Assembly (NCBI GenBank): GCA_002753505.1
Contig: PEAG01000006.1
Coordinates: forward strand, 1-64,000
DNA: 64,000 nt
From: Magnetococcales bacterium HCHbin5
GTDB lineage: Bacteria; Pseudomonadota; Magnetococcia; Magnetococcales; Magnetaquicoccaceae
Direction of reading: 5' to 3'
The position numbers and the translations under genes were made by a program. The first letter of the stretch is position 1, and the number at the start of each line of letters is the position of its first letter. Below, in pieces: positions 1 to 64,000 of this stretch. Under the pieces are notes generated by a model. It was not told the DNA's origin and did no database searches. It worked only from the letters and a program-made list of their open reading frames with translations.

Positions 1-308
1 TGCCAACCGTGATCGCTGTTGAGTTTGGCGGCCATGGCCAACTGGTCGTGCGGTGCCGTGATGGGATAGACCAGGACTGAGATTTCCCGATCCACCCCGT
101 CATACCGTTTCCGGTAGGCCAACCAGCGATGCTTGCCATCCAACAGCTTCATGTCTGCCGAGACGGAGATGAATTTTCGTGCCGCTTCGATCTCCTCGAT
201 ATGTTCTGCGTACCGCTGTACCAGCACCGGATCGTGTCCGGACCGTGGGTAGATCACCTCGTCGAATACGATCTCGGACAGCTTTGCGGTTTTGAGTTCC
301 GGTTGCAT
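1..308 (-). CDS. ParB/sulfiredoxin-like nuclease-fold protein, C-terminus beyond window
   Basis: The visible 102 residues start at the ATG at 308, preceded by a good Shine-Dalgarno (GGAGGAGAG), and run off the left edge. Residues 60-72 carry LLDGKHRWLAYRK, which matches the DG-x-HR-x-x-A signature of the ParB N-terminal (ParB/Srx) domain that binds CTP or acts as a nuclease. An early segment (IVFDEVIYPRSGHD) fits the first strand and loop of the same fold. It is the last visible gene of the phage-like minus-strand module and follows a long structured non-coding stretch. In phages, free-standing ParB-like domains are often DNA-binding or nuclease accessory proteins, so chromosome partitioning should not be assumed. 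The rest of the protein cannot be seen. Confidence 0.72.
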   Translation of the reverse strand, partial: MQPELKTAKLSEIVFDEVIYPRSGHDPVLVQRYAEHIEEIEAARKFISVSADMKLLDGKHRWLAYRKRYDGVDREISVLVYPITAPHDQLAMAAKLNSDHGW

Positions 309-789
309 GGCGTTTTCTCTCCTCCAGAAAAGGGAAGCCCGCCGCAGATTTCCCTGGGCGGGCGTTACCTCCAGAGGTCTCCTGGTGCTGGCACACCTGT
401 GGAGGAGAACAGGGACCGCTCAAGGCGATCACCAGGAGACATCGGAAGGTTCGGTAAATCTCTGTGCTCCGACACCCCGTGCCATCGGGGTGGAAACGAA
501 AATGGCTGCAAAAGGCGGCCAGGGTATGCGGAAATACAAAACCGCCTCAGGTTACCCTGGGCGGTTTTGTGAATGGTTGTCTGCTGGTTTGTGGGTTACT
601 GTGTGCGTGCTTCCCCAATTGTAGTGAGAATCATAGCAGATTCTGTCAAACATGTCCCAAGAATAGTTGTTGGGATAAGTCATCCCAACAACTATTTCTG
701 CAGGAACATTGAAATCAATCTGTTGGAAGTTTTTCGTCCGCTATTCTGCGCAACAAACGCAACATCCCGTGTTGCATTTGTTGCGTCGA
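309..789. other. Gene-free segment rich in inverted repeats
   Basis: No convincing coding region was found in these 480 bp. They hold at least six inverted repeats: 337-343/357-363 (GCCCGCC), 377-387/430-440 (11 bp perfect, 42-nt loop), 473-479/486-492 (CACCCCG), 538-568 (AAAACCGCC/GGCGGTTTT, T-runs on both sides), 662-676/682-696 (15 bp perfect, 5-nt loop) and 749-763/771-785 (14 of 15 pairs). The last begins five bases after the stop of the gene ending at 790 and may help end its transcript. The 538-568 hairpin looks like a bidirectional intrinsic terminator. Together they suggest a structured untranslated RNA or a DNA site rather than unused spacer. Confidence 0.6.
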
Positions 790-1356
790 TCAAATGGATT
801 CGATCTTTTTTGCCAATCTGCATGCTCTGGACCGCAACGCGATGTCACTCAAGCCCTTCGCAGAAAATGCCTGCCGATATGCGTCTGTTGCGTTGCCCGT
901 TCGCAGATATTCCCGGCGAAAAACATCCTCTTTGCTCTCGTTCGACTGCATTGACCTCTTGCTCACGTTGATTGCCGACGCAATGGTCATCAGCGATGCC
1001 ATCCATACGCGCCAGGCCATCATCCGACTCATTCCCACCTTGGCGCAGATTGTCTTGCGCGGCATACCCTCGGCATGCATCCAGACCAGTCGTACCTGGT
1101 CTGGTTCCAATTGGCACAGCCAATGTAGTGCCTCGTCCATCCGAGTGATGGCCTCCGGGGTCGGAGGGTCAAGCCGGAGTTTCACCTCATCCTGTCCCGA
1201 TGCGTTGGCAAGGTCAATCACCACCTCCGGCCAACTGCTGACGTAGCCCCTGGGTTTCAATCCGCTGACGCGCAACGTCCGCAGGGTTCTGACTGCCTCT
1301 TCCATCCTGGCAGAAACCATCTTGGGAGTCCATTTGCTGTTACCCTGTTTGTCCAT
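790..1356 (-). CDS. Phage-type DUF6362-like HTH protein
   Basis: 188 residues. The ATG at 1356 is preferred because GGGGGAGA lies just upstream; an in-frame ATG at 1383 is weaker. The N-terminal part (WTPKMVSARMEEA, then a Trp-Pro motif) and a central segment (DPPTPEAITRMDEAL, then a putative helix-turn-helix around KTICAKVGMSRMMAWR) fit the DUF6362 family seen in proteobacterial prophages. The C-terminal 50 residues (REYLRTGNATDAYRQAF) resemble the HTH of terminase small subunits, so the protein may be a DNA-binding factor with two HTH units. It is the fourth gene of the BRO-RuvC operon and overlaps its upstream neighbour by 17 bp. Function unknown; family assignment is from memory of the motif pattern. 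Confidence 0.6.
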   Translation of the reverse strand: MDKQGNSKWTPKMVSARMEEAVRTLRTLRVSGLKPRGYVSSWPEVVIDLANASGQDEVKLRLDPPTPEAITRMDEALHWLCQLEPDQVRLVWMHAEGMPRKTICAKVGMSRMMAWRVWMASLMTIASAINVSKRSMQSNESKEDVFRREYLRTGNATDAYRQAFSAKGLSDIALRSRACRLAKKIESI

Positions 1357-1564
1357 GCTGTCTCCCCCTGCGTCCTCGCCCATAAAGTTTTTCTCCGAGC
1401 TGCCTGTCCAGTTCCTGCTCTAGCCAAGTCAGGCGCGTATCGTTGTCTGCCACGACCAGAATTCCGTGGCTGTTCCAGCCGTAGACTTTGGTAGCCTCGG
1501 CATTGATGGTAAATCCCTGGACTCTGCTCAGACAGGAGCGTGGTTGGGTTGGTCCGCCGATCAT
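1340..1564 (-). CDS. Small phage-like hypothetical protein
   Basis: 74 residues with no family recognised. Its ATG (1564) overlaps the stop of the RuvC-like gene in an ATGA arrangement, and its 3' end overlaps the next gene, so it is probably translationally coupled. The middle (NSHGILVVADNDTRLTWLEQELDRQL) predicts a strand followed by an amphipathic helix, and the C-terminus is very basic (GRGRRGRQHGQ), which would suit nucleic-acid contact. Reality rests on the tight overlaps and strand agreement rather than homology. Confidence 0.5.
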   Translation of the reverse strand: MIGGPTQPRSCLSRVQGFTINAEATKVYGWNSHGILVVADNDTRLTWLEQELDRQLGEKLYGRGRRGRQHGQTG

Positions 1565-2034
1565 GGCATCACCTCCTCTTCCAACGCCCAGTGCAGGATG
1601 GCCAGCGCGTCGGCGGCATTGTCGTCGGCAGGGTTGTGCCCCTTCCGCCGCATGGCCTCGATCACTTCCGACTTGGAGGCATTGCCTTTCCCCGTCGCAT
1701 GCCGTTTGATGGTGCCGACCGGCACACCCCGATACGGGATCTCCTGCTGCTCGGCCCAGGCGGTCAGGTGCGCCAGGAACCCTCCGTAGACGTGGGCGGC
1801 CGTCACACCAGCGTGAGCCCTGACCTCCTCGAACAGAATTTTCTCGATGGGCCCGGCAAACCGGCTCACTTCGTCCAGCCAGTGCTTGAACCGGACGAAC
1901 GCCATACCACCCCCTTCAAACCGGCCCGGTCTGAATTCCACCGTGCCGCTGGTGATGGTGCCGTCGGCCTGATGCAGGGCCCATCCCGTCTTGCTACCCA
2001 GATCCAGGGTGAGAATGTTGCGGGCATTATCCAT
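1561..2034 (-). CDS. RuvC-like Holliday-junction resolvase of phage type
   Basis: 157 residues. The ATG at 2034 has GGGGAG eight bases upstream; a GTG at 2043 is the alternative. RNase H-fold motifs are visible in order: ILTLDLGSKTGWAL near residue 6 (first catalytic Asp), FEEVRAHAG near residue 68 (Glu), a Lys/Gly-rich GTIKRHATGKGNASK loop, and DNAADALAIL near residue 143 (final acidic pair). This is the pattern of bacteriophage RuvC-like structure-specific nucleases that cut branched DNA during replication or packaging. It sits between BRO and small hypothetical genes with overlapping ends, so it belongs to the same transcript. The protein is shorter than cellular RuvC (about 170) and lacks the genomic ruvAB context. 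Confidence 0.8.
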   Translation of the reverse strand: MDNARNILTLDLGSKTGWALHQADGTITSGTVEFRPGRFEGGGMAFVRFKHWLDEVSRFAGPIEKILFEEVRAHAGVTAAHVYGGFLAHLTAWAEQQEIPYRGVPVGTIKRHATGKGNASKSEVIEAMRRKGHNPADDNAADALAILHWALEEEVMP

Positions 2035-2980
2035 GGCTGCCACTCCCCGCGACCGCGTTGGCCAGTTCTGCTACGGCCATGGCCAATTCGGAGTGAACAT
2101 TGACGGACGAATTCTTCGCGAGAGACCGTTTTTGTCCGCGACCCCCGGCACGCTCAAGCGACTCAAACATTCTGCCGATGAGCTTGCACCCCTTGTCCAG
2201 ATTGGTTTTTGCCCTTTCTTCGGCGGTGACAACCCATCCAAGATACTGACAGATCGCACGGAAACCATCCTCTGTCAGACAGTGAATCTGCTGGGCTCTG
2301 CGCGCTTGGTCCGGCAAGAACCAGATGCGGTCGTAGTCTTTGCTGTTGATCACCCCAGTGCGCAGCAGACTTTCCACCCGTTGCATGAGGTAGTCGTGCT
2401 CAATCTGACACTCCTCGCTGATGGCCAACGTTGTGGTCCAGACTTTGCCGTACTCGATGTGGATCGGGCAGATGGCCTGCTGGAAGCTCAGCATCCTGCG
2501 GTGGGACATACGCAGTTCCTGGCGCGGCGTATGAGCGATGGACTCCAGAACCCTGGCACTGTCCAGTTCCTGCACCACCCGTTCAAGCTTTTCCGAAATG
2601 ACAACATCCGCTTTGCCATAGCCACCAGTCTTGCGAACGGTCGGCAATACCTCATGGGTGACCCACCGCTTGAAGCGTTTGGCCTCCGGTTTGGTGGAGC
2701 CGAAAATCAGCGCATACAGGCCGGACTCGTTGACGTAGTTTGCCTGCTGGGTCCGGCCCCAGCTGTCGATGACCTCCAATTTCTGGAGGTCATCTTCATC
2801 AACGTGTGATGCTACTGCCTGATGTGGGTTGCCAAACCCCAACACACTGCAAACATCCCCTGCGTGGAACCACGGTGCGCCGTGCTCGTCGATGGTGACA
2901 CGCACTGCGTGCTCCTCGAAGTCAAATGGAATCAAATTGTTGATAGGTGCGCTCTTCGGCGCGGATTGCGAAACAGCCAT
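2027..2980 (-). CDS. BRO-N domain phage antirepressor-like protein
   Basis: 317 residues. The ATG at 2980 is chosen because AGGAG lies eight bases upstream; a GTG at 2989 is possible. Residues about 20-110 form a BRO-N domain: WFHAGDVCSVLGFGNPHQAV, then a Trp-Gly strand, VNESGLYALIFGSTKPEAKRF and WVTHEVLPTVRKTGGY, the hallmark of phage antirepressors and baculovirus BRO proteins that bind DNA. The remaining 200 residues contain a second putative DNA-binding region (LAISEECQIEHDYLMQRVESL), which resembles Rha-type phage regulators. It is first in a minus-strand operon with the RuvC-like gene (8-bp overlap). It likely acts in the lysis-lysogeny switch or early gene control. Confidence 0.82.
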   Translation of the reverse strand: MAVSQSAPKSAPINNLIPFDFEEHAVRVTIDEHGAPWFHAGDVCSVLGFGNPHQAVASHVDEDDLQKLEVIDSWGRTQQANYVNESGLYALIFGSTKPEAKRFKRWVTHEVLPTVRKTGGYGKADVVISEKLERVVQELDSARVLESIAHTPRQELRMSHRRMLSFQQAICPIHIEYGKVWTTTLAISEECQIEHDYLMQRVESLLRTGVINSKDYDRIWFLPDQARRAQQIHCLTEDGFRAICQYLGWVVTAEERAKTNLDKGCKLIGRMFESLERAGGRGQKRSLAKNSSVNVHSELAMAVAELANAVAGSGSHG

Positions 2981-3116
2981 CGTCCTCACTCCTCATGGTG
3001 AAATTGGTGAGGGCGATGGAAAGGGTGGGGCCAACCCACTGTCTCCCTCGCTCTGCGAGATAGATCGTTCGGTTCAATTGGGTAAAAACTGCCAAAAATT
3101 CCAGTAAAATCTACAT
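2922..3116 (-). pseudogene. 65-codon reading frame with amber second codon (start-stop)
   Basis: A near-perfect Shine-Dalgarno (TAAGGAGGTGA) lies eight bases before ATG at 3116-3114, but the next codon is TAG. In the same frame the sequence then stays open for 62 codons (ILLEFLAVFTQLNRTIYLAE at the start) to a TGA at 2924-2922, inside the 5' end of the BRO gene. It could be a small gene killed by a point mutation, a start-stop element that holds ribosomes in the BRO leader, or a read-through case. The strong ribosome site argues against pure chance. Confidence 0.4.
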
Positions 3117-3363
3117 GGCCGTCACCTCCTTAACTCTATGATCATTAACATATAAATATATAAATTGTATAAATTATATAAATTACAGTATATATAGGAT
3201 AAGGGAGAGGGATCCTCCCCTTATAGGGGACTCCCTGGATCTGGGGGATATGCCTATATCTGTGTATATAGATAGACCTCCCAGAAATTTACAATTTTAT
3301 GTTTTTGTGCTTGTTTACAATGTCTTGTGAGTTTCTTGTGTCAACAATTTTTCTGTACATTTA
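3117..3363. promoter_or_regulatory. AT-rich spacer with TATA tracts and nested dyads, likely promoter or origin region
   Basis: No gene is seen in this 247-bp gap between the primase stop and the BRO leader. It contains repeated TATAAAT-like tracts (3150-3200), a nested dyad round CCCCTTATAGGGG (about 3217-3229, with an outer AGGGAG/CTCCCT pair) and a second dyad, CTATATctgtgTATATAG. On the minus strand TATAAT occurs within the AT-rich tract and would suit a promoter for the BRO-RuvC-ParB operon. An AT-rich, dyad-rich segment beside a primase gene is also a common setting for a phage replication origin. Neither role is proven. Confidence 0.45.
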
Positions 3364-5670
3364 TCAGTCAGGAGCCGCAAGCCGGTAAAAAGTGGTTGGC
3401 TTTGGTCCCTGGCTCAACTGGACTTCCACCAGGATGGAGCCACTTTCCAAAAGATCGGCAATGACCTCCTCTCGTTCGCGCCGAGGGATGGAACGAGTCT
3501 GAAGGCATAGGCTGCTCTTGCTGAACCCCTTCGGCCCTGCGCTGCGGATAAGCTCCAGAATGCGCTTGTGGTTTTGCTCGACCATGTTGTCGGCCACATG
3601 CTGCTCCACCTCCTTGATGAGGGTGGCAACGCTGTGACGAACCAGACCAATGCCCCAGCAGGCATCCACGTCGCGGATTACCGGATTGTCGGGATTGGCG
3701 GCCACAGCCCGGATCATGGCCACCTTGGCGGCATGCTCCCACACCCGCGCCAGGATGGGAGAATAGGCCGAACCCTTGTGCTGGCGTAGCTGCTCGGTCA
3801 CCTGTAGACTCAAGTCGTCGAACAGGGCAACAGCCTCCTGCGCCATGGGAACGACCGAGGGGGTGATGGCGGTGGTGCCGTCTTTGGTGAGCCCCATCAG
3901 GTTGCCTGCCCCTTTGCCACCGCTCTTGGAGAGATATTCAAGGGCTGAAATCAGGCTGGACGGCAGTTCCCGCGACCCAATACGTTGGTTGCGTTCGGGA
4001 TAGTCCTCCAGGGTACGGAGGATCAGAAAACGGGCCAGCGAGCCGTCGGCCACGTTGGCACTCTTCAAGGCCGACCAAAAAACCACTGGCGTGGTGGTGC
4101 CGTAGACGCAAAGACATGGCTGGTTGATATCCTGCCGCTCTATACCGGCATACTCCGCGCCCAGGTAGATCGTCCCGGCAGCGGAGTGGATCTCCGTCAT
4201 CAGATCCAGGATCTCGGTGATGTAACGGGGAAACCTCTTGCGGTCGGCAGCGGCCTGGAGAAACATGCCGAATTCGTCGAGTTGGAAAAGGCTGCCTGCC
4301 TTGCGATGGATGGCCCGCAGCAACCCGGCACCAGAGGCTATGCGATTGCCGCCCAGGTGCTCATGCAGACTGGCGGCATGGAACACCTGGTTGATTATCT
4401 CCCGGCTGTGGTTTTTGCCAGAACCGCTCTCGGCGATACCCACAACGTAGAGGTTGGTGCGCAGGTTGGTTTCGCTGCGGAAGCGATGCGCCATCACGGC
4501 ACCCAACGCGCTGAGCGCGTTGCCGACCGCCAGCAATGGCTGGGGCTGGATGGCGGTTGAGAGCATGAACTCCAACAGCTCTTTCAGCACCCCCTCCACG
4601 TCGGTTGGATCGAAGTCACTGCTGCCTGCCAGGATGGGTGCCGTTTGGGCGACTGGGGGGGATGCCTGTGCCTGCTGCACCTTGCGCAGCAACCCTTCCG
4701 CCGGATGTGGACCTGGATGGTGGTTGGCCGGGTTCAATACCAGGGAAGCGTCTGGCTTCCAGCCGTTGCGCTGAGCCAGATGGTAGAGAGTCCCCGCACC
4801 GATGCTGGTGGGGTGAAAACTCTCCCAGGCACGGGCGGTGGTTTCGGCAACGTTTTTGGAGGACGATGCCGACCAGTCAGCGAACAGGTATTCGCCTGCA
4901 TCTCCCAAGGCACCCTTGATGGCCATGCCGATGCGTACCCAGTCGTCGTAGGGCAGCTCGGCATTGACGATGTAGCGCAGGGCATCGGCCACTGCCTCTG
5001 GTGTGCCGGCCTGTTCAGTGCCGGGATGGTACGTACCGGTTACCACCGGACGCACCGGAAGGTCGGCATGGCTCTGTTCGAGTCGAACAGGCCGCATACC
5101 CTCTGGCAAGAGTGCCAATGCCGCATCGATGAAGGCCCGCGCCTGCTCCTCGCTGATGGCAGGAAGATCCGCCAGGGTCAGGTCGGACAGGGACTTGACC
5201 GGCCACTCGTAAGGCCGACCGGTGCCGGGATGAATGGCATAGGCCACGAACTGCTGCCCCTGGCAGAGTACCTCCAGAGGATGCGCTTTGATGCCTTTGA
5301 AGGGGGTCACCGTCCGGTAGACCAGCACCCGCTTGGGATGCTGCCCGATACGCACGGCCTGCGTCTCCCCCAGCATCTGAAACGCCAGCGCATGGAGACG
5401 ATCTGCCAACTCGACATCACCGGTGATATCGATGTCCACGGCGGCCACCATCCCGCCGGGAATACCAATACCCGCACCCGGCCATTGCTTCCAGATGGCC
5501 AGTTCATGCACCGTGGTAGCGCGGGTGGCGTGTTTGGTCCACCCCTTGTACGGGAACCATTTACCCTGTTCGAAGCGGCCTGGAAACTTTTCTCCCGGCA
5601 TGATGGGCAGGAAGGAAAATCCGCCAGCGGCCAGCTTGTCTCCATGAGTGATCATAAAGTTTTCGTTCAT
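3364..5670 (-). CDS. Primase-polymerase/helicase fusion (Prim-Pol, PriCT-2, DUF3987-like)
   Basis: 768 residues. The N-terminal 190 residues are a bifunctional primase/polymerase domain: the active-site acidic strand is VAAVDIDITGD near residue 74 and the downstream His-bearing strand is HPKRVLVYRT. Residues about 225-300 fit PriCT-2 (ALRYIVNAELPYDDWVRIG, ending with an aromatic TARAWESF). From about residue 360 there is a DUF3987-like ATPase with Walker A VGIAESGSGKN near 410 and a Walker B-like FQLDEFGMFL near 462. The C-terminus is probably a winged helix. This is the replicative primase-helicase of the element, which would synthesise primers and unwind DNA at its origin. Two genes upstream in the same direction lies a second helicase. 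Confidence 0.82.
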   Translation of the reverse strand: MNENFMITHGDKLAAGGFSFLPIMPGEKFPGRFEQGKWFPYKGWTKHATRATTVHELAIWKQWPGAGIGIPGGMVAAVDIDITGDVELADRLHALAFQMLGETQAVRIGQHPKRVLVYRTVTPFKGIKAHPLEVLCQGQQFVAYAIHPGTGRPYEWPVKSLSDLTLADLPAISEEQARAFIDAALALLPEGMRPVRLEQSHADLPVRPVVTGTYHPGTEQAGTPEAVADALRYIVNAELPYDDWVRIGMAIKGALGDAGEYLFADWSASSSKNVAETTARAWESFHPTSIGAGTLYHLAQRNGWKPDASLVLNPANHHPGPHPAEGLLRKVQQAQASPPVAQTAPILAGSSDFDPTDVEGVLKELLEFMLSTAIQPQPLLAVGNALSALGAVMAHRFRSETNLRTNLYVVGIAESGSGKNHSREIINQVFHAASLHEHLGGNRIASGAGLLRAIHRKAGSLFQLDEFGMFLQAAADRKRFPRYITEILDLMTEIHSAAGTIYLGAEYAGIERQDINQPCLCVYGTTTPVVFWSALKSANVADGSLARFLILRTLEDYPERNQRIGSRELPSSLISALEYLSKSGGKGAGNLMGLTKDGTTAITPSVVPMAQEAVALFDDLSLQVTEQLRQHKGSAYSPILARVWEHAAKVAMIRAVAANPDNPVIRDVDACWGIGLVRHSVATLIKEVEQHVADNMVEQNHKRILELIRSAGPKGFSKSSLCLQTRSIPRREREEVIADLLESGSILVEVQLSQGPKPTTFYRLAAPD

Positions 5671-5689
5671 TTTTTACCTTTTTCGTTTC

Positions 5690-6166
5690 TCAAAACGGGA
5701 CATCATCCCAGGTATTGTTGACATCAAACGTGGCTTTGGCCTCCAGGTAGGTGGAGACGATCACCTGGATCAGGGTCGTAAACTCCTCCACCGTGAAGAG
5801 AGCCATATCTGTTTTGCCGAGGCTCTCGATGTATTCACCTGCCCTCGGCCCGGCGGCCCGCATGGCCGCCAGTTCGCGTTCCGTTGGATCAACCATCAGT
5901 CGTGCTCCTGTTCGTCTGGCTCGTAATTTCTCGCCCGGCAGTGCCCGGAAGGTGCCGCCCATTAGGATCAGCACCAAAGTGGCATCGCAGTTGAGAATCT
6001 GTCTGAATACTCGTTGCTCCTTGCCCGGCACCTCCTCCAGATCGGCCGTGCGGCATGGCGTCCCGGCTGGGAGAACCAAAAATCCCTGACCGGGGTTGTG
6101 CCAAGTGGTGGCAACGGAAGTCTCCATGGGGTTACCCACGGATTGCCCCTCTGTCGAATTTGGCAT
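5690..6166 (-). CDS. DUF6511-like hypothetical protein
   Basis: 158 residues starting at ATG 6166, with GGAGGTGG upstream. The C-terminal half (DPTERELAAMRAAGPRAGEY, then ESLGKTDMALFTVEEF and a final TTLIQVIVSTYLEA) matches the pattern I associate with DUF6511, a small family in phages and mobile elements of Alphaproteobacteria. The N-terminal half is not recognised and lacks the Cys-rich part some members have. The gene overlaps the 3' end of the helicase gene by 35 bp and precedes the primase by 20 bp, so it is part of the replication operon. Function unknown. Confidence 0.55.
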   Translation of the reverse strand: MPNSTEGQSVGNPMETSVATTWHNPGQGFLVLPAGTPCRTADLEEVPGKEQRVFRQILNCDATLVLILMGGTFRALPGEKLRARRTGARLMVDPTERELAAMRAAGPRAGEYIESLGKTDMALFTVEEFTTLIQVIVSTYLEAKATFDVNNTWDDVPF

Positions 6167-7727
6167 CCACCACCTCCACCCATTGCCCCGAGTTGCGGAC
6201 GGCGATGCTGGAAGGAACTTTCAGGGCATGGATCTGCTCCATGGCCTGCTCAACCGTATCCGGCACCGGCATGCCGAGACTGGCGCGACGTGTCCACCAC
6301 CGCTCTGCTCTTTTGCGGGCAAAACCGTCATGCTCGAAGCAGACCCACTCCCGGTATTGAAGCAACCCGGACTGGTACTCCACCCGCATGGAAAGGGGCT
6401 TGCCGGGTTTTTCGTGGAAGTGGTAAGAGATCTCATGCACCGGCACCCACTCTGGCTTGCCTGTGGTCAAAATCTCCTGGGTGGTGGCCGTCGGATCCAA
6501 TTTGATTTCCGGCGGCGGAAATGCGTAATTGCATTGGATGCAAAATTTTTCTGCCGCAGGGTTGATGGTGTTACAGTTGGGACACACCTTGATGGGAGCC
6601 CCACCACCCCCTTCTGCCGGTGCCTTCTTGGGCTGAACCCTGTCGATGGGGCCATGTCGCGCCACGTTGCCCGCAAAGTCCAACACCAGGCAGTCGCTCT
6701 TGTTCGGAGCCAGCCGCATGCCCCGACCGGCAATCTGGACGTAAAGGCCGGTGGACTTGGTGGGGCGCAGCATGGCGATCAGGTCCACCTGTGGGGCGTT
6801 GAAGCCGGTGGTCAGGACGTTCATGGCCGACAAAGCCCGGATCTCGCCCCGCTTGAAGGCGGCAATAATCTGGTCGCGCTCCTCCTTCGGGGTATCGCCA
6901 AAGATGCAGGCACAGGAGATACCCCGCTCCTGCACCGCATCCCGCACATGACTGGCATGTGAGACACCGGAGCAGAAGATCAACCAGGAACGGCGATCCT
7001 GGCCAAAGGCGAGGATCTCGTTCACGGCCGCCTGGGTGACCGGGTCCAGATCCACCGCCGCTTCCAGTTGGCCGGGGATGAACTCCCCGCCTCGGGAGCC
7101 GACGCCGGTGACATCCAACTGGGTGTCGGTGAGTTTGCTGATGAGAGGGCACAGAAACCCCTGTTCCACCAGATCCCGCACCGGCATCTCAAAAGCGATG
7201 TCATCGAAGAGAGCGTCCTTGCCCTCGTGCAGCAGGCCGCTGTCCAACCGGTATGGGGTGGCTGTCAGCCCGATAATCTTCATGTACGGGTTGATGCGCT
7301 TCAGATCCTCCAGAAAACGCTGGTACATGGTGTCGGACTTGCGGGGAATTAAATGCGCTTCATCGACCAGCACCAGATCCGCTCTCTGGATGTCATAGGC
7401 CCGCTTATGAACCGACTGGATGCCGCAAAAGAGCACCTGCGCATCCGTATCCCGCTGGTTCATGCCTGCGCTGTAGATGCCCGCCGGAGCCTCCGGCCAG
7501 AGGTTGATCAGCTCGGCAAAATTCTGGCTGATCAGCTCCCGGACGTGGGTCACCACCAGGATACGGGTGTCGGGATAGAGTTGGATCGCCTCCTTGATGA
7601 AGGTTGCCATAACGAAAGATTTTCCTGAAGCGGTTGGAAGAATAACCAAAGGATTTCCGGTATTTTGCTCAAAATACCGATACAGGGCATCGATGGCATC
7701 ACGTTGATAAACTCGCAAAGTCAGCAT
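6132..7727 (-). CDS. Phage DEAD/DEAH-box superfamily 2 helicase
   Basis: 531 residues. The ATG at 7727 is preceded by GGAGGTG and overlaps the stop of the nuclease gene by 7 bp. Motifs are in SF2 order: Walker A ILPTASGKSFVMA near residue 31, motif Ia VVTHVRELI, DEAH (VLVDEAHLIP) near 115, GLTATPYR near 150, a C-terminal helicase domain with TTGFNAPQVD near 300 and QIAGRGMRLAP near 330. Residues about 370-405 hold a CPNC...CIQC zinc ribbon. This is the COG1061/SSL2-like helicase found in phage replication modules, usually beside a PD-(D/E)XK nuclease as here. It would remodel DNA during replication or recombination. Confidence 0.88.
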   Translation of the reverse strand: MLTLRVYQRDAIDALYRYFEQNTGNPLVILPTASGKSFVMATFIKEAIQLYPDTRILVVTHVRELISQNFAELINLWPEAPAGIYSAGMNQRDTDAQVLFCGIQSVHKRAYDIQRADLVLVDEAHLIPRKSDTMYQRFLEDLKRINPYMKIIGLTATPYRLDSGLLHEGKDALFDDIAFEMPVRDLVEQGFLCPLISKLTDTQLDVTGVGSRGGEFIPGQLEAAVDLDPVTQAAVNEILAFGQDRRSWLIFCSGVSHASHVRDAVQERGISCACIFGDTPKEERDQIIAAFKRGEIRALSAMNVLTTGFNAPQVDLIAMLRPTKSTGLYVQIAGRGMRLAPNKSDCLVLDFAGNVARHGPIDRVQPKKAPAEGGGGAPIKVCPNCNTINPAAEKFCIQCNYAFPPPEIKLDPTATTQEILTTGKPEWVPVHEISYHFHEKPGKPLSMRVEYQSGLLQYREWVCFEHDGFARKRAERWWTRRASLGMPVPDTVEQAMEQIHALKVPSSIAVRNSGQWVEVVDAKFDRGAIRG

Positions 7728-8659
7728 GTCACACCTCCATCCCGCCACTGGCTCCCGTCGCGCAAGCGGTACTCCACCCATCCCCCGTTGGTGTCGGCAT
7801 CCACCTGCTCGCCAGGAACCAAATCGGGGATATAGAGATGCGCTGTGCAGCCCGCTTTTTGCTCGCCGATGCTCATCACTCTCTCAACAGGCCCACACAA
7901 CCAAAAACCCGCATCGGTGGGAGTGGCGTGGAGACAGGTGCGGCAATTGCGCTCTGCCCAGGATGACTCATGGCAGAGGGAGTGATGACTGCACATGCGG
8001 CACTGGTACCAGTCAGGATCGCTACTGATCCGCACCGGGGGATACGCCGCGTGGATGATCCGTCCCGCCTTGGCCAGCAGTTTCAACGCCTCTGCTTCGT
8101 CGGCATGTACCCGTTCGGAATAGACGTCATCAGTGTCCTTGTTGACCGCCAAGTACAACGCCCTGGTCATGCCGGTCAGGTGCATGTAGATCTGCATCTG
8201 GGCAAAATGCTGGGGCTTGGATTTTTGCACCCCCTCCTTGCGCAGTTCAGCGAAGGATGCTGCGTTGTGGGTTTTGAACTCACAGACGTGCCAGGTCTTG
8301 GGAGCCTCAATCACACCAATAGCGGCGGCATCCAGGCTGCCGCCGAAGTGGCCGCCGCAGGCCTGAACCCGCCATTGGCGACCGGTCTGGGGATCAACAT
8401 CCAGCACGGTGACACCGATGCGGCGCAGGTTGCGAATGAGCCGGATCTCTTCCTGTTGGCCGGTCTCGAACAGGCGCAACATGCGCCCGCCGAACCGGGA
8501 ACGAACCGCCCACCGAAAGTCGAGCCAAAGGGCACGCTCGCACTCTTTGCCGATGAGAGATGCCCCAAGGTGGGGACGGAATCCGTCCCCATTGTCCGAC
8601 TCATAGGCAGCAAAAATGGCATCAACCGTGGGAGGGTTGGGATTGGGAAGGAGTGCCAT
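7721..8659 (-). CDS. PD-(D/E)XK nuclease with cysteine cluster (Cas4/exonuclease-like)
   Basis: 312 residues from ATG 8659, which overlaps the preceding stop (TGATG). The nuclease core is visible as GGSLDAAAIGVI (acidic residue) followed by WHVCEFKTHN (the E-x-K pair), then a QMQIYMHLTGM helix typical of the family. Residues about 210-260 contain a cluster of cysteines (CRMCSHHSLC, then CRTCLH), which suits an iron-sulfur or zinc site as in Cas4 and AddB-type nucleases. Directly upstream of the helicase gene with overlapping ends, it probably works with that helicase in end resection or recombination of the element. No cas genes or CRISPR array are nearby. Confidence 0.78.
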   Translation of the reverse strand: MALLPNPNPPTVDAIFAAYESDNGDGFRPHLGASLIGKECERALWLDFRWAVRSRFGGRMLRLFETGQQEEIRLIRNLRRIGVTVLDVDPQTGRQWRVQACGGHFGGSLDAAAIGVIEAPKTWHVCEFKTHNAASFAELRKEGVQKSKPQHFAQMQIYMHLTGMTRALYLAVNKDTDDVYSERVHADEAEALKLLAKAGRIIHAAYPPVRISSDPDWYQCRMCSHHSLCHESSWAERNCRTCLHATPTDAGFWLCGPVERVMSIGEQKAGCTAHLYIPDLVPGEQVDADTNGGWVEYRLRDGSQWRDGGVTC

Positions 8660-9039
8660 CACGCACCCCCTTGCTGGAGCAGGCGATACGCCTCGTCCAG
8701 CACCCCGCGCCATTCAGTCTCGTCATAATCACGGCGCACGATGGCGATGATGGTATCTTTCAGTCTGGCCTTGTTCGCCGACGCACAGTGCCGAATATGC
8801 TCCTGGAGATGGGCCAACTCCTCACGCTTGAAACGCAGAGAAGTCCGTGCGCGGCGGAACCAGTCTGTATCGATGCGTCCGCCGTTTGCCTGCCGTTCCA
8901 TGTCGGCGGCGGCCAACTGATCGCGGATAGCGGCAATGTCGAATTGCAGCTTGAGAATGCGGGAACGGCATTCTTCTTGGGTGGAAGGCAAATCGGGCTT
9001 GTCCCGGCCCTCCTGATGGTGCAAGATGGTGGTATCCAT
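8659..9039 (-). CDS. Hypothetical coiled-coil phage protein
   Basis: 126 residues from ATG 9039, with GGAG eleven bases upstream. No family recognised. Residues 20-110 are strongly helical and charged (CRSRILKLQFDIAAIRDQLA, RTSLRFKREELAHLQEHI), consistent with a coiled coil. It lies in the operon between the DUF669 gene and the nuclease gene and shares a TGATG junction with the nuclease, so the two are probably translated together. Confidence 0.6.
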   Translation of the reverse strand: MDTTILHHQEGRDKPDLPSTQEECRSRILKLQFDIAAIRDQLAAADMERQANGGRIDTDWFRRARTSLRFKREELAHLQEHIRHCASANKARLKDTIIAIVRRDYDETEWRGVLDEAYRLLQQGGA

Positions 9040-9129
9040 GGAACTTCTCCAAAAAAGATGTCTTATGGGTAGGGCGGTCTGTCACCGGTGCTTGGCGGCG
9101 AATGGGACAGAACCGCCCGTTAATTTGCC

Positions 9130-9888
9130 TCAACCCATCCTCCGCCAGGGGCCAACCCCACTGGCAGTGGTTGGAGGCGTTTGGGCAGCAGGCTGCTGCA
9201 CTGGTTGCGGCTGAGCCTGATACTGTGTCGGCTGCGGCTGTTGCACCTGCTGGGGTGCTTGGTGCTGCTGTACCTGCTGTTGCGGTGCCGCTTGGGACTG
9301 TGCCTGATACTGCACCGGTTGGGGTTGCGGTGCCGCTTGGGACTGTGCCTGATACTGCACCGGTTGGGGTTGCGGTGCCGCCTGGGGCTGATACTGTGCT
9401 GGTTGCGGCTGTGGCTGCGGTGCCGGTTGGGGCTGTGTCTGATACTGTGCCGCGTGCCGTGGCGGTGGCGGCTGATAGGCCTGCTGAGAAACCTGGCCAG
9501 CATTGGCGGCCGCCTTGTAACCCTTCACTGTGTTGTACCCCTCTTTGTCCACCACCACCTTCACAACCAACGGCCGGAAGTGGAGTTCCTCCGAGTCGCT
9601 CACCTGCATCCGCCCCACGGCGTGGCAGATGGCCGACAGAGTGCGCTGAGCAATCTCCTCTGCCTGCCGGTTTGGGTTGATCAGGTTGAGCCGGTCAAAC
9701 AGCTTTTTGCCAACCATGGCCCCGTCCAGTACCTCCATTTCCATGAAGAGATACTGACCGGTTCCAGCCTTGGTCGCCCTCATTTCGCTGGTGATGATCT
9801 GCACCCGATATTCACCAGGAGGCAGGGTCTCATGTGGTTGGTTGGGGTCCACCTGGGTGGCATCGAAAGTTCCGCCGAGTTGTGCCAT
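9130..9888 (-). CDS. DUF669 phage protein with Gln/Pro-rich tail
   Basis: 252 residues. The ATG at 9888 is preceded by AGGAG. The N-terminal 130 residues are a DUF669 domain: QVDPNQPHETLPPGEYRVQI, KAGTGQYLFMEMEVLDG, KKLFDRLNLINPN and VKVVVDKEGYNTVKGY. DUF669 proteins lie beside Sak4-type ATPases in many phages and are thought to act as single-stranded-DNA-binding partners. The C-terminal 110 residues are low complexity, made of Q/P/A/Y repeats such as QPQPVQYQAQSQAAP, which resembles the flexible tail of SSB-like proteins though without an obvious acidic tip. The gene lies 11 bp downstream of the Sak4-like gene. Confidence 0.8.
   Translation of the reverse strand: MAQLGGTFDATQVDPNQPHETLPPGEYRVQIITSEMRATKAGTGQYLFMEMEVLDGAMVGKKLFDRLNLINPNRQAEEIAQRTLSAICHAVGRMQVSDSEELHFRPLVVKVVVDKEGYNTVKGYKAAANAGQVSQQAYQPPPPRHAAQYQTQPQPAPQPQPQPAQYQPQAAPQPQPVQYQAQSQAAPQPQPVQYQAQSQAAPQQQVQQHQAPQQVQQPQPTQYQAQPQPVQQPAAQTPPTTASGVGPWRRMG
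9281..9370 (-). repeat. Two exact tandem 45-bp repeats inside the DUF669 gene
   Basis: Copies at 9281-9325 and 9326-9370 are identical and are followed by a diverged partial third copy. Each encodes the 15-residue unit QPQPVQYQAQSQAAP in the disordered tail. The exact identity suggests a recent slippage or recombination duplication, and the unit number may vary between strains. Confidence 0.85.
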
Positions 9889-9899
9889 TGTAGTGCTCC

Positions 9900-10667
9900 T
9901 TATGCGCTGACAGTGTTGGTTGGTATGGTTCCAGCGAGATACGCTTCGAGTGTTGGCCACTCCATGGGCAGCTCACCGGGCAGGTTGTAACGGTTTTTGG
10001 CCAAAAAGGCCGGACGCTCAGTGGTGAAGATCAACCGGGTGCAATCACCCACTGCGCGGGTCACCTTTTTGTTGAAGCCAACGTCAGTTTTCGTGGTACT
10101 CACCCGGTAGTTGCAAAACAGAACACAATCGCTGTGTTCCACCAGCAGGGCCGCCGCTTTCTGATGCAGCTTGATGTCATACCGGTCGTATGGCTCATGC
10201 TCCGGGGAGTCAAACCGCCGCACAACGGCATGGGCGATCTGGATGACCAGCATCCCCTTCTCGGTACGCAAGCGGTTCAACCGGCCGATGTATTCGCGCC
10301 ACAGATCGATGGCAAACATGTAACCCTTGCCATAATTCAATTCCTCCATGGAATTGACCTTTTGGCGCAGACAGACCTCTGCCCAGATCAGTGGCTCCAG
10401 CCAGTCGAGACTGTCGATGACGAAGCTTTCGAAGGCGTGTTGCTCATTGAGCAGGGCATCCATGGCACCCAGGACGTCGGCAAAGGATTTGGCCTGGGGG
10501 AAAGAGATGACATCCAGCTTGCCCAACCCATCCTCCGTGGGCACAAAGACTGCTGCGGGAGCGCAAGATGCCAACGTGGTTTTGCCAACACCAGCCCCGC
10601 CATAGAGCAGGATGCGCGGGGGCAGGTTGATCTGACGGCGTTGCAGTGAGCCGAGAGAAATGGCCAT
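9900..10667 (-). CDS. Sak4-like RecA-fold ATPase (phage single-strand annealing)
   Basis: 255 residues from ATG 10667. It begins with a short leader and PRILLYGGAGVGKTTLAS, a Walker A near residue 20. A Walker B-like strand FVIDSLDWLEPLIW is near residue 80, and VIQIAHAVVRRF near 145 fits the sensor strand of phage nucleotide-binding proteins of the Sak4/TIGR01618 group. Length agrees with that family (about 230-260). Sak4 proteins are RecA-like single-strand annealing recombinases that work with an SSB; the DUF669 gene immediately downstream is the usual partner. The start overlaps the stop of a 19-codon leader ORF (TAATG). Confidence 0.82.
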   Translation of the reverse strand: MAISLGSLQRRQINLPPRILLYGGAGVGKTTLASCAPAAVFVPTEDGLGKLDVISFPQAKSFADVLGAMDALLNEQHAFESFVIDSLDWLEPLIWAEVCLRQKVNSMEELNYGKGYMFAIDLWREYIGRLNRLRTEKGMLVIQIAHAVVRRFDSPEHEPYDRYDIKLHQKAAALLVEHSDCVLFCNYRVSTTKTDVGFNKKVTRAVGDCTRLIFTTERPAFLAKNRYNLPGELPMEWPTLEAYLAGTIPTNTVSA

Positions 10668-10726
10668 TACACGCCTCCTTGGCCGTTGGGCCGGGTTGAA
10701 AGGTTGTTCACTGTTTTTTTCGGCAT
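10667..10726 (-). CDS. 19-residue leader peptide ORF
   Basis: ATG at 10726 follows GAGGAG with suitable spacing and encodes MPKKTVNNLSTRPNGQGGV, ending in TAA that overlaps the ATG of the Sak4-like gene (TAATG). The peptide is basic at its start and has no recognisable domain. The good ribosome site and coupled junction suggest it is translated and may serve to couple or tune translation of the ATPase. It could also be a chance short frame. Confidence 0.4.
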   Translation of the reverse strand: MPKKTVNNLSTRPNGQGGV

Positions 10727-10752
10727 TGTTCGTCTCCTCAAAGTTGATTGGG

Positions 10753-11046
10753 TTATGCTGCCAGATGGGCAGAACATTTACTGACCGGCACTAAGTGCCG
10801 GAGGTACTTCTCTTCGATGCGCTGTGCTGCCTGTTCAGGATCCACGCTCATCAAACTGCAGATAAAGCAAAAACTCCCCGGTGCCATCGAACGATCCCGA
10901 AAAAAACGTTTGAGATCCCTGACATCAGACCGGAACAGATGATTGCTCCACAATTCCGGCTCCTTCTGAACCTTCTTCAGCAGCCTCGCAGTGTCTCTAA
11001 CAGCCTGGGCGAGAACGGCGATCCACAATTCTTTTTCCGGTTCCAT
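10753..11046 (-). CDS. Small phage protein, paralogue of the next gene upstream
   Basis: 97 residues. It shares a clear pattern with the neighbouring gene at 11059-11409: EKELW-[IV]-AVL near the start, a central FF...SM-x-PG-x-F-x-FIC block, and DP-x-QA-x-x-RI with a closing YL-x-x-LVP-like motif. The two are tandem duplicates in the same direction, separated by 12 bp. No known family was recognised. The FIC-L-DP-QA section is probably a helix-turn-helix-like bundle, but this is a guess. Stop at 10753-10755. Confidence 0.62.
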   Translation of the reverse strand: MEPEKELWIAVLAQAVRDTARLLKKVQKEPELWSNHLFRSDVRDLKRFFRDRSMAPGSFCFICSLMSVDPEQAAQRIEEKYLRHLVPVSKCSAHLAA

Positions 11047-11058
11047 CTCATTGATCCT

Positions 11059-11409
11059 TCATCGAGCCATCGCATAATTGGCCATCAGACAACGCTCCTT
11101 GGCCGGAATGAGGTACTGCAGGTACAATTCATGGATGCGCTTAGTCGCCTGCACCGGATCCAGTTCCAACAGATCGCAAATGAAGCCAAAACCACCGGGA
11201 TCCATGGAGCAATGCTGAAAAAACAGACGGATGCCCAACGCCTCCTCGCGAAACTCCGGATCACTCCAAATACCGGGATTGTTCTGAATTTGAGTGGCCA
11301 TGGCTTCCGCGTCATCTGTGGCTTGTTTGAGAACGGCTACCCAAAGCTCTTTCTCCGGATTGATGCTGCAGTTGCTGGTAAAGACAGTCAGTGTTGAAAG
11401 CATGGCCAT
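11059..11409 (-). CDS. Small phage protein, tandem paralogue
   Basis: 116 residues if started at ATG 11409 (MAMLSTLTVF); ATG 11403 is two codons later. An upstream extension to 11487 is open but overlaps the HTH gene and has no good ribosome site. It shares the EKELWVAVLKQA, FFQHCSMDPGGFGFIC and LDPVQATKRIHELYLQYLIP blocks with the next gene. It lies between the AlpA-like regulator and the Sak4 module at the head of the early operon, so an early regulatory or replication accessory role is plausible, but no function can be assigned. Confidence 0.58.
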   Translation of the reverse strand: MAMLSTLTVFTSNCSINPEKELWVAVLKQATDDAEAMATQIQNNPGIWSDPEFREEALGIRLFFQHCSMDPGGFGFICDLLELDPVQATKRIHELYLQYLIPAKERCLMANYAMAR

Positions 11410-11413
11410 TCCC

Positions 11414-11599
11414 CTATTGATTGAACCTGTGGTAATTGTTTGCCTCGTAGTGCTCGATATCTGCTTGGCTGTACAAAATGCGGCCACCTATCTTCAGAAA
11501 GGGTGGCCCCTTGCGCATCCCCCTCCAGTTCTGCAGCGTCTTGGTTGCAATCCCCCAGCGACGAGCAAGCTGACTTGTGTTGATGAGTTCGTTCCCCAT
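11414..11599 (-). CDS. AlpA/excisionase-type helix-turn-helix protein
   Basis: 61 residues from ATG 11599, preceded by CGGAGG. The sequence LINTSQLARRWGIATKTLQN, followed by WRGMRKGPPFLKIGGRILYS and QADIEHYE, is a textbook MerR-like winged HTH of the AlpA/Xis type (HTH_17). Such proteins act as excisionases or as activators of early genes in prophages and integrative elements. It is the first gene of the minus-strand module and lies directly beside the iteron-like array, making it the best local candidate to bind that array. Confidence 0.82.
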   Translation of the reverse strand: MGNELINTSQLARRWGIATKTLQNWRGMRKGPPFLKIGGRILYSQADIEHYEANNYHRFNQ

Positions 11600-11650
11600 A
11601 TTTTCCTCCGTGATGCTGCTGAACTTGGGGAGCATGATACGGCAGTCGAG

Positions 11651-12014
11651 GTTAGGCAGAAGTTAGGCAGAAGTTAGGCAGGAGGTTAGAAATGAATTTG
11701 CCTCAAAAATTTTTCCAACACGCATCAGAGATCAACTAGTTGATTTATATGCGTTTAGCTAAAACAGACAGGTTCATGCCCATTTCTGGTAATGGTTAGG
11801 CAGAAGTTAGGCAGAGGTTAGGCAGAGGTTAGGCGGTGGTGGAGACATTAGGCAGGAATAGTGTGATGCCAAGCAGAAAGTGGCCGAAAAAGTGCGCAGA
11901 AAATGGCTCTCTGTCGAGCGATTCCTTGCTGGATAAGGTTAGGCAGAGAATAGGCATGGGTTAGGCAGACTGGCGATACCGGTCTACCACACAGCGGTTG
12001 ATGGTTAGGCAGAG
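11651..12014 (+). repeat. Iteron-like array of 11-bp GTTAGGCAGAN repeats
   Basis: The core GTTAGGCAG recurs in phased groups: 11651, 11662 and 11673 (exactly 11 bp apart), then 11795, 11806, 11817 and 11828 (again 11 bp apart, the last as GTTAGGCGG), a variant ATTAGGCAGG at 11847, then 11938, a variant AATAGGCAT at 11949, 11960, and a lone copy at 12004. All are in one orientation. An 11-bp period puts the sites on the same face of the helix, as in replication iterons or cooperative operator arrays. The array fills the otherwise gene-free gap between the recA terminator and the early-module HTH gene. The stretch 11690-11795 between groups is AT-rich. Confidence 0.8.
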
Positions 12015-12076
12015 TACTGAGACTGGCGAAATCATGGCATTGGCCGCAGTAGTTGGGCACACCCTCTCGAACGCTC

Positions 12077-12103
12077 AAAAAAAATCGCCCCACAAGGGGG
12101 CGA
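12077..12103 (-). terminator. Intrinsic terminator downstream of recA
   Basis: On the minus strand a 7-bp GC-rich stem (TCGCCCC at 12085-12091 with GGGGCGA at 12097-12103, 5-nt loop) is followed by a run of eight T. It starts 42 bp beyond the recA stop. Confidence 0.82.
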
Positions 12104-12144
12104 CAATTTCAATCCGGCGAAACAGATATACCCGGTGTCCGTTG

Positions 12145-13293
12145 CTACGGCAAGTCATCGGTTTCGAAATTCTCGCTCTCCATCCCACGATCGACACTTG
12201 GTCGCTTGCTGGCACCCTTACTACTGCCCTTGCCCAATTTGGCTACGGGTGTGGTATAAGAAATCGATGGTGTACCGTCGGCAGTTGCACGGTTTTTAGG
12301 AGGCAGTCCGACGTGATTGCGGAGTTGGTCCTCCAACTCAATGAGCATAGCCGGATTGTCCACGAGGAATTTTTTGGCATTCTCCCGGCCCTGGCCGATT
12401 CTTTCTGTCCCCCTGGAAAACCAGGCACCTGATTTTTCCACCAGATTGGCTTCGACGGCCAAGTCCAGCACTTCTCCGGCCAACGAAATGCCGGTTCCGT
12501 AGTCGATGTCGAACTCAGCACTGCGGAAAGGGGGGGCCATTTTGTTTTTGACTACTTTGACTTTGGTGCGGTTGCCGACTATCTCTTCTTTCTCCTTCAG
12601 CGGACCGATGCGGCGAATGTCCATTCGGATGGATGCGTAAAACTTGAGGGCGTTTCCACCGGTAGTGGTTTCCGGGTTGCCATACGCATTGCCAATTTTC
12701 ATGCGAATTTGGTTGATAAACAGCACAATAGCGTTGGAGCGAGAGATGGAACCGGTCAGTTTGCGCAACGCATGAGACATAAGCCGGGCATGCAGGCCGA
12801 CATGCGCGTCTCCCATATCTCCTTCAATTTCTGCTTTGGGAGTCAAAGCTGCCACCGAGTCGACCACCACCAAATCGACAGCTCCAGAACGAACCAGCAT
12901 ATCAACAATTTCCAGAGCCTGTTCACCGGTATCTGGTTGGGAAATGAGTAACTGATCCACGTCCACGCCCAAATGACGGGCATAGGTGGGATCTATGGCG
13001 TGTTCGGCGTCTACGAAGGCGGATATTCCGCCAAGTCTCTGGGCCTCGGCGGCCATGTGCAATGCCAATGTGGTTTTTCCAGAGGACTCCGGTCCAAAGA
13101 TTTCCACAATCCGCCCTCGTGGCAGGCCACCGATACCCAGTGCCGTGTCAACCCCCAGGGATCCGGTGGAAATGACGGGAACCGACTGGACCGTGTCCAG
13201 CGACATCCGCATGATGGAACCCTTTCCACATTGCTTTTCAATTTGTGCAATCGCGGCCTCCAGTGCTTTGGCTTTGTTGCTATCCAGTGACAT
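12145..13293 (-). CDS. recA: RecA recombinase (possibly an accessory copy)
   Basis: 382 residues from ATG 13293, with TAGGAG upstream. RecA forms the nucleoprotein filament for homologous recombination and triggers LexA/UmuD self-cleavage. Visible: [27 protein letters not shown] (Walker A near residue 66), [30 protein letters not shown] (Walker B and loop L1), and loop L2 ([20 protein letters not shown]). Some positions differ from the usual consensus ([34 protein letters not shown]), and the 60-residue C-terminal tail is long and basic rather than strongly acidic until its last residues. Lying next to lexA-umuD-umuC in an accessory region, it may be a second copy; that cannot be settled from this window. 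No GAAC-N4-GTTC box is seen upstream. Confidence 0.95.
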
Positions 13294-13408
13294 ATTGGCT
13301 CCTATTCATTAGAAGTTAAAAACTATTTGGGACAAGAGAGATTTTCTATTGTTTTCAATATTGCTTTTTGTGTTCGATTTAACAATAAAAAATTTAAACC
13401 AATCATGA

Positions 13409-14353
13409 TCAAACCTTAAGCCAGCAGAAACCTCCACTGTACTCAATCAACTCCTTCCAATCAGGATGGTGGTTGAATACTTGAGACAAAGATTTTGATT
13501 TTGAATCAATCTTCTCAAGTATCTCACGAGTATGGCGTTTTGGATTACCCAACCTCCATGCCTGATGCAATTCTTTGATGACGTCGCGCTGCTTACCACC
13601 GGCAAACACGAATACCCTGCCGTGGACTCTGATCGAGCTATAGTCAAGACTGGGATGAACTGGTCCATGATCGGCATACGGACTCGCACTCTTCAGGTTA
13701 CCATGGAGCAATTCCAAATCGAGCACATACCCACTATTCGTCTCCACAACCAGACGATCCAGATCAAGAATCCGGTGCCCACTGGGCAATTCGGCATGCC
13801 TCTTCCCGGGCACCTTATTGCTCAACACAAGCCCTGGCGATTTGCCCGTCCAGTCCAGAAAGGCGTCATACACACTTTCAAACATGTCCTCTCGGGCAAG
13901 ATCCTTGGCCAGGAATATTGCCGCCCGCTGGTGCCCAGCACGAATGTATCCCAACTCCCACAAGCAATCAGGTATGATGACGCGAACCTGGACCGTTGAT
14001 TCAATCTCAATCAGATCACGAAGATGCTTCGCCATCCAGTCCAGATTAATGTTATAAGTTTTCATGTCCTCATCTGGGACATCAATGTCCTCAATACCGG
14101 TATCAGTCAGACAGGTATATTGGTAAGTGCGCGTTTCCGGATTCCATTCCGCATCCCTCCATTCGGTTGGATCATCGCTCTCCCGATTCGGCACCATCGT
14201 GGTAATCGGCCCATCGGTCAAGTAGCCGGCAGCATACAGAGCTTTGATCTCCTCGGCGCGATTGGTCATCATACTGTTGTACACATTCTTTTTTGGAAAA
14301 CCAAACAGCATCAATGCCGTTGTGAATGCCTTGTGTGTCAACTGGCCGCTCAT
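13409..14353 (-). CDS. Unrecognised protein, second gene of an unknown two-gene operon
   Basis: 314 residues from ATG 14353, with GGAGG upstream inside the end of the preceding gene. No family recognised. The N-terminus (FGFPKKNVYNSMMTNRAEEI, then LYAAGYLTDGP) looks like a small helical, possibly winged-helix, domain. The C-terminal half holds LDLDRLVVETNSGYVLDLEL and IRVHGRVFVFAGGKQRDVI, a strand-rich pattern with acidic residues that could be nuclease-like, but no catalytic motif is certain. No signal peptide or membrane segment. The gene follows the 387-residue gene by one base and shares its transcript. It is AT-richer than the metabolic genes to the right, which fits acquisition by transfer. 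Confidence 0.6.
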   Translation of the reverse strand: MSGQLTHKAFTTALMLFGFPKKNVYNSMMTNRAEEIKALYAAGYLTDGPITTMVPNRESDDPTEWRDAEWNPETRTYQYTCLTDTGIEDIDVPDEDMKTYNINLDWMAKHLRDLIEIESTVQVRVIIPDCLWELGYIRAGHQRAAIFLAKDLAREDMFESVYDAFLDWTGKSPGLVLSNKVPGKRHAELPSGHRILDLDRLVVETNSGYVLDLELLHGNLKSASPYADHGPVHPSLDYSSIRVHGRVFVFAGGKQRDVIKELHQAWRLGNPKRHTREILEKIDSKSKSLSQVFNHHPDWKELIEYSGGFCWLKV

Positions 14354-14354
14354 G

Positions 14355-15518
14355 CTACGCCTCCTTCACCAAGCCCCAAAGTGGTAAATATTTCTCGCAG
14401 ACCAACCGTTCCCTTCTGGTTCTTCCCTTCAGGTCGCATCCATTGGGAAGACTGAGCGACACCCTGATAATCTGGCCCCTGCGGTTTTCCTGGTTGGAAC
14501 GGAACCGAATCGCCAGATCTGCTTGAACCACCTCTACCCCTTCCCGGCTGAGAACTCGTTGCTCCGGTCCTTTGGAAAATTCATAAAGACTGGTCTCTGC
14601 GTCCTGTTTCTGTCCCAGAATGAACCACACCCCGGGATAGTCTGACATATGCCCCTTCACGGAAAGCACCAAAACCGAAGCTATACCGTCCCCGATGTCT
14701 GTTGGAAATGTGCGTTGCGCGACCAGCGAAGATAAATCGTATTGGCGAAGCGGAACACGCAGTCCAATCATCCTCTGGCCCAACATTATCTCGGAAAACA
14801 TCCGATACAACCGTGGCCTGTTCTTGGAGTCCAAACCGGCAACCTCTATGACACCGCTCATCGGATCGTAGGTCAGAACGGCTTCCAGAACAGGACGCCT
14901 CGATTGCATTTCCAGCGTACCGTTCTCAAATACCCAAACCCCATCCGGCAATCCTTCACGGTAGATGACCACCTGGGTCATCAATGGCGCAGACTGGTTG
15001 GAACTTACCTGCTGCCTCTGGTACACCTCCACCTGTGCGTTCATTGTGCGGAACATCTCGCAAATCCGCGTCACAAATTCCCGACGGCAATCTTCACCGT
15101 CATGTACTGTCGCCCCCTTTGGGCCAATAAAACTGGCCCATCTCCGCCCCAGCCGGTTTCTTTCCGCAAAACGCACCTCTTCAGCTCGCCGAAAAGCTTT
15201 CTCGTCATGCAGATACAACCACATGGCCCGATCATGGCCATTGAAAAGAGACTGAAGAATCTTGGGATCCTGTATAACACCTGCGATTGAACCCTGTCCG
15301 GCCTCGTCAGTCATCCCTTGTATGCGTTCAAAATCCAAGACAATGGCTGCATAATCATCACGATTGACATTCTCCACTGCCTTGATCAATCGTTGGGCTG
15401 TCGGCGGCCTATCATCCTGCCAGTTGACTGTTCCACCCAAATCAATGCGGCGGGCATCAAAATATGTGCGCAGGGTGGAAACAGGCGTTTTTCGTATCAC
15501 GGTAGCAACAGTCATCAT
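14355..15518 (-). CDS. Unrecognised protein, first gene of an unknown two-gene operon
   Basis: 387 residues from ATG 15518 (or 15515). No family recognised. Regions of note: DYAAIVLDFERIQGMTDEAG (an acidic strand near residue 56), a basic AERNRLGRRWASFIGPKG segment, and FENGTLEMQSRRPVLEAVLTYDPMSGVIEV near the centre, which looks like a beta-rich domain. Upstream is an AT-rich 100-bp stretch next to the umuC stop that would hold its promoter. With the tightly coupled gene at 13409 it forms a self-contained pair between recA and umuC in an accessory region, a typical setting for defence or toxin-type modules, but no function can be stated. Confidence 0.6.
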   Translation of the reverse strand: MMTVATVIRKTPVSTLRTYFDARRIDLGGTVNWQDDRPPTAQRLIKAVENVNRDDYAAIVLDFERIQGMTDEAGQGSIAGVIQDPKILQSLFNGHDRAMWLYLHDEKAFRRAEEVRFAERNRLGRRWASFIGPKGATVHDGEDCRREFVTRICEMFRTMNAQVEVYQRQQVSSNQSAPLMTQVVIYREGLPDGVWVFENGTLEMQSRRPVLEAVLTYDPMSGVIEVAGLDSKNRPRLYRMFSEIMLGQRMIGLRVPLRQYDLSSLVAQRTFPTDIGDGIASVLVLSVKGHMSDYPGVWFILGQKQDAETSLYEFSKGPEQRVLSREGVEVVQADLAIRFRSNQENRRGQIIRVSLSLPNGCDLKGRTRRERLVCEKYLPLWGLVKEA

Positions 15519-15619
15519 CTAACCTCTCCTCTCGCAATAAATGTTCTATTCTACATATTAAAATAAACATATATCATTATTAAACGCCAGCGCAGCACGA
15601 GATGACGGAAACGTTTGAA

Positions 15620-15934
15620 TCAACAAGCAATAACTGTCGGAATTTCTCCCCAACGGGTCGTGTAACGTGGAGAGCGATTGGCGGATTTTATGGCCCAACG
15701 CCGACGCACCCCCTCACCAGCCATGTGAATGATTTCAGAGCCGAACCGTTGCCGTATGACATCAAGTGTGGCCATCAAAGCGGTACTTTTACCTTCTGCC
15801 AATGAATCGGCAAACAGATCACCCTGTCTGCTGGTCGAATTCTCCAACTCCATCAACAATACCCCCGCCTTGTGGTAAGCGTAGCCGGGTTTGTAGATCG
15901 TGGACAACCCTTGCACAGCAATGCGCGCGAGCCG
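15620..15934 (-). pseudogene. umuC: umuC 3' half, separated by tandem IS insertion
   Basis: Encodes the C-terminal part of a DNA polymerase V catalytic subunit: GLSTIYKPGYAYHKAGVLLM, RQGDLFAD, LDVIRQRFG and SPRYTTRWGEIP, which match the UmuC little-finger/C-terminal region. It joins in frame to the 5' half at 19176-20160 once the insertions and one copy of GCCG are removed: ...DELR followed by LARIAVQGL. The rebuilt gene is 432 codons including stop, close to the usual 422-residue UmuC. As it stands the half gene is probably not expressed as a functional protein. Confidence 0.88.
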
Positions 15935-16168
15935 TGTGTTGGTTCAGCGGAATTTGGAGTTCTTGGCAGTTTCCGTTAGCAACAAACTGCCCCGACCATC
16001 ACGGGGACTCTGTCCCCGTACCCCTGGGATTTTTCGCTTTACAGGCCAAAGCAGGGTAGAAAAGCAGGACTGAAAAGCTGGTTGCTATCCAGTCCCTGCT
16101 TCGGCCCCTGATCGGTGCTCAGGTCGCGTCCCCGCATTCCCCTATCCCCCGTCAGGCTGGAACACAGT

Positions 16169-17137
16169 CTAATCGGATTGTTCATGATGTTCCAGGGCTT
16201 TTTCGTTTCCACCCGCAGACGCGCCTTGTATCCTGTTTGCCCGTGCTGCTTCCAACTTCTGCTTTCTGGTCGCATGAACCTCTGTATGTCTACCTGCAAG
16301 GCGATCCGCCGGTGTCACGTATCCAATGGATGAATGCAAGCGAACTGTATTGTAATGCTCAACATATTTCCCAACTATCCGCTGCGCATCTGCCAACGAC
16401 AGAGGCGTTTCGGGACGAATGCACTCAGCCTTGATCGTCTTGTGCCATCGTTCGATCTTCCCGTTGCTCTGCGGATAGTACGGTGAAGTTCTTACATGGG
16501 TCATGCCAGAAATCCTGATGAACTCCTTGAAATCCCTGGCAATAAACTGCGGACCATTGTCAGAGATGATGCGCGGCTGCTCATCAGGGAATTTCTCATG
16601 CGCTCGCTGGATGATTATTTCCACGTCCTGTTCCGTCATGGCTTCCCGGATTTCCCAGTGCACCATGTACCGGCTGCACCCATCCAAAACACCGCATAAA
16701 TAGTAGAACGTCCCATTTATATTGATATATGAGACATCCGTGTGCCAATGTTCGTGCGGTTGGAGGGGTTGCACAAAGCCAGTCCCTTTCTTGTTCGGTT
16801 CAACATTGCGTCGGCCGATCAAGCCGGCCTTTTTCAGTACCCGGTAGACGCTGGATGGGCTGACCGCGACTATGTCTTCATCGAGCATCATGAACGCGAT
16901 GCGCCGATATCCCTCCAGTCGGTTTAGAGTGTAATATTCAATGATTGCAGTACGTTCCCAATCCTTTACCCAAAAGTCTCTGGGCACCCGTCCATTATGC
17001 TCATTGGCACGACCATACCGTTGACGCCAGTTGTAAAAGGTGCTCTCCGGCAACCCTATCCACCTGTACAAAGCTGTTGCCGGCAATTGCGCCCGATCAG
17101 ACCAATACACAACATAATCAACAACTTGATCTCGCAT
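16169..17137 (-). CDS. IS3-family transposase OrfB (copy 1)
   Basis: 322 residues with an rve-type DDE integrase core: HTDVSYININGTFYYL (first Asp near residue 135), IISDNGPQFIARDFKEF (second Asp), and SPYYPQSNGKIERWHKTIK (Glu in the NGKIERWH motif). The N-terminal part (LPESTFYNWRQRYG, YRRIAFMMLDE, SSVYRVLKKAGL) is the usual HTH_21 region. It is probably made as an OrfAB fusion by -1 slippage on a run of eight A residues (T8 on the plus strand at 17178-17185) near the orfA end; the shifted frame runs open into this ORF. Confidence 0.93.
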   Translation of the reverse strand: MRDQVVDYVVYWSDRAQLPATALYRWIGLPESTFYNWRQRYGRANEHNGRVPRDFWVKDWERTAIIEYYTLNRLEGYRRIAFMMLDEDIVAVSPSSVYRVLKKAGLIGRRNVEPNKKGTGFVQPLQPHEHWHTDVSYININGTFYYLCGVLDGCSRYMVHWEIREAMTEQDVEIIIQRAHEKFPDEQPRIISDNGPQFIARDFKEFIRISGMTHVRTSPYYPQSNGKIERWHKTIKAECIRPETPLSLADAQRIVGKYVEHYNTVRLHSSIGYVTPADRLAGRHTEVHATRKQKLEAARANRIQGASAGGNEKALEHHEQSD

Positions 17138-17160
17138 GCCATGGGCAACCCATGTGCCAG

Positions 17161-17499
17161 TCAGCGATCCCCAAGTCTTTTTTTTAGGGCAACGTACTCC
17201 TGCATCAATTCTGAGATCACCTCATTTTTGGCAGTCAATTGCCGTTCCAATTCGGCAATCCGGCGGTCACGGGACTCCACCTCACGCTTCGTTCCTGATG
17301 TGCCTTTGAAAGCCAACGACCCGTTTTCAAAAAACTCCTTCTGCCATCTGTAAAACATGGACGGTTGCATGTGGTGCTGGTCACACAAATCTGATACGGG
17401 TGTCTTTTCCAGCAGGTGCATTCTCAAAACCGCCACCTTGTCCTCGGCTGCATAATTCTTCCGGGTTTTAATCGCCATCGCGTCCTCCTCGTCAGTCAT
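17161..17499 (-). CDS. IS3-family transposase OrfA (copy 1)
   Basis: 112 residues. An N-terminal HTH ([36 protein letters not shown]) binds the terminal repeats in this family, followed by a coiled-coil region ([20 protein letters not shown]) for multimerisation. Near its end the mRNA has CTAAAAAAAAG, a slippery run for programmed -1 frameshifting into orfB. The sequence upstream of ATG 17475 (MAIKTRKNY) suggests an alternative start eight codons in. Confidence 0.9.
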   Translation of the reverse strand: MTDEEDAMAIKTRKNYAAEDKVAVLRMHLLEKTPVSDLCDQHHMQPSMFYRWQKEFFENGSLAFKGTSGTKREVESRDRRIAELERQLTAKNEVISELMQEYVALKKRLGDR

Positions 17500-17789
17500 C
17501 GTCGTAGAGCTAACGCAAGTGTATCAAAACTCCATGTCCAATTGAAGCAACACAGTGTGTTGGTTCAGCGGAATTTGGAGTTCTTGGCAGTTTCCGTTAG
17601 CAACAAACTGCCCCGACCATCACGGGGACTCTGTCCCCGTACCCCTGGGATTTTTCGCTTTACAGGCCAAAGCAGGGTAGAAAAGCAGGACTGAAAAGCT
17701 GGTTGCTATCCAGTCCCTGCTTCGGCCCCTGATCGGTGCTCAGGTCGCGTCCCCGCATTCCCCTATCCCCCGTCAGGCTGGAACACAGT

Positions 17790-18758
17790 CTAATCGGATT
17801 GTTCATGATGTTCCAGGGCTTTTTCGTTTCCACCCGCAGACGCGCCTTGTATCCTGTTTGCCCGTGCTGCTTCCAACTTCTGCTTTCTGGTCGCATGAAC
17901 CTCTGTATGTCTACCTGCAAGGCGATCCGCCGGTGTCACGTATCCAATGGATGAATGCAAGCGAACTGTATTGTAATGCTCAACATATTTCCCAACTATC
18001 CGCTGCGCATCTGCCAACGACAGAGGCGTTTCGGGACGAATGCACTCAGCCTTGATCGTCTTGTGCCATCGTTCGATCTTCCCGTTGCTCTGCGGATAGT
18101 ACGGTGAAGTTCTTACATGGGTCATGCCAGAAATCCTGATGAACTCCTTGAAATCCCTGGCAATAAACTGCGGACCATTGTCAGAGATGATGCGCGGCTG
18201 CTCATCAGGGAATTTCTCATGCGCTCGCTGGATGATTATTTCCACGTCCTGTTCCGTCATGGCTTCCCGGATTTCCCAGTGCACCATGTACCGGCTGCAC
18301 CCATCCAAAACACCGCATAAATAGTAGAACGTCCCATTTATATTGATATATGAGACATCCGTGTGCCAATGTTCGTGCGGTTGGAGGGGTTGCACAAAGC
18401 CAGTCCCTTTCTTGTTCGGTTCAACATTGCGTCGGCCGATCAAGCCGGCCTTTTTCAGTACCCGGTAGACGCTGGATGGGCTGACCGCGACTATGTCTTC
18501 ATCGAGCATCATGAACGCGATGCGCCGATATCCCTCCAGTCGGTTTAGAGTGTAATATTCAATGATTGCAGTACGTTCCCAATCCTTTACCCAAAAGTCT
18601 CTGGGCACCCGTCCATTATGCTCATTGGCACGACCATACCGTTGACGCCAGTTGTAAAAGGTGCTCTCCGGCAACCCTATCCACCTGTACAAAGCTGTTG
18701 CCGGCAATTGCGCCCGATCAGACCAATACACAACATAATCAACAACTTGATCTCGCAT
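17790..18758 (-). CDS. IS3-family transposase OrfB (copy 2)
   Basis: Same 322-residue product as the copy at 16169-17137, with the DDE residues in HTDVSYIN, SDNGPQF and NGKIERWH. The frameshift run lies at 18799-18806. No difference from copy 1 was noticed, which points to very recent duplication. Confidence 0.93.
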   Translation of the reverse strand: MRDQVVDYVVYWSDRAQLPATALYRWIGLPESTFYNWRQRYGRANEHNGRVPRDFWVKDWERTAIIEYYTLNRLEGYRRIAFMMLDEDIVAVSPSSVYRVLKKAGLIGRRNVEPNKKGTGFVQPLQPHEHWHTDVSYININGTFYYLCGVLDGCSRYMVHWEIREAMTEQDVEIIIQRAHEKFPDEQPRIISDNGPQFIARDFKEFIRISGMTHVRTSPYYPQSNGKIERWHKTIKAECIRPETPLSLADAQRIVGKYVEHYNTVRLHSSIGYVTPADRLAGRHTEVHATRKQKLEAARANRIQGASAGGNEKALEHHEQSD

Positions 18759-18781
18759 GCCATGGGCAACCCATGTGCCAG

Positions 18782-19120
18782 TCAGCGATCCCCAAGTCTT
18801 TTTTTTAGGGCAACGTACTCCTGCATCAATTCTGAGATCACCTCATTTTTGGCAGTCAATTGCCGTTCCAATTCGGCAATCCGGCGGTCACGGGACTCCA
18901 CCTCACGCTTCGTTCCTGATGTGCCTTTGAAAGCCAACGACCCGTTTTCAAAAAACTCCTTCTGCCATCTGTAAAACATGGACGGTTGCATGTGGTGCTG
19001 GTCACACAAATCTGATACGGGTGTCTTTTCCAGCAGGTGCATTCTCAAAACCGCCACCTTGTCCTCGGCTGCATAATTCTTCCGGGTTTTAATCGCCATC
19101 GCGTCCTCCTCGTCAGTCAT
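18782..19120 (-). CDS. IS3-family transposase OrfA (copy 2)
   Basis: Same 112-residue HTH and leucine-zipper protein as copy 1. Being the outermost copy, any transcription entering from umuC would read into it in the sense direction. Confidence 0.9.
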
Positions 19121-19175
19121 CGTCGTAGAGCTAACGCAAGTGTATCAAAACTCCATGTCCAATTGAAGCAACACA

Positions 19176-20160
19176 GCCGTAACTCATCGGAGGTGGAGTT
19201 CAGTACCGGCATCGTCACTCCTTGACGATACTGCGGGTCACGCTCCCTGAACGGATTGGTCTGGATAAAAACATGGATCGCACCAGTGACCAAACCTCGC
19301 CCCCTCATTCTCCGCACACCTCGACGCAAAAAGGTCAACACCGCTTCGGCCAGTTCATCCTGTTCATACACCGGCTGTCCGAAGGATCGCGATGATTGGA
19401 TCTGTTGACGGGACGGCGCAACCATTTCTAACGATAAACAGGAGACACCATTCAACTCCTCAACGGTGCGCGCCATTACCACTGAAAAACGCTTCCTCAA
19501 CTGACCTGCATCTGCCCGGCGCAACAAAAGCACATTTGTGATCCCCATGGCACGCAGCTTTTCCGCTCCCCGAGGCCCAACTCCCCAAACCTCTGCCACA
19601 TCAATCTCCGCCATCAGCCTTTCCAAATCTTCGCCTGCCATGATGTTGAAGTTGCATACCCCAGCGTAAGCAGGACGTTTTTTGGCAACGTGGTTGGCCA
19701 GTTTGGCCAGGGTCTTAGAGGGGCCAATGCCCACCCCGACTGGCAACCCTAACCAATTGGCAATCCTCAACCGCATAGCATGCCCAATGGATGTCACATC
19801 GTGTTGGTTACCCAGATCAAGAAAGCATTCGTCGATGGAATAAACCTCTTGACTGGGACTAAAATCCCCCAACAGGGTCATCATCCTCTGCGACATGTCG
19901 GCATAAAGAGCATAGTTGCTGGATAACGCTACAATCCCGTGTTGTTGCGCCAAGTCGCGCAGACGAAACCATGGCTCACCCATCTTTACCCCCAACGCCT
20001 TGACCTCGTTGGAACGGGCCACAGCACAGCCATCATTGTTGGAGAGCACCACAACAGGTCTGTCCCGCAACCACGGATTAAACACCCGCTCGCACGACAC
20101 ATAAAAATTGTTGCCGTCTATCAACGCGATATTCCGTTTGGCACCCGATGCACAGACCAT
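19176..20160 (-). pseudogene. umuC: umuC 5' half, polymerase V catalytic core, interrupted by IS pair
   Basis: Y-family polymerase start at ATG 20160 ([10 protein letters not shown]), overlapping the umuD end by 40 bp. Catalytic motifs are intact: [16 protein letters not shown] (first acidic pair), [31 protein letters not shown] (second acidic pair), and a helix-hairpin-helix ([18 protein letters not shown]). The frame continues about 20 codons into the IS (a few aberrant residues after DELR) and stops at 19117. Without the last 100 residues, including the region that binds UmuD' and the beta clamp, translesion synthesis is unlikely. Precise loss of the tandem IS would restore the gene. Confidence 0.9.
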
Positions 20161-20552
20161 CTCACCACCCCCCATATCGCCAAATCCTGCTCTTCAGTAA
20201 TACGAATCTCAGGGTAATCTGGATGTGCAGACCGTAAAACTACAACACCCCGACGACGCACGAGTTGTTTCACCACAAAACCACCGTTCAAAATTGCAAT
20301 GACGACGCTCCCGTCAGCAGCAGGCACGGCGCGGTCCACCACCAAATAGTCGCCATGATGGATACCAAATCCATCCATGGAACACCCTTCAACACGCCAA
20401 AAGAAGGTGGTAGCTGGGCGCTCAACCAACAACTGTCCAATGTCGAGTTGCTCCATCGCCTCGTCTTGTGCAGGAGAGGGAAAACCCGCATACGCTGGAC
20501 TGGCCATCATAGGTACCCACATCTGCCTTGACACTGAATGCGGTATCATCAC
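20121..20552 (-). CDS. umuD: UmuD-type SOS mutagenesis protease/subunit
   Basis: 143 residues. It has the S24/LexA-type self-cleaving fold: the cleavage dipeptide Ala-Gly in [10 protein letters not shown] near residue 21, the catalytic Ser in [10 protein letters not shown] near residue 58, and the catalytic Lys in GGFVVKQLV near 95. After RecA-stimulated cleavage UmuD' would join UmuC to form polymerase V. ATGA overlap with lexA upstream and a 40-bp overlap with umuC downstream make this a single operon. UmuD may lack a functional partner while umuC is interrupted. Confidence 0.92.
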
Positions 20553-21142
20553 CGTTTCCCATACCGACGTATCAGGCCAGTAACCACTCCGAACAGTGAT
20601 AAACTCCCTTTCGGCCTGATCACAGGGTAGTTTTCATTGGCAGGATGCAATGTCCACTCTCCGGCTTCCCGAACCAGTGTCTTGAGGGTAAATTCCCCAT
20701 CCACCTCGGCCACCACCAAAGCACCACTATTTGCGGTGGAACAACGCTCCACGATTACAAAATCCCCTTCAAATATCCCGGCATCCTGCATGGAGTCGCC
20801 CTTGACCGGCAACAACACCGTGCGAGAGGGGCTCCTGACCAGGAGGGTATCAATCAACACGGGGTTCTCCGATGCTTCCATAACCATCTCTGGAAGCCCT
20901 GCCCGAACTGTGGCGTCCACCAAAGGACGCTCAAAGAATTGATCTGTCGGTGCCCATTCACCATCCGGGGTGCGTTGCAGGTGACCAGCACTCTCCAACC
21001 GATGTAACAGCCTGAATACCGCTGATTTGGCCTTCAACCCTACAACATCACCCATTCTTGCGTACGATGGCCATGTTCGATACTTGGCATAGTAATCCCG
21101 CAGTAGGTTCAGGTACTCAGCGTCGCGATTTGGGGGAGCCAT
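20549..21142 (-). CDS. lexA: LexA-family SOS repressor
   Basis: 197 residues from ATG 21142. Upstream extension of the frame passes through the operator and is rejected. N-terminal winged HTH: AEYLNLLRDYYAKYRTWPSY, VGLKAKSAVFRLLHRLE. C-terminal S24 protease: Ala-Gly cleavage site (VRAGLPE) near residue 85, Ser in KGDSMQDAGI near 122, and Lys in FTLKTLVREA near 160. It heads the lexA-umuD-umuC operon and carries its own operator (21187-21198), so it is probably autoregulated. It may be a dedicated repressor of this accessory operon rather than the global LexA. Confidence 0.9.
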   Translation of the reverse strand: MAPPNRDAEYLNLLRDYYAKYRTWPSYARMGDVVGLKAKSAVFRLLHRLESAGHLQRTPDGEWAPTDQFFERPLVDATVRAGLPEMVMEASENPVLIDTLLVRSPSRTVLLPVKGDSMQDAGIFEGDFVIVERCSTANSGALVVAEVDGEFTLKTLVREAGEWTLHPANENYPVIRPKGSLSLFGVVTGLIRRYGKR

Positions 21143-21186
21143 TGATTCAACCTCGATTGATGATTGACTGTGACTTGCACTATAAG

Positions 21187-21198
21187 GAACGAACGTTC
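21187..21198 (-). promoter_or_regulatory. LexA operator, GAAC-N4-GTTC palindrome
   Basis: GAACGAACGTTC lies 45 bp upstream of the lexA start, an exact match to the GAAC-N4-GTTC SOS box best known from Gram-positive bacteria and used by some proteobacterial groups. It differs from the alphaproteobacterial GTTC-N7-GTTC and the enterobacterial CTG-N10-CAG types. Confidence 0.78.
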
Positions 21199-21400
21199 TT
21201 AATGTCAAATACAATCTCATGCCCCCTTCATTTTTTTGATTATGGTCAGTCAGACATCACACATCCCGCAACGTCCCGGAAAGCCATTTGTTGACCCTAA
21301 ACATCATCAACAGATTGAATAGACTTAATTTTTCTGTCAGATACCTCTATCTTCTACGGCAAGAGCAATCAGGAAGAACCTCTGCCCATTAAGGTACCGA

Positions 21401-21610
21401 ATGATGACGACTTACCCCCACCCCAACCAACTGACCCCCGACCAACGCCTCGACGAGGTGGCTGCCATCCTCGCCTCCGGCATTTTTCGTCTGCGGCTGA
21501 AAAAGGCACAACAACGTGAAAAAACAGAGAATTTACCACTTGATAACCGCGACCGTATGGTCCCTTATGGCACTCCCAACCCCATTGATATTGAAAGGGA
21601 AACGCCATGA
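21401..21610 (+). CDS. Small hypothetical protein of the recombinase cassette
   Basis: 69 residues, starting MMTTYPHPNQLTPDQRLDEV. The middle (RLDEVAAILASGIFRLRLKK) is a helix seen in small proteins that precede DUF2924-recombinase cassettes. Its TGA overlaps the ATG of the DUF2924 gene. First gene of a four-gene plus-strand operon diverging from lexA. Confidence 0.6.
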   Translation: MMTTYPHPNQLTPDQRLDEVAAILASGIFRLRLKKAQQREKTENLPLDNRDRMVPYGTPNPIDIERETP

Positions 21611-22038
21611 CTACACTCTCTGAAATCACCCTATTGCCGAAGAAAAGCCTGCAGGAACTCAACCAACTGTGGCGCACGTTGTTCAATGCGGATCCGCCCC
21701 AGGCGGGGAAGGACTATCTGGTGCGCCGTCTTGCCTATCGCGTCCAGGAATTGGCTCACGGCGGTGTGTCCGATGCGGCGGCCAGCATTCTGGACGGATT
21801 GAAGCCGGGAAAATTGCTGCCTGGGAAACAGCCCAAACCGGAAGGTGCAACCCCGGCCCCCGGTACCCGCCTTATCCGGGAATGGCAGGGTGTCGAGCAC
21901 ACGGTCACCGTTTTGGACAGCGGTTTTGAGTACGGTGGGTGCAAATACAAAAGCCTGTCGGCGGTCGCCAAGGCCATCACCGGCACCCACTGGTCGGGTC
22001 CGCTCTTTTTTGGTCTGCGGAAAGGAGGTGCGGCATGA
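21607..22038 (+). CDS. DUF2924 protein
   Basis: 143 residues. The N-terminal SLQELNQLWRTLFNADPP and YLVRRLAYRVQELAHGG, and the C-terminal TRLIREWQGVEHTVTVLDSG and YKSLSAVAKAITGTHWSGP, are the hallmarks of DUF2924. This family is almost always coded just upstream of a large serine recombinase in alphaproteobacterial mobile elements; it probably assists recombination. Both junctions are ATGA overlaps. The C-terminal part also resembles the HTH-like RAMA fold. Confidence 0.85.
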   Translation: MTTLSEITLLPKKSLQELNQLWRTLFNADPPQAGKDYLVRRLAYRVQELAHGGVSDAAASILDGLKPGKLLPGKQPKPEGATPAPGTRLIREWQGVEHTVTVLDSGFEYGGCKYKSLSAVAKAITGTHWSGPLFFGLRKGGAA

Positions 22039-23375
22039 GCCCCAAGAAAACCACTGCTGTTGTTCCCAAAACACGCTGCGCCATCTACACCCGGAAATCG
22101 ACGGACGAGGGATTGGATCAGGAGTTCAACTCTCTGGATGCGCAGCGGGAGGCCTGCCTCGCCTATATCACCAGCCAGAAGAATGAGGGGTGGCTTCCAC
22201 TGGCCGACCGGTACGATGATCCAGCCTTTTCTGGTGGCAATCTCAACCGGCCTGCCTTGCAACGGTTGCTGAAAGACATCGAGGCCGGGAAGGTGGACTG
22301 CGTCGTCTGCTACAAGCTGGACAGGCTCACCCGGTCACTGCTGGACTTTTCCAAACTGGTTGAGGCCTTCGACCGGCACAACGTCACCTTCATCAGTATC
22401 ACGCAATCCTTCAACACCACAACATCCATGGGTCGATTAACACTGAACATTTTGCTCTCCTTTGCGCAGTACGAGCGGGAGACCACCGCAGACCGCATTC
22501 GCGATAAGTATGCAGCATCCAGACAGAAAGGCCTCTGGATGGGGGGTATTCCACCCCTGGGATATGACGTTCAAAACCGGGAACTGGTGTTGAACCAGAA
22601 GGAGGCTGATCAGGTCCGTTTCATCTTCCGCCGGTTTGCTGAATGCGGTTCTCCCACCCAGGTGATCCGGGATCTGCGGGAGGCTGGCATCCAGAACAAG
22701 TCCTGGACCACTGCCGAAGGCATCCAGCGCAATGGCAAACCCATCCACAAGGCGGCACTCTACCGGCTCCTGAAAAACCAAGCCTACATCGGCGAGGTGG
22801 TCTATCGGGACGTCACCTACCCCGGCAAGCACCAACCCATTGTGGCCAGGGATCTCTGGGACCGGGTGCATGGCCTGATCGCCGAGCATGGCCGGTCGCG
22901 TTCCTCCTTGCCCCGTGGGCAGACGCCTTTCCCACTGAAAAGTCTGGTGCGCTGCGGCCATTGCGGGGTGGCTATGAAGCCCAGCCATTCTCGCAAAAAC
23001 GGACAGGTGCAGTACAGGTATTATCTCTGCCTCAACGCCGCCCGCACTAGCCATGACCAATGCACCATGCCCAGCGTCCCGGCGATGGAGTTGGAACGGT
23101 TGGTGTTGGACCGGGTGCGGAAGATTTTGAAGGCACCGGAGGTGGTGGCACGCGCCATTCGCCAGGTGCGCGCAGTCGAGCCGGAAATGACTGAGCGGGA
23201 GATCATCGACCTGCTCACCCGCCTGGACCCGGTTTGGGAAGAACTCTTTCCCCTGGAGCAAAACCGGCTGCTGAAACTGCTGGTGGAGTGCGTGGTGGTG
23301 GGGAATGGAGGGGTAGATCTGCAACTGCGGGTGAAGGGGTTGGGTGTCTTGGTGAACGAATTGGCCGACCATTGA
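22035..23375 (+). CDS. Large serine recombinase
   Basis: 446 residues from ATG 22035. Resolvase domain: CAIYTRKSTDEGLDQEFNSL with the catalytic Ser in the KST context near residue 20, YDDPAFSGGNLNRPAL, VVCYKLDRLTRSL and MGRLTLNILLSFAQYERE. Recombinase domain: PPLGYDVQNRELVLN, YRLLKNQAYIGEVVY. A zinc ribbon starts at CGHCGVAMKP and ends HDQC near residue 345. It would integrate or excise a mobile element by concerted double-strand cuts. The C-terminal coiled coil is short compared with phage integrases of 500 residues or more. It is the only integrase-type gene in the accessory region. Confidence 0.9.
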   Translation: MSPKKTTAVVPKTRCAIYTRKSTDEGLDQEFNSLDAQREACLAYITSQKNEGWLPLADRYDDPAFSGGNLNRPALQRLLKDIEAGKVDCVVCYKLDRLTRSLLDFSKLVEAFDRHNVTFISITQSFNTTTSMGRLTLNILLSFAQYERETTADRIRDKYAASRQKGLWMGGIPPLGYDVQNRELVLNQKEADQVRFIFRRFAECGSPTQVIRDLREAGIQNKSWTTAEGIQRNGKPIHKAALYRLLKNQAYIGEVVYRDVTYPGKHQPIVARDLWDRVHGLIAEHGRSRSSLPRGQTPFPLKSLVRCGHCGVAMKPSHSRKNGQVQYRYYLCLNAARTSHDQCTMPSVPAMELERLVLDRVRKILKAPEVVARAIRQVRAVEPEMTEREIIDLLTRLDPVWEELFPLEQNRLLKLLVECVVVGNGGVDLQLRVKGLGVLVNELADH

Positions 23376-23390
23376 AAAGGGAGCAAAAAG

Positions 23391-23825
23391 ATGACAGCAT
23401 GGCTTTCAGCAGACGGAAATATTTTGCATATCCACATCCCGATGCAACTGCGCAGACGAGGGGGAAAGAAGGTGATCATTACCCCTGACGGTGCGGTGCC
23501 AGAACCGGGTACGGAGTACTCCATGCCAGACGATCCCCTGGTCAAGGCGTTGGTCAAGGCGAAACGCTGGCAGACCATGATCGAGTCGGGGGAGGCTGGC
23601 ACCATCCGGGATCTGGCGGCAAAGGAAGGGGTGGAGAGTTCTTACCTTGCGCGCATCCTGCGGCTGAACATTTTGTCTCCGGCCATTGTTGAGCGGGTGC
23701 TGACGGGGAACTACCCGGACAGCATCAGTTTGGAGAGGTTGCGGACAGGGATTCCGCTGGATTGGGAGGAGCAGGGGGTGAAGTTTGGGATGGAACATGA
23801 TGACTTTTCATTGAGAAGCAAATAA
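23391..23825 (+). CDS. HTH protein linked to serine recombinase
   Basis: 144 residues from ATG 23391. Residues 1-45 form a strand-rich N-terminus with RRRGGKKVIITPDG; from about 55 there is a ParB/KorB-like HTH: LVKALVKAKRWQTMIESGEA, IRDLAAKEGVESSYLARILR, LNILSPAIVERVLTG. Proteins of this form follow DUF2924-recombinase pairs in alphaproteobacterial islands and may be directionality or site-recognition factors. Fifteen bases separate it from the recombinase stop. Confidence 0.7.
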   Translation: MTAWLSADGNILHIHIPMQLRRRGGKKVIITPDGAVPEPGTEYSMPDDPLVKALVKAKRWQTMIESGEAGTIRDLAAKEGVESSYLARILRLNILSPAIVERVLTGNYPDSISLERLRTGIPLDWEEQGVKFGMEHDDFSLRSK

Positions 23826-24056
23826 GACTGGAGATCTACCTCCAAATTTGTCTGATTCTTTTCCCAGCAGTTTCTGCAACCGTTCCGCCCCCTGGACATG
23901 CACCGGGTTTCTGACCTGTCTGCTCTTTATTTGTCCAACAAGGAACTCTTCCAGAATTCCCTGGATATCGATTTCCGCCTTCTCCAGAATCCCCTGTGTG
24001 ATACCATAACCATCATAACCGCTACAACCAAAACTCGAATCCCCGCAGACAAACCT
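23808..24056 (-). pseudogene. Possible gene remnant (83-codon open segment without start)
   Basis: On the minus strand the frame between TGA at 24059-24057 and the stop at 23808 reads in a protein-like way (ITQGILEKAEIDIQGILEEF, VQGAERLQKLLGKESDK) but has no ATG. It overlaps the HTH gene end by 18 bp. It may be the 3' remnant of a gene truncated by insertion of the recombinase cassette, or coincidence. Confidence 0.25.
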
Positions 24057-24401
24057 TCACACCCCCCCCGTCTCTACCCTTTTCCGCCCTATCCCTCCAA
24101 CCAAAACCACATCTCCCCCAAGGTCGCCAGTTCGACGATGGGTACAACCGACCCCCTTTCGGTGCGAGCCGGGGTCGAAACAGTCAAATTTTTTGACGCT
24201 GTGTAAGTGATTGATTTATTATGGCGAGGTCGGGCAAAACGGGGCGTGAGGTCGGATTGGCCATCCGTCCTCGGCCACAGATACAGAGAGAGGATTTTGG
24301 GGTATTTTTGGCCTGTGCGGGGAGGATGCCGACCTCACGGGTGGTGGTTCCCGTTTTTGGCTATTCCCGTAACTGTTGAAATTGTTGGGGAATTTTGCAC
24401 G
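24057..24401. other. Gene-free spacer at the island edge
   Basis: No supported gene or strong repeat. It contains a C-run (24061-24069) and an AT-rich patch near 24205-24225. It separates the accessory region from the tRNA-Ala gene and could hold remnants of earlier integrations. Confidence 0.4.
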
Positions 24402-24429
24402 AAAAAAGGCCACCCTGGTGGGTGACCTT
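24402..24429 (-). terminator. Intrinsic terminator of tRNA-Ala
   Basis: On the minus strand a 10-bp stem (AAGGTCACCC with GGGTGGCCTT, one mismatch, 4-nt loop) leads into a T-run, 30 bp beyond the tRNA 3' end. Confidence 0.8.
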
Positions 24430-24458
24430 CAGACAGATAGTTCCCGCGAATTTTAAAT

Positions 24459-24534
<76 letters not shown>

Positions 24535-24728
24535 GTTGTCCTGAGAGGCTGGAATTTAACCATCTGTGAGAAGGTTGTCAAGAGACTTTCTTGCACCCTT
24601 CCCCGACAAAGCCACTTTTTTGCCAGCCAACACCCTGCCCCCACCCCGACCGAACCCCAGAAGAGAATTTTGTCACAGCCGGTCATCAAAGGGTGATTTT
24701 GGAAAAACAGAGTGCTAGACTGCACGCC

Positions 24729-26222
24729 ATGCTTACTCCCTCACTCCCAGCCTTTCGGCAACTGGCCCAACACGGCAACCTGGTTCCGGTCTACCGCGAA
24801 ATCATGGCAGACCTGGATACCCCCGTGTCCGCCTTCCTGAAAGTCTCCGCAGGGGCCTCCCACGCCTTCCTGCTCGAGTCCGTCCAGGGCGGGGAACAGT
24901 GGGGCCGATACAGCATTCTCGGCATGAACCCGGCCGCACTCTTCACCATCACCGGACAACGAACCGAAATTCAATGGCATGAACAACCCGCCCAGGTGAT
25001 CGAAGGGGAAAACCCCATCTCCCTGCTCCAACAGTTCATGAGCCAGTTCAAACCGGTCCAGGTGGAGGGACTGCCACGCTTCCACGGCGGCATCGTCGGC
25101 TACTTCGGCTACGATATGGTGCGCTGCTTCGAAACCATCCCGGACAACAACCCCCATACCCTGGGAACCCCGGACGCACTCTTCATGCTCACCGATATCG
25201 TGCTCATATTCGATAACCTGCTGGGTAAACTGAAAGTGGTGGCCAACCTTTTCATCCAACCCGACAAACCAGTCGACGCCCTCTACCAGCAGGCCGCCGA
25301 ACGCATCGACAGCGTCGTCAAACAACTGCAACAGGCCGTACCCCCCACCGAAAAAATCACCCCGGCAAGCTCCCCCCTCCAGGAGAGCGATTTTCACTGC
25401 GAAATGAGCAAAGAGGCCTTCCAGGCCGCCGTGGAACGGGCCAAAGAGTATATCCTCGCCGGCGACATTTTCCAGGTGGTCCTGTCACAACGCTTCTCCA
25501 TCCCCTTCGCCCACGAGCCCATCTCCCTGTACCGCGCCCTGCGCGCCACCAACCCCTCCCCCTACCTCTTCCTGCTGCGCCTGGGCGACTTTTCCCTGGT
25601 GGGTTCCAGCCCGGAAATCCTGGTGCGCCAAGAGGGAGAACGGGTCATCGTCCGACCCATCGCCGGAACACGCCGCCGGGACGCCAACCCGGAACAGGAT
25701 CTGGCACTCGAAAAAGAGCTGCTCGCCGACCCCAAAGAGTTGGCAGAACATATCATGCTCGTCGACCTGGGACGCAACGACCTGGGACGGGTGGCCGAAA
25801 CCGGCTCCATCCAGGTAACAGAACGCTTCGTGATCGAACGCTACTCCCACGTCATGCACATCGTCTCCAACGTCGAAGGCAAATTGAAAGAGGGCTTGAA
25901 CGCCTTCGATATCGTCGCCGCCACCTTCCCGGCCGGAACCGTCAGCGGTGCCCCCAAAATACGCGCCATGGAGATCATCGACGAACTGGAATGCGCCCGC
26001 CGCGGCCCCTACGCCGGCACCGTCGGCTACCTCTCCTTCTCCAACAACATGGATCTGGCCATCACCATCCGCACCGCCCTCATCAAAAACAACACCCTCT
26101 TTGTCCAAACCGGAGCCGGGATCGTCGCCGATTCCAGCCCGGAACGGGAATACGAAGAGACCAAAGAAAAAGCCAGAGCCCTCTTCCGGGCCATCGACCG
26201 GGTTCAACAAGGGTTGGAGTAA
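24729..26222 (+). CDS. trpE: Anthranilate synthase component I
   Basis: 497 residues from ATG 24729; the open frame extends upstream but lacks support. TrpE makes anthranilate from chorismate using ammonia supplied by TrpG, the first step of tryptophan synthesis. The feedback-inhibition motif LLESVQGGEQWGRYSILG is at residue 45, and the chorismate-binding core holds IFQVVLSQRFSIPF, PIAGTRRRDANPEQD, LVDLGRNDLGRVA, FPAGTVSGAPKIRAMEIIDE and VQTGAGIVADS. First gene of trpEGDCF-accD-folC, seven bases before trpG. The start lies 195 bp from the divergent tRNA gene. No attenuator was found by eye. Confidence 0.96.
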   Translation: MLTPSLPAFRQLAQHGNLVPVYREIMADLDTPVSAFLKVSAGASHAFLLESVQGGEQWGRYSILGMNPAALFTITGQRTEIQWHEQPAQVIEGENPISLLQQFMSQFKPVQVEGLPRFHGGIVGYFGYDMVRCFETIPDNNPHTLGTPDALFMLTDIVLIFDNLLGKLKVVANLFIQPDKPVDALYQQAAERIDSVVKQLQQAVPPTEKITPASSPLQESDFHCEMSKEAFQAAVERAKEYILAGDIFQVVLSQRFSIPFAHEPISLYRALRATNPSPYLFLLRLGDFSLVGSSPEILVRQEGERVIVRPIAGTRRRDANPEQDLALEKELLADPKELAEHIMLVDLGRNDLGRVAETGSIQVTERFVIERYSHVMHIVSNVEGKLKEGLNAFDIVAATFPAGTVSGAPKIRAMEIIDELECARRGPYAGTVGYLSFSNNMDLAITIRTALIKNNTLFVQTGAGIVADSSPEREYEETKEKARALFRAIDRVQQGLE

Positions 26223-26228
26223 CCGACC

Positions 26229-26831
26229 ATGCTGCTGCTGATCGATAACTATGACTCGTTCACCTATAACCTGGCCCAGTACCTGGGCGAGCTGGGAGCA
26301 GAGGTCCGGGTCCTGCGCAACGACGCAATGAGCCTGAACGACATCGAACAGATGGCACCCCAACACATTGTCCTCTCCCCCGGACCCGGAACCCCGGATC
26401 AGGCCGGAATCACCCTGGCCGTCATCCAACACTTTGCCGGCCGAATCCCCATCCTGGGGGTCTGCCTGGGACACCAGGCCATCGGCCAGGTCTTTGGAGG
26501 CGAAGTGGTGCGGGCCCCCAAGGTGATGCACGGCAAAACATCCGCCATCCAACACAACAATAACGGGGTCTTCGCCGGCCTGCCCAACCCCCTGACCGCC
26601 ACCCGCTACCACTCCCTGGTGGTGGATGAACGCTCCGTGCCCGACACCTTGACCATCTCCGCCTGGACCCAACCGACCCCGGACTCCGGTCGGTTGATCA
26701 TGGGACTGCAACACAAATCCCTGGCCGTGCATGGGGTGCAGTTTCACCCGGAATCCATCCTGACCGAAAGCGGTCATGCCCTGCTGGCCAACTTTTTATC
26801 CATCCGCCACGGCCTTGAGAAAAAACCATGA
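26229..26831 (+). CDS. trpG: Anthranilate synthase glutamine amidotransferase
   Basis: 200 residues. Class I glutaminase: [20 protein letters not shown] at the start, [12 protein letters not shown] oxyanion region, catalytic Cys in [15 protein letters not shown] near residue 80, and the His/Glu pair in [13 protein letters not shown] near 172. It releases ammonia from glutamine for TrpE. Single-domain form without a fused TrpD. Its last bases overlap trpD (ATGA). It may also serve PabB in folate synthesis, as in other bacteria with one copy. Confidence 0.96.
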
Positions 26832-27871
26832 CCATCCAAGCCGCCATCCGCCAACTGATCGACGGCCAAAACCTGACCCAGGAGCAGGCCCGCGCCGTCA
26901 CCGAACAGATCATGTCCGGTCAGGCCACCGATGCCCAGATCGGTGCCTACCTGGTCGCCCTGCGCCTGAAAGGCGAAACCGTTGACGAAATCACCGGTGC
27001 CGCCCTGGCCATGCGCGCCAAGGCACTCCCCCTCACCCTGCCCGGCACAACAGCCGTGGATACCTGCGGTACCGGTGGCGATGCCGCCGGTACCTTTAAC
27101 ATATCCACCACCGCCGCCTTCGTGGTGGCCGCCCAGGGGGTGGTCGTCGCCAAACATGGCAATCGCGCCATCTCCTCCAAAAGCGGTTCCGCCGACCTGC
27201 TGCTGGCGTTGGGGGTCAACATCGAGGCAGAACTGCCGGTGGTGCAACGCTGTCTGACCGAGGTGGGGATCGGCTTTCTCTTTGCCCCCCGCTTTCACAG
27301 TGCCATGCGCCATGTCGCCGGACCCCGCCGGGAGCTGGCTGTTCGCACCCTGTTCAACCTGCTGGGTCCGTTGACCAACCCGGCCAACGCCGCCTTCCAA
27401 CTGGTGGGACTGTTTGCCGACCATTGGGTCAAACCCATCGCCCAGGTGCTGGGACGCCTGGGTGTGCAACATGCCCTCGTGGTCCATGGTGCCGACGGCC
27501 TCGATGAGATCACCACCACCAGCCATACCACTGTGGCCGAACTGGACGAACAGGGTCAGGTCACTACATATACGCTGGAGCCCGAACAGTTCGGCCTGCC
27601 CCGCGCCCAACTGGCCGATCTGCAAGGGGGAGATGCCGCCACCAATGCCACCATCAGCCGCCAGATTCTGGAGGGCGCAAAGGGACCGCAACGGGACATC
27701 GTCCTGCTCAACGCGGGAGCCGCCCTCTACGCGGCCCGCAAGGCCGATTCCATTGCCAGCGGTATCGAACTGGCCGCAGAAGCCATCGACTCCGGCCGGG
27801 CCCGTCGCTGCCTGGAACAGCTCGTCCGCCTCTCCCATGAACCTTGCCCCGTCGCCCCGACAGCCCCATGA
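26828..27871 (+). CDS. trpD: Anthranilate phosphoribosyltransferase
   Basis: 347 residues, normal length. It transfers phosphoribose from PRPP to anthranilate. Motifs: [18 protein letters not shown] near residue 76, [39 protein letters not shown] and [14 protein letters not shown], all standard. ATGA overlaps with both trpG and trpC show tight translational coupling. Confidence 0.96.
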
Positions 27872-28743
27872 GCAGCCAATCGACCCATATCCTGGACCAG
27901 ATCATGGCCCGCAAGCGGGCTGAGGTGATCCAGGCTCGCCGGCAAAAGCCGGAGTCGCGCCTGTTGGAAGAGAGCGCGGCTGCCCCCCCGGTGCGAGGCT
28001 TTGCCGCCGCTCTGCTGGCCAAGGTTGCACAATGCCGCTCAGCTACCGGGGGCGACCCGGCGATTATTGCCGAAATCAAACGGGGCTCCCCCTCCAAAGG
28101 ACGCATCCACCCCGAACCGCCCACAGCCGATGGTACCGGCTTTTCCCCGGCCACCATCGCCCAGGGTTATGCGGAACACGGGGCCACCTGCCTCTCCTGT
28201 CTGACCGACCGGGATTTTTTCATGGGGGATGATGCCTTTATCGCCGCCATCCGGCAGCAGGTTTCGCTGCCGGTATTGCGAAAAGATTTTTTGTTTGACC
28301 CCTATCAGGTGGTGCAATCCAGAGCTTTGGGGGCCGACGCCATTTTGCTGATTCTGGCTGTCCTGCAACGGGAGCAGTCCCTGGAGCTGGAGGCCGCAGC
28401 CCGGGAACTGGGGCTGGATGTGTTGGTGGAGATCCATGACGAGGCGGAGTTGGAGCGGGCACATGACCTGAAAACCCCACTGTTCGGCATCAACAACCGC
28501 AACCTGCAAACCTTTGACACCACCCTGGAGACCTCCATTCGCCTGGCTGAACGGATGGAGGCCGGGCGGTTGGTGGTCTCCGAAAGCGGCATCCACACCC
28601 CACAGGATATTGCACGCCTGCAAGCAAAGGAGATCCATGCCTTTCTGATCGGTGAGGCCTTCATGCGGGAACAGGAACCGGGGGCAGCATTGGGAAAAAT
28701 GTTGACAGCATGCCGACAACAGCGGCAAAATTCAGCCGATTAG
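27868..28743 (+). CDS. trpC: Indole-3-glycerol-phosphate synthase
   Basis: 291 residues from ATG 27868 (ATGA overlap with trpD). TIM-barrel enzyme that closes the indole ring. Motifs: IIAEIKRGSPSKGRI near residue 65 (catalytic Lys), LSCLTDRDFFMGDDAF, LRKDFLFDPYQVVQSRALGA, VEIHDEAELERA, INNRNLQTFDTTLETS and VSESGIHTPQDI. An insertion (EPPTADGTGFSPATIA) between beta 1 and 2 makes it slightly longer than the usual 255-270 residues. Confidence 0.96.
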   Translation: MSSQSTHILDQIMARKRAEVIQARRQKPESRLLEESAAAPPVRGFAAALLAKVAQCRSATGGDPAIIAEIKRGSPSKGRIHPEPPTADGTGFSPATIAQGYAEHGATCLSCLTDRDFFMGDDAFIAAIRQQVSLPVLRKDFLFDPYQVVQSRALGADAILLILAVLQREQSLELEAAARELGLDVLVEIHDEAELERAHDLKTPLFGINNRNLQTFDTTLETSIRLAERMEAGRLVVSESGIHTPQDIARLQAKEIHAFLIGEAFMREQEPGAALGKMLTACRQQRQNSAD

Positions 28744-28756
28744 GTCGGGACTGCCC

Positions 28757-29437
28757 ATGAACGCCAGAACCCGGATCAAAGTGTGCGGTATCACCCGGCG
28801 GGCCGATGCCGAAGCCGTTGTGGCCGCTGGCGCGGATGCCCTGGGATTTCTCTTTTATCCCGGCTCACCCCGCTATGTAACGCCCGCCACCGCTGCCGCC
28901 ATGGCATCGGATCTGCCGCCTTTTTTGACCCTGATCGGCCTGTTTGTCAATCCCTCCCTTGAGGAGGTTGTGCAGACCCTCGCGATGGGATTTTTAAACG
29001 GCGTCCAACTGCACGGGGATGAGTCGCCTGCCTTTTGCCAACAGCTCCGCAACCAGACCGGCGGCACGCACAGCCCCTCGATTATCAAGGCCATTCGGGT
29101 CGCCACCGCCCGGGATCTGCACGACCTCTGCCAATGGCCGGTGCAGGCCATTTTACTGGACGCCAAGGTGGGAAGCCAGTATGGTGGTACCGGGCAATCG
29201 TTTGACTGGTCGCTGTTGCAGCCGTGGCCGCGTCTGTTTCCAACCAGAACCGCCCCACTGCCCCTGATTCTGGCCGGGGGATTGACACCAGACTCGGTGG
29301 CAACAGCCGTGCAGCAGGTACAACCCGATGCGGTGGATGTCTCCAGCGGGGTGGAAACCGCGCCCGGCATCAAATCGGCGGATAAAATCCGACACTTTAT
29401 TCAACAAGTCCGGCAGGCTGATCAGGCGCGGGCGTGA
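28757..29437 (+). CDS. trpF: Phosphoribosylanthranilate isomerase
   Basis: 226 residues. TIM-barrel Amadori isomerase: IKVCGITRRADAEAVVAAGA with the catalytic Cys near residue 10, FLFYPGSPRYVTP, VGLFVN-like LIGLFVNPS, VQLHGDESPAFC, LLDAKVGSQYGGTGQSFDW with the catalytic Asp, LAGGLTPDSVATAVQ and VDVSSGVETAPGIKS. Separate from TrpC. In many relatives trpB and trpA follow; here accD does. Confidence 0.96.
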   Translation: MNARTRIKVCGITRRADAEAVVAAGADALGFLFYPGSPRYVTPATAAAMASDLPPFLTLIGLFVNPSLEEVVQTLAMGFLNGVQLHGDESPAFCQQLRNQTGGTHSPSIIKAIRVATARDLHDLCQWPVQAILLDAKVGSQYGGTGQSFDWSLLQPWPRLFPTRTAPLPLILAGGLTPDSVATAVQQVQPDAVDVSSGVETAPGIKSADKIRHFIQQVRQADQARA

Positions 29438-29497
29438 CGCGCCGACGGTACCGGATTTATCCAGTCTGAGCGTGCAAGAGGAAAAAAGAGGCAACAG

Positions 29498-30448
29498 ATG
29501 ATTAAACGGGACAATGACATTAACGAGCGGTTGGGGCTCTCCATCAACTGGCTGACCAATATTATCAAGCCCAGGATCAAGGAGAATGTCCGGCGCACCC
29601 AGACCACGCCAGAGGGGTTATGGGTCAAATGCGACCCTTGCGGCAAGATGCTTTTCCAGACCGAACTGACCCGCAATCTGGATGTCTGCCCCCATTGCCA
29701 GCACCATTTTCGGATTTCCGGCAGTCGACGCATCGATATTACCCTGGACGAAGAGGGCAGGCAGGAGCTGTTCAGTGGCCTGCATCCCAGTGACCCGTTG
29801 CGTTTCAAGGATGTCAAGCGGTACCGGGATCGGATTCGCGATGCCCAAAAAGAGACCGGGGCCAACGATGCGGTGCGGGTATACAAGGGCTTTATCAAGG
29901 GGTTGCCGGTCGTGGTCTCCGCCTTTGAGTTTAATTTTCTGGGAGGCTCCATGGGGTCGGTGGCCGGTGCCAAGGTGGCACAGGGTGCGTTGGCAGCGGT
30001 GGAGGAAAAGTGTGGTTATGTGGTCTTTGCCACTTCCGGTGGGGCGCGGATGCAGGAGGGTATTTTATCCCTGATGCAGATGGCCAAGACATCGGCCGCC
30101 CTGACCAAGCTGGATGAGGCCCGGTTGCCTTTCATCTCTGTCCTGGCCGACCCGACCACCGGTGGCGTCACCGCCTCCTTTGCCATGTTGGGGGATGTGA
30201 TCCTGGCGGAGCCCAATGCGCTGATCTGTTTTGCCGGTCCGCGGGTGATCGAGCAGACCGTGCGGGAGGTGTTGCCCGAAGGGTTTCAACGCAGCGAATA
30301 TCTGTTGGAACACGGTTTTCTGGATCTGATCTGCTCCCGTCGTGACATGCGTGACACCTTGGCGGAGCTGCTCTCCCGGTTGACGAAGGTACCGTTGGCC
30401 CCCTCCCCGGATGCGGTGGAAACGCTCTCCCATGCAGCGGCCCTCTGA
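29498..30448 (+). CDS. accD: Acetyl-CoA carboxylase carboxyltransferase beta subunit
   Basis: 316 residues. It starts with a basic leader, then the four-Cys zinc ribbon CDPCGKMLFQTEL...VCPHCQHHF near residues 43-70. The crotonase-fold core shows FLGGSMGSVAGAKVAQGALA, FATSGGARMQEG, LADPTTGGVTASFAMLGDV and FAGPRVIEQTVREVLPEGFQ. With AccA it moves carboxyl from biotin to acetyl-CoA, giving malonyl-CoA for fatty-acid synthesis. It lies between trpF and folC; the accD-folC pair is common in proteobacteria. Confidence 0.96.
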   Translation: MIKRDNDINERLGLSINWLTNIIKPRIKENVRRTQTTPEGLWVKCDPCGKMLFQTELTRNLDVCPHCQHHFRISGSRRIDITLDEEGRQELFSGLHPSDPLRFKDVKRYRDRIRDAQKETGANDAVRVYKGFIKGLPVVVSAFEFNFLGGSMGSVAGAKVAQGALAAVEEKCGYVVFATSGGARMQEGILSLMQMAKTSAALTKLDEARLPFISVLADPTTGGVTASFAMLGDVILAEPNALICFAGPRVIEQTVREVLPEGFQRSEYLLEHGFLDLICSRRDMRDTLAELLSRLTKVPLAPSPDAVETLSHAAAL

Positions 30449-30492
30449 TCCCGCGTGAGCGGAATCCGTCCGATGGTTGCCCCGATTCCGGC

Positions 30493-31830
30493 TTGTCGTC
30501 TGTGAGCCTCTCTTCCTCCCTGGCCGCCTTGTTGGACCGGGCCTCCCGGCAATCCGCCCAGCCGATCCAGCTGGGGTTGGAGCGGGTGGCGGATTTGTTG
30601 CAGGCTTTGGACAACCCCCATCACACCTTGGACAGTGTTCATGTGGCGGGTACCAATGGCAAAGGTTCCATTCTGGCCATGCTGGCCGCCATCCTGGCAC
30701 AGGCGGGATACCGGGTTGGTCTGTATACCTCGCCCCATTTGTCCCGCGTCAATGAGCGTATTTGCGTGGATGGGCAGCCCATTGCCGATCAAGAGTTGGC
30801 TGACCGTCTGACCGAGGTGTTGGCCATCAGTGCCGGTCGTTCCATCACCTTTTTTGAGCTGTTGACAGCGGTCGCATTGCGGCATTTTTTTCTCCAGGGG
30901 TTTGGCCGGAGCGGGCGAACGCGACCGGCTATTGTGTTGCTGGAGACCGGTCTGGGGGGACGGTTGGATGCCACCAACAGTGTGCAGCCTCTGGTCTCGG
31001 TTGTCAGCTCCATCGCTCTGGATCATACAGAATATTTGGGCACCACGTTGGCCGCCATTGCGGCGGAAAAGGCGGGTATTTTTAAAACCGCCATCCCGGC
31101 GGTGGCTGCGGCCGCTGTGCCTGAGGTGGAGCAGGTTTTGCGGGCTCAGGCCCGTCGAATGGGCACCCCTTTGGCCATCCTCGGCCAGGATTTTACCGTT
31201 CACGCTGCGCCGGGAGAGGCAACGTGGCTGTTTCAGGAGGGAACGGAGCGGTACCGTTTGCCCATGCCTGCCCTTTTGGGTCATCACCAGTTGGAAAATG
31301 CTGCCCTTGCCATTGCCGCCATCCGCCGTTTGCAGGCAGCGGGTTGGCCTGTCTCTCAGTTGGCCATGGAGGCAGGGATGCGACAGGCCTCCTGGCCGGG
31401 ACGGTTGGAACGGTTACCGGCTCCCCCCTCTTTCGGGCAGGCTCCGACCATCCTGTTGGATGGTGCCCACAATCCTGCCGGTTGTCAGGCTCTGGCGCAC
31501 GCCTTATCCACCACGAAAGCACAGGGTTTTGATCCCACGCTGTTGATCTTTTCTGCTTTGCAGGACAAGCAGGTGGAGGCGATGATCTCGCTGCTTGTTC
31601 CGCATGTGGAGCGGGTTTGGACGGTACAGGTGGGGGGGGAGCGGGGTCGATCCAGCGCGTCGTTGGCTGCTTTGTGGCGTGATGCAGGTCGTCCGGCCCA
31701 GAGTTGTTTCACCCCGATGGAGGCACTGACCGCGGCCTGTGCTGCCTGTCCACCGGCAGGACAGGTGGTTGTTTGTGGTTCCCTCTACCTGGTGGGAAGC
31801 ATACGGGAAATTTTGCGCCCCATTTTTTGA
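30493..31830 (+). CDS. folC: Folylpolyglutamate/dihydrofolate synthase
   Basis: About 442-445 residues. No ATG fits; start is TTG 30493 or GTG 30502, and neither has a strong ribosome site. Mur-ligase fold: VHVAGTNGKGSILAMLAAIL (P-loop near residue 50), YTSPHLSRVNERICVDG, FFELLTAVALRHF, LETGLGGRLDATNSV, SSIALDHTEYLGTTLAAIA, LLGHHQLENAALAIAAIR and ILLDGAHNPAGCQAL. It adds glutamate to folates in the cytoplasm. Downstream the T-run at 31830-31844 leads into the large inverted repeat. Confidence 0.93.
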   Translation: MSSVSLSSSLAALLDRASRQSAQPIQLGLERVADLLQALDNPHHTLDSVHVAGTNGKGSILAMLAAILAQAGYRVGLYTSPHLSRVNERICVDGQPIADQELADRLTEVLAISAGRSITFFELLTAVALRHFFLQGFGRSGRTRPAIVLLETGLGGRLDATNSVQPLVSVVSSIALDHTEYLGTTLAAIAAEKAGIFKTAIPAVAAAAVPEVEQVLRAQARRMGTPLAILGQDFTVHAAPGEATWLFQEGTERYRLPMPALLGHHQLENAALAIAAIRRLQAAGWPVSQLAMEAGMRQASWPGRLERLPAPPSFGQAPTILLDGAHNPAGCQALAHALSTTKAQGFDPTLLIFSALQDKQVEAMISLLVPHVERVWTVQVGGERGRSSASLAALWRDAGRPAQSCFTPMEALTAACAACPPAGQVVVCGSLYLVGSIREILRPIF

Positions 31831-31843
31831 TTTTTTTTTTTTT

Positions 31844-32314
31844 TAAACAATTGCAGGGGTCCGGGGACCGTCACGGTCCCCGGTGGGGTGCAGGGGCAAA
31901 GCCCCTGCATGCAAGGGCGCGCTTTCACCGAAGCCCATTTGCTGCGCAAATGGGCGCAGCGCGCCCAAAACGCCCCGCAGGGGCACTGCTGGAGGGCGGC
32001 AGCCCGACCGAGAGCTGGCAAAAGGTCACTTGGCTTGGAAAAAAAACCGTTCCTGGCCTTATATCAAACAAAAAACGTAATACAATAAAGCGTACTGTCC
32101 GAACCTTCTGCTTTTTTATCCAAACATTTTTCATAACATAACCGTGCGAGTCGGGCTGCCGCCCTCCCAGGGTCGCCCCTGCGGGGCGGTTTTGTGCGCG
32201 TTGCGCAAATTTTCTGCGAAAATTTGCTTTGGGAAAACGCGCAGTTCACGCAGGGGCTCCGCCCCTGCACCCCGCCGGGGACCGTGACGGTCCCCGGACC
32301 CCTGCAATCGTTTA
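31844..32314. repeat. Large inverted repeat of two ~165-bp palindromic units
   Basis: The left arm (about 31844-32008) and right arm (about 32150-32314) are imperfect inverted copies, separated by 141 bp. Each unit begins at its outer end with AAACAATTGCAGGGGTCC or its AAACGATTGCAGG variant and contains inner dyads: GGGGACCGTCACGGTCCCC, TGCAGGGGCAAAGCCCCTGCA and a CGCCCCGCAGGGGC block. No coding potential is credible. The structure suits a REP/MITE-like family that spreads in spacers and may terminate transcription from both convergent genes (folC and the deaminase gene). Diverged partial copies occur at 32344-32405 and about 53412-53452. Confidence 0.8.
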
Positions 32315-32343
32315 AAGAAAGACCGCAATCCTGTTAGCGTACA

Positions 32344-32405
32344 TGGGGCTGCCGGGGACCGTGACGGTCCTCAGACCCTGGCAATCGTTCTAAAAGATTT
32401 AAGAA
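32344..32405. repeat. Truncated third copy of the palindromic repeat
   Basis: GCCGGGGACCGTGACGGTCC followed by a diverged tail CTGGCAATCG and a TTTAAGAAAG end matches the outer 60 bp of the right arm of the neighbouring inverted repeat, in the same orientation. Confidence 0.65.
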
Positions 32406-32421
32406 AGCGGGTATGGCCCCG

Positions 32422-33681
32422 CTATGACGCACACAGACGCTTGGCCCGAACCCTGACCTCGTGGCAAATCTCTTCTTCAGCCTCCACATGCCGGTTGTGC
32501 ATCAAAACCCGTCCATCCACCACCACTGTATCCACCACATGACCCGTTGCGGCATAGACCGTGTTGGAGATCAAATGATGGGTCGGCGTCACCTCCGGCA
32601 GGGTGTGGCGCAGCAAGATAAAATCAGCCTTTTCTCCTACCGCCAACCGACCGCTCTGACCAAAAATGGGTGCCCTGCAACCGGTCGCAATGGCCCAGGC
32701 CTCCTCAGCCGGCAAGACGGTGGGATCCTGGTCGGCATGCTTCTGCAACAGGGAAAACAGTTTCATGTTCTGAAACATGTCCAGCGTATTGTTGGAAGCA
32801 GCCCCATCGGTGCCCAGGGCGATGGGAATCTGCCGATCGGCCGCCTGCCGATAGGGAAACACCCCACCCACCGCCAATTTCATGTTGGAAACCGGATTGG
32901 TCACAATCGTGGCACCCTGTCGGGCAATCAGGTCCAACTCGGCCGCATCCAGATGAACCCCATGGGCCAACAGTATGTTGGGATGCAACAGACCCAACCG
33001 GTCCAGATAAAACGCAGGCCGCAGACCATGCGCCTGTACACACTGCTCCACCTCATGCAAGGTCTCGGACAGATGAATGTGGACCACCAGATCATGGCGG
33101 GCCGCAAAATCACCAACCCAACGCAGACTGCTGCCACTGACCGTATAGATGGCATGCGGCGTCAGGGTGAAACGGACCCGATCAGAGTAACCCTTGGCCT
33201 CTTCACACAATTTTTCAGCCTGATACTGACACTGCCTGGCCTGCTCTTCACCCGCCACGTCAATCAGAACCGCCCCCAGACCGGCCCGGATGCCACTCGC
33301 CTCCACCGCACGGGCCATGCCGTGAAAATGCCAGTACATATCCTCAAAATAGAGCGTACCGGACCGAATCATCTCCAGACAGGCCAGACGGGTGCCCCAA
33401 TAGACATCCTCCTCGCTCAAACGGGCCTCTGCGGGCCAAATGCGGGTTTGCAGCCACTCCATCAGGGGCATGTCATCTCCAAACCCCCGGAACAGGGTCA
33501 TGGCAGCATGGCTGTGACCGTTGACAAATCCGGGAACTATCGCCATCCCCTGGGCATCCAACCGCTCTCCATCCGGGGGAGGGAGCAGATCAGCCCCCAT
33601 GGCAACAATACGGCCCGCTTCCACCTGCATCCGTATCAACCCCTGACCGGGCAGCCAAGCATTCTCAATAGTCAATGTCAT
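32422..33681 (-). CDS. mtaD: 5'-methylthioadenosine/S-adenosylhomocysteine deaminase
   Basis: 419 residues. Metal-dependent amidohydrolase: VPGFVNGHSHAAMTLFRGFG near residue 50 carries the H-x-H metal site, DLVVHIHLSET the third His, LLAHGVHLDAAEL the fourth, and ALGTDGAASNNTLDM the metal-binding Asp. The MTA/SAH subgroup is suggested by SNMKLAVGGVFPY and by its partner gene. It would convert methylthioadenosine to methylthioinosine (and possibly SAH to inosylhomocysteine). It overlaps the phosphorylase gene upstream by 4 bp, so the two steps are made together. Confidence 0.88.
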   Translation of the reverse strand: MTLTIENAWLPGQGLIRMQVEAGRIVAMGADLLPPPDGERLDAQGMAIVPGFVNGHSHAAMTLFRGFGDDMPLMEWLQTRIWPAEARLSEEDVYWGTRLACLEMIRSGTLYFEDMYWHFHGMARAVEASGIRAGLGAVLIDVAGEEQARQCQYQAEKLCEEAKGYSDRVRFTLTPHAIYTVSGSSLRWVGDFAARHDLVVHIHLSETLHEVEQCVQAHGLRPAFYLDRLGLLHPNILLAHGVHLDAAELDLIARQGATIVTNPVSNMKLAVGGVFPYRQAADRQIPIALGTDGAASNNTLDMFQNMKLFSLLQKHADQDPTVLPAEEAWAIATGCRAPIFGQSGRLAVGEKADFILLRHTLPEVTPTHHLISNTVYAATGHVVDTVVVDGRVLMHNRHVEAEEEICHEVRVRAKRLCAS

Positions 33682-34394
33682 AAGAGGACCGCCTTGCTTA
33701 ACACGTGAATGGTTTGTAACAACCGTGCTTCGTTGGCATGAACCTGTGCCTTGAACGACTCGTAAGAGAGGGGTTTGGCCTCAATACCGTTGGCAAAATT
33801 GTCCACCATGCACAAAGCCGCATAGGGAAGAGACAACTCGGCCGCCAAAATGGTCTCCGACGCGATGGTCATGCCCACCACATGGACATGCGGGGCAAGA
33901 ATGCGTATCTCGGCGGGGGTCTCAAAGCGGGGACCAGTAGTCTGCCAATAGACTCCATGGGTGCGCGGCATGGGCAAACCGCTCTGCTGCCAGAGATCCA
34001 GCAGCCGGTTGCGCCACTCCGGGTGAAAACCCGGTGCCAGATGGCCTCGCTGGTCATCAAAAAAAGAGAGGCTCAAATGGGGGGCATAAAAATCATCGGG
34101 CACCACCACTGTGCCGGGTGGCAAATCAAGACGCAGGCTGCCCACCGACCCAATCGCCAAAACAGCCTCAGCCCCGGCCTGCTGGAGGGCATAGATATGG
34201 GCATGATGGTTGATGCGGTGCGGTGGCGTATACCGCTCCAATCCGTGCCGTTGCAAAAACAGCACGCCCTCCTGCTCCAACAGGGTCACAGGACCATAAG
34301 GGGTCACCACAGGCAACGGATCAGCCTGGCTGAACTGGGCCGATCCCAACAGGCTTGTGCCACCAATAATCGCCAAACGCAAAGGTTTTGCCAT
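33678..34394 (-). CDS. Methylthioinosine/methylthioadenosine phosphorylase
   Basis: 238 residues, purine nucleoside phosphorylase fold: AIIGGTSLLGS near residue 9, FLQRHGLERYTPPHRINHHA, AIGSVGSLRLDLPPGT, VVPDDFYA, GPRFETPAEIR and VVGMTIASETILAAELSLPY. The family includes MTA phosphorylase and MTI phosphorylase; linkage to a deaminase that makes MTI favours the MTI enzyme, as in Pseudomonas. It splits the nucleoside to hypoxanthine (or adenine) and methylthioribose-1-phosphate. The usual MPEA after VGMT is ASET here, a small change near the base pocket. Confidence 0.85.
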   Translation of the reverse strand: MAKPLRLAIIGGTSLLGSAQFSQADPLPVVTPYGPVTLLEQEGVLFLQRHGLERYTPPHRINHHAHIYALQQAGAEAVLAIGSVGSLRLDLPPGTVVVPDDFYAPHLSLSFFDDQRGHLAPGFHPEWRNRLLDLWQQSGLPMPRTHGVYWQTTGPRFETPAEIRILAPHVHVVGMTIASETILAAELSLPYAALCMVDNFANGIEAKPLSYESFKAQVHANEARLLQTIHVLSKAVLL

Positions 34395-34400
34395 GCCTCC

Positions 34401-34961
34401 TCACTCCTTGCCGGAGGACCAGAACCGCCACCAGGGGTTGGTCACAGGGCGGTTTTCAGAGGCCGCTCCCTGGGCATTGGAGGCGGAACGGCTATCCTCT
34501 TCCGTCGGGCTCTCCCGTTCAGCCAGGCGGCCATCAGTGGCCGGCTGCGCATACTCTCCACCCCAGAACCATCTGAACCAGTTTGGGCTGTTTTTGGCCG
34601 ACGGCAAGGATTTTGGATCCAGCAACTCATCGTCAAAATTGTGCTGGATGTCACTGACTACGCCCCGCTGGTCAAAGGTGATCTCGACCCGATTGATGAC
34701 CCGGGCAAAGGTGCGTTGCACATTTTTGTACTGGCGATCCTGTACATAAGACCACCGATCTCTCCGAAAGCTGTTGACAAACGTCGGTACCCCCAGCAGA
34801 TCCTTCACCTGTGCCCGCGTCGTCTGGCCCACTTTGATCTGGGCCACACTTTTGGGATTTAGAATGGTGCCTTTCTCATGTATAGTCGCTTGGCAGGCAG
34901 TCAGAGCAAGGGCGACAGGCAGTAGAATGGCCAGCAAAATGATGTGGGTCAATCGGACCAT
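34401..34961 (-). CDS. BamE/SmpA-like outer-membrane lipoprotein
   Basis: 186 residues from ATG 34961; an ATG at 34997 is less likely since the signal peptide starts at MVRLTHIILLAILLP. The lipobox LTAC-Q ends the signal near residue 23, giving a lipoprotein. Residues 30-110 form the SmpA/OmlA fold: ILNPKSVAQIKVGQTTRAQV, DLLGVPTFVNSFRRDRWSYV, then a Phe-Asp-x-x-Gly-Val strand. BamE supports the outer-membrane beta-barrel assembly machine. The C-terminal 70 residues are an unusual polar extension with WF repeats (WFRWFWGG, WWRFWSSGKE). First gene in a three-gene minus operon with the MTA genes. Confidence 0.82.
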   Translation of the reverse strand: MVRLTHIILLAILLPVALALTACQATIHEKGTILNPKSVAQIKVGQTTRAQVKDLLGVPTFVNSFRRDRWSYVQDRQYKNVQRTFARVINRVEITFDQRGVVSDIQHNFDDELLDPKSLPSAKNSPNWFRWFWGGEYAQPATDGRLAERESPTEEDSRSASNAQGAASENRPVTNPWWRFWSSGKE

Positions 34962-35079
34962 GCGGGTTCCATGTGTGCTAGAGTAGTGATCCGGCACCCT
35001 GCATTGACAGGATGCCCTCCGTTACGTCAGCTTGTTCTGTACCTATGATAACCTTTGAAAGGGCGAGAGCAAAGTTTCC

Positions 35080-35682
35080 ATGTCATGGTTTAACAGAATA
35101 TCCCCCAAAAAACAGCCGGAATCCATCTCTGGTCGTGGAATATCGCCACGGTCCGGCCATGAGGAGGGCGGTGCAAAGCCTCTTTCCCGGGAGCAGGTAC
35201 TGGCCATCCATGGGCAGGTGGTGGATCGGGTGTTACAGATAACCGGCGCAGGGTTGGGAATAGAGGATAATTTTTCCCTTCGATTCGATGTGATGATCTA
35301 CTTTATCTCTGCACTGTTACGCCATTTGCATGCCGCCGGCAGAAGCCATGCGGCAACGGCCCAACTGTTGTGGGACATCACCTTTGAAGGGCTGGAGGAG
35401 AGCTTGCGCGACCGGGGTGTCACCGACATACGCATGGCCTCCCGCATGCGCACATTGTTGCAGGATGCCACCGGACGCCGGAACGCCTATCTGGCGGCCT
35501 GGGAACAGACAGAGAGGCCGGAGGCCATTCGGGTGGTGATGGCACGCAACATTTTTAACGGGGCAGATGCCACCGATCCGCGCATCGATGCCCTGCAGGC
35601 CCAGTTGCCTGCTTTTGTTCTCGCTGTGTTGAATCCCTATGTGCTTTTGGCTACTACCGTGGAAAATGGAGCGATCATATGA
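35080..35682 (+). CDS. Ubiquinol-cytochrome c chaperone family protein
   Basis: 200 residues. Core features of the CBP3/UQCC1 family (PF03981): LSREQVLAIHGQVVDRVLQI, FSLRFDVMIYFISALLRHL, LLWDITFEGLEESLRDRGVTDIR spans residues 100-125, and a closing helix with RNAYLAAWE. It is thought to help assemble cytochrome bc1 in Alphaproteobacteria and mitochondria. Its stop overlaps the pgk start (ATGA). It supports an alphaproteobacterial or magnetococcal lineage for the host. Confidence 0.85.
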   Translation: MSWFNRISPKKQPESISGRGISPRSGHEEGGAKPLSREQVLAIHGQVVDRVLQITGAGLGIEDNFSLRFDVMIYFISALLRHLHAAGRSHAATAQLLWDITFEGLEESLRDRGVTDIRMASRMRTLLQDATGRRNAYLAAWEQTERPEAIRVVMARNIFNGADATDPRIDALQAQLPAFVLAVLNPYVLLATTVENGAII

Positions 35683-36863
35683 ATAAATTGACGATTGAAC
35701 AGGTTGATCTGGCAGGAAAAAGGGTTTTTATCCGCGTTGATTTCAATGTACCGGTCACCGAGGATGGCCGGATCCGGGAGGAGACCCGTATTGTGGCTGC
35801 CCTGCCCACCATACGGCTGGCTCAGGCAAAAGGGGGGCGCGTGATTCTGGCCTCTCACTTTGGCCGCCCGGAGGGTAACGTGGTGGCCAAATATTCCCTC
35901 AAACCGGTGGCGGAACGGCTCTCCCAACTGCTGGGCCAGCCTGTCCCCCTGGCACCCGACTGTGTGGGGGAGGCGGTGGAAGGGATGGTGAACGCCCTGC
36001 TTCCGGGTGAGATCCTGCTGTTGGAAAATGTCCGTTTCCATGCAGGCGAGACCAAAAACAATCCGGAACTGGCGGACCGTTTTGCCCGTCTGGCGGATGT
36101 GGTGGTCAACGATGCATTCGGGGCGGCCCATCGGGCCCATGCCTCCAACGTGGGGATTGCCCAACGGGTCACGCCGGCGGTGGCCGGTCTGTTGATGGCA
36201 GCCGAGATCGCCTATTTCAACAAAGCAGTCCGTCAGCCCCAACGTCCGGTGGCGGCCATTCTGGGGGGCTCCAAGGTTTCCACCAAAATAGCGGTGATCG
36301 AGAGCCTACTGGACAAGGTGGACCAAATCCTGATCGGTGGTGCCATGGCCTTCACCTTTTTCAAGGCTCGTGGCTATCCGGTGGGGGCCTCGCTGGTGGA
36401 GGATGAGATGTTGGAGGTGGCCAGGCGCACCGAGGCCAAAGCCAGGGAGCGGGGGGTGGCTCTGCTGTTGCCGGTGGATGCCGTCATTGCCCAATCCCTG
36501 GATGGGGAACAACAGCAGATTGTCCCGGTGGAGCAGATTCCAGCGGGTTGGATGGGATTGGACATTGGGCCGGCAACGGTGCAGCTGTTTGCAGAGGCCT
36601 TGCGGTCGGCGCAGACGATTGTCTGGAATGGGCCGATGGGTGTCTTTGAAAAACCGGCTTTTGCACAGGGTACGGAGGCGTTGGCCCGTTGTGTGGCCGA
36701 CAGTGCAGCCCTTTCGGTCGCCGGGGGTGGGGATACCGACGCCGCCCTGCGCCAGGCCGGTGTGGCGGAACGGATCTCGTTCATCTCTACCGGGGGGGGA
36801 GCCTTTATGGAGTTGTTGGAAGGCAAAGAGTTGCCCGGCATCACCGTATTGACGGAAGCCTGA
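35679..36863 (+). CDS. pgk: Phosphoglycerate kinase
   Basis: 394 residues, normal length. Glycolysis and gluconeogenesis: 1,3-bisphosphoglycerate plus ADP to 3-phosphoglycerate plus ATP. Motifs: RVFIRVDFNVPV near residue 14, LASHFGRPEGN, LLENVRFHAGETKN, VNDAFGAAHRAHAS, AILGGSKVSTKIAVIESLL, WNGPMGVFEKPAFAQGTEAL and SVAGGGDTDAAL with the closing SFISTGGGAFMELLEG. Coupled by ATGA overlap to the chaperone gene. Confidence 0.97.
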   Translation: MNKLTIEQVDLAGKRVFIRVDFNVPVTEDGRIREETRIVAALPTIRLAQAKGGRVILASHFGRPEGNVVAKYSLKPVAERLSQLLGQPVPLAPDCVGEAVEGMVNALLPGEILLLENVRFHAGETKNNPELADRFARLADVVVNDAFGAAHRAHASNVGIAQRVTPAVAGLLMAAEIAYFNKAVRQPQRPVAAILGGSKVSTKIAVIESLLDKVDQILIGGAMAFTFFKARGYPVGASLVEDEMLEVARRTEAKARERGVALLLPVDAVIAQSLDGEQQQIVPVEQIPAGWMGLDIGPATVQLFAEALRSAQTIVWNGPMGVFEKPAFAQGTEALARCVADSAALSVAGGGDTDAALRQAGVAERISFISTGGGAFMELLEGKELPGITVLTEA

Positions 36864-36945
36864 TCACATGCATGTGAGTTTTCAGGCATGACCTTTTGCA
36901 ACGATTGCGGTTCCAGGGGGGATCCTTTTCCTGGACCCGCAGTCG
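36859..36945 (+). terminator. Two successive hairpins after pgk
   Basis: The first dyad is GCCTGA...TCAGGC (36859-36888) enclosing the perfect palindrome TCACATGCATGTGA. The second pairs CGATTGCGGTTCCAGG (36902-36917) with CCTGGACCCGCAGTCG (36930-36945) with two mismatches, followed by TTT. The latter resembles the ends of the palindromic repeat family near 32 kb and may act as pgk terminator. Confidence 0.5.
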
Positions 36946-37206
36946 TTTCGGGGAGGTGTGTGTCACGTTGCGACACGGTTTTGCTCCCCTCCTGCAGCCG
37001 CTTATCTGTCAAACCTTCATAAACCTGAACAGTACGTTTCATCCTCTTCCTCTGTCTGCTATCATGTTTCTCAGAGCTGGTGGCCCGACTGTTCCGCCTG
37101 GACAGGCACGGTATTGCTGACACGTGTTGGGAATAACTTACTCGGACCCAACCAATCCCGGAGGTCATTCCCTCCTCTGAAACCCCGGAAAAGGTTTACC
37201 AAGACC
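36946..37206. other. Leader region of the membrane sensor kinase gene
   Basis: No gene is supported here. An open frame runs in from 36958 but the protein-like start with a membrane anchor is at 37207. The stretch must hold the promoter of the kinase gene, though no clear -35/-10 pair was identified. Confidence 0.4.
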
Positions 37207-39783
37207 ATGTCACAATTGGCCGCACTGTTTTCAAGCCTCCTGAAATACCCTGTACGACTTGGGTTGCTGTTTCTGGTGCTGATATTGGCTGGGACCGGCC
37301 TGCTGGTCATCGACCAGATGCGTACCCTCTCCGGCCTTACCGATCATTTTTATCGCCATCCCTTCACGGTTTCTCTGGCCACGATGCGGTTGCGGGATCG
37401 TCTCGCCCGGATGCACCTGAAACTGGAAGATGTCATGCATGGCGCGGAGTTGCAGACGGTCGAACGACACCTGGCCAGCCAAGGGCAGGAGATGGAACAG
37501 GATCTGCGGATCATCCGGGAGCGGTTTCTTGGTGAGGCAGAGAGGGTTCAAGAGGTGGAGAGCGCGATCAGGATTTGGTTGCGCGTGTGTGACAAGATAC
37601 TGGAAGCGGTTCGTACCGGTCTTCCCTCCAGTACAACCCACGCCATGATGCTGGAAAATGATCGACTCACCCAACGTGTCATAGCGGCCACCCAAAAAAT
37701 TCTGGATTATGCCGACCACAAAGCCATCAGCTATCGCCAACAGTCAACCGAACGGTTCCAGCTGTTTTTGGTAGAGGAGAGTGCCGTCATCCTGGTGGTG
37801 ATCCTGTTGGCTGTCTGGGTGGCGAGTCGACTCTCTTCTCTGCTGCACGCATCGGAAGCGGCCCACCAGAAGACCAGTGCCGTCTTGTCAGAGCAGGCGA
37901 TCCTGCTGGAAAATATTGTCCATATGGCAACGGATATGGCGATCATAGCCACAGATTCACATCTGGTGGTTCAGCTCTTCAACCCGGTGGCGGAACGAAT
38001 TTTTGGTTTGCAAGCGGCAGAGGTTGTGGGCGAATCCGTGGACCAAATCCATGAGCGTCTTGGGATCGACCCGGAGAGGGTGGCAGCGGGAATGAAGCAG
38101 CTCCGGCAGGTGGGTTTTCATCGGTTTGAGAGACGTCCCCTTCCCAACTTGGCAGGGCGTATTATCGAATCCAGGGCATCTGCCATCCTGGACCGGATGG
38201 GAAATGAGGTAGGGTTTTTGTTGATTTCCCGTGATGTGACCGAACAGGCGTTGTCAACGGAGGCCATAGCCCGATCCGAGAAAAAATTTCGCCTGTTGTT
38301 GGAGTCGGCCCAGGATGCCATCTTTGTGGCGGATGCCGAGACCGGCCTCATACAGGAGGCCAATCACCGGGCAGAGCAACTTTTGAAACGTCCGTTGCAC
38401 CAGATCCTGGGCATGCACCAATCTGAACTGCATCCGATCGGGGAGCGGGCAAGATACCGGGAACTTTTCCAGAAGCAGGTGTCTGTTGGGGGCGGATTTG
38501 TTGGTGACGTATTGGTGGAGGACAGTCAGGGTCTCTCCATCCCGGTGGAGATCAGTGCCGGGGTGGTGGACATTGGCGGTCAAAAGGTTATCCAGGGCAT
38601 TTTCCGGGATGTCACCGAGCGCGTTCGCTCCGAACAATCCCTGCGTTGGGCTCTGGACTCTTTGACGGCCAGCCAGGCCCGCCTGCAGGGCATTCTGGAC
38701 CATGCCCAGGCGATGATTTTTCTCAAGGATCCCCAAACCCGCTATCTTATGGTCAATCGTCGTTTCGAGCTGTTTCTTGACCGCCCGGAACGGAGCGTCC
38801 TGGGCTGCACGGACCGCGACCTGTTTTCCGAGGCCACGGCAGCGCAGTTTCAAGCCAATGATCTGCGCGCCATAGAGGTGGGTTCATTCGAGGTGGAGGA
38901 GGCTTGGCCGCATGGGGAGGGGAGACGAACCTATCTCTCCGTCAAGTTCCCGATCAAGGATGCCCAGGAAGCCCTGCTCGCTGTCTGCACGATCGCCACC
39001 GATATCACCGAGCGCAAACAGATGGAGGAGGATCTGCGTCGATTGAACGAGGAGTTGGAAGATCGCGTACAGGAACGGACGCTGGAGCTGGAACGGTCCA
39101 ACCGGGATTTGCAGCAGTTTGCCTATGTGGCCTCGCATGATTTGCAAGAGCCCCTGCGTCAGGTGAGCGGATTTGCCCAGTTGCTGGCTCGCCGCTATCA
39201 AGGCAGACTGGACGAAAAGGCGGACAAGTTTATCGGATACATGGTCGATGGCACACGATACATGCAGGAGTTGATTGAGGCGTTGCTGAGCTTTTCCAGG
39301 GTCAATACCGATGGCAACCCCTTGCAATCGGTCGATTGCGAACAGGTATTGGCGCAGGTGATGAAAAACATGGCCAAAAACATTAAAAACACCAATGCGG
39401 TCATTACCCACGATCCTCTGCCCACTCTGCAGGCGGATCTGTTCCAGATGAATCAGATTTTTCAAAATCTGCTGGCCAACGCCATCAAGTTTCGAGGGGA
39501 AAATCCTCCCCACATTCACATCGGAGTGGAACGCCACCAGGGGGATTGGCTCTTTTCCGTGCAGGACAACGGCATCGGTATCGAACCACGGCATCAGGAG
39601 CGCATTTTTACCATTTTTCAACGTCTCCATACCCGTGTCCAGTACCCGGGAACCGGCATTGGCCTGTCGATCTGCAAAAGGATAGTCGAACGACATGGCG
39701 GGGAAATCTGGGTCAAATCGGAATCGGGTCAGGGCAGCACGTTCTTTTTTACAATCAAGCATGACCCGATACTGAATACGTAA
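37207..39783 (+). CDS. Membrane PAS sensor histidine kinase, phytochrome-like kinase core
   Basis: 858 residues from ATG 37207. Membrane segment 1 is at residues 17-36 (LGLLFLVLILAGTGLLVI) and segment 2 near 185-205 (ESAVILVVILLAVWVAS), framing a helical periplasmic sensor of the four-helix type. Three or four PAS domains follow (ATDMAIIATDSHLVVQLFNP; ESAQDAIFVADAETGLIQEA; MIFLKDPQTRYLMVNRRFEL). The HisKA His is in YVASHDLQEPLRQVSGFAQLL near residue 640, and the HATPase has QNLLANAIKF, DNGIGIEPRHQERIF and GTGIGLSICKRIVE. The HDLQEPLR type is found in cyanobacterial phytochrome kinases and pairs with Rcp1-like regulators, as the next gene is. Confidence 0.9.
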   Translation: MSQLAALFSSLLKYPVRLGLLFLVLILAGTGLLVIDQMRTLSGLTDHFYRHPFTVSLATMRLRDRLARMHLKLEDVMHGAELQTVERHLASQGQEMEQDLRIIRERFLGEAERVQEVESAIRIWLRVCDKILEAVRTGLPSSTTHAMMLENDRLTQRVIAATQKILDYADHKAISYRQQSTERFQLFLVEESAVILVVILLAVWVASRLSSLLHASEAAHQKTSAVLSEQAILLENIVHMATDMAIIATDSHLVVQLFNPVAERIFGLQAAEVVGESVDQIHERLGIDPERVAAGMKQLRQVGFHRFERRPLPNLAGRIIESRASAILDRMGNEVGFLLISRDVTEQALSTEAIARSEKKFRLLLESAQDAIFVADAETGLIQEANHRAEQLLKRPLHQILGMHQSELHPIGERARYRELFQKQVSVGGGFVGDVLVEDSQGLSIPVEISAGVVDIGGQKVIQGIFRDVTERVRSEQSLRWALDSLTASQARLQGILDHAQAMIFLKDPQTRYLMVNRRFELFLDRPERSVLGCTDRDLFSEATAAQFQANDLRAIEVGSFEVEEAWPHGEGRRTYLSVKFPIKDAQEALLAVCTIATDITERKQMEEDLRRLNEELEDRVQERTLELERSNRDLQQFAYVASHDLQEPLRQVSGFAQLLARRYQGRLDEKADKFIGYMVDGTRYMQELIEALLSFSRVNTDGNPLQSVDCEQVLAQVMKNMAKNIKNTNAVITHDPLPTLQADLFQMNQIFQNLLANAIKFRGENPPHIHIGVERHQGDWLFSVQDNGIGIEPRHQERIFTIFQRLHTRVQYPGTGIGLSICKRIVERHGGEIWVKSESGQGSTFFFTIKHDPILNT

Positions 39784-39903
39784 TTTTTTTTGGAGTTGCC
39801 TGGGGTTTGTGGAATTGGTGCTGGAAACCGTGGGGAAATTATGCTAGACAATCCTGTTGCTGGTCGGCGGAGTCGTACTTTGAAGGGTGAAAAGGAAGAA
39901 GCC

Positions 39904-40356
39904 GTGAACACGAACTGCGTGGGACAACCGATCGAAATCCTTCTGGTGGAGGACAATCTGGGCGATGTGGATCTGACCAGGGAGGTACTCATCGAAAGCA
40001 AAGTGTCCAACAACCTGTCCGTGGTGGTCGATGGGGAACAGGCGATGGACTATCTGTTACAGAAAGGGGTTTATGCCGGCGTGGCACGGCCGGATTTGGT
40101 GCTTCTCGACCTGAACCTGCCCCGCAAGGATGGCCGGGAGGTGCTGGAGGAGATCAAAAGCCACTCCTCTCTGCGTACCATTCCAGTGGTCATCCTGACG
40201 ACCTCCCGGGCCGAAGAGGATGTGGTAAAAACCTATCACCACCACGCCAACTGTTACATCACCAAGCCGGTGGACCTGGATCAGTTTATCGCGGTGGTAA
40301 AAGCCATTGAGGATTTTTGGTTCACGGTTGTCAAACTGCCCTCCCGGAGGGAGTGA
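39904..40356 (+). CDS. Rcp1-like single-domain response regulator
   Basis: 150 residues from GTG 39904, with AAGGAAG upstream; ATG 39841 would add 21 residues. Receiver domain of the Rcp1 type: [20 protein letters not shown] near residue 9, [15 protein letters not shown], phosphoacceptor Asp in [32 protein letters not shown] and [13 protein letters not shown]. It has no output domain. It probably takes phosphate from the kinase immediately upstream. Stop and next start overlap (TGATG), linking it to the KaiA-like regulator. Confidence 0.9.
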
Positions 40357-41240
40357 TGGCCTGGGAAGAGGAACCGAAGGGGGGCTGTATCCGCATCCTG
40401 GTGCTGGAGGATGACGATGCTTTTTCCAGCTTGTTGGAGGAGTGGTTGAGTGACCTGGCTGTCATCGCTCCTCATTTGGCGGTCAGCACGCTTCAAGTTG
40501 TTGTCTGCGCGCGGTTGGCGGATGCGCTGGATGCACTGCGGGCGGGTCGTTTTGACATTCTGCTGGTAGACCTCAACCTGCCCGACAGTCAGGGCATGGA
40601 GACCTTTGACCGCCTGTTTGCCGACAGTTCGGAGCTGCCTGTCATCGTACTCTCGGCCATGGTTGATGAATCACTGGCCATCCAGGCGGTGCGGCGGGGG
40701 GCGCAGGATTACCTGGTCAAAGGACGGCTGGATGGGGAGCTGCTGATCCGGTCGATTCGTTATGCGATCGAACGCAGCCTGTTGCAACAAAAACTGTTGC
40801 GCTCCTCCGAGGATGAGCGACACATCCGCGAGAGGCGGGCACTGGATCGCTTCCTCTCGCAGGGATTCAGCGCAGTTTCATCCCGCATGTTGGGACAACG
40901 CTCTTTGAAGCAGGGCGTGCCGGAGCTTTTTGACGAACATGTCTCGTTGTTTGCCCAATCGCTGGAGCGGGCCGTTGAGGCGCGTACCCACAAAAGCTCT
41001 TATGATCCCTCTCCTGAGATGAAAGAGATGGCCAATGGTCTGGGATTCCTGAAGTGTGGTCCGCGGGATGTGGTGGATATATATCTGGATGCGGTGGACG
41101 CCAAGAGTATTGTGGCCTACCCGAAAAAACGTCAGGTCTACGGAGAGGAGGGCCGTTTGTTGGCCCTGGAGCTGATGGGGTATCTGGTTTCATATTACCG
41201 GCCTTATGCCTTGTCGGCGCGAGAAAAAATAACGAGTTAG
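40356..41240 (+). CDS. Response regulator with KaiA/RsbU-like C-terminal domain (locus 1)
   Basis: 294 residues from ATG 40356. N-terminal receiver: IRILVLEDDDAFSSLLEEWL, phosphoacceptor in DILLVDLNLPDSQGMETFDR, VIVLSAMVDESLAIQAVRRG, AQDYLVKGRLDGELL. A basic helical linker (RERRALDRFLSQG) leads to a C-terminal helical domain. There, GPRDVVDIYLDAVD and then EEGRLLALELMGYLVSYYRPY fit the two last helices of the KaiA C-terminal and RsbU N-terminal four-helix domain (V-x-x-x-H/Y-x-x-x-x-D ... R-L-x-L-x-x-x-x-x-L-x-x-Y-R). KaiA stimulates KaiC autophosphorylation in cyanobacteria. Assignment of this domain is my inference from pattern and gene order (55 bp upstream of kaiB); the receiver is certain. 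Confidence 0.75.
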   Translation: MAWEEEPKGGCIRILVLEDDDAFSSLLEEWLSDLAVIAPHLAVSTLQVVVCARLADALDALRAGRFDILLVDLNLPDSQGMETFDRLFADSSELPVIVLSAMVDESLAIQAVRRGAQDYLVKGRLDGELLIRSIRYAIERSLLQQKLLRSSEDERHIRERRALDRFLSQGFSAVSSRMLGQRSLKQGVPELFDEHVSLFAQSLERAVEARTHKSSYDPSPEMKEMANGLGFLKCGPRDVVDIYLDAVDAKSIVAYPKKRQVYGEEGRLLALELMGYLVSYYRPYALSAREKITS

Positions 41241-41295
41241 AACAATGGATCGATTCCAGCGATAGACCCGTTCATGTTGTGAAAAGGATGATCTG

Positions 41296-41601
41296 ATGAC
41301 AGGAAACAATAATAAATATTTGCTCAAACTCTATATCACCGGGCACACCTCGCGCTCTGCACGTGCCATCGTGAACTTGCGAAAAATTTGCGAGGAGGAG
41401 TTGAACGGGCACTACGAGATGGCGGTGATTGACATTCTGGAGCAACCTCAATTGGCGGAAGATGAAAAGATCCTGGCGACGCCAACCCTGATCAAGGCAC
41501 TCCCACTGCCATTGCGTCGGATTATTGGTGACCTGACAGACTCGGAGAAGGTTTTGCTGGGCTTGGATCTGCTCCCACTCGATACGGATTCAACAGGATG
41601 A
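41296..41601 (+). CDS. kaiB: KaiB
   Basis: 101 residues, the standard KaiB length. KaiB changes fold and binds phosphorylated KaiC to oppose KaiA-like stimulation. It shows [20 protein letters not shown] near residue 7, [40 protein letters not shown] and a closing [20 protein letters not shown], with the thioredoxin-like layout. The stop overlaps the kaiC start (ATGA), so KaiB and KaiC are co-translated. A near-identical paralogue lies at 49806-50111. Confidence 0.95.
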
Positions 41602-43130
41602 CAGCCACGGATGATCAAAAGGAGGCCTCCAAGACCCCGGTACTCAAGCTGGCCTCCGGGATAGAAGGGTTTGACCTGATTTCGCAAGGGGGGCTCCCCA
41701 TCGGGCGCACCACACTGTTGGCCGGTACTGCGGGCAGTGCAAAGACTCTTTTCGCCGCCCAGTTTCTTGCAGAAGGGATCCGCAAGCATGATGAGGCCGG
41801 GGTATTTGTCACCTTCGAGGAACCGCCAGAGGATATCCGCAAAAATTTGCTCTCCATGGGTTGGAAAATTGAAACCTGGGAGGTGGAGAAAAAGTGGGCC
41901 TTCGTCGATGCCGCACCGCAGCCCGGCGAGGAGATCGTCATGGCGGGCGATTTTGACCTGGGTGCCTTGCTGGCCAGGATAGAGCATGCGGTCAACAGAA
42001 TAGGGGCCAAGAGGGTCTCCATCGACTCCCTTGGGGCGGTGTTTACCCAGTTTTCCGACTCCGGTCTGGTGCGGGCGGAGCTGCGGCGTTTGGCGGCTGC
42101 GCTCAGGGCCATGGGCATTACCGTCATCATGACGGCCGAGCGTACCGATGAGTACGGTGAGATTGCCCGTTTTGGCGTCGAAGAGTTTGTCGCCGACAAT
42201 GTGATCATTCTGCGCAATGTTCTGGAGGACGCCAAACGGCGGCGTACCATCGAAATCCTCAAGTTTCGGGGCACCGTACACCGCAAAGGGGAGTATCCCT
42301 TCACGGTGTTGCCAGACCAGGGCATTGTGATTATTCCGCTCTCTTCCATTGAACTCAAATTGCGTTCCTCTGATCTGCGGGTCACCTCCGGCAGCCAGGA
42401 GTTGGATCGCATGTGTGGAGGGGGCTTTTTCCGGGACTCCCTGATTCTGGTCTCCGGGGCGACCGGTTGCGGAAAAACCCTGATGACCGCCGAGTTTATC
42501 GCCGGGGGCAGCGAGAACAATGAAAAATGCCTGCTGTTTGCCTATGAAGAGAGCCGGGAACAGTTGATTCGCAATGCGACCGGTTGGGGCATCGACTTTG
42601 AAAAATATGAAAGAGATGGCCTGCTCAAGGTGGTCTGTGCCTACCCGGAAAGTGCCGGATTGGAGGACCATCTGATCCAGATCAAGGCGGAGATTGACCT
42701 CTTCAAGCCCAACCGGATCGCCGTTGACAGCGTCTCCGCCTTGGAGCGGGTTGCCACCCGCCACAGCTTCCGGGATTTTATCATCACCCTGGTCTCCTTT
42801 GTCAAACAGCGTGAAATACCCGGCCTGTTTACCGCCACCACGGCCAACCTCATGGGCGGGCCTTCGGTAACGGAGTCGCATTTTTCCTCCATCACGGATA
42901 CCATTATTTTGTTGCGCTATGTGGAGATGCTGGGAGAGATGCGGCGCGGCTTGACCGTATTGAAGATGCGGGGCTCCATGCACGAAAAGGAGATCCGAGA
43001 GTTTACCATAGATAACAAAGGTATGCATATTTGCAAACCCTTTCGGAACGTGATCGGAATCCTCACCGGCAAGCCGGAATATTTGACCATGGATGAGATG
43101 GATCGGGTGGGTTCACTGTTTGCGGATTAA
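41598..43130 (+). CDS. kaiC: KaiC-type dual-domain ATPase/autokinase (locus 1)
   Basis: 510 residues, both CI and CII domains. CI: Walker A-like [12 protein letters not shown] near residue 38 (Ala in place of Gly before Lys, a variant seen in other proteobacterial KaiCs), catalytic Glu pair in [11 protein letters not shown], and [27 protein letters not shown] near residue 290, [10 protein letters not shown] and [11 protein letters not shown]. The phosphosite segment reads [21 protein letters not shown]: the residues matching Ser431-Thr432 of Synechococcus KaiC are Ser-Ser. Tail is a short C-terminal segment ([13 protein letters not shown]) that could be the KaiA-binding tail. Confidence 0.94.
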
Positions 43131-43155
43131 TATCCCACAAGGAAGGGGATGACCT

Positions 43156-43458
43156 ATGAGTGCGTGCAGGAAACACCGTTTTTTGCTCTTTGTTGACGGC
43201 GACTCCCTGCTGGGGAGGCGGGCCCTGAAAAATTTTCAGGATACTGCGGACGGGTTATTCCAGGATGGGTACAGCCTGGAGGTGGTGGACATATTTAAAG
43301 CTCCAGAACGTACAGAGGCGTTCCGCGTCATGGCAGCACCGACGCTGTTGCTGCTGGCTCCGATGCCGCAAATGCGAATCATCGGTGATATGAGAGACCG
43401 GGAGCAGCTTCGCAAGGTGTTGGGTAAAGTCGGTCATGGGGAGGAGGGGGCGGCGTAG
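43156..43458 (+). CDS. Third KaiB-like protein, diverged
   Basis: 100 residues from ATG 43156, with a GGAAGG upstream. Thioredoxin-like KaiB family fold: RFLLFVDGDSLLGRRALKNF at the start, YSLEVVDIFKAPERTEAFRV, MAAPTLLLLAPMPQMRIIGD, MRDREQLRKVLG. It keeps the APTL...P-x-x-RIIGD core of KaiB but the first helix and the loop differ from the two true KaiB copies here. It lies 25 bp behind kaiC and is likely in the same operon. It resembles the N-terminal KaiB-like sensor domain of SasA kinases as a free-standing protein, and the gene after it is a kinase without such a domain. Confidence 0.82.
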   Translation: MSACRKHRFLLFVDGDSLLGRRALKNFQDTADGLFQDGYSLEVVDIFKAPERTEAFRVMAAPTLLLLAPMPQMRIIGDMRDREQLRKVLGKVGHGEEGAA

Positions 43459-43528
43459 CCGATTTTTTTTCCCTTTTCGCTCCATTTTTCTTCCTCTTCC
43501 CTTTGGTACGAAGGGACATAAGCAAGCC

Positions 43529-44608
43529 ATGTTGTGCCGTTCATTATGTCAAACCCTGCTTGAAAAAAATGCCGATGGTATCCTGGTGATAAGCCGCGCG
43601 GGGCGGGTTCTGTTCGCCAACCCGGCCGCTGAGCGGCTTTTTTCGAGAAAACACGGGGAGTTGCTGGATCAAGATATGGGATTCCCGGTGACAGCCGGTG
43701 AGAGTGCAGAGGTGGATCTGGTCCCCAGGGGGCAGGAGCCTGGGGTGGCGGAGATGCGTGTGGTAGAGATCTCCTGGTACAGAAGGTCCACCGCTTTTTT
43801 GGTTTCACTGCGGGATATTTCGGACCGCAAGCGCATGGAGTTGGATCTGCAACAGGCCAAGGAGGTTGCGGAAGAGGCCAATCAGGCCAAAAACCGTTTT
43901 CTTTCCAATATGAGCCATGAGTTGCGTACCCCGCTGAATGCGGTGATCGGCTTCTCCAGCCTGCTGATGGAAAAGGAGATGGGGCCCCTGTCGGAAACCC
44001 AGCAGGAGTTTTTGCAGGGTGTCCTGTTCAGCGGCAAAAATTTGCTCTCTTTGGTCAATAATCTGTTGGATCTGGCGGATGCCGCCGCAGGCCAGTCGGC
44101 AGCGAACCTCCAGATAATAGATCTGAAGGTATTTCTGGCCTCTCGATTTTCACTGGTACGTGATGCCGCGCTGGCCAAGAGGATCCAACTGAAGGCCCAC
44201 TGGAAGGATGCCCCGGATATTTGGGTTACCGACCCGCGTCTGCTGGGGCGGATATTGGATCATCTGCTGGGCAATGCGATCAAGTTTACTGCGGATGGAG
44301 GACGGGTGGAGCTGATCGCGCAAATGGTGAAAGATTCACAGCAGGGGAGTCTGTTGGAGCTTTCGGTTATCGATTCCGGGGTTGGTATCCATCCGCAAAA
44401 CCTGGAAAGGATTTTCCAGCCTTTTGAACAGGAGGATGGTTCCAGTACACGTGCCTATGCCGGAGTTGGGGTTGGGTTGGCCTTGGTGCGGCAGTGGGTG
44501 CAACAGTTGGGTGGGCAGGTGATGGCCGAAAGTCAAGGGCTGTGTCGGGGGAGCAGATTTCAGGTTGTGCTGCCCTTGCACGGGAAGGAGACCGATGGTC
44601 GAAGATAA
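43529..44608 (+). CDS. Cytoplasmic PAS histidine kinase (kai-linked)
   Basis: 359 residues from ATG 43529; upstream frame is open but T-rich and unlikely. PAS: LEKNADGILVISRAGRVLFA, NPAAERLFSRKHGELLD. HisKA: RFLSNMSHELRTPLNAVIGF near residue 130, with the phosphoacceptor His. HATPase_c: HLLGNAIKFTADGGRVEL, DSGVGIHPQNLERIF, VGVGLALVRQWVQQLGG. No membrane segment. With the KaiB-like protein beside it, the pair could do the work of a split SasA, reading KaiC state. Closely related in its PAS and core to the hybrid kinase at 45020. Confidence 0.88.
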   Translation: MLCRSLCQTLLEKNADGILVISRAGRVLFANPAAERLFSRKHGELLDQDMGFPVTAGESAEVDLVPRGQEPGVAEMRVVEISWYRRSTAFLVSLRDISDRKRMELDLQQAKEVAEEANQAKNRFLSNMSHELRTPLNAVIGFSSLLMEKEMGPLSETQQEFLQGVLFSGKNLLSLVNNLLDLADAAAGQSAANLQIIDLKVFLASRFSLVRDAALAKRIQLKAHWKDAPDIWVTDPRLLGRILDHLLGNAIKFTADGGRVELIAQMVKDSQQGSLLELSVIDSGVGIHPQNLERIFQPFEQEDGSSTRAYAGVGVGLALVRQWVQQLGGQVMAESQGLCRGSRFQVVLPLHGKETDGRR

Positions 44609-45023
44609 GGTGAGAGATAGCAGTGCCGAGGCACATATGGATGCCGTTGTGCATACCCTGGCCAACGTCATGGTGGATCGGGAAGGGTCGCTCTGCGATC
44701 TCCATTACAGTATGCGCAGCCGCTCTGGAGAGGAGATTCCTGTCCTTTTTGCTGCTTCGGCCCTTTGCGACAGGCAGGGTCAGGAGCGTTTTTTTTCGAT
44801 TGTCGAGAAACGTGCGGATGGCATGCTGATTGTTGACAGGGAGGGAATGGTCAACTTTGTCAGCCCTGCGGCAGAGCGTCTGTTGGCCCGTTCGGCCTCA
44901 CAACTGGATACCATCATTGAAGAGGCTGACGCCGTCATGTACCAAAACAAAACCCGCAAGAAAAAATATTGGGTTTCCTGTGTGAATGCTGTGTGTGTCT
45001 CCACTCCCGGTGTATCGCCATGA
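44595..45023 (+). pseudogene. Decayed PAS-PAS-GGDEF remnant, still coupled to both neighbours
   Basis: 142 residues from ATG 44595, overlapping the kinase stop by 14 bp and the next start by ATGA. It reads as the end of one PAS (SMRSRSGEEIPVLFAASALC), the start of a second (ADGMLIVDREGMVNFVSPAA) and then jumps to IIEEADAVMYQNKTRKKKYW, which looks like the last helix of a GGDEF domain without its GGDEF core. Internal deletions of a multi-domain gene are the likely cause. It could still be translated but should lack cyclase activity. Confidence 0.5.
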
Positions 45024-47362
45024 CCTTGCCAACATTGCGCTTGTTGCTGGTGGAAGACAATCCGGCCGACCACGCCATTATCCTGGAAAACCTGGAGGAT
45101 TCCAGCACGCAGCGGGATTTTGTGCTGGAGAGGGTGGACTGTCTGGAACAGGCCGTTGAGCGGTTGATGGCTGCAGCGTATGACCTGTTGCTGTTGGATC
45201 TGAATCTGCCGGACTCGTCAGGCATGGAAACCTTGACGACCTGCACCAGCCGATTTCCCGATGTGCCGGTGGTGGTATTGACCCATCATGCAGATCCGAT
45301 CATGGGTCGTCAGGCTGTGCAGGCGGGCGCGCAGGATTTTGTCAGCAAAAATTTGATGGAAATAGGTGCAGGAGACCTGCTGCTGCGTATTATTGATCAC
45401 GCCATAGAGCGTAAACGCATCTATTTGGCCCTGGAATCCAGTCAATCCAGTTTTCGCAGTCTGGTGGAAAAAAACAGCGATGGCATTCTGGTGGTGGATC
45501 AGGAGGGGGTTGTCTGTTTTGCCAATCCGGCTGTCTCCACGCTGTTTGCTGGCAGACGGTTGGAGGTGGGGGAGCTGTTTGGGTTCCCGGTCGGTGCGGA
45601 GAGTGCGGAGTTGGATGTGCTGCTGCCGGGCCAGGGCGTGCGCGTGTTGGAGATGCGGATCGGGGAGACCTCATGGGAAAACCGGCCGGCTTATCTGGCT
45701 TCACTCAGGGATATTACCGAGCGCAAACAGATAGAGACTGACCTGGCCCGTGCCAAGGAGGCGGCCGAGAGTGCCAACCACGCCAAAAGCTCCTTCCTGG
45801 CGACGATGAGCCATGAGATTCGCACCCCCTTGAACGCCATCATCGGGATGACGGACTTGTTGGAAACCCCCTCCTCAAAGGAGGAGTGGGCAGAGGCTGC
45901 CAAGATTATCCGGGAGTCGGGCAACGCACTGTTGGTATTGATCAATGACATTCTCGATCTGGCCAAGATTGAATCGGGCGAGATGGATCTGCAAAACGAA
46001 ACCTTTATTCCAAGGGATCTGCTGGAGAGTGTCTACAATATCATGCGGGTTTCGGCTGTTGAGGCCAAGGGGTTGCAGTTTACCATGGAGGTGGCCGCCG
46101 CTGTTCCGTCGGCGGTGGTCGGTGATTTCAGGCGCATCCGTCAAGTGTTGATCAATCTGGTGGGTAATGCCGTGAAGTTTACCAAGGCTGGCAAGGTCTC
46201 CATCCGGGCAGATGTGGAGTCAATGGCAGAGAGGGAGTGTCAACTGCGCTTTTCCGTATCGGACACCGGGATGGGGATTTCGGCAGAAAAACAGCAGGTG
46301 ATTTTTGACTCCTTTGTGCAGGCAGATGCTTCCACCTATCGTCAATACGGCGGTACCGGATTGGGGTTGGCAATCAGCAGGCGGCTGGTCGATCTGTTTG
46401 GCGGCCGCATATGGGTGGAAAGTGAGGTTGGCCAGGGCAGCACTTTCTCCTTTACGGTCAACGTTGCCATGGATGATAGCGTGGTTTGTCGGCCATCAGA
46501 AGCTTCCGCCTGCCAGATACGATCCAGGCCCGAACTCTCCATCAAGGAGCAGTCGGACAGCTTTATCTCCCGCATGGCAGCGGCGCGCATTCTCATCGTC
46601 GAAGACAATCCGATCAACCAGCTTGTGGTGTTGAAAATGTTCAAGCGATTGGGGATCTGTCCGGCGTTGGCGAAGGATGGGAAAGAGTTGCAACAAAAGG
46701 TATCATCTGAATATTACGATATTATTCTGATGGATTTGCAGTTGCCGGACGCCAATGGCCTTGACTTGGCAAGGTGGTTGCGCCAGTTGGAGCAGGATGA
46801 GGGCAGAACACCGACTGTATTGGTCGCTTTTACGGCGTCTGCCTTTGAAAGCGATCGTCGTCGTTGCCTGGAGATTGGCATGGACGACTTTTTGTGCAAG
46901 CCGGCCCGGATAAGCGATATTGAACGCATCCTGATTCGCTGGTTGAAGGATCCAACCCCCAACGCGGCCGTCAACAAGAAGGGCCCCCATTCGTGTCTGT
47001 CCGTGGAGCTGAATTATGCCACGCTGGAAAGCTTGCGGCTGGATCTGCAGGAGTCGTTTGACAATGTGGTAGAGGTGGTATTGATGAACCTGAACGAGCG
47101 TCTGCTCGTACTCCGGGAAGCGCAGGAAAAGGGGGATCTGCATCGTCTGGCGGACACGGCACACCAACTCAAGGCAACCTGCCGCCAATTCGGTGCCGAG
47201 CGGACAGGGGCTCTCATGGAGCAACTGGAACTCATGAGCCATTCAGGCAACGACCAGGGCATTGCGGCAATGATCGCCTGTATTGGTACGGAGTTGGAGA
47301 CCGTGACACACCTGCTGCGTGCCCACCTGGGACATTTGCAGGAAAAAGGGAGTCACTCCTGA
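45020..47362 (+). CDS. Soluble hybrid histidine kinase REC-PAS-HisKA-HATPase-REC-HPt
   Basis: 780 residues from ATG 45020. REC1: LRLLLVEDNPADHAIILENL and [17 protein letters not shown] near residue 55. PAS: VEKNSDGILVVDQEGVVCFA. HisKA: FLATMSHEIRTPLNAIIGM near 275. HATPase: NLVGNAVKF, SDTGMGISAEKQQVIF, GTGLGLAISRRLVDLFGG. REC2: RILIVEDNPINQLVVLKMF, IILMDLQLPDANGLDLARW. HPt: LADTAHQLKATCRQFGAERT near residue 725 with the His in place. A full phosphorelay in one protein, with a receiver at the front as an extra input. It ends convergently with the second kaiC, overlapping by 10 bp. Confidence 0.9.
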   Translation: MTLPTLRLLLVEDNPADHAIILENLEDSSTQRDFVLERVDCLEQAVERLMAAAYDLLLLDLNLPDSSGMETLTTCTSRFPDVPVVVLTHHADPIMGRQAVQAGAQDFVSKNLMEIGAGDLLLRIIDHAIERKRIYLALESSQSSFRSLVEKNSDGILVVDQEGVVCFANPAVSTLFAGRRLEVGELFGFPVGAESAELDVLLPGQGVRVLEMRIGETSWENRPAYLASLRDITERKQIETDLARAKEAAESANHAKSSFLATMSHEIRTPLNAIIGMTDLLETPSSKEEWAEAAKIIRESGNALLVLINDILDLAKIESGEMDLQNETFIPRDLLESVYNIMRVSAVEAKGLQFTMEVAAAVPSAVVGDFRRIRQVLINLVGNAVKFTKAGKVSIRADVESMAERECQLRFSVSDTGMGISAEKQQVIFDSFVQADASTYRQYGGTGLGLAISRRLVDLFGGRIWVESEVGQGSTFSFTVNVAMDDSVVCRPSEASACQIRSRPELSIKEQSDSFISRMAAARILIVEDNPINQLVVLKMFKRLGICPALAKDGKELQQKVSSEYYDIILMDLQLPDANGLDLARWLRQLEQDEGRTPTVLVAFTASAFESDRRRCLEIGMDDFLCKPARISDIERILIRWLKDPTPNAAVNKKGPHSCLSVELNYATLESLRLDLQESFDNVVEVVLMNLNERLLVLREAQEKGDLHRLADTAHQLKATCRQFGAERTGALMEQLELMSHSGNDQGIAAMIACIGTELETVTHLLRAHLGHLQEKGSHS

Positions 47363-48861
47363 AACATGGTCTCCAACTGCTCCTCTTCCGAAGGCGGTGA
47401 GGCGGTGGGAATGCCAAGGATTATGTTTTGTACGTTGGCAAACGGCTTGCCGATATGCAGCCCGTTGTTGTCGATGGTGAACTCCCGGATCTGTTTGTCA
47501 TGCTGCGAGCCCCGCATTTTGATGATGGCCACCCCGCGGCGCAAAATACCGTTGATTTCCACATAACGCAGCAGAAGGATGGCGTCGGTGATGGTGGAGA
47601 TGTGCGCTTCGGTAATGGAGTCCCCACCGGAAAGTTTGGGCGTGGTACTGGTGAACAGGGAGCAGACCTCCTCCTGTTTGGCAAAAGAGGTCAAGCCGAT
47701 GACAAATTCCCGGAAAAACCGCACCTGTGCGACCCGTTCCATGGCCGAAACACTGTCCATGATCAGCCGACGAGGCCGAAAGCTCTCAATTTCCCGCTGA
47801 ATCAGCAACAGATGGTCTTCCAATCCCATGGATTCAGGATATTGGCAGATGACCCGCAGCAGGCCATCCTCCTCCCACTTCTGGAAGTCCAACCCCCAGG
47901 ACTGGGCGTTGCGCAACAGTTGGGCATGTGACTCTTCATAGGCCAACAGAAGAACCTTCTCCCCCCGGCGACACCCTTCGGCTGCAAAGGTGGTGGCCAA
48001 CAGGGTCTTGCCGCCGCCCGTGGGACCGCTGACCAGAAAGATGGAGTCCCGGAACAGTCCACCGCCAGACATGGTGTCGAGGGTCTGGTTGCCAAAACTG
48101 ATGCGGGTGGTGGAAGAGGATTGCTTCAACTCCCGGGCCGAAAGCGGCAAAATACTGATGCCGATGGGGGCATTGATGGTGAAGGGGTATTCGCCTTTGT
48201 AGTGGATGTCTCCCCGCATTTTAAGCACCTGGATGGTCCGGCGGCACTTTTCCTCCTTGAGTACATTGCGCAGGATGATGACCGTGTCAGAGACAAACTC
48301 CTCCACCCCGTGGCGGGAGATGCGCCCGTACTCGTCGAGCCGTTCAGCTGTCACCATCGATGTGATACCCATGTTGCGCAAGGCATCGATGATGCGGAAA
48401 ATTTCATTCCGTACCACGGAGGAGTCGTGAAACTGGTCGAACAACGAGCCGATCGAATCCAATACCAGCAGTTCGGCTCCGGTCTGTTCCACCAGATGCT
48501 CGATACGGATCAACAGACCGGAGAGGTCATAGTTCCCGGCTGTTTCCAGGGGTATCGGGTCCGGGGAGGCATCGATAAAACGCAAACTGCCATTGGCCAC
48601 CAGATCTTCCAACGGCCAACCCATGCGCTGCACATTGCGCACCAAGTCCGGTATGCGCTCTTCCATGCTGACGCAGATCGCTTTGCGCCCAAAATTTGTG
48701 ATTCCCCGGTAAATAAATTCCATGCCCAGAATGGTCTTGCCGGATCCTGAACTGCCTACAACCAGACAGGTACGCCCTTTGGGCAGACCACCCATGGTGA
48801 TATGGTCAAATCCTTCAATGCCGGTGGGCAGCTTTTCAAGAGCGTTTGTACTCTCCCGCAT
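47353..48861 (-). CDS. kaiC: KaiC (locus 2), canonical phosphosites
   Basis: 502 residues. CI: VGSSGSGKTILGMEF near residue 36, CVSMEERIPDL, VLDSIGSLFDQF. CII: SGPTGGGKTLLATTF near 282, LAYEESHAQL, IMDSVSAMERV. The phosphosite segment SITEAHISTITDAILLLRYVE keeps Ser-Thr at the positions of Ser431-Thr432 and Thr at 426 of Synechococcus KaiC, so two-site autophosphorylation is plausible. C-terminal tail: SEEEQLETMFQE. It lies 36 bp after a KaiA-like regulator and is the last gene of the minus-strand cluster. Confidence 0.95.
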   Translation of the reverse strand: MRESTNALEKLPTGIEGFDHITMGGLPKGRTCLVVGSSGSGKTILGMEFIYRGITNFGRKAICVSMEERIPDLVRNVQRMGWPLEDLVANGSLRFIDASPDPIPLETAGNYDLSGLLIRIEHLVEQTGAELLVLDSIGSLFDQFHDSSVVRNEIFRIIDALRNMGITSMVTAERLDEYGRISRHGVEEFVSDTVIILRNVLKEEKCRRTIQVLKMRGDIHYKGEYPFTINAPIGISILPLSARELKQSSSTTRISFGNQTLDTMSGGGLFRDSIFLVSGPTGGGKTLLATTFAAEGCRRGEKVLLLAYEESHAQLLRNAQSWGLDFQKWEEDGLLRVICQYPESMGLEDHLLLIQREIESFRPRRLIMDSVSAMERVAQVRFFREFVIGLTSFAKQEEVCSLFTSTTPKLSGGDSITEAHISTITDAILLLRYVEINGILRRGVAIIKMRGSQHDKQIREFTIDNNGLHIGKPFANVQNIILGIPTASPPSEEEQLETMFQE

Positions 48862-48897
48862 GATTATTTTCTCCTTGCGTTTCCATCATTCAGCATG

Positions 48898-49809
48898 TCA
48901 CGGCCCGTTCTTGTCCAGGGCGCGTTCACGATAAAAGTCTGTCAGGTATCCCAGAATCTCAACCAGAACCAGTCTGGCATCCTGGGAGAATGCTCTCTCT
49001 TCGGCCGCAGTGGTCCAATGTCCTGTACTGCGCAAAATTTTAAGGTGCAGCAAAACCACGTCCCGGGCTCCGGCCTCCATGGTGACCAGACGGGAGGCCA
49101 GGGCGCGCACATCCTCGCGGGGCTTTTCCCGTCGCTCTCGGGTAGAGATGACATAATTACGTACCACTTCCCCGTAAATGCGCTCCAGGGAGAGGGCGCG
49201 CAACCCCTTTCCCGGGGTGCGGTCGGAGAGCTGTTCCAGGGATTGAATCTCTTGTTCCTGGCGGGAACGTTGTCTGGATCGCTCCTGTTCCGCCCACAGG
49301 CGGTGACGCTCTACGGCGTAGCAGATTGCACGGGTCAGCAGTGCCCCCTCCAGGTTTTGTTTGTTCAGATAGTCCTGGGCACCATGACGGATGGCGTGGG
49401 CCCCGATCAGAGCGTTATCATCCATGCCGGTCAGCACCACCACCGCCACATCCGGAGTTTGTTGGCGCAAACGGTGCAGGGTTTCCAGGCCAGTGCTGTC
49501 CGGCAAATTAAGATCCAGCAAAACAGCGTCAAACGGCTCCAACGCCAACTGCCCGAGGGCCTGGGCCAGACATTCGGCTGGAAACAGGGAGAGGCTTGGC
49601 AGATGCGAATAGGCCACCACATCATCCGACAACGCACTCTCCATGACCAACTGGCGATCCGCTTCCGAATCCTCCACCAGTAAGACCCGAAGCACACTGC
49701 CCCTGTTTTTATCCTGTGAACGGTCGTGCATGTTGGCCCTTCGTCCCGGCTGTTCTGGTTTTGTCATAACGGGACGTACCGTCCCGTTACAGCTTTTACC
49801 TGCTGTCAC
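48898..49809 (-). CDS. Response regulator with KaiA/RsbU-like C-terminal domain (locus 2)
   Basis: Up to 303 residues from GTG 49809, which overlaps the kaiB stop; ATG 49767 and ATG 49731 (MHDRSQDKN) are alternatives and the last best matches family length. Receiver: [77 protein letters not shown]-terminal helical domain: [14 protein letters not shown] and [19 protein letters not shown], closely matching the locus 1 regulator in register (GxRDVV ... ARL-x-L-x-E-[IL]-[LM]-GYL-x-x-[FY]-YR). It lies between kaiB and kaiC, so the order is kaiB, kaiA-like, kaiC. The KaiA-like call is inference. Confidence 0.75.
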
Positions 49810-50111
49810 TCCTGACTGAATGGAACTTCAAAGGGTAGTATATCCAATCCAGACAACACTTTTTCTCTGTCAGACAGATCCCCGATAATCCGGCGCATGG
49901 GAGGGGGTAAAACCTTGACCAAAGTGGGGGTCGCCAGGATTTTTTCGTCTTCTGCCAACTGGGGTTGGTCCAGGATGTCGATCACGGCTATTTCATACAT
50001 CCCGGCCATCACCTCATCACAAACCCGGCGCAGATTTTTGATTGAGCGCGCAGAGCGCGATGTGTACCCCGCGATATAGAGTTTGAGCAGATATCTGCCG
50101 TGTCCGGCCAT
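49806..50111 (-). CDS. kaiB: KaiB (locus 2)
   Basis: 101 residues, about 70 percent alike by eye to the KaiB at 41296. Motifs: [60 protein letters not shown], and [20 protein letters not shown]. First gene of the minus-strand kaiB-regulator-kaiC cluster; its promoter must lie in 50112-50300. Confidence 0.95.
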
Positions 50112-50448
50112 CAGACCACCCCATTCTCAGAGACGACGGCTACCCTGTAGAAGTCAATGGACATCATGTTTCCGGTTCCTTGTCGTCATGCCATGGCGTT
50201 ACGAAAAGCCTTTTTGAGCATTGTGATTTTTGCAAGCACAACCGCTTTGTGTCAAACCATAAAGGCATTGGCCGATATTATGCGTTTCGAGAGAAAAACA
50301 GCAATGAAAAAACTGCCAGCAGAAAAATGCGGCCATCCGGTGGGAGAGGCTCGTCACAGGGAGGGGCAAGCCGCACCATTTTTGTTCAAACGTTGCTTGC
50401 GGCCACCCCCTGTGACATCTTTTCGGTTTTATTGGAAAAATTGATATT
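50112..50448. other. Intergenic region upstream of kaiB locus 2
   Basis: No gene is supported in these 337 bp. Short open frames on the plus strand have no family resemblance and poor codon sense. The region carries the promoter of the kaiB cluster and the 3' end of the transporter transcript; no strong terminator hairpin or operator palindrome was identified. Confidence 0.4.
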
Positions 50449-51513
50449 CTAAGCAGCTTTTTTCAGCAAAACGGGTTGTTCTGCAACCGTTTTTCGACCT
50501 TTAATCATGGCCACCAGTATGATGCCAGCCCCCAGTACCAGGGCCAGAATCATGATGGCAAAGCTGGCATTTTTCAAAAGGCTTATGCTGGCTGCTTCCA
50601 TGGGAGCAATCCATTCCAGTTGGGAAAGGTAGACCGGGATCACCAGCAACCGACTGAGCAGAACCGTCAACATGATCACCCCCATGACCAGCTTGATCAT
50701 GAAAGGTTTGACATAGGTCGTGCCGATCGCACCCAACTGAATGCCGAACAGGGAGCCTCCCAATATGATCATGGCCAGGCGTACATCCACATAACCGTTC
50801 CAGGCAAATTTGATGGTGCCGCCGACGCCCATGACAAAGGCGATGACCAGTTCGGTGGCAGAGGCCATCAGGCTGCTCATGCCCAGGATATAAATTTGCG
50901 CGGGGACGCCAATAAAGCCGCCAACGGCGATGGTGGCGGCCAACAGGCCGGTAGCAAAGCCCAGGGGAATGGTGAAGAGGATGGAAATCCGTGTGTTGAT
51001 GCTGGGAAAATAGACCATGGTACCGGGGATGTGGATGCTTTGGACCCACAATGCCAGTCGGCCCGGTTTTTCCTGTTCCATCACCCCGGAACGGTAGCTT
51101 TTGATGGTATCACGCATGACGAAGCCACCCACCAAAGCCAAAATGATCACGAAGGAGACAGAGACATAAAGGTTGGAACCCGCATCACCAAAATGCTGTT
51201 TGATCAACTCCTGGTAATGGGCACCCAGCAATACCCCAGCCTCGGCGGAAATGCCCATTACCAGTCCCATTTTTACATCGACCTGACCAAATTTGGCCCG
51301 TTTGATGGCTCCAACCAGGGCTTTGGGAAATTTGTGGCACATGTTGCTGGCCACTGCAACGATACCGGGCACGCCCATGCTCATCATCGCCGGGGTCAGC
51401 ACAAACGCTCCTCCCGAACCGATAAAACCGCTGACCAACCCCCCGACAAACCCCACCAGAAAAAGATAGAGCGCGTTTGTCAGGTCCAGGTGAATAAAGT
51501 TGAGTGATTCCAT
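50449..51513 (-). CDS. TauE/SafE-family (TSUP) membrane transporter
   Basis: 354 residues from ATG 51513. About eight to nine membrane segments, beginning LYLFLVGFVGGLVSGFIGSGGAFV with the family's GxGGG-like glycine motif near residue 30, and its repeat in FATGLLAATIAVGGFIGVPA near residue 185. TSUP proteins export or take up sulfonates, sulfite or similar anions across the inner membrane. The long soluble loop in the middle (SYRSGVMEQEKPGRLALWVQ) is typical of the larger anaerobe-type members. It forms a pair with the small membrane protein upstream. Confidence 0.88.
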   Translation of the reverse strand: MESLNFIHLDLTNALYLFLVGFVGGLVSGFIGSGGAFVLTPAMMSMGVPGIVAVASNMCHKFPKALVGAIKRAKFGQVDVKMGLVMGISAEAGVLLGAHYQELIKQHFGDAGSNLYVSVSFVIILALVGGFVMRDTIKSYRSGVMEQEKPGRLALWVQSIHIPGTMVYFPSINTRISILFTIPLGFATGLLAATIAVGGFIGVPAQIYILGMSSLMASATELVIAFVMGVGGTIKFAWNGYVDVRLAMIILGGSLFGIQLGAIGTTYVKPFMIKLVMGVIMLTVLLSRLLVIPVYLSQLEWIAPMEAASISLLKNASFAIMILALVLGAGIILVAMIKGRKTVAEQPVLLKKAA

Positions 51514-51555
51514 GAAAAAGATTCCTGCAATAAAAGTTTGATCAAGAGGCACTGC

Positions 51556-51789
51556 CTAATGCTTGGCATGAATACCCATATATTTCCAGAACTCTCCGGT
51601 AAACTTGCCGTGGACGATGGAAAAAGAGAACGCAATCAGGATTGGGATGATAAAAAACCATTTTCCCTGAGATATCCAATCGAGAATTTGCGTTTCGTAG
51701 CGGAAGAGCAAAAAATAGAGTGCGACTGATGCGCTGCCCCAGCCGATAACCGGGACAAAGCTGTTGGAAGTTTTGGTGTGTGGTGTCAT
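51556..51789 (-). CDS. Small membrane protein paired with TSUP transporter
   Basis: 77 residues from ATG 51789, with AAGGG upstream; the longer frame to 51930 includes a doubtful leader. Two membrane segments: VIGWGSASVALYFLLF and WFFIIPILIAFSFSIV. Family not recognised. Small two-span proteins are found before TSUP genes in some sulfur-metabolising bacteria and may be accessory subunits. It is 42 bp upstream of the transporter. Confidence 0.65.
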   Translation of the reverse strand: MTPHTKTSNSFVPVIGWGSASVALYFLLFRYETQILDWISQGKWFFIIPILIAFSFSIVHGKFTGEFWKYMGIHAKH

Positions 51790-52061
51790 GGAAAGCCCTT
51801 GTTCGTTAAGTAATTCAGCCTTTGTGTGAGAGGAGAGCGCAGCTATAAACAACGCGAGACCAGCACCGCAAAGAAGAGGATGACCCGACCGTGCCGAATG
51901 CACAGTCAGCCAGCAACGATAACGCATCATGTGTCAAATTTGTGTCAAATTTTAGCGATAACGTATAAAAATTTCATCAATTTTGAACACAAAATAATTG
52001 TTTATTTTGGATCCGCGCAAACCGTGCGGCCGCACGCTTTGGCACCGTAGGCATCAGATGA

Positions 52062-53387
52062 TCACCATTTATTGTTTTTTTGTGTTTTCAGCCGCTGCCA
52101 AAAGGCCAGACGTTTGGCGATCTCCCGCTCAAAACCGCGTGGGATCGGTTGATAAAACTGTTGGCCGCGCAAGGCTTCAGGCAGGTACTCTTCGGCCACA
52201 TAGCCATGTTCGTAGTCGTGGGGATAGCGATAGTTGGCACCGTATCCCAGCTCCTGCATCAGACGGGTGGGGGCGTTGCGGATATGCAGGGGTGGCAGCA
52301 GGTGGCCGGTGGTTTTGGCGGCGGCGCAGGCGGCCTGGTAGGCGGTATAGAGGCTGTTGCTTTTTGGGGCGGTGGCCAGATAGACCACCGCCTGGGCCAA
52401 GACCAGATCCCCTTCGGGTGACCCCAGAAAATGGTAAGCCTCCTTGGCGTTCAGGGTGATGCTCAACGCCTGAGGGTCTGCGTTGCCAATGTCCTCGGCA
52501 GCAAACCGGATCAACCGGCGGGCGATATACAGCCCGTCTTCTCCGCCAGCCAGCATGCGGGCCAACCAGTAGAGGGAGGCATCGACATCGGAGCCCCGCA
52601 AGGATTTGTGCAGGGATGAGATCAGATTGAAGTGGGCATCGGCCGATTTGTCGTACAGGGCGGCCCGGCGGTGCAAACAGGCGGCCAGATCGGCCAGTGT
52701 CAGGGGTCGTGGGTTGCTTTCGACTTTGCTGACCGTGACCAGGGTTTCCAGCAGATTGAGGGCATATCGGCCATCGCCTTCGGCTTCATGGGCGATCCGT
52801 TGCAGCAGGGGCTCGTCCAGCTGCAGTCCCAGTTTGCCAAACCCCCGTTCAACATCTGCGATGGCTCGCCGCAGCAAGAGGAGCAGATCGGCCTCAGGCA
52901 GTGGATTGAGCACCACGACCCGACAGCGGGAGAGCAGCGCACCATTGAGTTCAAAGGAGGGATTTTCGGTGGTGGCTCCGAGCAGGATGATGGTGCCGTC
53001 TTCCACGTAGGGGAGAAAGGCATCCTGCTGGGCCTTATTGAAGCGGTGAATTTCGTCCATGAATAGAATGATGCCGCCGGCCTCGGCCACGACGGGTGAT
53101 TTGGCCCGCTCCACCACCGCCCGCACCTCTTTGACCCCGGAAAAGACGGCCGAAAGGGCTTCAAAAGGCAAAGAACTCTGTTTGGCGATCAGGCGTGCTA
53201 TGGTTGTTTTGCCTGAGCCAGGTGGTCCCCACAGGATGATGGATGGCAACCGGTTTGCGGACAGAACCTGGGTGAGAAAGCCTCCCGTCCCCATCAACGG
53301 CTCCTGGCCCAGCAACTCTTCCAGCGATGTGGGACGCATACGATCGGCCAGGGGGGCATTTCCTGACTTGGCGGCGGATGGTGGCAT
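52062..53387 (-). CDS. rarA: Replication-associated recombination protein A
   Basis: 441 residues from ATG 53387, with CGAGGAG upstream. AAA+ ATPase of the MgsA/RarA/WRNIP1 family: PLADRMRPTSLEELLGQE, ILWGPPGSGKTTIARLIA (Walker A near residue 55), ILFMDEIHRFNKAQQDAFLP (Walker B), LLGATTENPSFELNGALLSR (sensor 1, arginine finger), and the C-terminal MgsA domain (GSDVDASLYWLARMLAGGED, IRRFAAEDIGNADP-like RLIRFAAEDIGNADPQAL, YKSAQ-like PEALRGQQFY). It works at stalled replication forks. Confidence 0.94.
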   Translation of the reverse strand: MPPSAAKSGNAPLADRMRPTSLEELLGQEPLMGTGGFLTQVLSANRLPSIILWGPPGSGKTTIARLIAKQSSLPFEALSAVFSGVKEVRAVVERAKSPVVAEAGGIILFMDEIHRFNKAQQDAFLPYVEDGTIILLGATTENPSFELNGALLSRCRVVVLNPLPEADLLLLLRRAIADVERGFGKLGLQLDEPLLQRIAHEAEGDGRYALNLLETLVTVSKVESNPRPLTLADLAACLHRRAALYDKSADAHFNLISSLHKSLRGSDVDASLYWLARMLAGGEDGLYIARRLIRFAAEDIGNADPQALSITLNAKEAYHFLGSPEGDLVLAQAVVYLATAPKSNSLYTAYQAACAAAKTTGHLLPPLHIRNAPTRLMQELGYGANYRYPHDYEHGYVAEEYLPEALRGQQFYQPIPRGFEREIAKRLAFWQRLKTQKNNKW

Positions 53388-53575
53388 GCGATTCTCCTCG
53401 ATGATACCCGTGTTTTTTTGGTTTTTTATAAACAATTGCAGGAGGATGGGGTCCGTCATGCTCTCCGGTCACCCTTGCACACCTTTCCAAACCGGATACG
53501 TTCCGCTATCATCACCGCCCTTGATGGTGTTTATCAAGCAGATTCGTGTCAGCCATCTCAAGGTTTTTTGTTCCC

Positions 53576-54406
53576 ATGCAGACCATTCTGATTACGGGTT
53601 GTTCCAGCGGGATTGGCCAATGCGTGGCCCATGGACTCAAACAGCGCGGCTATCGTGTGTTTGCCACGGCCCGCCAGCTCAAGGATGTGGAACGTTTACA
53701 ACAGGACGGTTTTGAGACCTGCCAACTGGACCTGGACGACTCCGACTCGATTCGTAACGCGGTGGAGTGGGTGCTGGAACGGACGGGCGGCACCCTGTAT
53801 GCCCTGTTCAATAACGGGGCCTACGGCCAACCCGGTGCAGTCGAGGATATTTCCCGTGCGGCATTGCGGGCCCAGTTTGAAACCAACCTGTTTGGCACCC
53901 ATGAACTGACCAGCCTGCTGCTGCCGGTCATGCGCCGTCAAGGTTATGGGCGCGTGATCCAGAACAGCTCGGTTCTGGGATTTGTGGCCCTGCCATACCG
54001 AGGGGCCTACGTGGCCAGCAAGTTTGCCCTGGAAGGGCTCACCGACACACTGCGGCTGGAGTGGCGCAACAGCGGGATCCATTTTTCCCTGATTGAACCC
54101 GGTCCCATCCAAACCGCCTTCCGCCAAAATGCCACCCGGGCATTTCATCGCCACCTGGACAGTCAGACCAGTGTACACCGGGAAGCCTATCTGGCCATGG
54201 AAGAGGCGTTTCTCCATCAGGCCCAACGGGGTGGGGCACGCTTTTCCCTGCCTCCCGCAGCGATTTTGCCAAAAGTGATCCACGCCTTGGAAAGCCGCCG
54301 CCCCAGGGTCCGTTATGGGGTCACTCTTCCCACACATTTGTTTGCCATCCTGCGTCGGTTGCTGCCGAGGGTTGTCATGGATGCCATCCTGGCGCGGGTT
54401 CTGTAA
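53576..54406 (+). CDS. Short-chain dehydrogenase/reductase
   Basis: 276 residues from ATG 53576 (a GTG at 53546 would add ten). Rossmann glycine motif TGCSSGIGQ near residue 7, NNGAYGQPGAVED, catalytic SSVLGFVALPYRGAYVASKF with Ser-Tyr-Lys (Y and K in YVASK), and EPGPIQTAF. Classical NAD(P)-dependent SDR resembling the oxidoreductases related to 17-beta-hydroxysteroid dehydrogenases. Substrate unknown. Divergent from rarA. Confidence 0.88.
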   Translation: MQTILITGCSSGIGQCVAHGLKQRGYRVFATARQLKDVERLQQDGFETCQLDLDDSDSIRNAVEWVLERTGGTLYALFNNGAYGQPGAVEDISRAALRAQFETNLFGTHELTSLLLPVMRRQGYGRVIQNSSVLGFVALPYRGAYVASKFALEGLTDTLRLEWRNSGIHFSLIEPGPIQTAFRQNATRAFHRHLDSQTSVHREAYLAMEEAFLHQAQRGGARFSLPPAAILPKVIHALESRRPRVRYGVTLPTHLFAILRRLLPRVVMDAILARVL

Positions 54407-54489
54407 TGACCCAAGCCTCCTGATTTGACAGGTCAACGATGACGGGGCGCAGGGAACGATCATGCGACACCAATTTTTTTCCAGGGGAT

Positions 54490-57400
54490 ATGCTTAAGTT
54501 CATGGAAAACAGTCAAATCGGAGTCTGTCGTCCCCCTGTCTTTTATGGCTTGGCCGGACAAATATGGGTGATCAGTTTTGCCCTGGTGGCACTGCTTATC
54601 ACGGTAACGGGATTGTTTTATTTTTATCAGGAAATTGAGAGTGTCAAACAAAACAAGTACAATGAGCTGGCCAGTATAGCCGAATTGAAAGTCGGGCAGA
54701 TCGTGCAGTGGCAGCATGAGCGTCTGGCAGATGCGGAAGGGTTCCAGAACAGTCTCCTCCTCTCCAGAGCCGTTGAAAAACGGATCAGCAACCCGACGGA
54801 GCCGGAACTCCAGTCTGCGTTACGGCAACATTTTGCTGTCGAACAACAATTGCATTTATATTCAGATATTCAGTTGTTGGATGCAACAGGCAGACTGGTT
54901 CTCGCTGCATCAGACACACCAGACCCGGTTGGAGCCACCACTCAGAGTGCCATTGAGCGGGCCTTTTCCGGTCGGAAGCCTGTCCTCTCTGAATTTTATC
55001 TTCCCTCCGATGGCAAGGTACAGTTGGACGCCGTTGCGCCCATATGGGATGCCAATGGTCATCCGCTGGCCGCGATCATCCTCTCCTCGCACGCAGACAA
55101 ATTTCTCTATCCGCTGATCAAATCCTGGCCACTACCGAGTCGGAGCGCGGAGACGCTGTTGGTGATGCGACAGGACGAGGAGGTCGTGTTTCTGAACGAA
55201 CTGCGACACCAGTCCGGAACAGCTCTCTCTTTGCGCTTTCCATTGACTCAAACCAGCCTGCCAACCGTTCAGGTCGTGTTGGGCAAACGAGGCCTGTTTA
55301 TCGGGATGGACCATACGGGGAAAATCGTCCTGTCCGACCTGCGTACCGTGCCGGATTCCGCCTGGCTCATGGTGGCCAAAATAGACATGGATGAGATTTT
55401 GACCGAAGCCTATCAGGAGGCGATCCCCATTATTTTCATGGTCATCTTGACCATTCTGTTTGCCGCCGCCGTGATGGGATTTGCCTATCGTCAGCGGCAG
55501 CAGTCCCTGCTTTACCATGCGTTGTACCAGTCAGAACAGCAGAAAAGGGTGGTCGAAGAGGAGGCGGTGCGGATCAATACCGCCTTGCAAGACCGGGAGG
55601 AGCGGCTGCGTTTGACGCAGGAGTATGCGCTGGACGCCATCATCACAATTGATGCCAACGGCCTGGTGCAAGAGATCAACCCGGCGGCAGAAAGCCTGTT
55701 TGGCTACTCAAGGCATCTGTTGCTGGGTCAAGATATTGCCGACTATATCATTCCACCGGAATTTCGTGTGGCACATAAAAATGCACTGTTGCAGCATACG
55801 GAAAGCCGTGGTGTCTTTGCCGGCGTCAAGCGCAAAGTGGAACTGCGTGGCTTGTGTGCGGATGGTCATATTGTCAACCTGGAGGCGGGTCTGATCAGTA
55901 TATCCATAGCCGGCACACTGTACTATACGGCTTTCCTGCACGATGTGACTGATCGTGTACAGCTGTTGAAGGCGTTGGAAGAGTCTCTCAGTGTGGCAGA
56001 GTCTGCCAGCAAGGCGAAGAGTGAATTTCTGGCCAATATGAGCCACGAAATTCGTACTCCCATGAATACAATCATCGGCATGGTTGATTTGATCCTGAGC
56101 GTGCCTCTCTCCCCGCAAGAGCAGAAAAACAATCTGGAAATTGTCCTGCAATCCTCCCTGTCGCTGTTGGGCCTGATCAACAATATCCTGGATTTTTCCA
56201 AGATGGATGCCGACATGATCACCCTGGAGCGAGTTCCGTTTGATGTGCATGGTTTGCTTGAAAGTGTCTGCAATGCGCTGGCCATCAACAGTTGTCAGAA
56301 AGGGCTGGAGCTGTTTTGCGACCTGGATTCGCAGCTTCCAGCGATGGTGGTCGGGGATCCGTTGCGGCTCAGACAGGTGCTGGTCAATCTGGTCAGTAAT
56401 GCCATCAAGTTTACGGAAGAGGGCGAGGTGTTGATCCGGGTCGAACAGTCATCAATCGACGCCAACGGTTGCCCTCGTGAGCTGTTCAAGGAGTCTGTCC
56501 GGCTGCGTTTCAGCGTTTCTGACACGGGTGTCGGCATTCCTGCAGCAAAGATACCCCTTGTTTTTGATCGGTTCACGCAGGCAGACGGCTCCACGACCCG
56601 TAAATATGGCGGGACAGGGCTGGGCCTCACCATCAGCAAACATCTGGTTGCCCTGATGGGCGGCGAACTTGGATTGGAAAGCGTGGAAGGGCAGGGCTCC
56701 TGCTTCCATTTTACGGCCTGCTTCGGGGTGACTCCTGAAGTTGGGAGTGAACATGTTGACGACGGCGGGATGGAGATGGCTGTTGAACAGGAGGTGGAAC
56801 CGTTGGCCGGGATGCGGATACTGCTGGCCGACGCCCATGCCAGCGGACGCACGATTGTCAAAGGGTTGTTGTCGACCGCCGGCGCAGAAGCTGTTGAAGA
56901 GGCCGCAGATGCCGTCACCATGCTCACCATGCTACAGGGGCGGGATGCCGCCCGGCAGCGTCAGCAGCCCTTTGATTTGTTGATCGTGGATAACAGTCTG
57001 TTGCGCAAAAACGTCTCTCTGCTTGACTGGCAAGGCGCGCCGGGGGAGGGGGCGGGCAACGTCATCCTGTTGTTGCCATCCCACATCAGCCTGGATATGT
57101 TTGCCGCTGTCACCTGGCTGCAAGGGGCCCGATCGGTGCGCAAACCTGTTTTTCGTTCCCGGTTGTTGCAAGCTGTTCGAGAGCTGTCGGGTCGGGAATT
57201 CCCTGACGAGGCGTGTGTGGTTGAACCGCCCCTGGCTTCCAGACAGGAGTCAGGCCTGGATATTCTGTTGGTAGAGGACAATATCAACAACCAAAAATTG
57301 GCGACAACCATTCTGCAACATGTGGGGCATACCGTGACCATCGCCGATAACGGTCTGGAGGCACTGGTCTGTATGCAAAAAAAAACCTACGATCTGGTTT

Positions 57401-57990
57401 TGATGGATTTGCAAATGCCGGTCATGGATGGCATGGAAACCACCCGGCGGATTCGCACAACCGATCCCGCTGTTGTGGTCAATCCACAGGTACCCATCAT
57501 CGCGGTGACTGCCAAGGCAACGGGTGGTGAGGAAAAACAGTCTCTTGAGGCTGGCATGGATGGCTATTTGAGAAAGCCCTACCAGGCCAGGGATCTTTTG
57601 AACCTTATCGACACAGTCATGTTGAAGCGCGCAAAAACAGTGCACAAATCACCCGGCAGAAAAAAAGATACGGTATTGAAATCTGTTGGGTTGGATCCGG
57701 TGGCCTTTGCCGAGAGGAGCGGGTTTTTTGTGCAGAATTTTCCTGGTTATCTGGATGAATTGTCGTATGTTGTTGCGGAGGCGGATCCGGTTCAAACGGC
57801 CAAATGGGCGGAACGTCTGAGTGGTGCGGCGCGGGAGGTAGGTGCTTGGAGGGTATCCATCCAGAGTATGCGTTTGCGCAGCAGTGCAGAAAGCAAAAAT
57901 TGGGAAGCGGCCCAACTGGCCTTGACACAATTGGCCATCGATTGCCAGCAAGCCAGGCAGGCTATCCTGGAACGGGAGATGGGTGGATGA
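54490..57990 (+). CDS. Large membrane hybrid histidine kinase, CACHE-PAS-HisKA-HATPase-REC-REC-degenerate HPt
   Basis: 1166 residues from ATG 54490. Membrane segment 1 near 27-48 (VISFALVALLITVTGLFYF), a periplasmic double-CACHE-like sensor, and membrane segment 2 near 315-335 (IFMVILTILFAAAVMGFAY). PAS: LDAIITIDANGLVQEINPAA. HisKA: FLANMSHEIRTPMNTIIGM. HATPase: NLVSNAIKF, SDTGVGIPAAKIPLVF, GTGLGLTISKHLVALMGG. First receiver lacks some acidic residues at its start (RILLADAHASGRTIV); second is canonical (ILLVEDNINNQKL, LVLMDLQMPVMDGMETTRRI). The C-terminal helical segment has WAERLSGAAREVGAWR where an HPt would have A-H-x-L-K-G, so the phosphoacceptor His is missing. Confidence 0.9.
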   Translation: MLKFMENSQIGVCRPPVFYGLAGQIWVISFALVALLITVTGLFYFYQEIESVKQNKYNELASIAELKVGQIVQWQHERLADAEGFQNSLLLSRAVEKRISNPTEPELQSALRQHFAVEQQLHLYSDIQLLDATGRLVLAASDTPDPVGATTQSAIERAFSGRKPVLSEFYLPSDGKVQLDAVAPIWDANGHPLAAIILSSHADKFLYPLIKSWPLPSRSAETLLVMRQDEEVVFLNELRHQSGTALSLRFPLTQTSLPTVQVVLGKRGLFIGMDHTGKIVLSDLRTVPDSAWLMVAKIDMDEILTEAYQEAIPIIFMVILTILFAAAVMGFAYRQRQQSLLYHALYQSEQQKRVVEEEAVRINTALQDREERLRLTQEYALDAIITIDANGLVQEINPAAESLFGYSRHLLLGQDIADYIIPPEFRVAHKNALLQHTESRGVFAGVKRKVELRGLCADGHIVNLEAGLISISIAGTLYYTAFLHDVTDRVQLLKALEESLSVAESASKAKSEFLANMSHEIRTPMNTIIGMVDLILSVPLSPQEQKNNLEIVLQSSLSLLGLINNILDFSKMDADMITLERVPFDVHGLLESVCNALAINSCQKGLELFCDLDSQLPAMVVGDPLRLRQVLVNLVSNAIKFTEEGEVLIRVEQSSIDANGCPRELFKESVRLRFSVSDTGVGIPAAKIPLVFDRFTQADGSTTRKYGGTGLGLTISKHLVALMGGELGLESVEGQGSCFHFTACFGVTPEVGSEHVDDGGMEMAVEQEVEPLAGMRILLADAHASGRTIVKGLLSTAGAEAVEEAADAVTMLTMLQGRDAARQRQQPFDLLIVDNSLLRKNVSLLDWQGAPGEGAGNVILLLPSHISLDMFAAVTWLQGARSVRKPVFRSRLLQAVRELSGREFPDEACVVEPPLASRQESGLDILLVEDNINNQKLATTILQHVGHTVTIADNGLEALVCMQKKTYDLVLMDLQMPVMDGMETTRRIRTTDPAVVVNPQVPIIAVTAKATGGEEKQSLEAGMDGYLRKPYQARDLLNLIDTVMLKRAKTVHKSPGRKKDTVLKSVGLDPVAFAERSGFFVQNFPGYLDELSYVVAEADPVQTAKWAERLSGAAREVGAWRVSIQSMRLRSSAESKNWEAAQLALTQLAIDCQQARQAILEREMGG

Positions 57991-58388
57991 AAATATTGAT
58001 TGTAGACGACGTGTTGGAAAACAGGGTCTATATGTACAGTCTCCTGTCCCCTCTGGGTCTGTGTGACATGGCAACCAACGGCGTGGAGGCAGTGGAGTGG
58101 GTTGAGGCGGCCCTGGAGAGTGAAGAGCCTTACGAGCTTATATTGTTGGATGTGATGATGCCAAAAATGGATGGTCAGACTGCACTGCAGGCCATACGCG
58201 CGAAGGAACAGGAGCATGGCAGGGTCGGCGTCAAGGAGTCCGTGATCCTGATGGTGACTGCGGACAACTCCCCGGAAACCGTGACAAGAGCCTTTTTCGC
58301 CGGGTATTGTACAGATTTTCTGGCCAAACCGATTACCCGTCAGGTTCTCATGAACAAGTTAAGGGAATATCATTTGATAACAGATTAG
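57987..58388 (+). CDS. CheY-like response regulator
   Basis: 133 residues from ATG 57987, overlapping the kinase stop (ATGA). MKILIVDDVLENRVYMYSLL at the start with the acidic pair, phosphoacceptor Asp in LILLDVMMPKMDGQTAL near residue 52, MVTADNSPE with the switch Thr, and TDFLAKPITRQVLMNKL with the Lys. Single domain. As the hybrid kinase lacks an HPt histidine, this protein may be phosphorylated directly by it or by another relay. Confidence 0.92.
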   Translation: MKILIVDDVLENRVYMYSLLSPLGLCDMATNGVEAVEWVEAALESEEPYELILLDVMMPKMDGQTALQAIRAKEQEHGRVGVKESVILMVTADNSPETVTRAFFAGYCTDFLAKPITRQVLMNKLREYHLITD

Positions 58389-58454
58389 TACCACCGTGGT
58401 CCGACTGCCCTGATTTGACCGGTTGGCTGTCATGGAGCGCAGGAGAGATTTTTG

Positions 58455-58475
58455 CCCCTGCCGGGGGGGCAGGGC
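58455..58475 (+). terminator. GC-rich hairpin after the response regulator
   Basis: CCCTGCC (58456-58462) pairs with GGCAGGG (58468-58474) in the 265-bp gap before the MotB-like gene. It is not followed by a T-run in the plus direction but has TTTTT just before it, so it might instead end minus-strand transcripts. The rest of 58389-58653 shows nothing recognisable. Confidence 0.35.
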
Positions 58476-58653
58476 GGGGGGCATCCTCTGCTTTTGCTGG
58501 TGGGTGATGGTGTCAGTTTCTCTTGCTGATACAAGGAATCTACTGTATCCTGCCCGGGTTTGGGTGTGTGCCCTGTGCGGTTGAGCCTGCCTGTGAGGCT
58601 GGGGTGGGTTGACTGAAAGGCGGGTGACGCGAACTGATCAAGGATTTTGTGCC

Positions 58654-59502
58654 ATGGCCCATGAACCAACCCGCAGCAAAAAGGCGTGTCCCGCTTGGTC
58701 ACTGACCCTGGTCAACGTGGCACTGTTGCTGCTCGTCATTTTTATCGCGCTGCTCTCTGCATCCCAGAGCGATCCGGCCCGGGCCGGGCAATTGATGGCC
58801 TCGTTGCACAGAGCTTTTGGTGTGGATGGACTCTTTGCCTTTTACAGTCCGGCCTCCGCTTTGCTCGGACGCGGGGATCCCGCTGAGTTTCCGCAAAAAT
58901 TGGCCCTGCTGCACCAGATCGGCCCGTTGGTCGACAGCAACCGGGCCGAGGTGGAGACGACAGACGAGGGGTTCATCATGAGGATCGAAATGGATGCCCT
59001 CTTCCAGCCCGACAGCTTGCAGTTGCGACCGGAAATCATGCCCCGCCTGCGGCGCATGGCGGTCCAGTTGGCCAGTTTTGAAAACCGGATTCGGGTGGTG
59101 GGTTATTCGGACCAACCGACCGTTCCAGCCCATGGGGCAGGTCAGCCCGGCAGCGGCCGTTCGCTGGCGTTGGCCTACTCCCTGTTGTCCGCCCGGGGTG
59201 GTAAATCCTCCCGCTTCCGCCCGGCCCGTTCGGGGGATCCGGAGCAACAGGAGACAGCTGCTGTCGACGGAGGTGGGCAGGGCAATCCCAATCCGGCTTT
59301 GGCCTACGCTTCGGTGATGGTTACCTATTTTGCTGCCGCAGGAGGGGTGGAAACAAAACGCCTGGAGGGCATAGGTCATCTCCTTACCGCGCCGCCTGCC
59401 AAGGTCGGAGTGGAGAAGGCCACCAGTATGGCCTACAGAAGACGTATTGAAATTGTGCTAACGCGGGAACGGTTGCCAGCCAAGCCATCGCCGCCAAAAT
59501 AA
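58654..59502 (+). CDS. MotB-like OmpA-domain protein lacking the channel aspartate
   Basis: 282 residues from ATG 58654. A short cytoplasmic N-terminus is followed by one membrane helix (VNVALLLLVIFIALLSASQS, residues 21-40). Aligned to the MotB pattern W-x-x-T-x-x-D-x-x-T-L-L-L, the sequence reads W-S-L-T-L-V-N-V-A-L-L-L-L, so the proton-binding Asp is Asn. The periplasmic C-terminus keeps an OmpA peptidoglycan-binding fold (RIRVVGYSDQPTVP, ALAYASVMVTYFAAAGGVET, YRRRIEIVL) with a 50-residue Gly/Ser-rich insert. It cannot be a normal stator subunit. It lies upstream of the MCP and CheA genes. Possibly a structural or sensory derivative that anchors a signalling unit to the wall. Confidence 0.8.
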   Translation: MAHEPTRSKKACPAWSLTLVNVALLLLVIFIALLSASQSDPARAGQLMASLHRAFGVDGLFAFYSPASALLGRGDPAEFPQKLALLHQIGPLVDSNRAEVETTDEGFIMRIEMDALFQPDSLQLRPEIMPRLRRMAVQLASFENRIRVVGYSDQPTVPAHGAGQPGSGRSLALAYSLLSARGGKSSRFRPARSGDPEQQETAAVDGGGQGNPNPALAYASVMVTYFAAAGGVETKRLEGIGHLLTAPPAKVGVEKATSMAYRRRIEIVLTRERLPAKPSPPK

Positions 59503-59529
59503 TCTGCCAACATTAGAGAAGGAATCGAC

Positions 59530-61764
59530 ATGTTTGCCACAATGAGATTCAAGACCCAGCTATATTTTCTGGCCGGTCTGCTGCTGGTCATCATGGCTAT
59601 CAGCAGTCTGGCTGGTATAGTCCGGGGCGGCGGCGATGAGGGGAGTGCTGCCAAAGGGCTTGCAGAGGTTGTGGTTCCATTGTCCGAGGTGATGGCCAAC
59701 CTGCAATCCAGCCAATCGGAGCGGGCCATCCAACTGGAACGGACCTATCGCTATGCCAGCCTGGGCAAGGGGGGGGCTGTCAAAACCAAGGAACCACCGG
59801 TCCGGGCTGAGGAGGAGGGCGGACGTACTTCGGGCATGAAGGTGGACCGGGGGCTGCTCGGCCGGGGGGATGAGCCGGCCAAAAAGGCTGCCGGCAGTGG
59901 TTTTGACGGTCGTCGGGATGGTTCAGACAGCCCGGATCAGGTTGGTGCCGATGGGCTGGCAAGGAGCGAGGGGGAGTATAAACGGGCCAGCCAGCAGATC
60001 GATGAGGGGCTCAGAAAGGGGCAGGAGCTGATCCGGGATGCCTCGGGTCGTGGCGGGCGGGCCGTGGAGTGGCAGGGGATCGCCGATCGTTGGAAGGCGA
60101 TGGAGCGGGCCTTGGGGGATTTTACCAAATTGGGTCCCCACCTTTTTGATCTGTTGCGTGCGGGTCGCCCGGCGGATGCCTCTGAACTGCTGGACAAACT
60201 GTTGTCGCGGCATGCGGAGTTGGAGCGGACCATGGGGCAGATCCAGGGCGAGCTGCGGCAACTGACCCAGGATACGTTGGGTGGTGCAGCCCGCCCTGCG
60301 CCCTCTGCCGGGCTCTGGTCCTGGATCCTGGCCGGCGGCAGCCTGCTGCTGGGGATTATCGTTGCATGGGTGATGATCCGGGCCATCCTGAACAACCAGA
60401 AGGGCGGCGGCGAGTCCACCGAGTTGCTCGTCCTGGCTGAGGAGATTGCCCGTGGCAATCTGACGGTGGACCGGACTCTTGGCAGCCATCCCAAGGGGCC
60501 GGCGGACAAGGCGATCCACAAAATAGTCACCACCTACAATGAGCTGTTCAGGGAGTTGAGCCAGGATACGTCCAAGTTGCAGCAGGTCTGTCGGGATCTG
60601 GGATCGATGGTGCAGGAGATGACCGGCGGAACCGATCAGCTCACCGCCCAGACCAGCCGTTCGGCGGGTACCGTGTCCGTCATGAGTGCCACCGTGGAGA
60701 CCCTGCTGGGAGCCACGGAGCGGATGAGCACCAATATGCGGACCCTTTCGGCCTCGGCCGAGCAGATCAGTACCAACATGAATACCATCTCCTCGGCGGC
60801 CGAGCAGGCCAATGTCAATCTCAGCTCTGTCGCCCAGTCCGGCGAGCGGGCCAGTCGCAATATGGAGCAGGTCCGGGATGCATCCCAGCGTACGGGCAGC
60901 AGCATGGAGATGGTGGCGGGTTCGGTGGAAGAGTTGACCACCTCCATCAACGAGGTGCGCTCCCGTTGTGAAAGTGCCTCCCAGGAGGCTGATGAGGCAA
61001 AACGCAACGCCCAGGATACCTTCGGCGTGATGCAAAAGCTGGGGGTTTCGGCCCAGGAGATTGGCAAGGTGGTGGAGGTGATCAGCAACATTGCCGAGCA
61101 GACCAATATCCTGGCACTGAATGCCTCCATCGAAGCCGCCGGCGCGGGTGAGGCTGGCAAGGGCTTTGCCGTGGTGGCCAACGAGGTCAAGGAGTTGGCC
61201 CGACAGACCAGCGAGGCCACCCGGATGATCTCTGAAAAGATCAGCCAGATCCAGGAGACCACAGAGGTGGCGGGCAGTGCCACCCAGCAGATGGGAGAGA
61301 TCATCAAGCGGTTGAGCGGTGCCAACGGAGAGATATTGCAGGCGGTTGACGAGCAGAGCCGCACCGTCTCCTCCATCTCCCACTCCATGACGGAGGTCTC
61401 TGCTGAGACCGCCGCCGTCACCAAGCGGGTGGTGGATGCCTCGGCCGGTATCGGTGAGGTCTCCCGCAATGTACAGGAGATCTCGGCCGGTATCGATGAG
61501 GTGACCCGCAATGTGGTGGAGGCCTCCTCGGGTGTGGATGGCATGAACCAATCCATTGCCGATGTCTCTTCGATCAGTGCCGAAATTGCTGGCCATATGG
61601 CAGAGACCTCCCAGATGTCGTCAACGGTGGCCAAGGGCATTATCGATGTCAAAACCGCCTCCGAAAAGATGGATAAGAGCTATAAAAAATTGGCGGGGCA
61701 GCTCAAAACGATTGCGGCCACTGCTGCCAGCCTGGACAAGCGGTTGAGCCAACTGAAACTCTGA
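59530..61764 (+). CDS. Methyl-accepting chemotaxis protein
   Basis: 744 residues. Membrane segments near residues 10-30 ([20 protein letters not shown]) and 258-280 ([20 protein letters not shown]). The extracytoplasmic part has an unusual charged, Gly/Arg-rich stretch (residues 80-140) likely to be disordered. A HAMP-like segment follows, then the coiled-coil signalling domain with the hairpin tip [20 protein letters not shown] and [20 protein letters not shown]. The ligand-binding domain is not recognised. Between the MotB-like gene and cheA, it probably signals through that CheA. Confidence 0.93.
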
Positions 61765-61830
61765 ACGACGGGCGCACGCTGCGGCAGGCGCATCCCAGGG
61801 GATTACCGGTGTTGCTGATGGAGCAAGAGA

Positions 61831-64000
61831 ATGGCAGAGGAAGATGAAGAACTGTTGGCCATGTTCGTCCAGGAGTCGACAGAACACCTGGACAACATTG
61901 AACCCAATCTACTGATTCTGGAAGAGAGAGGGGCCAGCACTGACCCGGAGATTGTCAACAGCCTGTTTCGGGGGGTTCACTCCATCAAGGGTTCAGCCGG
62001 ATTTTTTGGGCTGACAGCCATTTCCAAGCTGAGCCACACGATGGAAAACCTGCTGGGGAAGATTCGCGACAAGACGACTGAACCGACCCCGGAGGCGACG
62101 GCGGCGTTGTTGTCCGGCCTGGACAAGCTGAAGGGTATGGTGGAGGATGTGGCCAACAGCGAGGCGGTAGATGCCAGTGCTGAGGTGGCCACTATTCAGG
62201 CCATCCTGGATGGGCTCCCGGGTGCCGCCCCGGCTGCTACCCCTGCCCCTGCTCCTGCCGCTGCTGCTCCGGTTGCCGCCCCTGCTGCTCCGGCTGCCGC
62301 CCCTGCTGCTCCGGCTGCCGCCCCTGCTGCTGCGGCCACCGCGGCCGCGAGCCCCGAAGCCTCTGCGGCCTCTCCTGGATCTTTTTCGCTGGAGCAGTAC
62401 CCCGACGCCGTGACTGCGGCGTTGCAGGAGGACCAGCACTTTTTTGTGATCACCGTTGACATTGGTCAGGAAGCGGAGAATGGGGGGGATCAACAATTTC
62501 CCCGCTTTTGCAGTTTGCTGGAGTCGGTGGGCAAGGTGATAGACAGTCGGCCTGTCAAGAAGGCCGATGGTACCCTGCCGGCTGAACTTTTTGCGGCGGG
62601 AAAGCCGGTCACGGTGCGGGTGCTGCTGCAGTCCATGTTGACAGATCATCTGTTGGGGGAGTTGGTTCAACTGCCCCCCAAAGCCATCCAACAGCTGCCC
62701 ATTCCCGATTCCATGCGTCTGGCGACCCCGGCTCCGGTTGTGGAGAGTGTGGCCCTTGTTGTCTTGCCAGAGTCTGAGCCGGAGGCCGCCCCGCCCCAAC
62801 CCAAGGTGGAGGCTCCCCGTTCCCGCTTGCGCAAACCCGATGCAGCGGGTGGTGCCACAGCCAAAGGGGGGGATGAGAAAAGCAAATCTTCTTCTCAACC
62901 GACGGTGGAAGAGACATTGCGGGTCAGTGTTGCCCTGCTGGATGAGTTGATCAATATGGCGGGGGAGTTGGTGTTGACCCGCAATCAACTGATTCGCGCC
63001 ACAGCCGGGTTGGTGGCCCAGTCTTCCCATCTGGCTTCACTGGTGCAGAGCGTCGATTCGGTCACCAGCCGCATTCACGGCAAGGTGATGCAGGCGCGCA
63101 TGCAGCCCGTCAATGTGGTGTTCAGTAAATTTCCCCGCATCGTGCGGGATTTGGCTCTCAAGTTGGGCAAAAAGATTGACCTGGAGATACGGGGCGGCGA
63201 CGTGGAGTTGGACAAATCGGTGATTGAGCACCTGTCTGATCCTTTGACCCACATGATTCGCAACGTCGCGGACCACGCCATTGAGTTGCCCGCGCATCGG
63301 TTGGCGGCCGGCAAGACGGAGAGTGGTCGGGTGGAGTTGGCGGCCTACCATGAAAACGGCATGGTCAACATTGCTTTGATAGATGATGGTGCCGGTATCG
63401 ATTCGGAGCGGATCAAGGCCAAGGCGATCGAGAAGGGGCTGATTTCGGAGGCCAAGTCCCTGGAAATGAGCGAGGAGGAGCTGCTTGACCTGATTTTTGC
63501 TCCCGGCTTTTCCATGGCCAAGAAGGTTTCCGATGTTTCGGGCCGCGGCGTGGGCATGGATGTGGTGCGCACCAACATTGAGCGGTTGCGAGGCACGGTG
63601 CATATCGCTTCCAAGGTGGGCAAGGGCACCCGCATCACCCTGAAACTGCCTTTAACATTGGCCATCATTCCTGCCATGATTGTGGCGGCCGGCAAGCTGC
63701 GCTTTGCCATTCCCGAGATCGGGCTGATTGAGATTGTGCGGGTGGCAGAGAGCAATCTGGCGCAACAGATCCAGATGGTGTGTGACGCCCCGGTTCTCAC
63801 CCTGCGTCACTCCCTGTTGCCCCTGGTGGATCTGGCCACCACACTGGGTGTTGAGGGCAAATCGGTTCATGGCGGCAGCGGTGAAAACTGGATAGACCGC
63901 TGGTTGCAACAGCAGACCCAGCAACAGGAGGGTGGCAAGGAGTCCCGCGCCCAAAGTGCCAAAGCTCCCAAAAGAAAGCTGGAGCCCGGACGTGCCATCA
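61831..64000 (+). CDS. cheA: Chemotaxis histidine kinase CheA, C-terminus beyond window
   Basis: The visible 723 residues start at ATG 61831. P1/HPt: SLFRGVHSIKGSAGFFGL with the phospho-His near residue 49. An Ala/Pro-rich linker (residues 130-180, AP repeats) and a second linker are unusually long. P3/P4: RVSVALLDELINMAGELVLT, HMIRNVADHAIELPAHRLAAG (variant of NSVDHGIE), DDGAGIDSERIKAKA, FAPGFSMAKKVSDVSGRGVGMDVV. P5 (CheW-like): TLAIIPAMIVAAGKLRFAIP, then EIGLIEIVRV. It phosphorylates CheY and CheB in response to MCPs. A CheW domain end and further che genes probably lie past the edge. Confidence 0.95.
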   Translation, partial: MAEEDEELLAMFVQESTEHLDNIEPNLLILEERGASTDPEIVNSLFRGVHSIKGSAGFFGLTAISKLSHTMENLLGKIRDKTTEPTPEATAALLSGLDKLKGMVEDVANSEAVDASAEVATIQAILDGLPGAAPAATPAPAPAAAAPVAAPAAPAAAPAAPAAAPAAAATAAASPEASAASPGSFSLEQYPDAVTAALQEDQHFFVITVDIGQEAENGGDQQFPRFCSLLESVGKVIDSRPVKKADGTLPAELFAAGKPVTVRVLLQSMLTDHLLGELVQLPPKAIQQLPIPDSMRLATPAPVVESVALVVLPESEPEAAPPQPKVEAPRSRLRKPDAAGGATAKGGDEKSKSSSQPTVEETLRVSVALLDELINMAGELVLTRNQLIRATAGLVAQSSHLASLVQSVDSVTSRIHGKVMQARMQPVNVVFSKFPRIVRDLALKLGKKIDLEIRGGDVELDKSVIEHLSDPLTHMIRNVADHAIELPAHRLAAGKTESGRVELAAYHENGMVNIALIDDGAGIDSERIKAKAIEKGLISEAKSLEMSEEELLDLIFAPGFSMAKKVSDVSGRGVGMDVVRTNIERLRGTVHIASKVGKGTRITLKLPLTLAIIPAMIVAAGKLRFAIPEIGLIEIVRVAESNLAQQIQMVCDAPVLTLRHSLLPLVDLATTLGVEGKSVHGGSGENWIDRWLQQQTQQQEGGKESRAQSAKAPKRKLEPGRAI

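Follow-up and report, generated by a model that had tools for sequence, protein, structure and literature searches.

A phased 11-bp repeat array is a well-supported operator of a Magnetococcales prophage early promoter, and covariation suggests that an undescribed virus protein reads it

The array of short direct repeats described here is well supported by genome comparison as the operator of a prophage early promoter, and the same comparison suggests that its repeats are read by one undescribed virus protein, referred to as WH. We analyzed a 64-kb stretch of DNA (the window) together with its genome and related genomes, and the computations yielded the array, its synteny, its geometry, its spacing from the -10 hexamer, the covariation of repeat and protein, and a natural swap. 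On this evidence it appears fairly probable that WH is an activator, which would occupy tandem 11-bp sites across the -35 region of the early promoter in head-to-tail fashion.

A preliminary description of this DNA had reported about ten copies of GTTAGGCAG in one orientation, and our results agreed with this count. Nine exact copies start at positions 11651, 11662, 11673, 11795, 11806, 11817, 11938, 11960 and 12004, copies with one mismatch at 11828 and 11847, and degenerate units at 11685 (GTTAGAAAT) and 11949 (AATAGGCAT). The array extends from 11651 to 12012 with every unit on the plus strand, and the opposite strand of the 64-kb window contains zero exact copies. Among 2000 dinucleotide-shuffled versions of the 364-nt segment, no 9-mer exceeded 3 copies and phased pairs at a lag of 11 numbered at most 8, compared to 9 and 39, respectively, in the actual sequence. 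The unit is 9 bp long at an 11-bp period; the exact 11-bp period claimed previously was found inside the clusters, but not at the outermost, degenerate slot of the promoter-proximal cluster, which lies 12 bp away. A scan of the 4.19-Mb genome for the phased pair GTTAGGCAGNNGTTAGGCAG, allowing up to two mismatches, found none elsewhere, and thus the phased motif is confined to the array locus rather than spread at random. No RNA families were found in the array region. The functional reading of the array is on the minus strand (CTGCCTAACNN), pointing to the HTH_17 gene, and in the register fixed by the geometry the unit has the form xCCTv1v2v3, in which v1v2v3 is AAC in the window. The features of the array region are as follows.

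11634-11639, minus strand: TATCAT, the putative -10 hexamer of the early promoter; its start is 17 bp away from where the slot 4 core begins
11651-11693, minus strand: promoter-proximal cluster of four slots spaced 12-11-11, a geometry common to homologous prophages
11651-11659, 11662-11670 and 11673-11681, minus strand: proximal slots 4, 3 and 2, all CTGCCTAAC
11685-11693, minus strand: proximal slot 1, degenerate (ATTTCTAAC)
11731-11744, no strand assigned: ATCAACTAGTTGAT, a perfect palindrome of 14 bp within AT-rich DNA between array clusters
11795-11855, minus strand: middle cluster, with units at 11795, 11806, 11817, 11828 (GTTAGGCGG) and 11847 (ATTAGGCAG)
11938-12012, minus strand: distal cluster, with units at 11938, 11949 (degenerate), 11960 and 12004

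The LexA-like repressor of the element may use the palindrome as an operator; in relatives, the corresponding AT-rich DNA between clusters has other inverted repeats, perhaps also operators of LexA-like repressors.

Judged by its genes, the host of the array is a temperate-phage or prophage-like element of a Magnetococcales genome. Of the gene set expected of a temperate tailed phage, the window, which begins at a contig end, shows a probable integrase, a repressor and early replication genes; virion genes were not seen in it, and terminase, portal and head genes were found in a relative (G024). The genes to which we refer below are as follows.

3364-8713, minus strand: further genes of the early operon, encoding a Cas4-like exonuclease, a DNA helicase, a DUF6511 protein and a primase-polymerase/helicase
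9130-11046, minus strand: early operon 3' of the HTH_17 gene, encoding a phrog_7024-like small protein, a Sak4-like ATPase and a DUF669 single-strand binding protein
11414-11599, minus strand: HTH_17 (AlpA/excisionase-like) gene, first of the early operon (PF12728, E=1.3e-7)
12145-13293, minus strand: element-borne recA, between WH and the array both here and in relative G004
13409-14353, minus strand: WH, 314 aa, undescribed, the proposed reader of the repeats
14355-15518, minus strand: p387 gene, the immediate upstream neighbor of WH in most loci extending that far
20549-21220, minus strand: the element's own LexA/CI-like S24-peptidase repressor
21939-23375, plus strand: large serine recombinase at the right end of the element, with the same order in an IMG/VR relative (L111)

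The array had been placed beside an AlpA-like gene and upstream of replication genes, and indeed the HTH_17 gene heads the early replication operon. It had also been placed between recA and a phage-like module. The array does adjoin recA, but this recA is a second, element-borne copy, the chromosomal one being on G000:C1 (two recA genes are likewise present in G004), and the array therefore lies inside the element and not at its edge. The start codon of HTH_17 is likely ATG 11599, which is preceded by GGAGG and was preferred because the alternative ATG 11635 overlaps the -10 hexamer; the protein has a weak PADLOC match to mad1 (E=2.4e-6). The large serine recombinase is probably the integrase. 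No Pfam, NCBIfam or PADLOC match was found for p387, which is a possible partner of WH. UmuD and UmuC are also encoded by the element; its umuC (15620-20175) is split by an IS3-family-like insertion present as two identical copies in direct orientation, with open frames at 16169-17499 and 17790-19120, and an uninterrupted copy of 446 aa is present in G004.

Homologues of HTH_17 were found in 24 of the 48 genomes of the order, many with a phased direct-repeat array upstream, and altogether some 28-30 related prophages carry an array at the same place and with the same geometry but with a different unit sequence, many of the compared genomes being draft assemblies that are broken at these repeats. 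The units of relatives include CTCCTCAGT, CTCCTACCT, TTCCTCACC, CTCCTCCC, GGCCTAAGT and AACTACCCT, all unlike that of the window. In most systems the array lies between the WH stop codon and the HTH_17 gene, and recA is displaced into this interval in the window and in G004. WH itself was detected in 17 of the 48 genomes, in other Pseudomonadota and on four IMG/VR contigs, and the order p387-WH-array-HTH_17 recurs in all three settings; on one of these contigs (L111), integrase, repressor, p387, WH and early genes follow each other as in the window. The named relatives are Magnetococcales, G004 matching Candidatus Magnetaquicoccus inordinatus UR-1. Among 50,697 named phage genomes WH had no match, and a search of viral contigs with HTH_17 confirmed no relative; the nearest relatives of HTH_17 in named phages are in mid-operon, without arrays.

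Several loci at the margin of this distribution were also recorded. On a contig of G003 (L100, G003:C3, 3949-4118), an HTH_17 protein 82% identical to that of the window adjoins a TCACAC-type array, with WH off the contig. At L108 (~6480-6600, G029:C10), GTCCC repeats with a 10-bp period lie upstream of an HTH_17 gene with no WH nearby, and are possibly served by another reader. The pattern search also gave an array-like match in G038 (L010), outside any WH locus. WH-type C-domains occur in shorter proteins at L188, L192 and L194-L196, followed by ATCCC units with an 11-bp period and by a distal ATCCC cluster in the opposite orientation. Finally, profile matches to the WH N-domain within 734-803 aa frames (L181, L182, L184-L187 and L189-L191, in another order) hint that this domain is used more widely, in large proteins of that order.

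The geometry of the promoter-proximal cluster is independent of the unit sequence: the slot spacing is 12-11-11 bp, and a degenerate third slot turns this into 12-23 bp. Of the 21 Magnetococcales systems listed, 20 have a TANNNT hexamer that starts exactly 17 bp past the start of the last unit core, and in 15 of these 20 it is directly preceded by TG; the exception is G003:C3, where TATCAT lies one base further on. A putative -10 hexamer, often extended, is present, while a TTGACA-like -35 box is not evident by eye, and the 17-bp offset implies that the last unit covers the spacer and -35 region. Systems from Alphaproteobacteria keep the slots, and a -10 at that offset is not evident in them. 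A cooperative operator for the early promoter was among the functions proposed previously, and it is favored by the location, geometry and -10 distance that about 28 homologous systems share.

WH consists of an N-domain (residues ~1-221) and a winged-helix-like C-terminal domain (~232-314) that includes a recognition-helix segment at 286-297 (SKSLSQVFNHHP). Searches of Pfam, PHROGs and NCBIfam gave no match worth counting. Because the structure predicted from a single sequence had a pLDDT of only 36.6, a model built from 33 sequences (AF2; mean pLDDT 87.9) was used instead, and its C-terminal domain has a predicted winged-helix-like topology of strands, three helices and a C-terminal hairpin. 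Foldseek searches of PDB and BFVD with this model returned nothing significant, with only weak matches such as BaeR (E=0.4). We also considered WH as a member of Trans_reg_C and found no support for this assignment, as none of the 33 full-length or 18 C-domain sequences matched that Pfam family and hhalign gave a probability of 0.2% against the genome's own Trans_reg_C domains. No BTAD match was found in WH.

WH is proposed as the reader because changes in its DNA-reading helix go along with changes in the repeat sequence, against an otherwise constant background. Across 20 systems, a small and related sample in which partial Mantel tests lessen but do not abolish the effect of kinship, distances between units correlated with distances between recognition helices (residues 286-297; Mantel r=0.34, p=0.0002); no such correlation was seen for the N-domain (r=0.00) or the remainder of the C-domain (r=0.05). 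The correlation with HTH_17 was weaker (r=0.20, p=0.04) and weakened further to p=0.10 once the helix was accounted for, whereas that of the helix with HTH_17 accounted for had p=0.0004. When 303 windows of 12 residues were slid along WH, those of the recognition helix (starts 284-287) took the top four places. In leave-one-out prediction, the helix gave the right variable triplet with a rate of 0.86, which was equaled in 0 of 500 shuffles, compared to 0.56 by chance and to chance-level rates of 0.55, 0.58 and 0.56 for the N-domain, the remaining C-domain and HTH_17, respectively; the triplets were set partly by eye, and an automatic count gave the same triplet in 18 of 20 systems and a tie in 2. 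Residues 288, 291 and 294 were among the top positions in column-wise mutual information, and because unrelated columns gave noise in this measure we preferred the distance-based tests. HTH_17 proteins that are 96-98% identical to each other adjoin CAG-, ACC-, CAC- and CCC-type arrays.

Two close prophages (G012:C5 and G016:C86) show the same association in a single comparison. Their DNA is 92-100% identical until ~35 codons before the WH stop codon, falls to 30-72% identity across the helix and the arrays, and is ~100% identical from HTH_17 onward; the helices read GQLFRGR and SKLFSGR and the arrays CTCCTCAGT and CTCCTACCT, respectively. As far as sequences can tell, this pattern is the trace expected if a reader and its operator had been exchanged as one cassette. 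Rules relating helix to unit were fixed in writing before relatives from another order were retrieved. Five of six new Rhodobacterales-like systems with an FSGR helix had CCTACC as predicted, while the sixth (L175) had CCTTCC (TCC, not ACC); four of the five are closely related to one another, and the result therefore amounts to ~2-3 independent confirmations. A further system (L173), with an FKGH helix, had CCTCCC/CCTCCT as expected, its alignment being read by eye where the script had selected a wrong segment. A simple code may reside in residues 288, 291 and 294 and their neighbors; for example, Gln291 combined with Asn or Arg at 294 would be accompanied by A as the second of the variable bases, and an SGR helix by CCTACC units. 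We would put at about even the chance that WH founds an unrecognized family of phage early-gene activators, in which a few helix residues set the DNA specificity by a simple code and the helix-plus-array cassette recombines. Exchange of such a cassette by recombination would leave close prophages with different specificities.

In the mechanism that we propose, the C-terminal winged-helix domain of WH would bind the array with one subunit per 11-bp unit, all subunits sharing one head-to-tail orientation and almost the same face of the double helix. The last unit, once bound, would cover the -35/spacer region of a promoter without an evident -35 box, and WH would most likely recruit RNA polymerase and turn on the recombination/replication operon led by HTH_17; activation is considered most likely because the site plan resembles that of SARP and PhoB activators and a -35 box is not evident. 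The upstream clusters would be read by WH as well and may strengthen or buffer the response, and recognition helix and repeats would have co-diversified as one exchangeable cassette. Here we infer binding by WH and activation rather than repression, and the roles of the distal clusters and of p387 have the same standing.

The main rival to activation is that WH reads the array but represses, as an immunity or lytic-phase repressor that covers the -35 region. Its sites do overlap the -35/spacer region, and phage immunity typically involves a reader and an operator that diversify together, as lambdoid repressors and operators do between immunity types. However, the element already encodes a LexA/CI-like repressor (20549-21220), and the want of a visible TTGACA-like -35 box together with the frequent TG before the -10 hexamer is reminiscent of activator-dependent promoters. 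Moreover, of 13 pairs of co-resident prophages one shared a type versus 2.3 expected, so that, as a test of heteroimmunity, type-sharing was not significantly avoided (P=0.30). We therefore regard repression by WH as unlikely.

Other functions or binders are weaker candidates. The preliminary description had raised an origin or copy-control site, and an iteron-type replication origin, copy-control or partition site would fit the phased, one-orientation repeats, the AT-rich stretch between clusters and the adjoining replication operon; plasmid R1 parC likewise has 11-bp repeats, on both sides of a promoter. Beyond these resemblances we found nothing in favor of such a site, although the distal clusters might yet serve as an origin or copy-control site, and we judge it improbable, as the tight, conserved -10 spacing is a promoter property, no plasmid-type Rep or Par pair was present beside the array among the genes searched, and one relative has a full set of prophage genes (terminase, portal and head). 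The small HTH_17 protein, the AlpA-like binder suggested at the outset, is encoded directly beside the array, and BldC-like proteins bind 9-bp direct repeats head-to-tail (PMC5859096). It was nevertheless rejected as the repeat binder, given near-identical proteins beside different arrays and prediction of the unit at chance; WH predicts the unit instead. In addition, HTH_17 homologues without WH, at 11 Magnetococcales loci and in 5 named phages, lack such arrays, bar one 10-bp array, and this reading is very improbable. Slippage can create tandem repeats, but a neutral duplication without function is hardly credible, since the geometry is kept despite different unit sequences and bacterial classes and changes in the unit track a single segment of one protein.

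If WH is indeed an activator that reads the array, it represents an undescribed family of phage regulators, with no Pfam, PHROGs or NCBIfam model, whose own operator can be read from sequence and which occurs in prophages of magnetotactic and other proteobacteria. With unit and reading helix as the sole variables within a constant promoter geometry, these prophages would constitute a natural, many-variant experiment in protein-DNA specificity, a winged-helix recognition code on direct repeats would become directly testable, and early promoters of such prophages could be found in unannotated genomes. One would also have to ask why selection favors changes in specificity.

Plasmid iterons are long (~17-22 bp), whereas the unit of this array is only 9 bp at an 11-bp period. 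As in lambdoid immunity, a DNA-reading segment and its operator differ between otherwise similar phages; however, lambdoid operators are palindromes, unlike the asymmetric direct repeats found here, and WH was unrelated to CI/Cro in every family search. The oligomeric winged-helix proteins BldC and RdfS assemble head-to-tail on direct repeats that are separated by one turn of the helix (PMC5859096, PMC11963761), and the element encodes an HTH_17 protein of that broad class, but this protein does not follow the repeat sequence. The winged-helix effector domain of PhoB binds in tandem to the direct repeats of the pho box (PMC3348028); ~11-bp repeats near the -35 region fit this plan and the predicted topology of the WH C-domain is similar to that of OmpR/PhoB proteins, whereas the hhalign probability, the weak Foldseek matches and the lack of a receiver-domain match in WH set it apart. 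Also close in plan are the SARP activators of Streptomyces (AfsR, DnrI type), which recognize direct repeats 11 or 22 bp apart, the 3' repeat being 8 bp from the -10, their protomers lying in tandem, side by side, across the -35/spacer region (PMC10936776). The array has spacings of 11-12 or 23 bp and 9-11 bp from its last unit to the -10; it differs in that WH lacks a Trans_reg_C or BTAD match, resides in proteobacterial prophages and has a hypervariable unit. The C-domain of WH is not detectably in the SARP or PhoB families, and our claim is therefore not one of membership but that WH works as these activators do.
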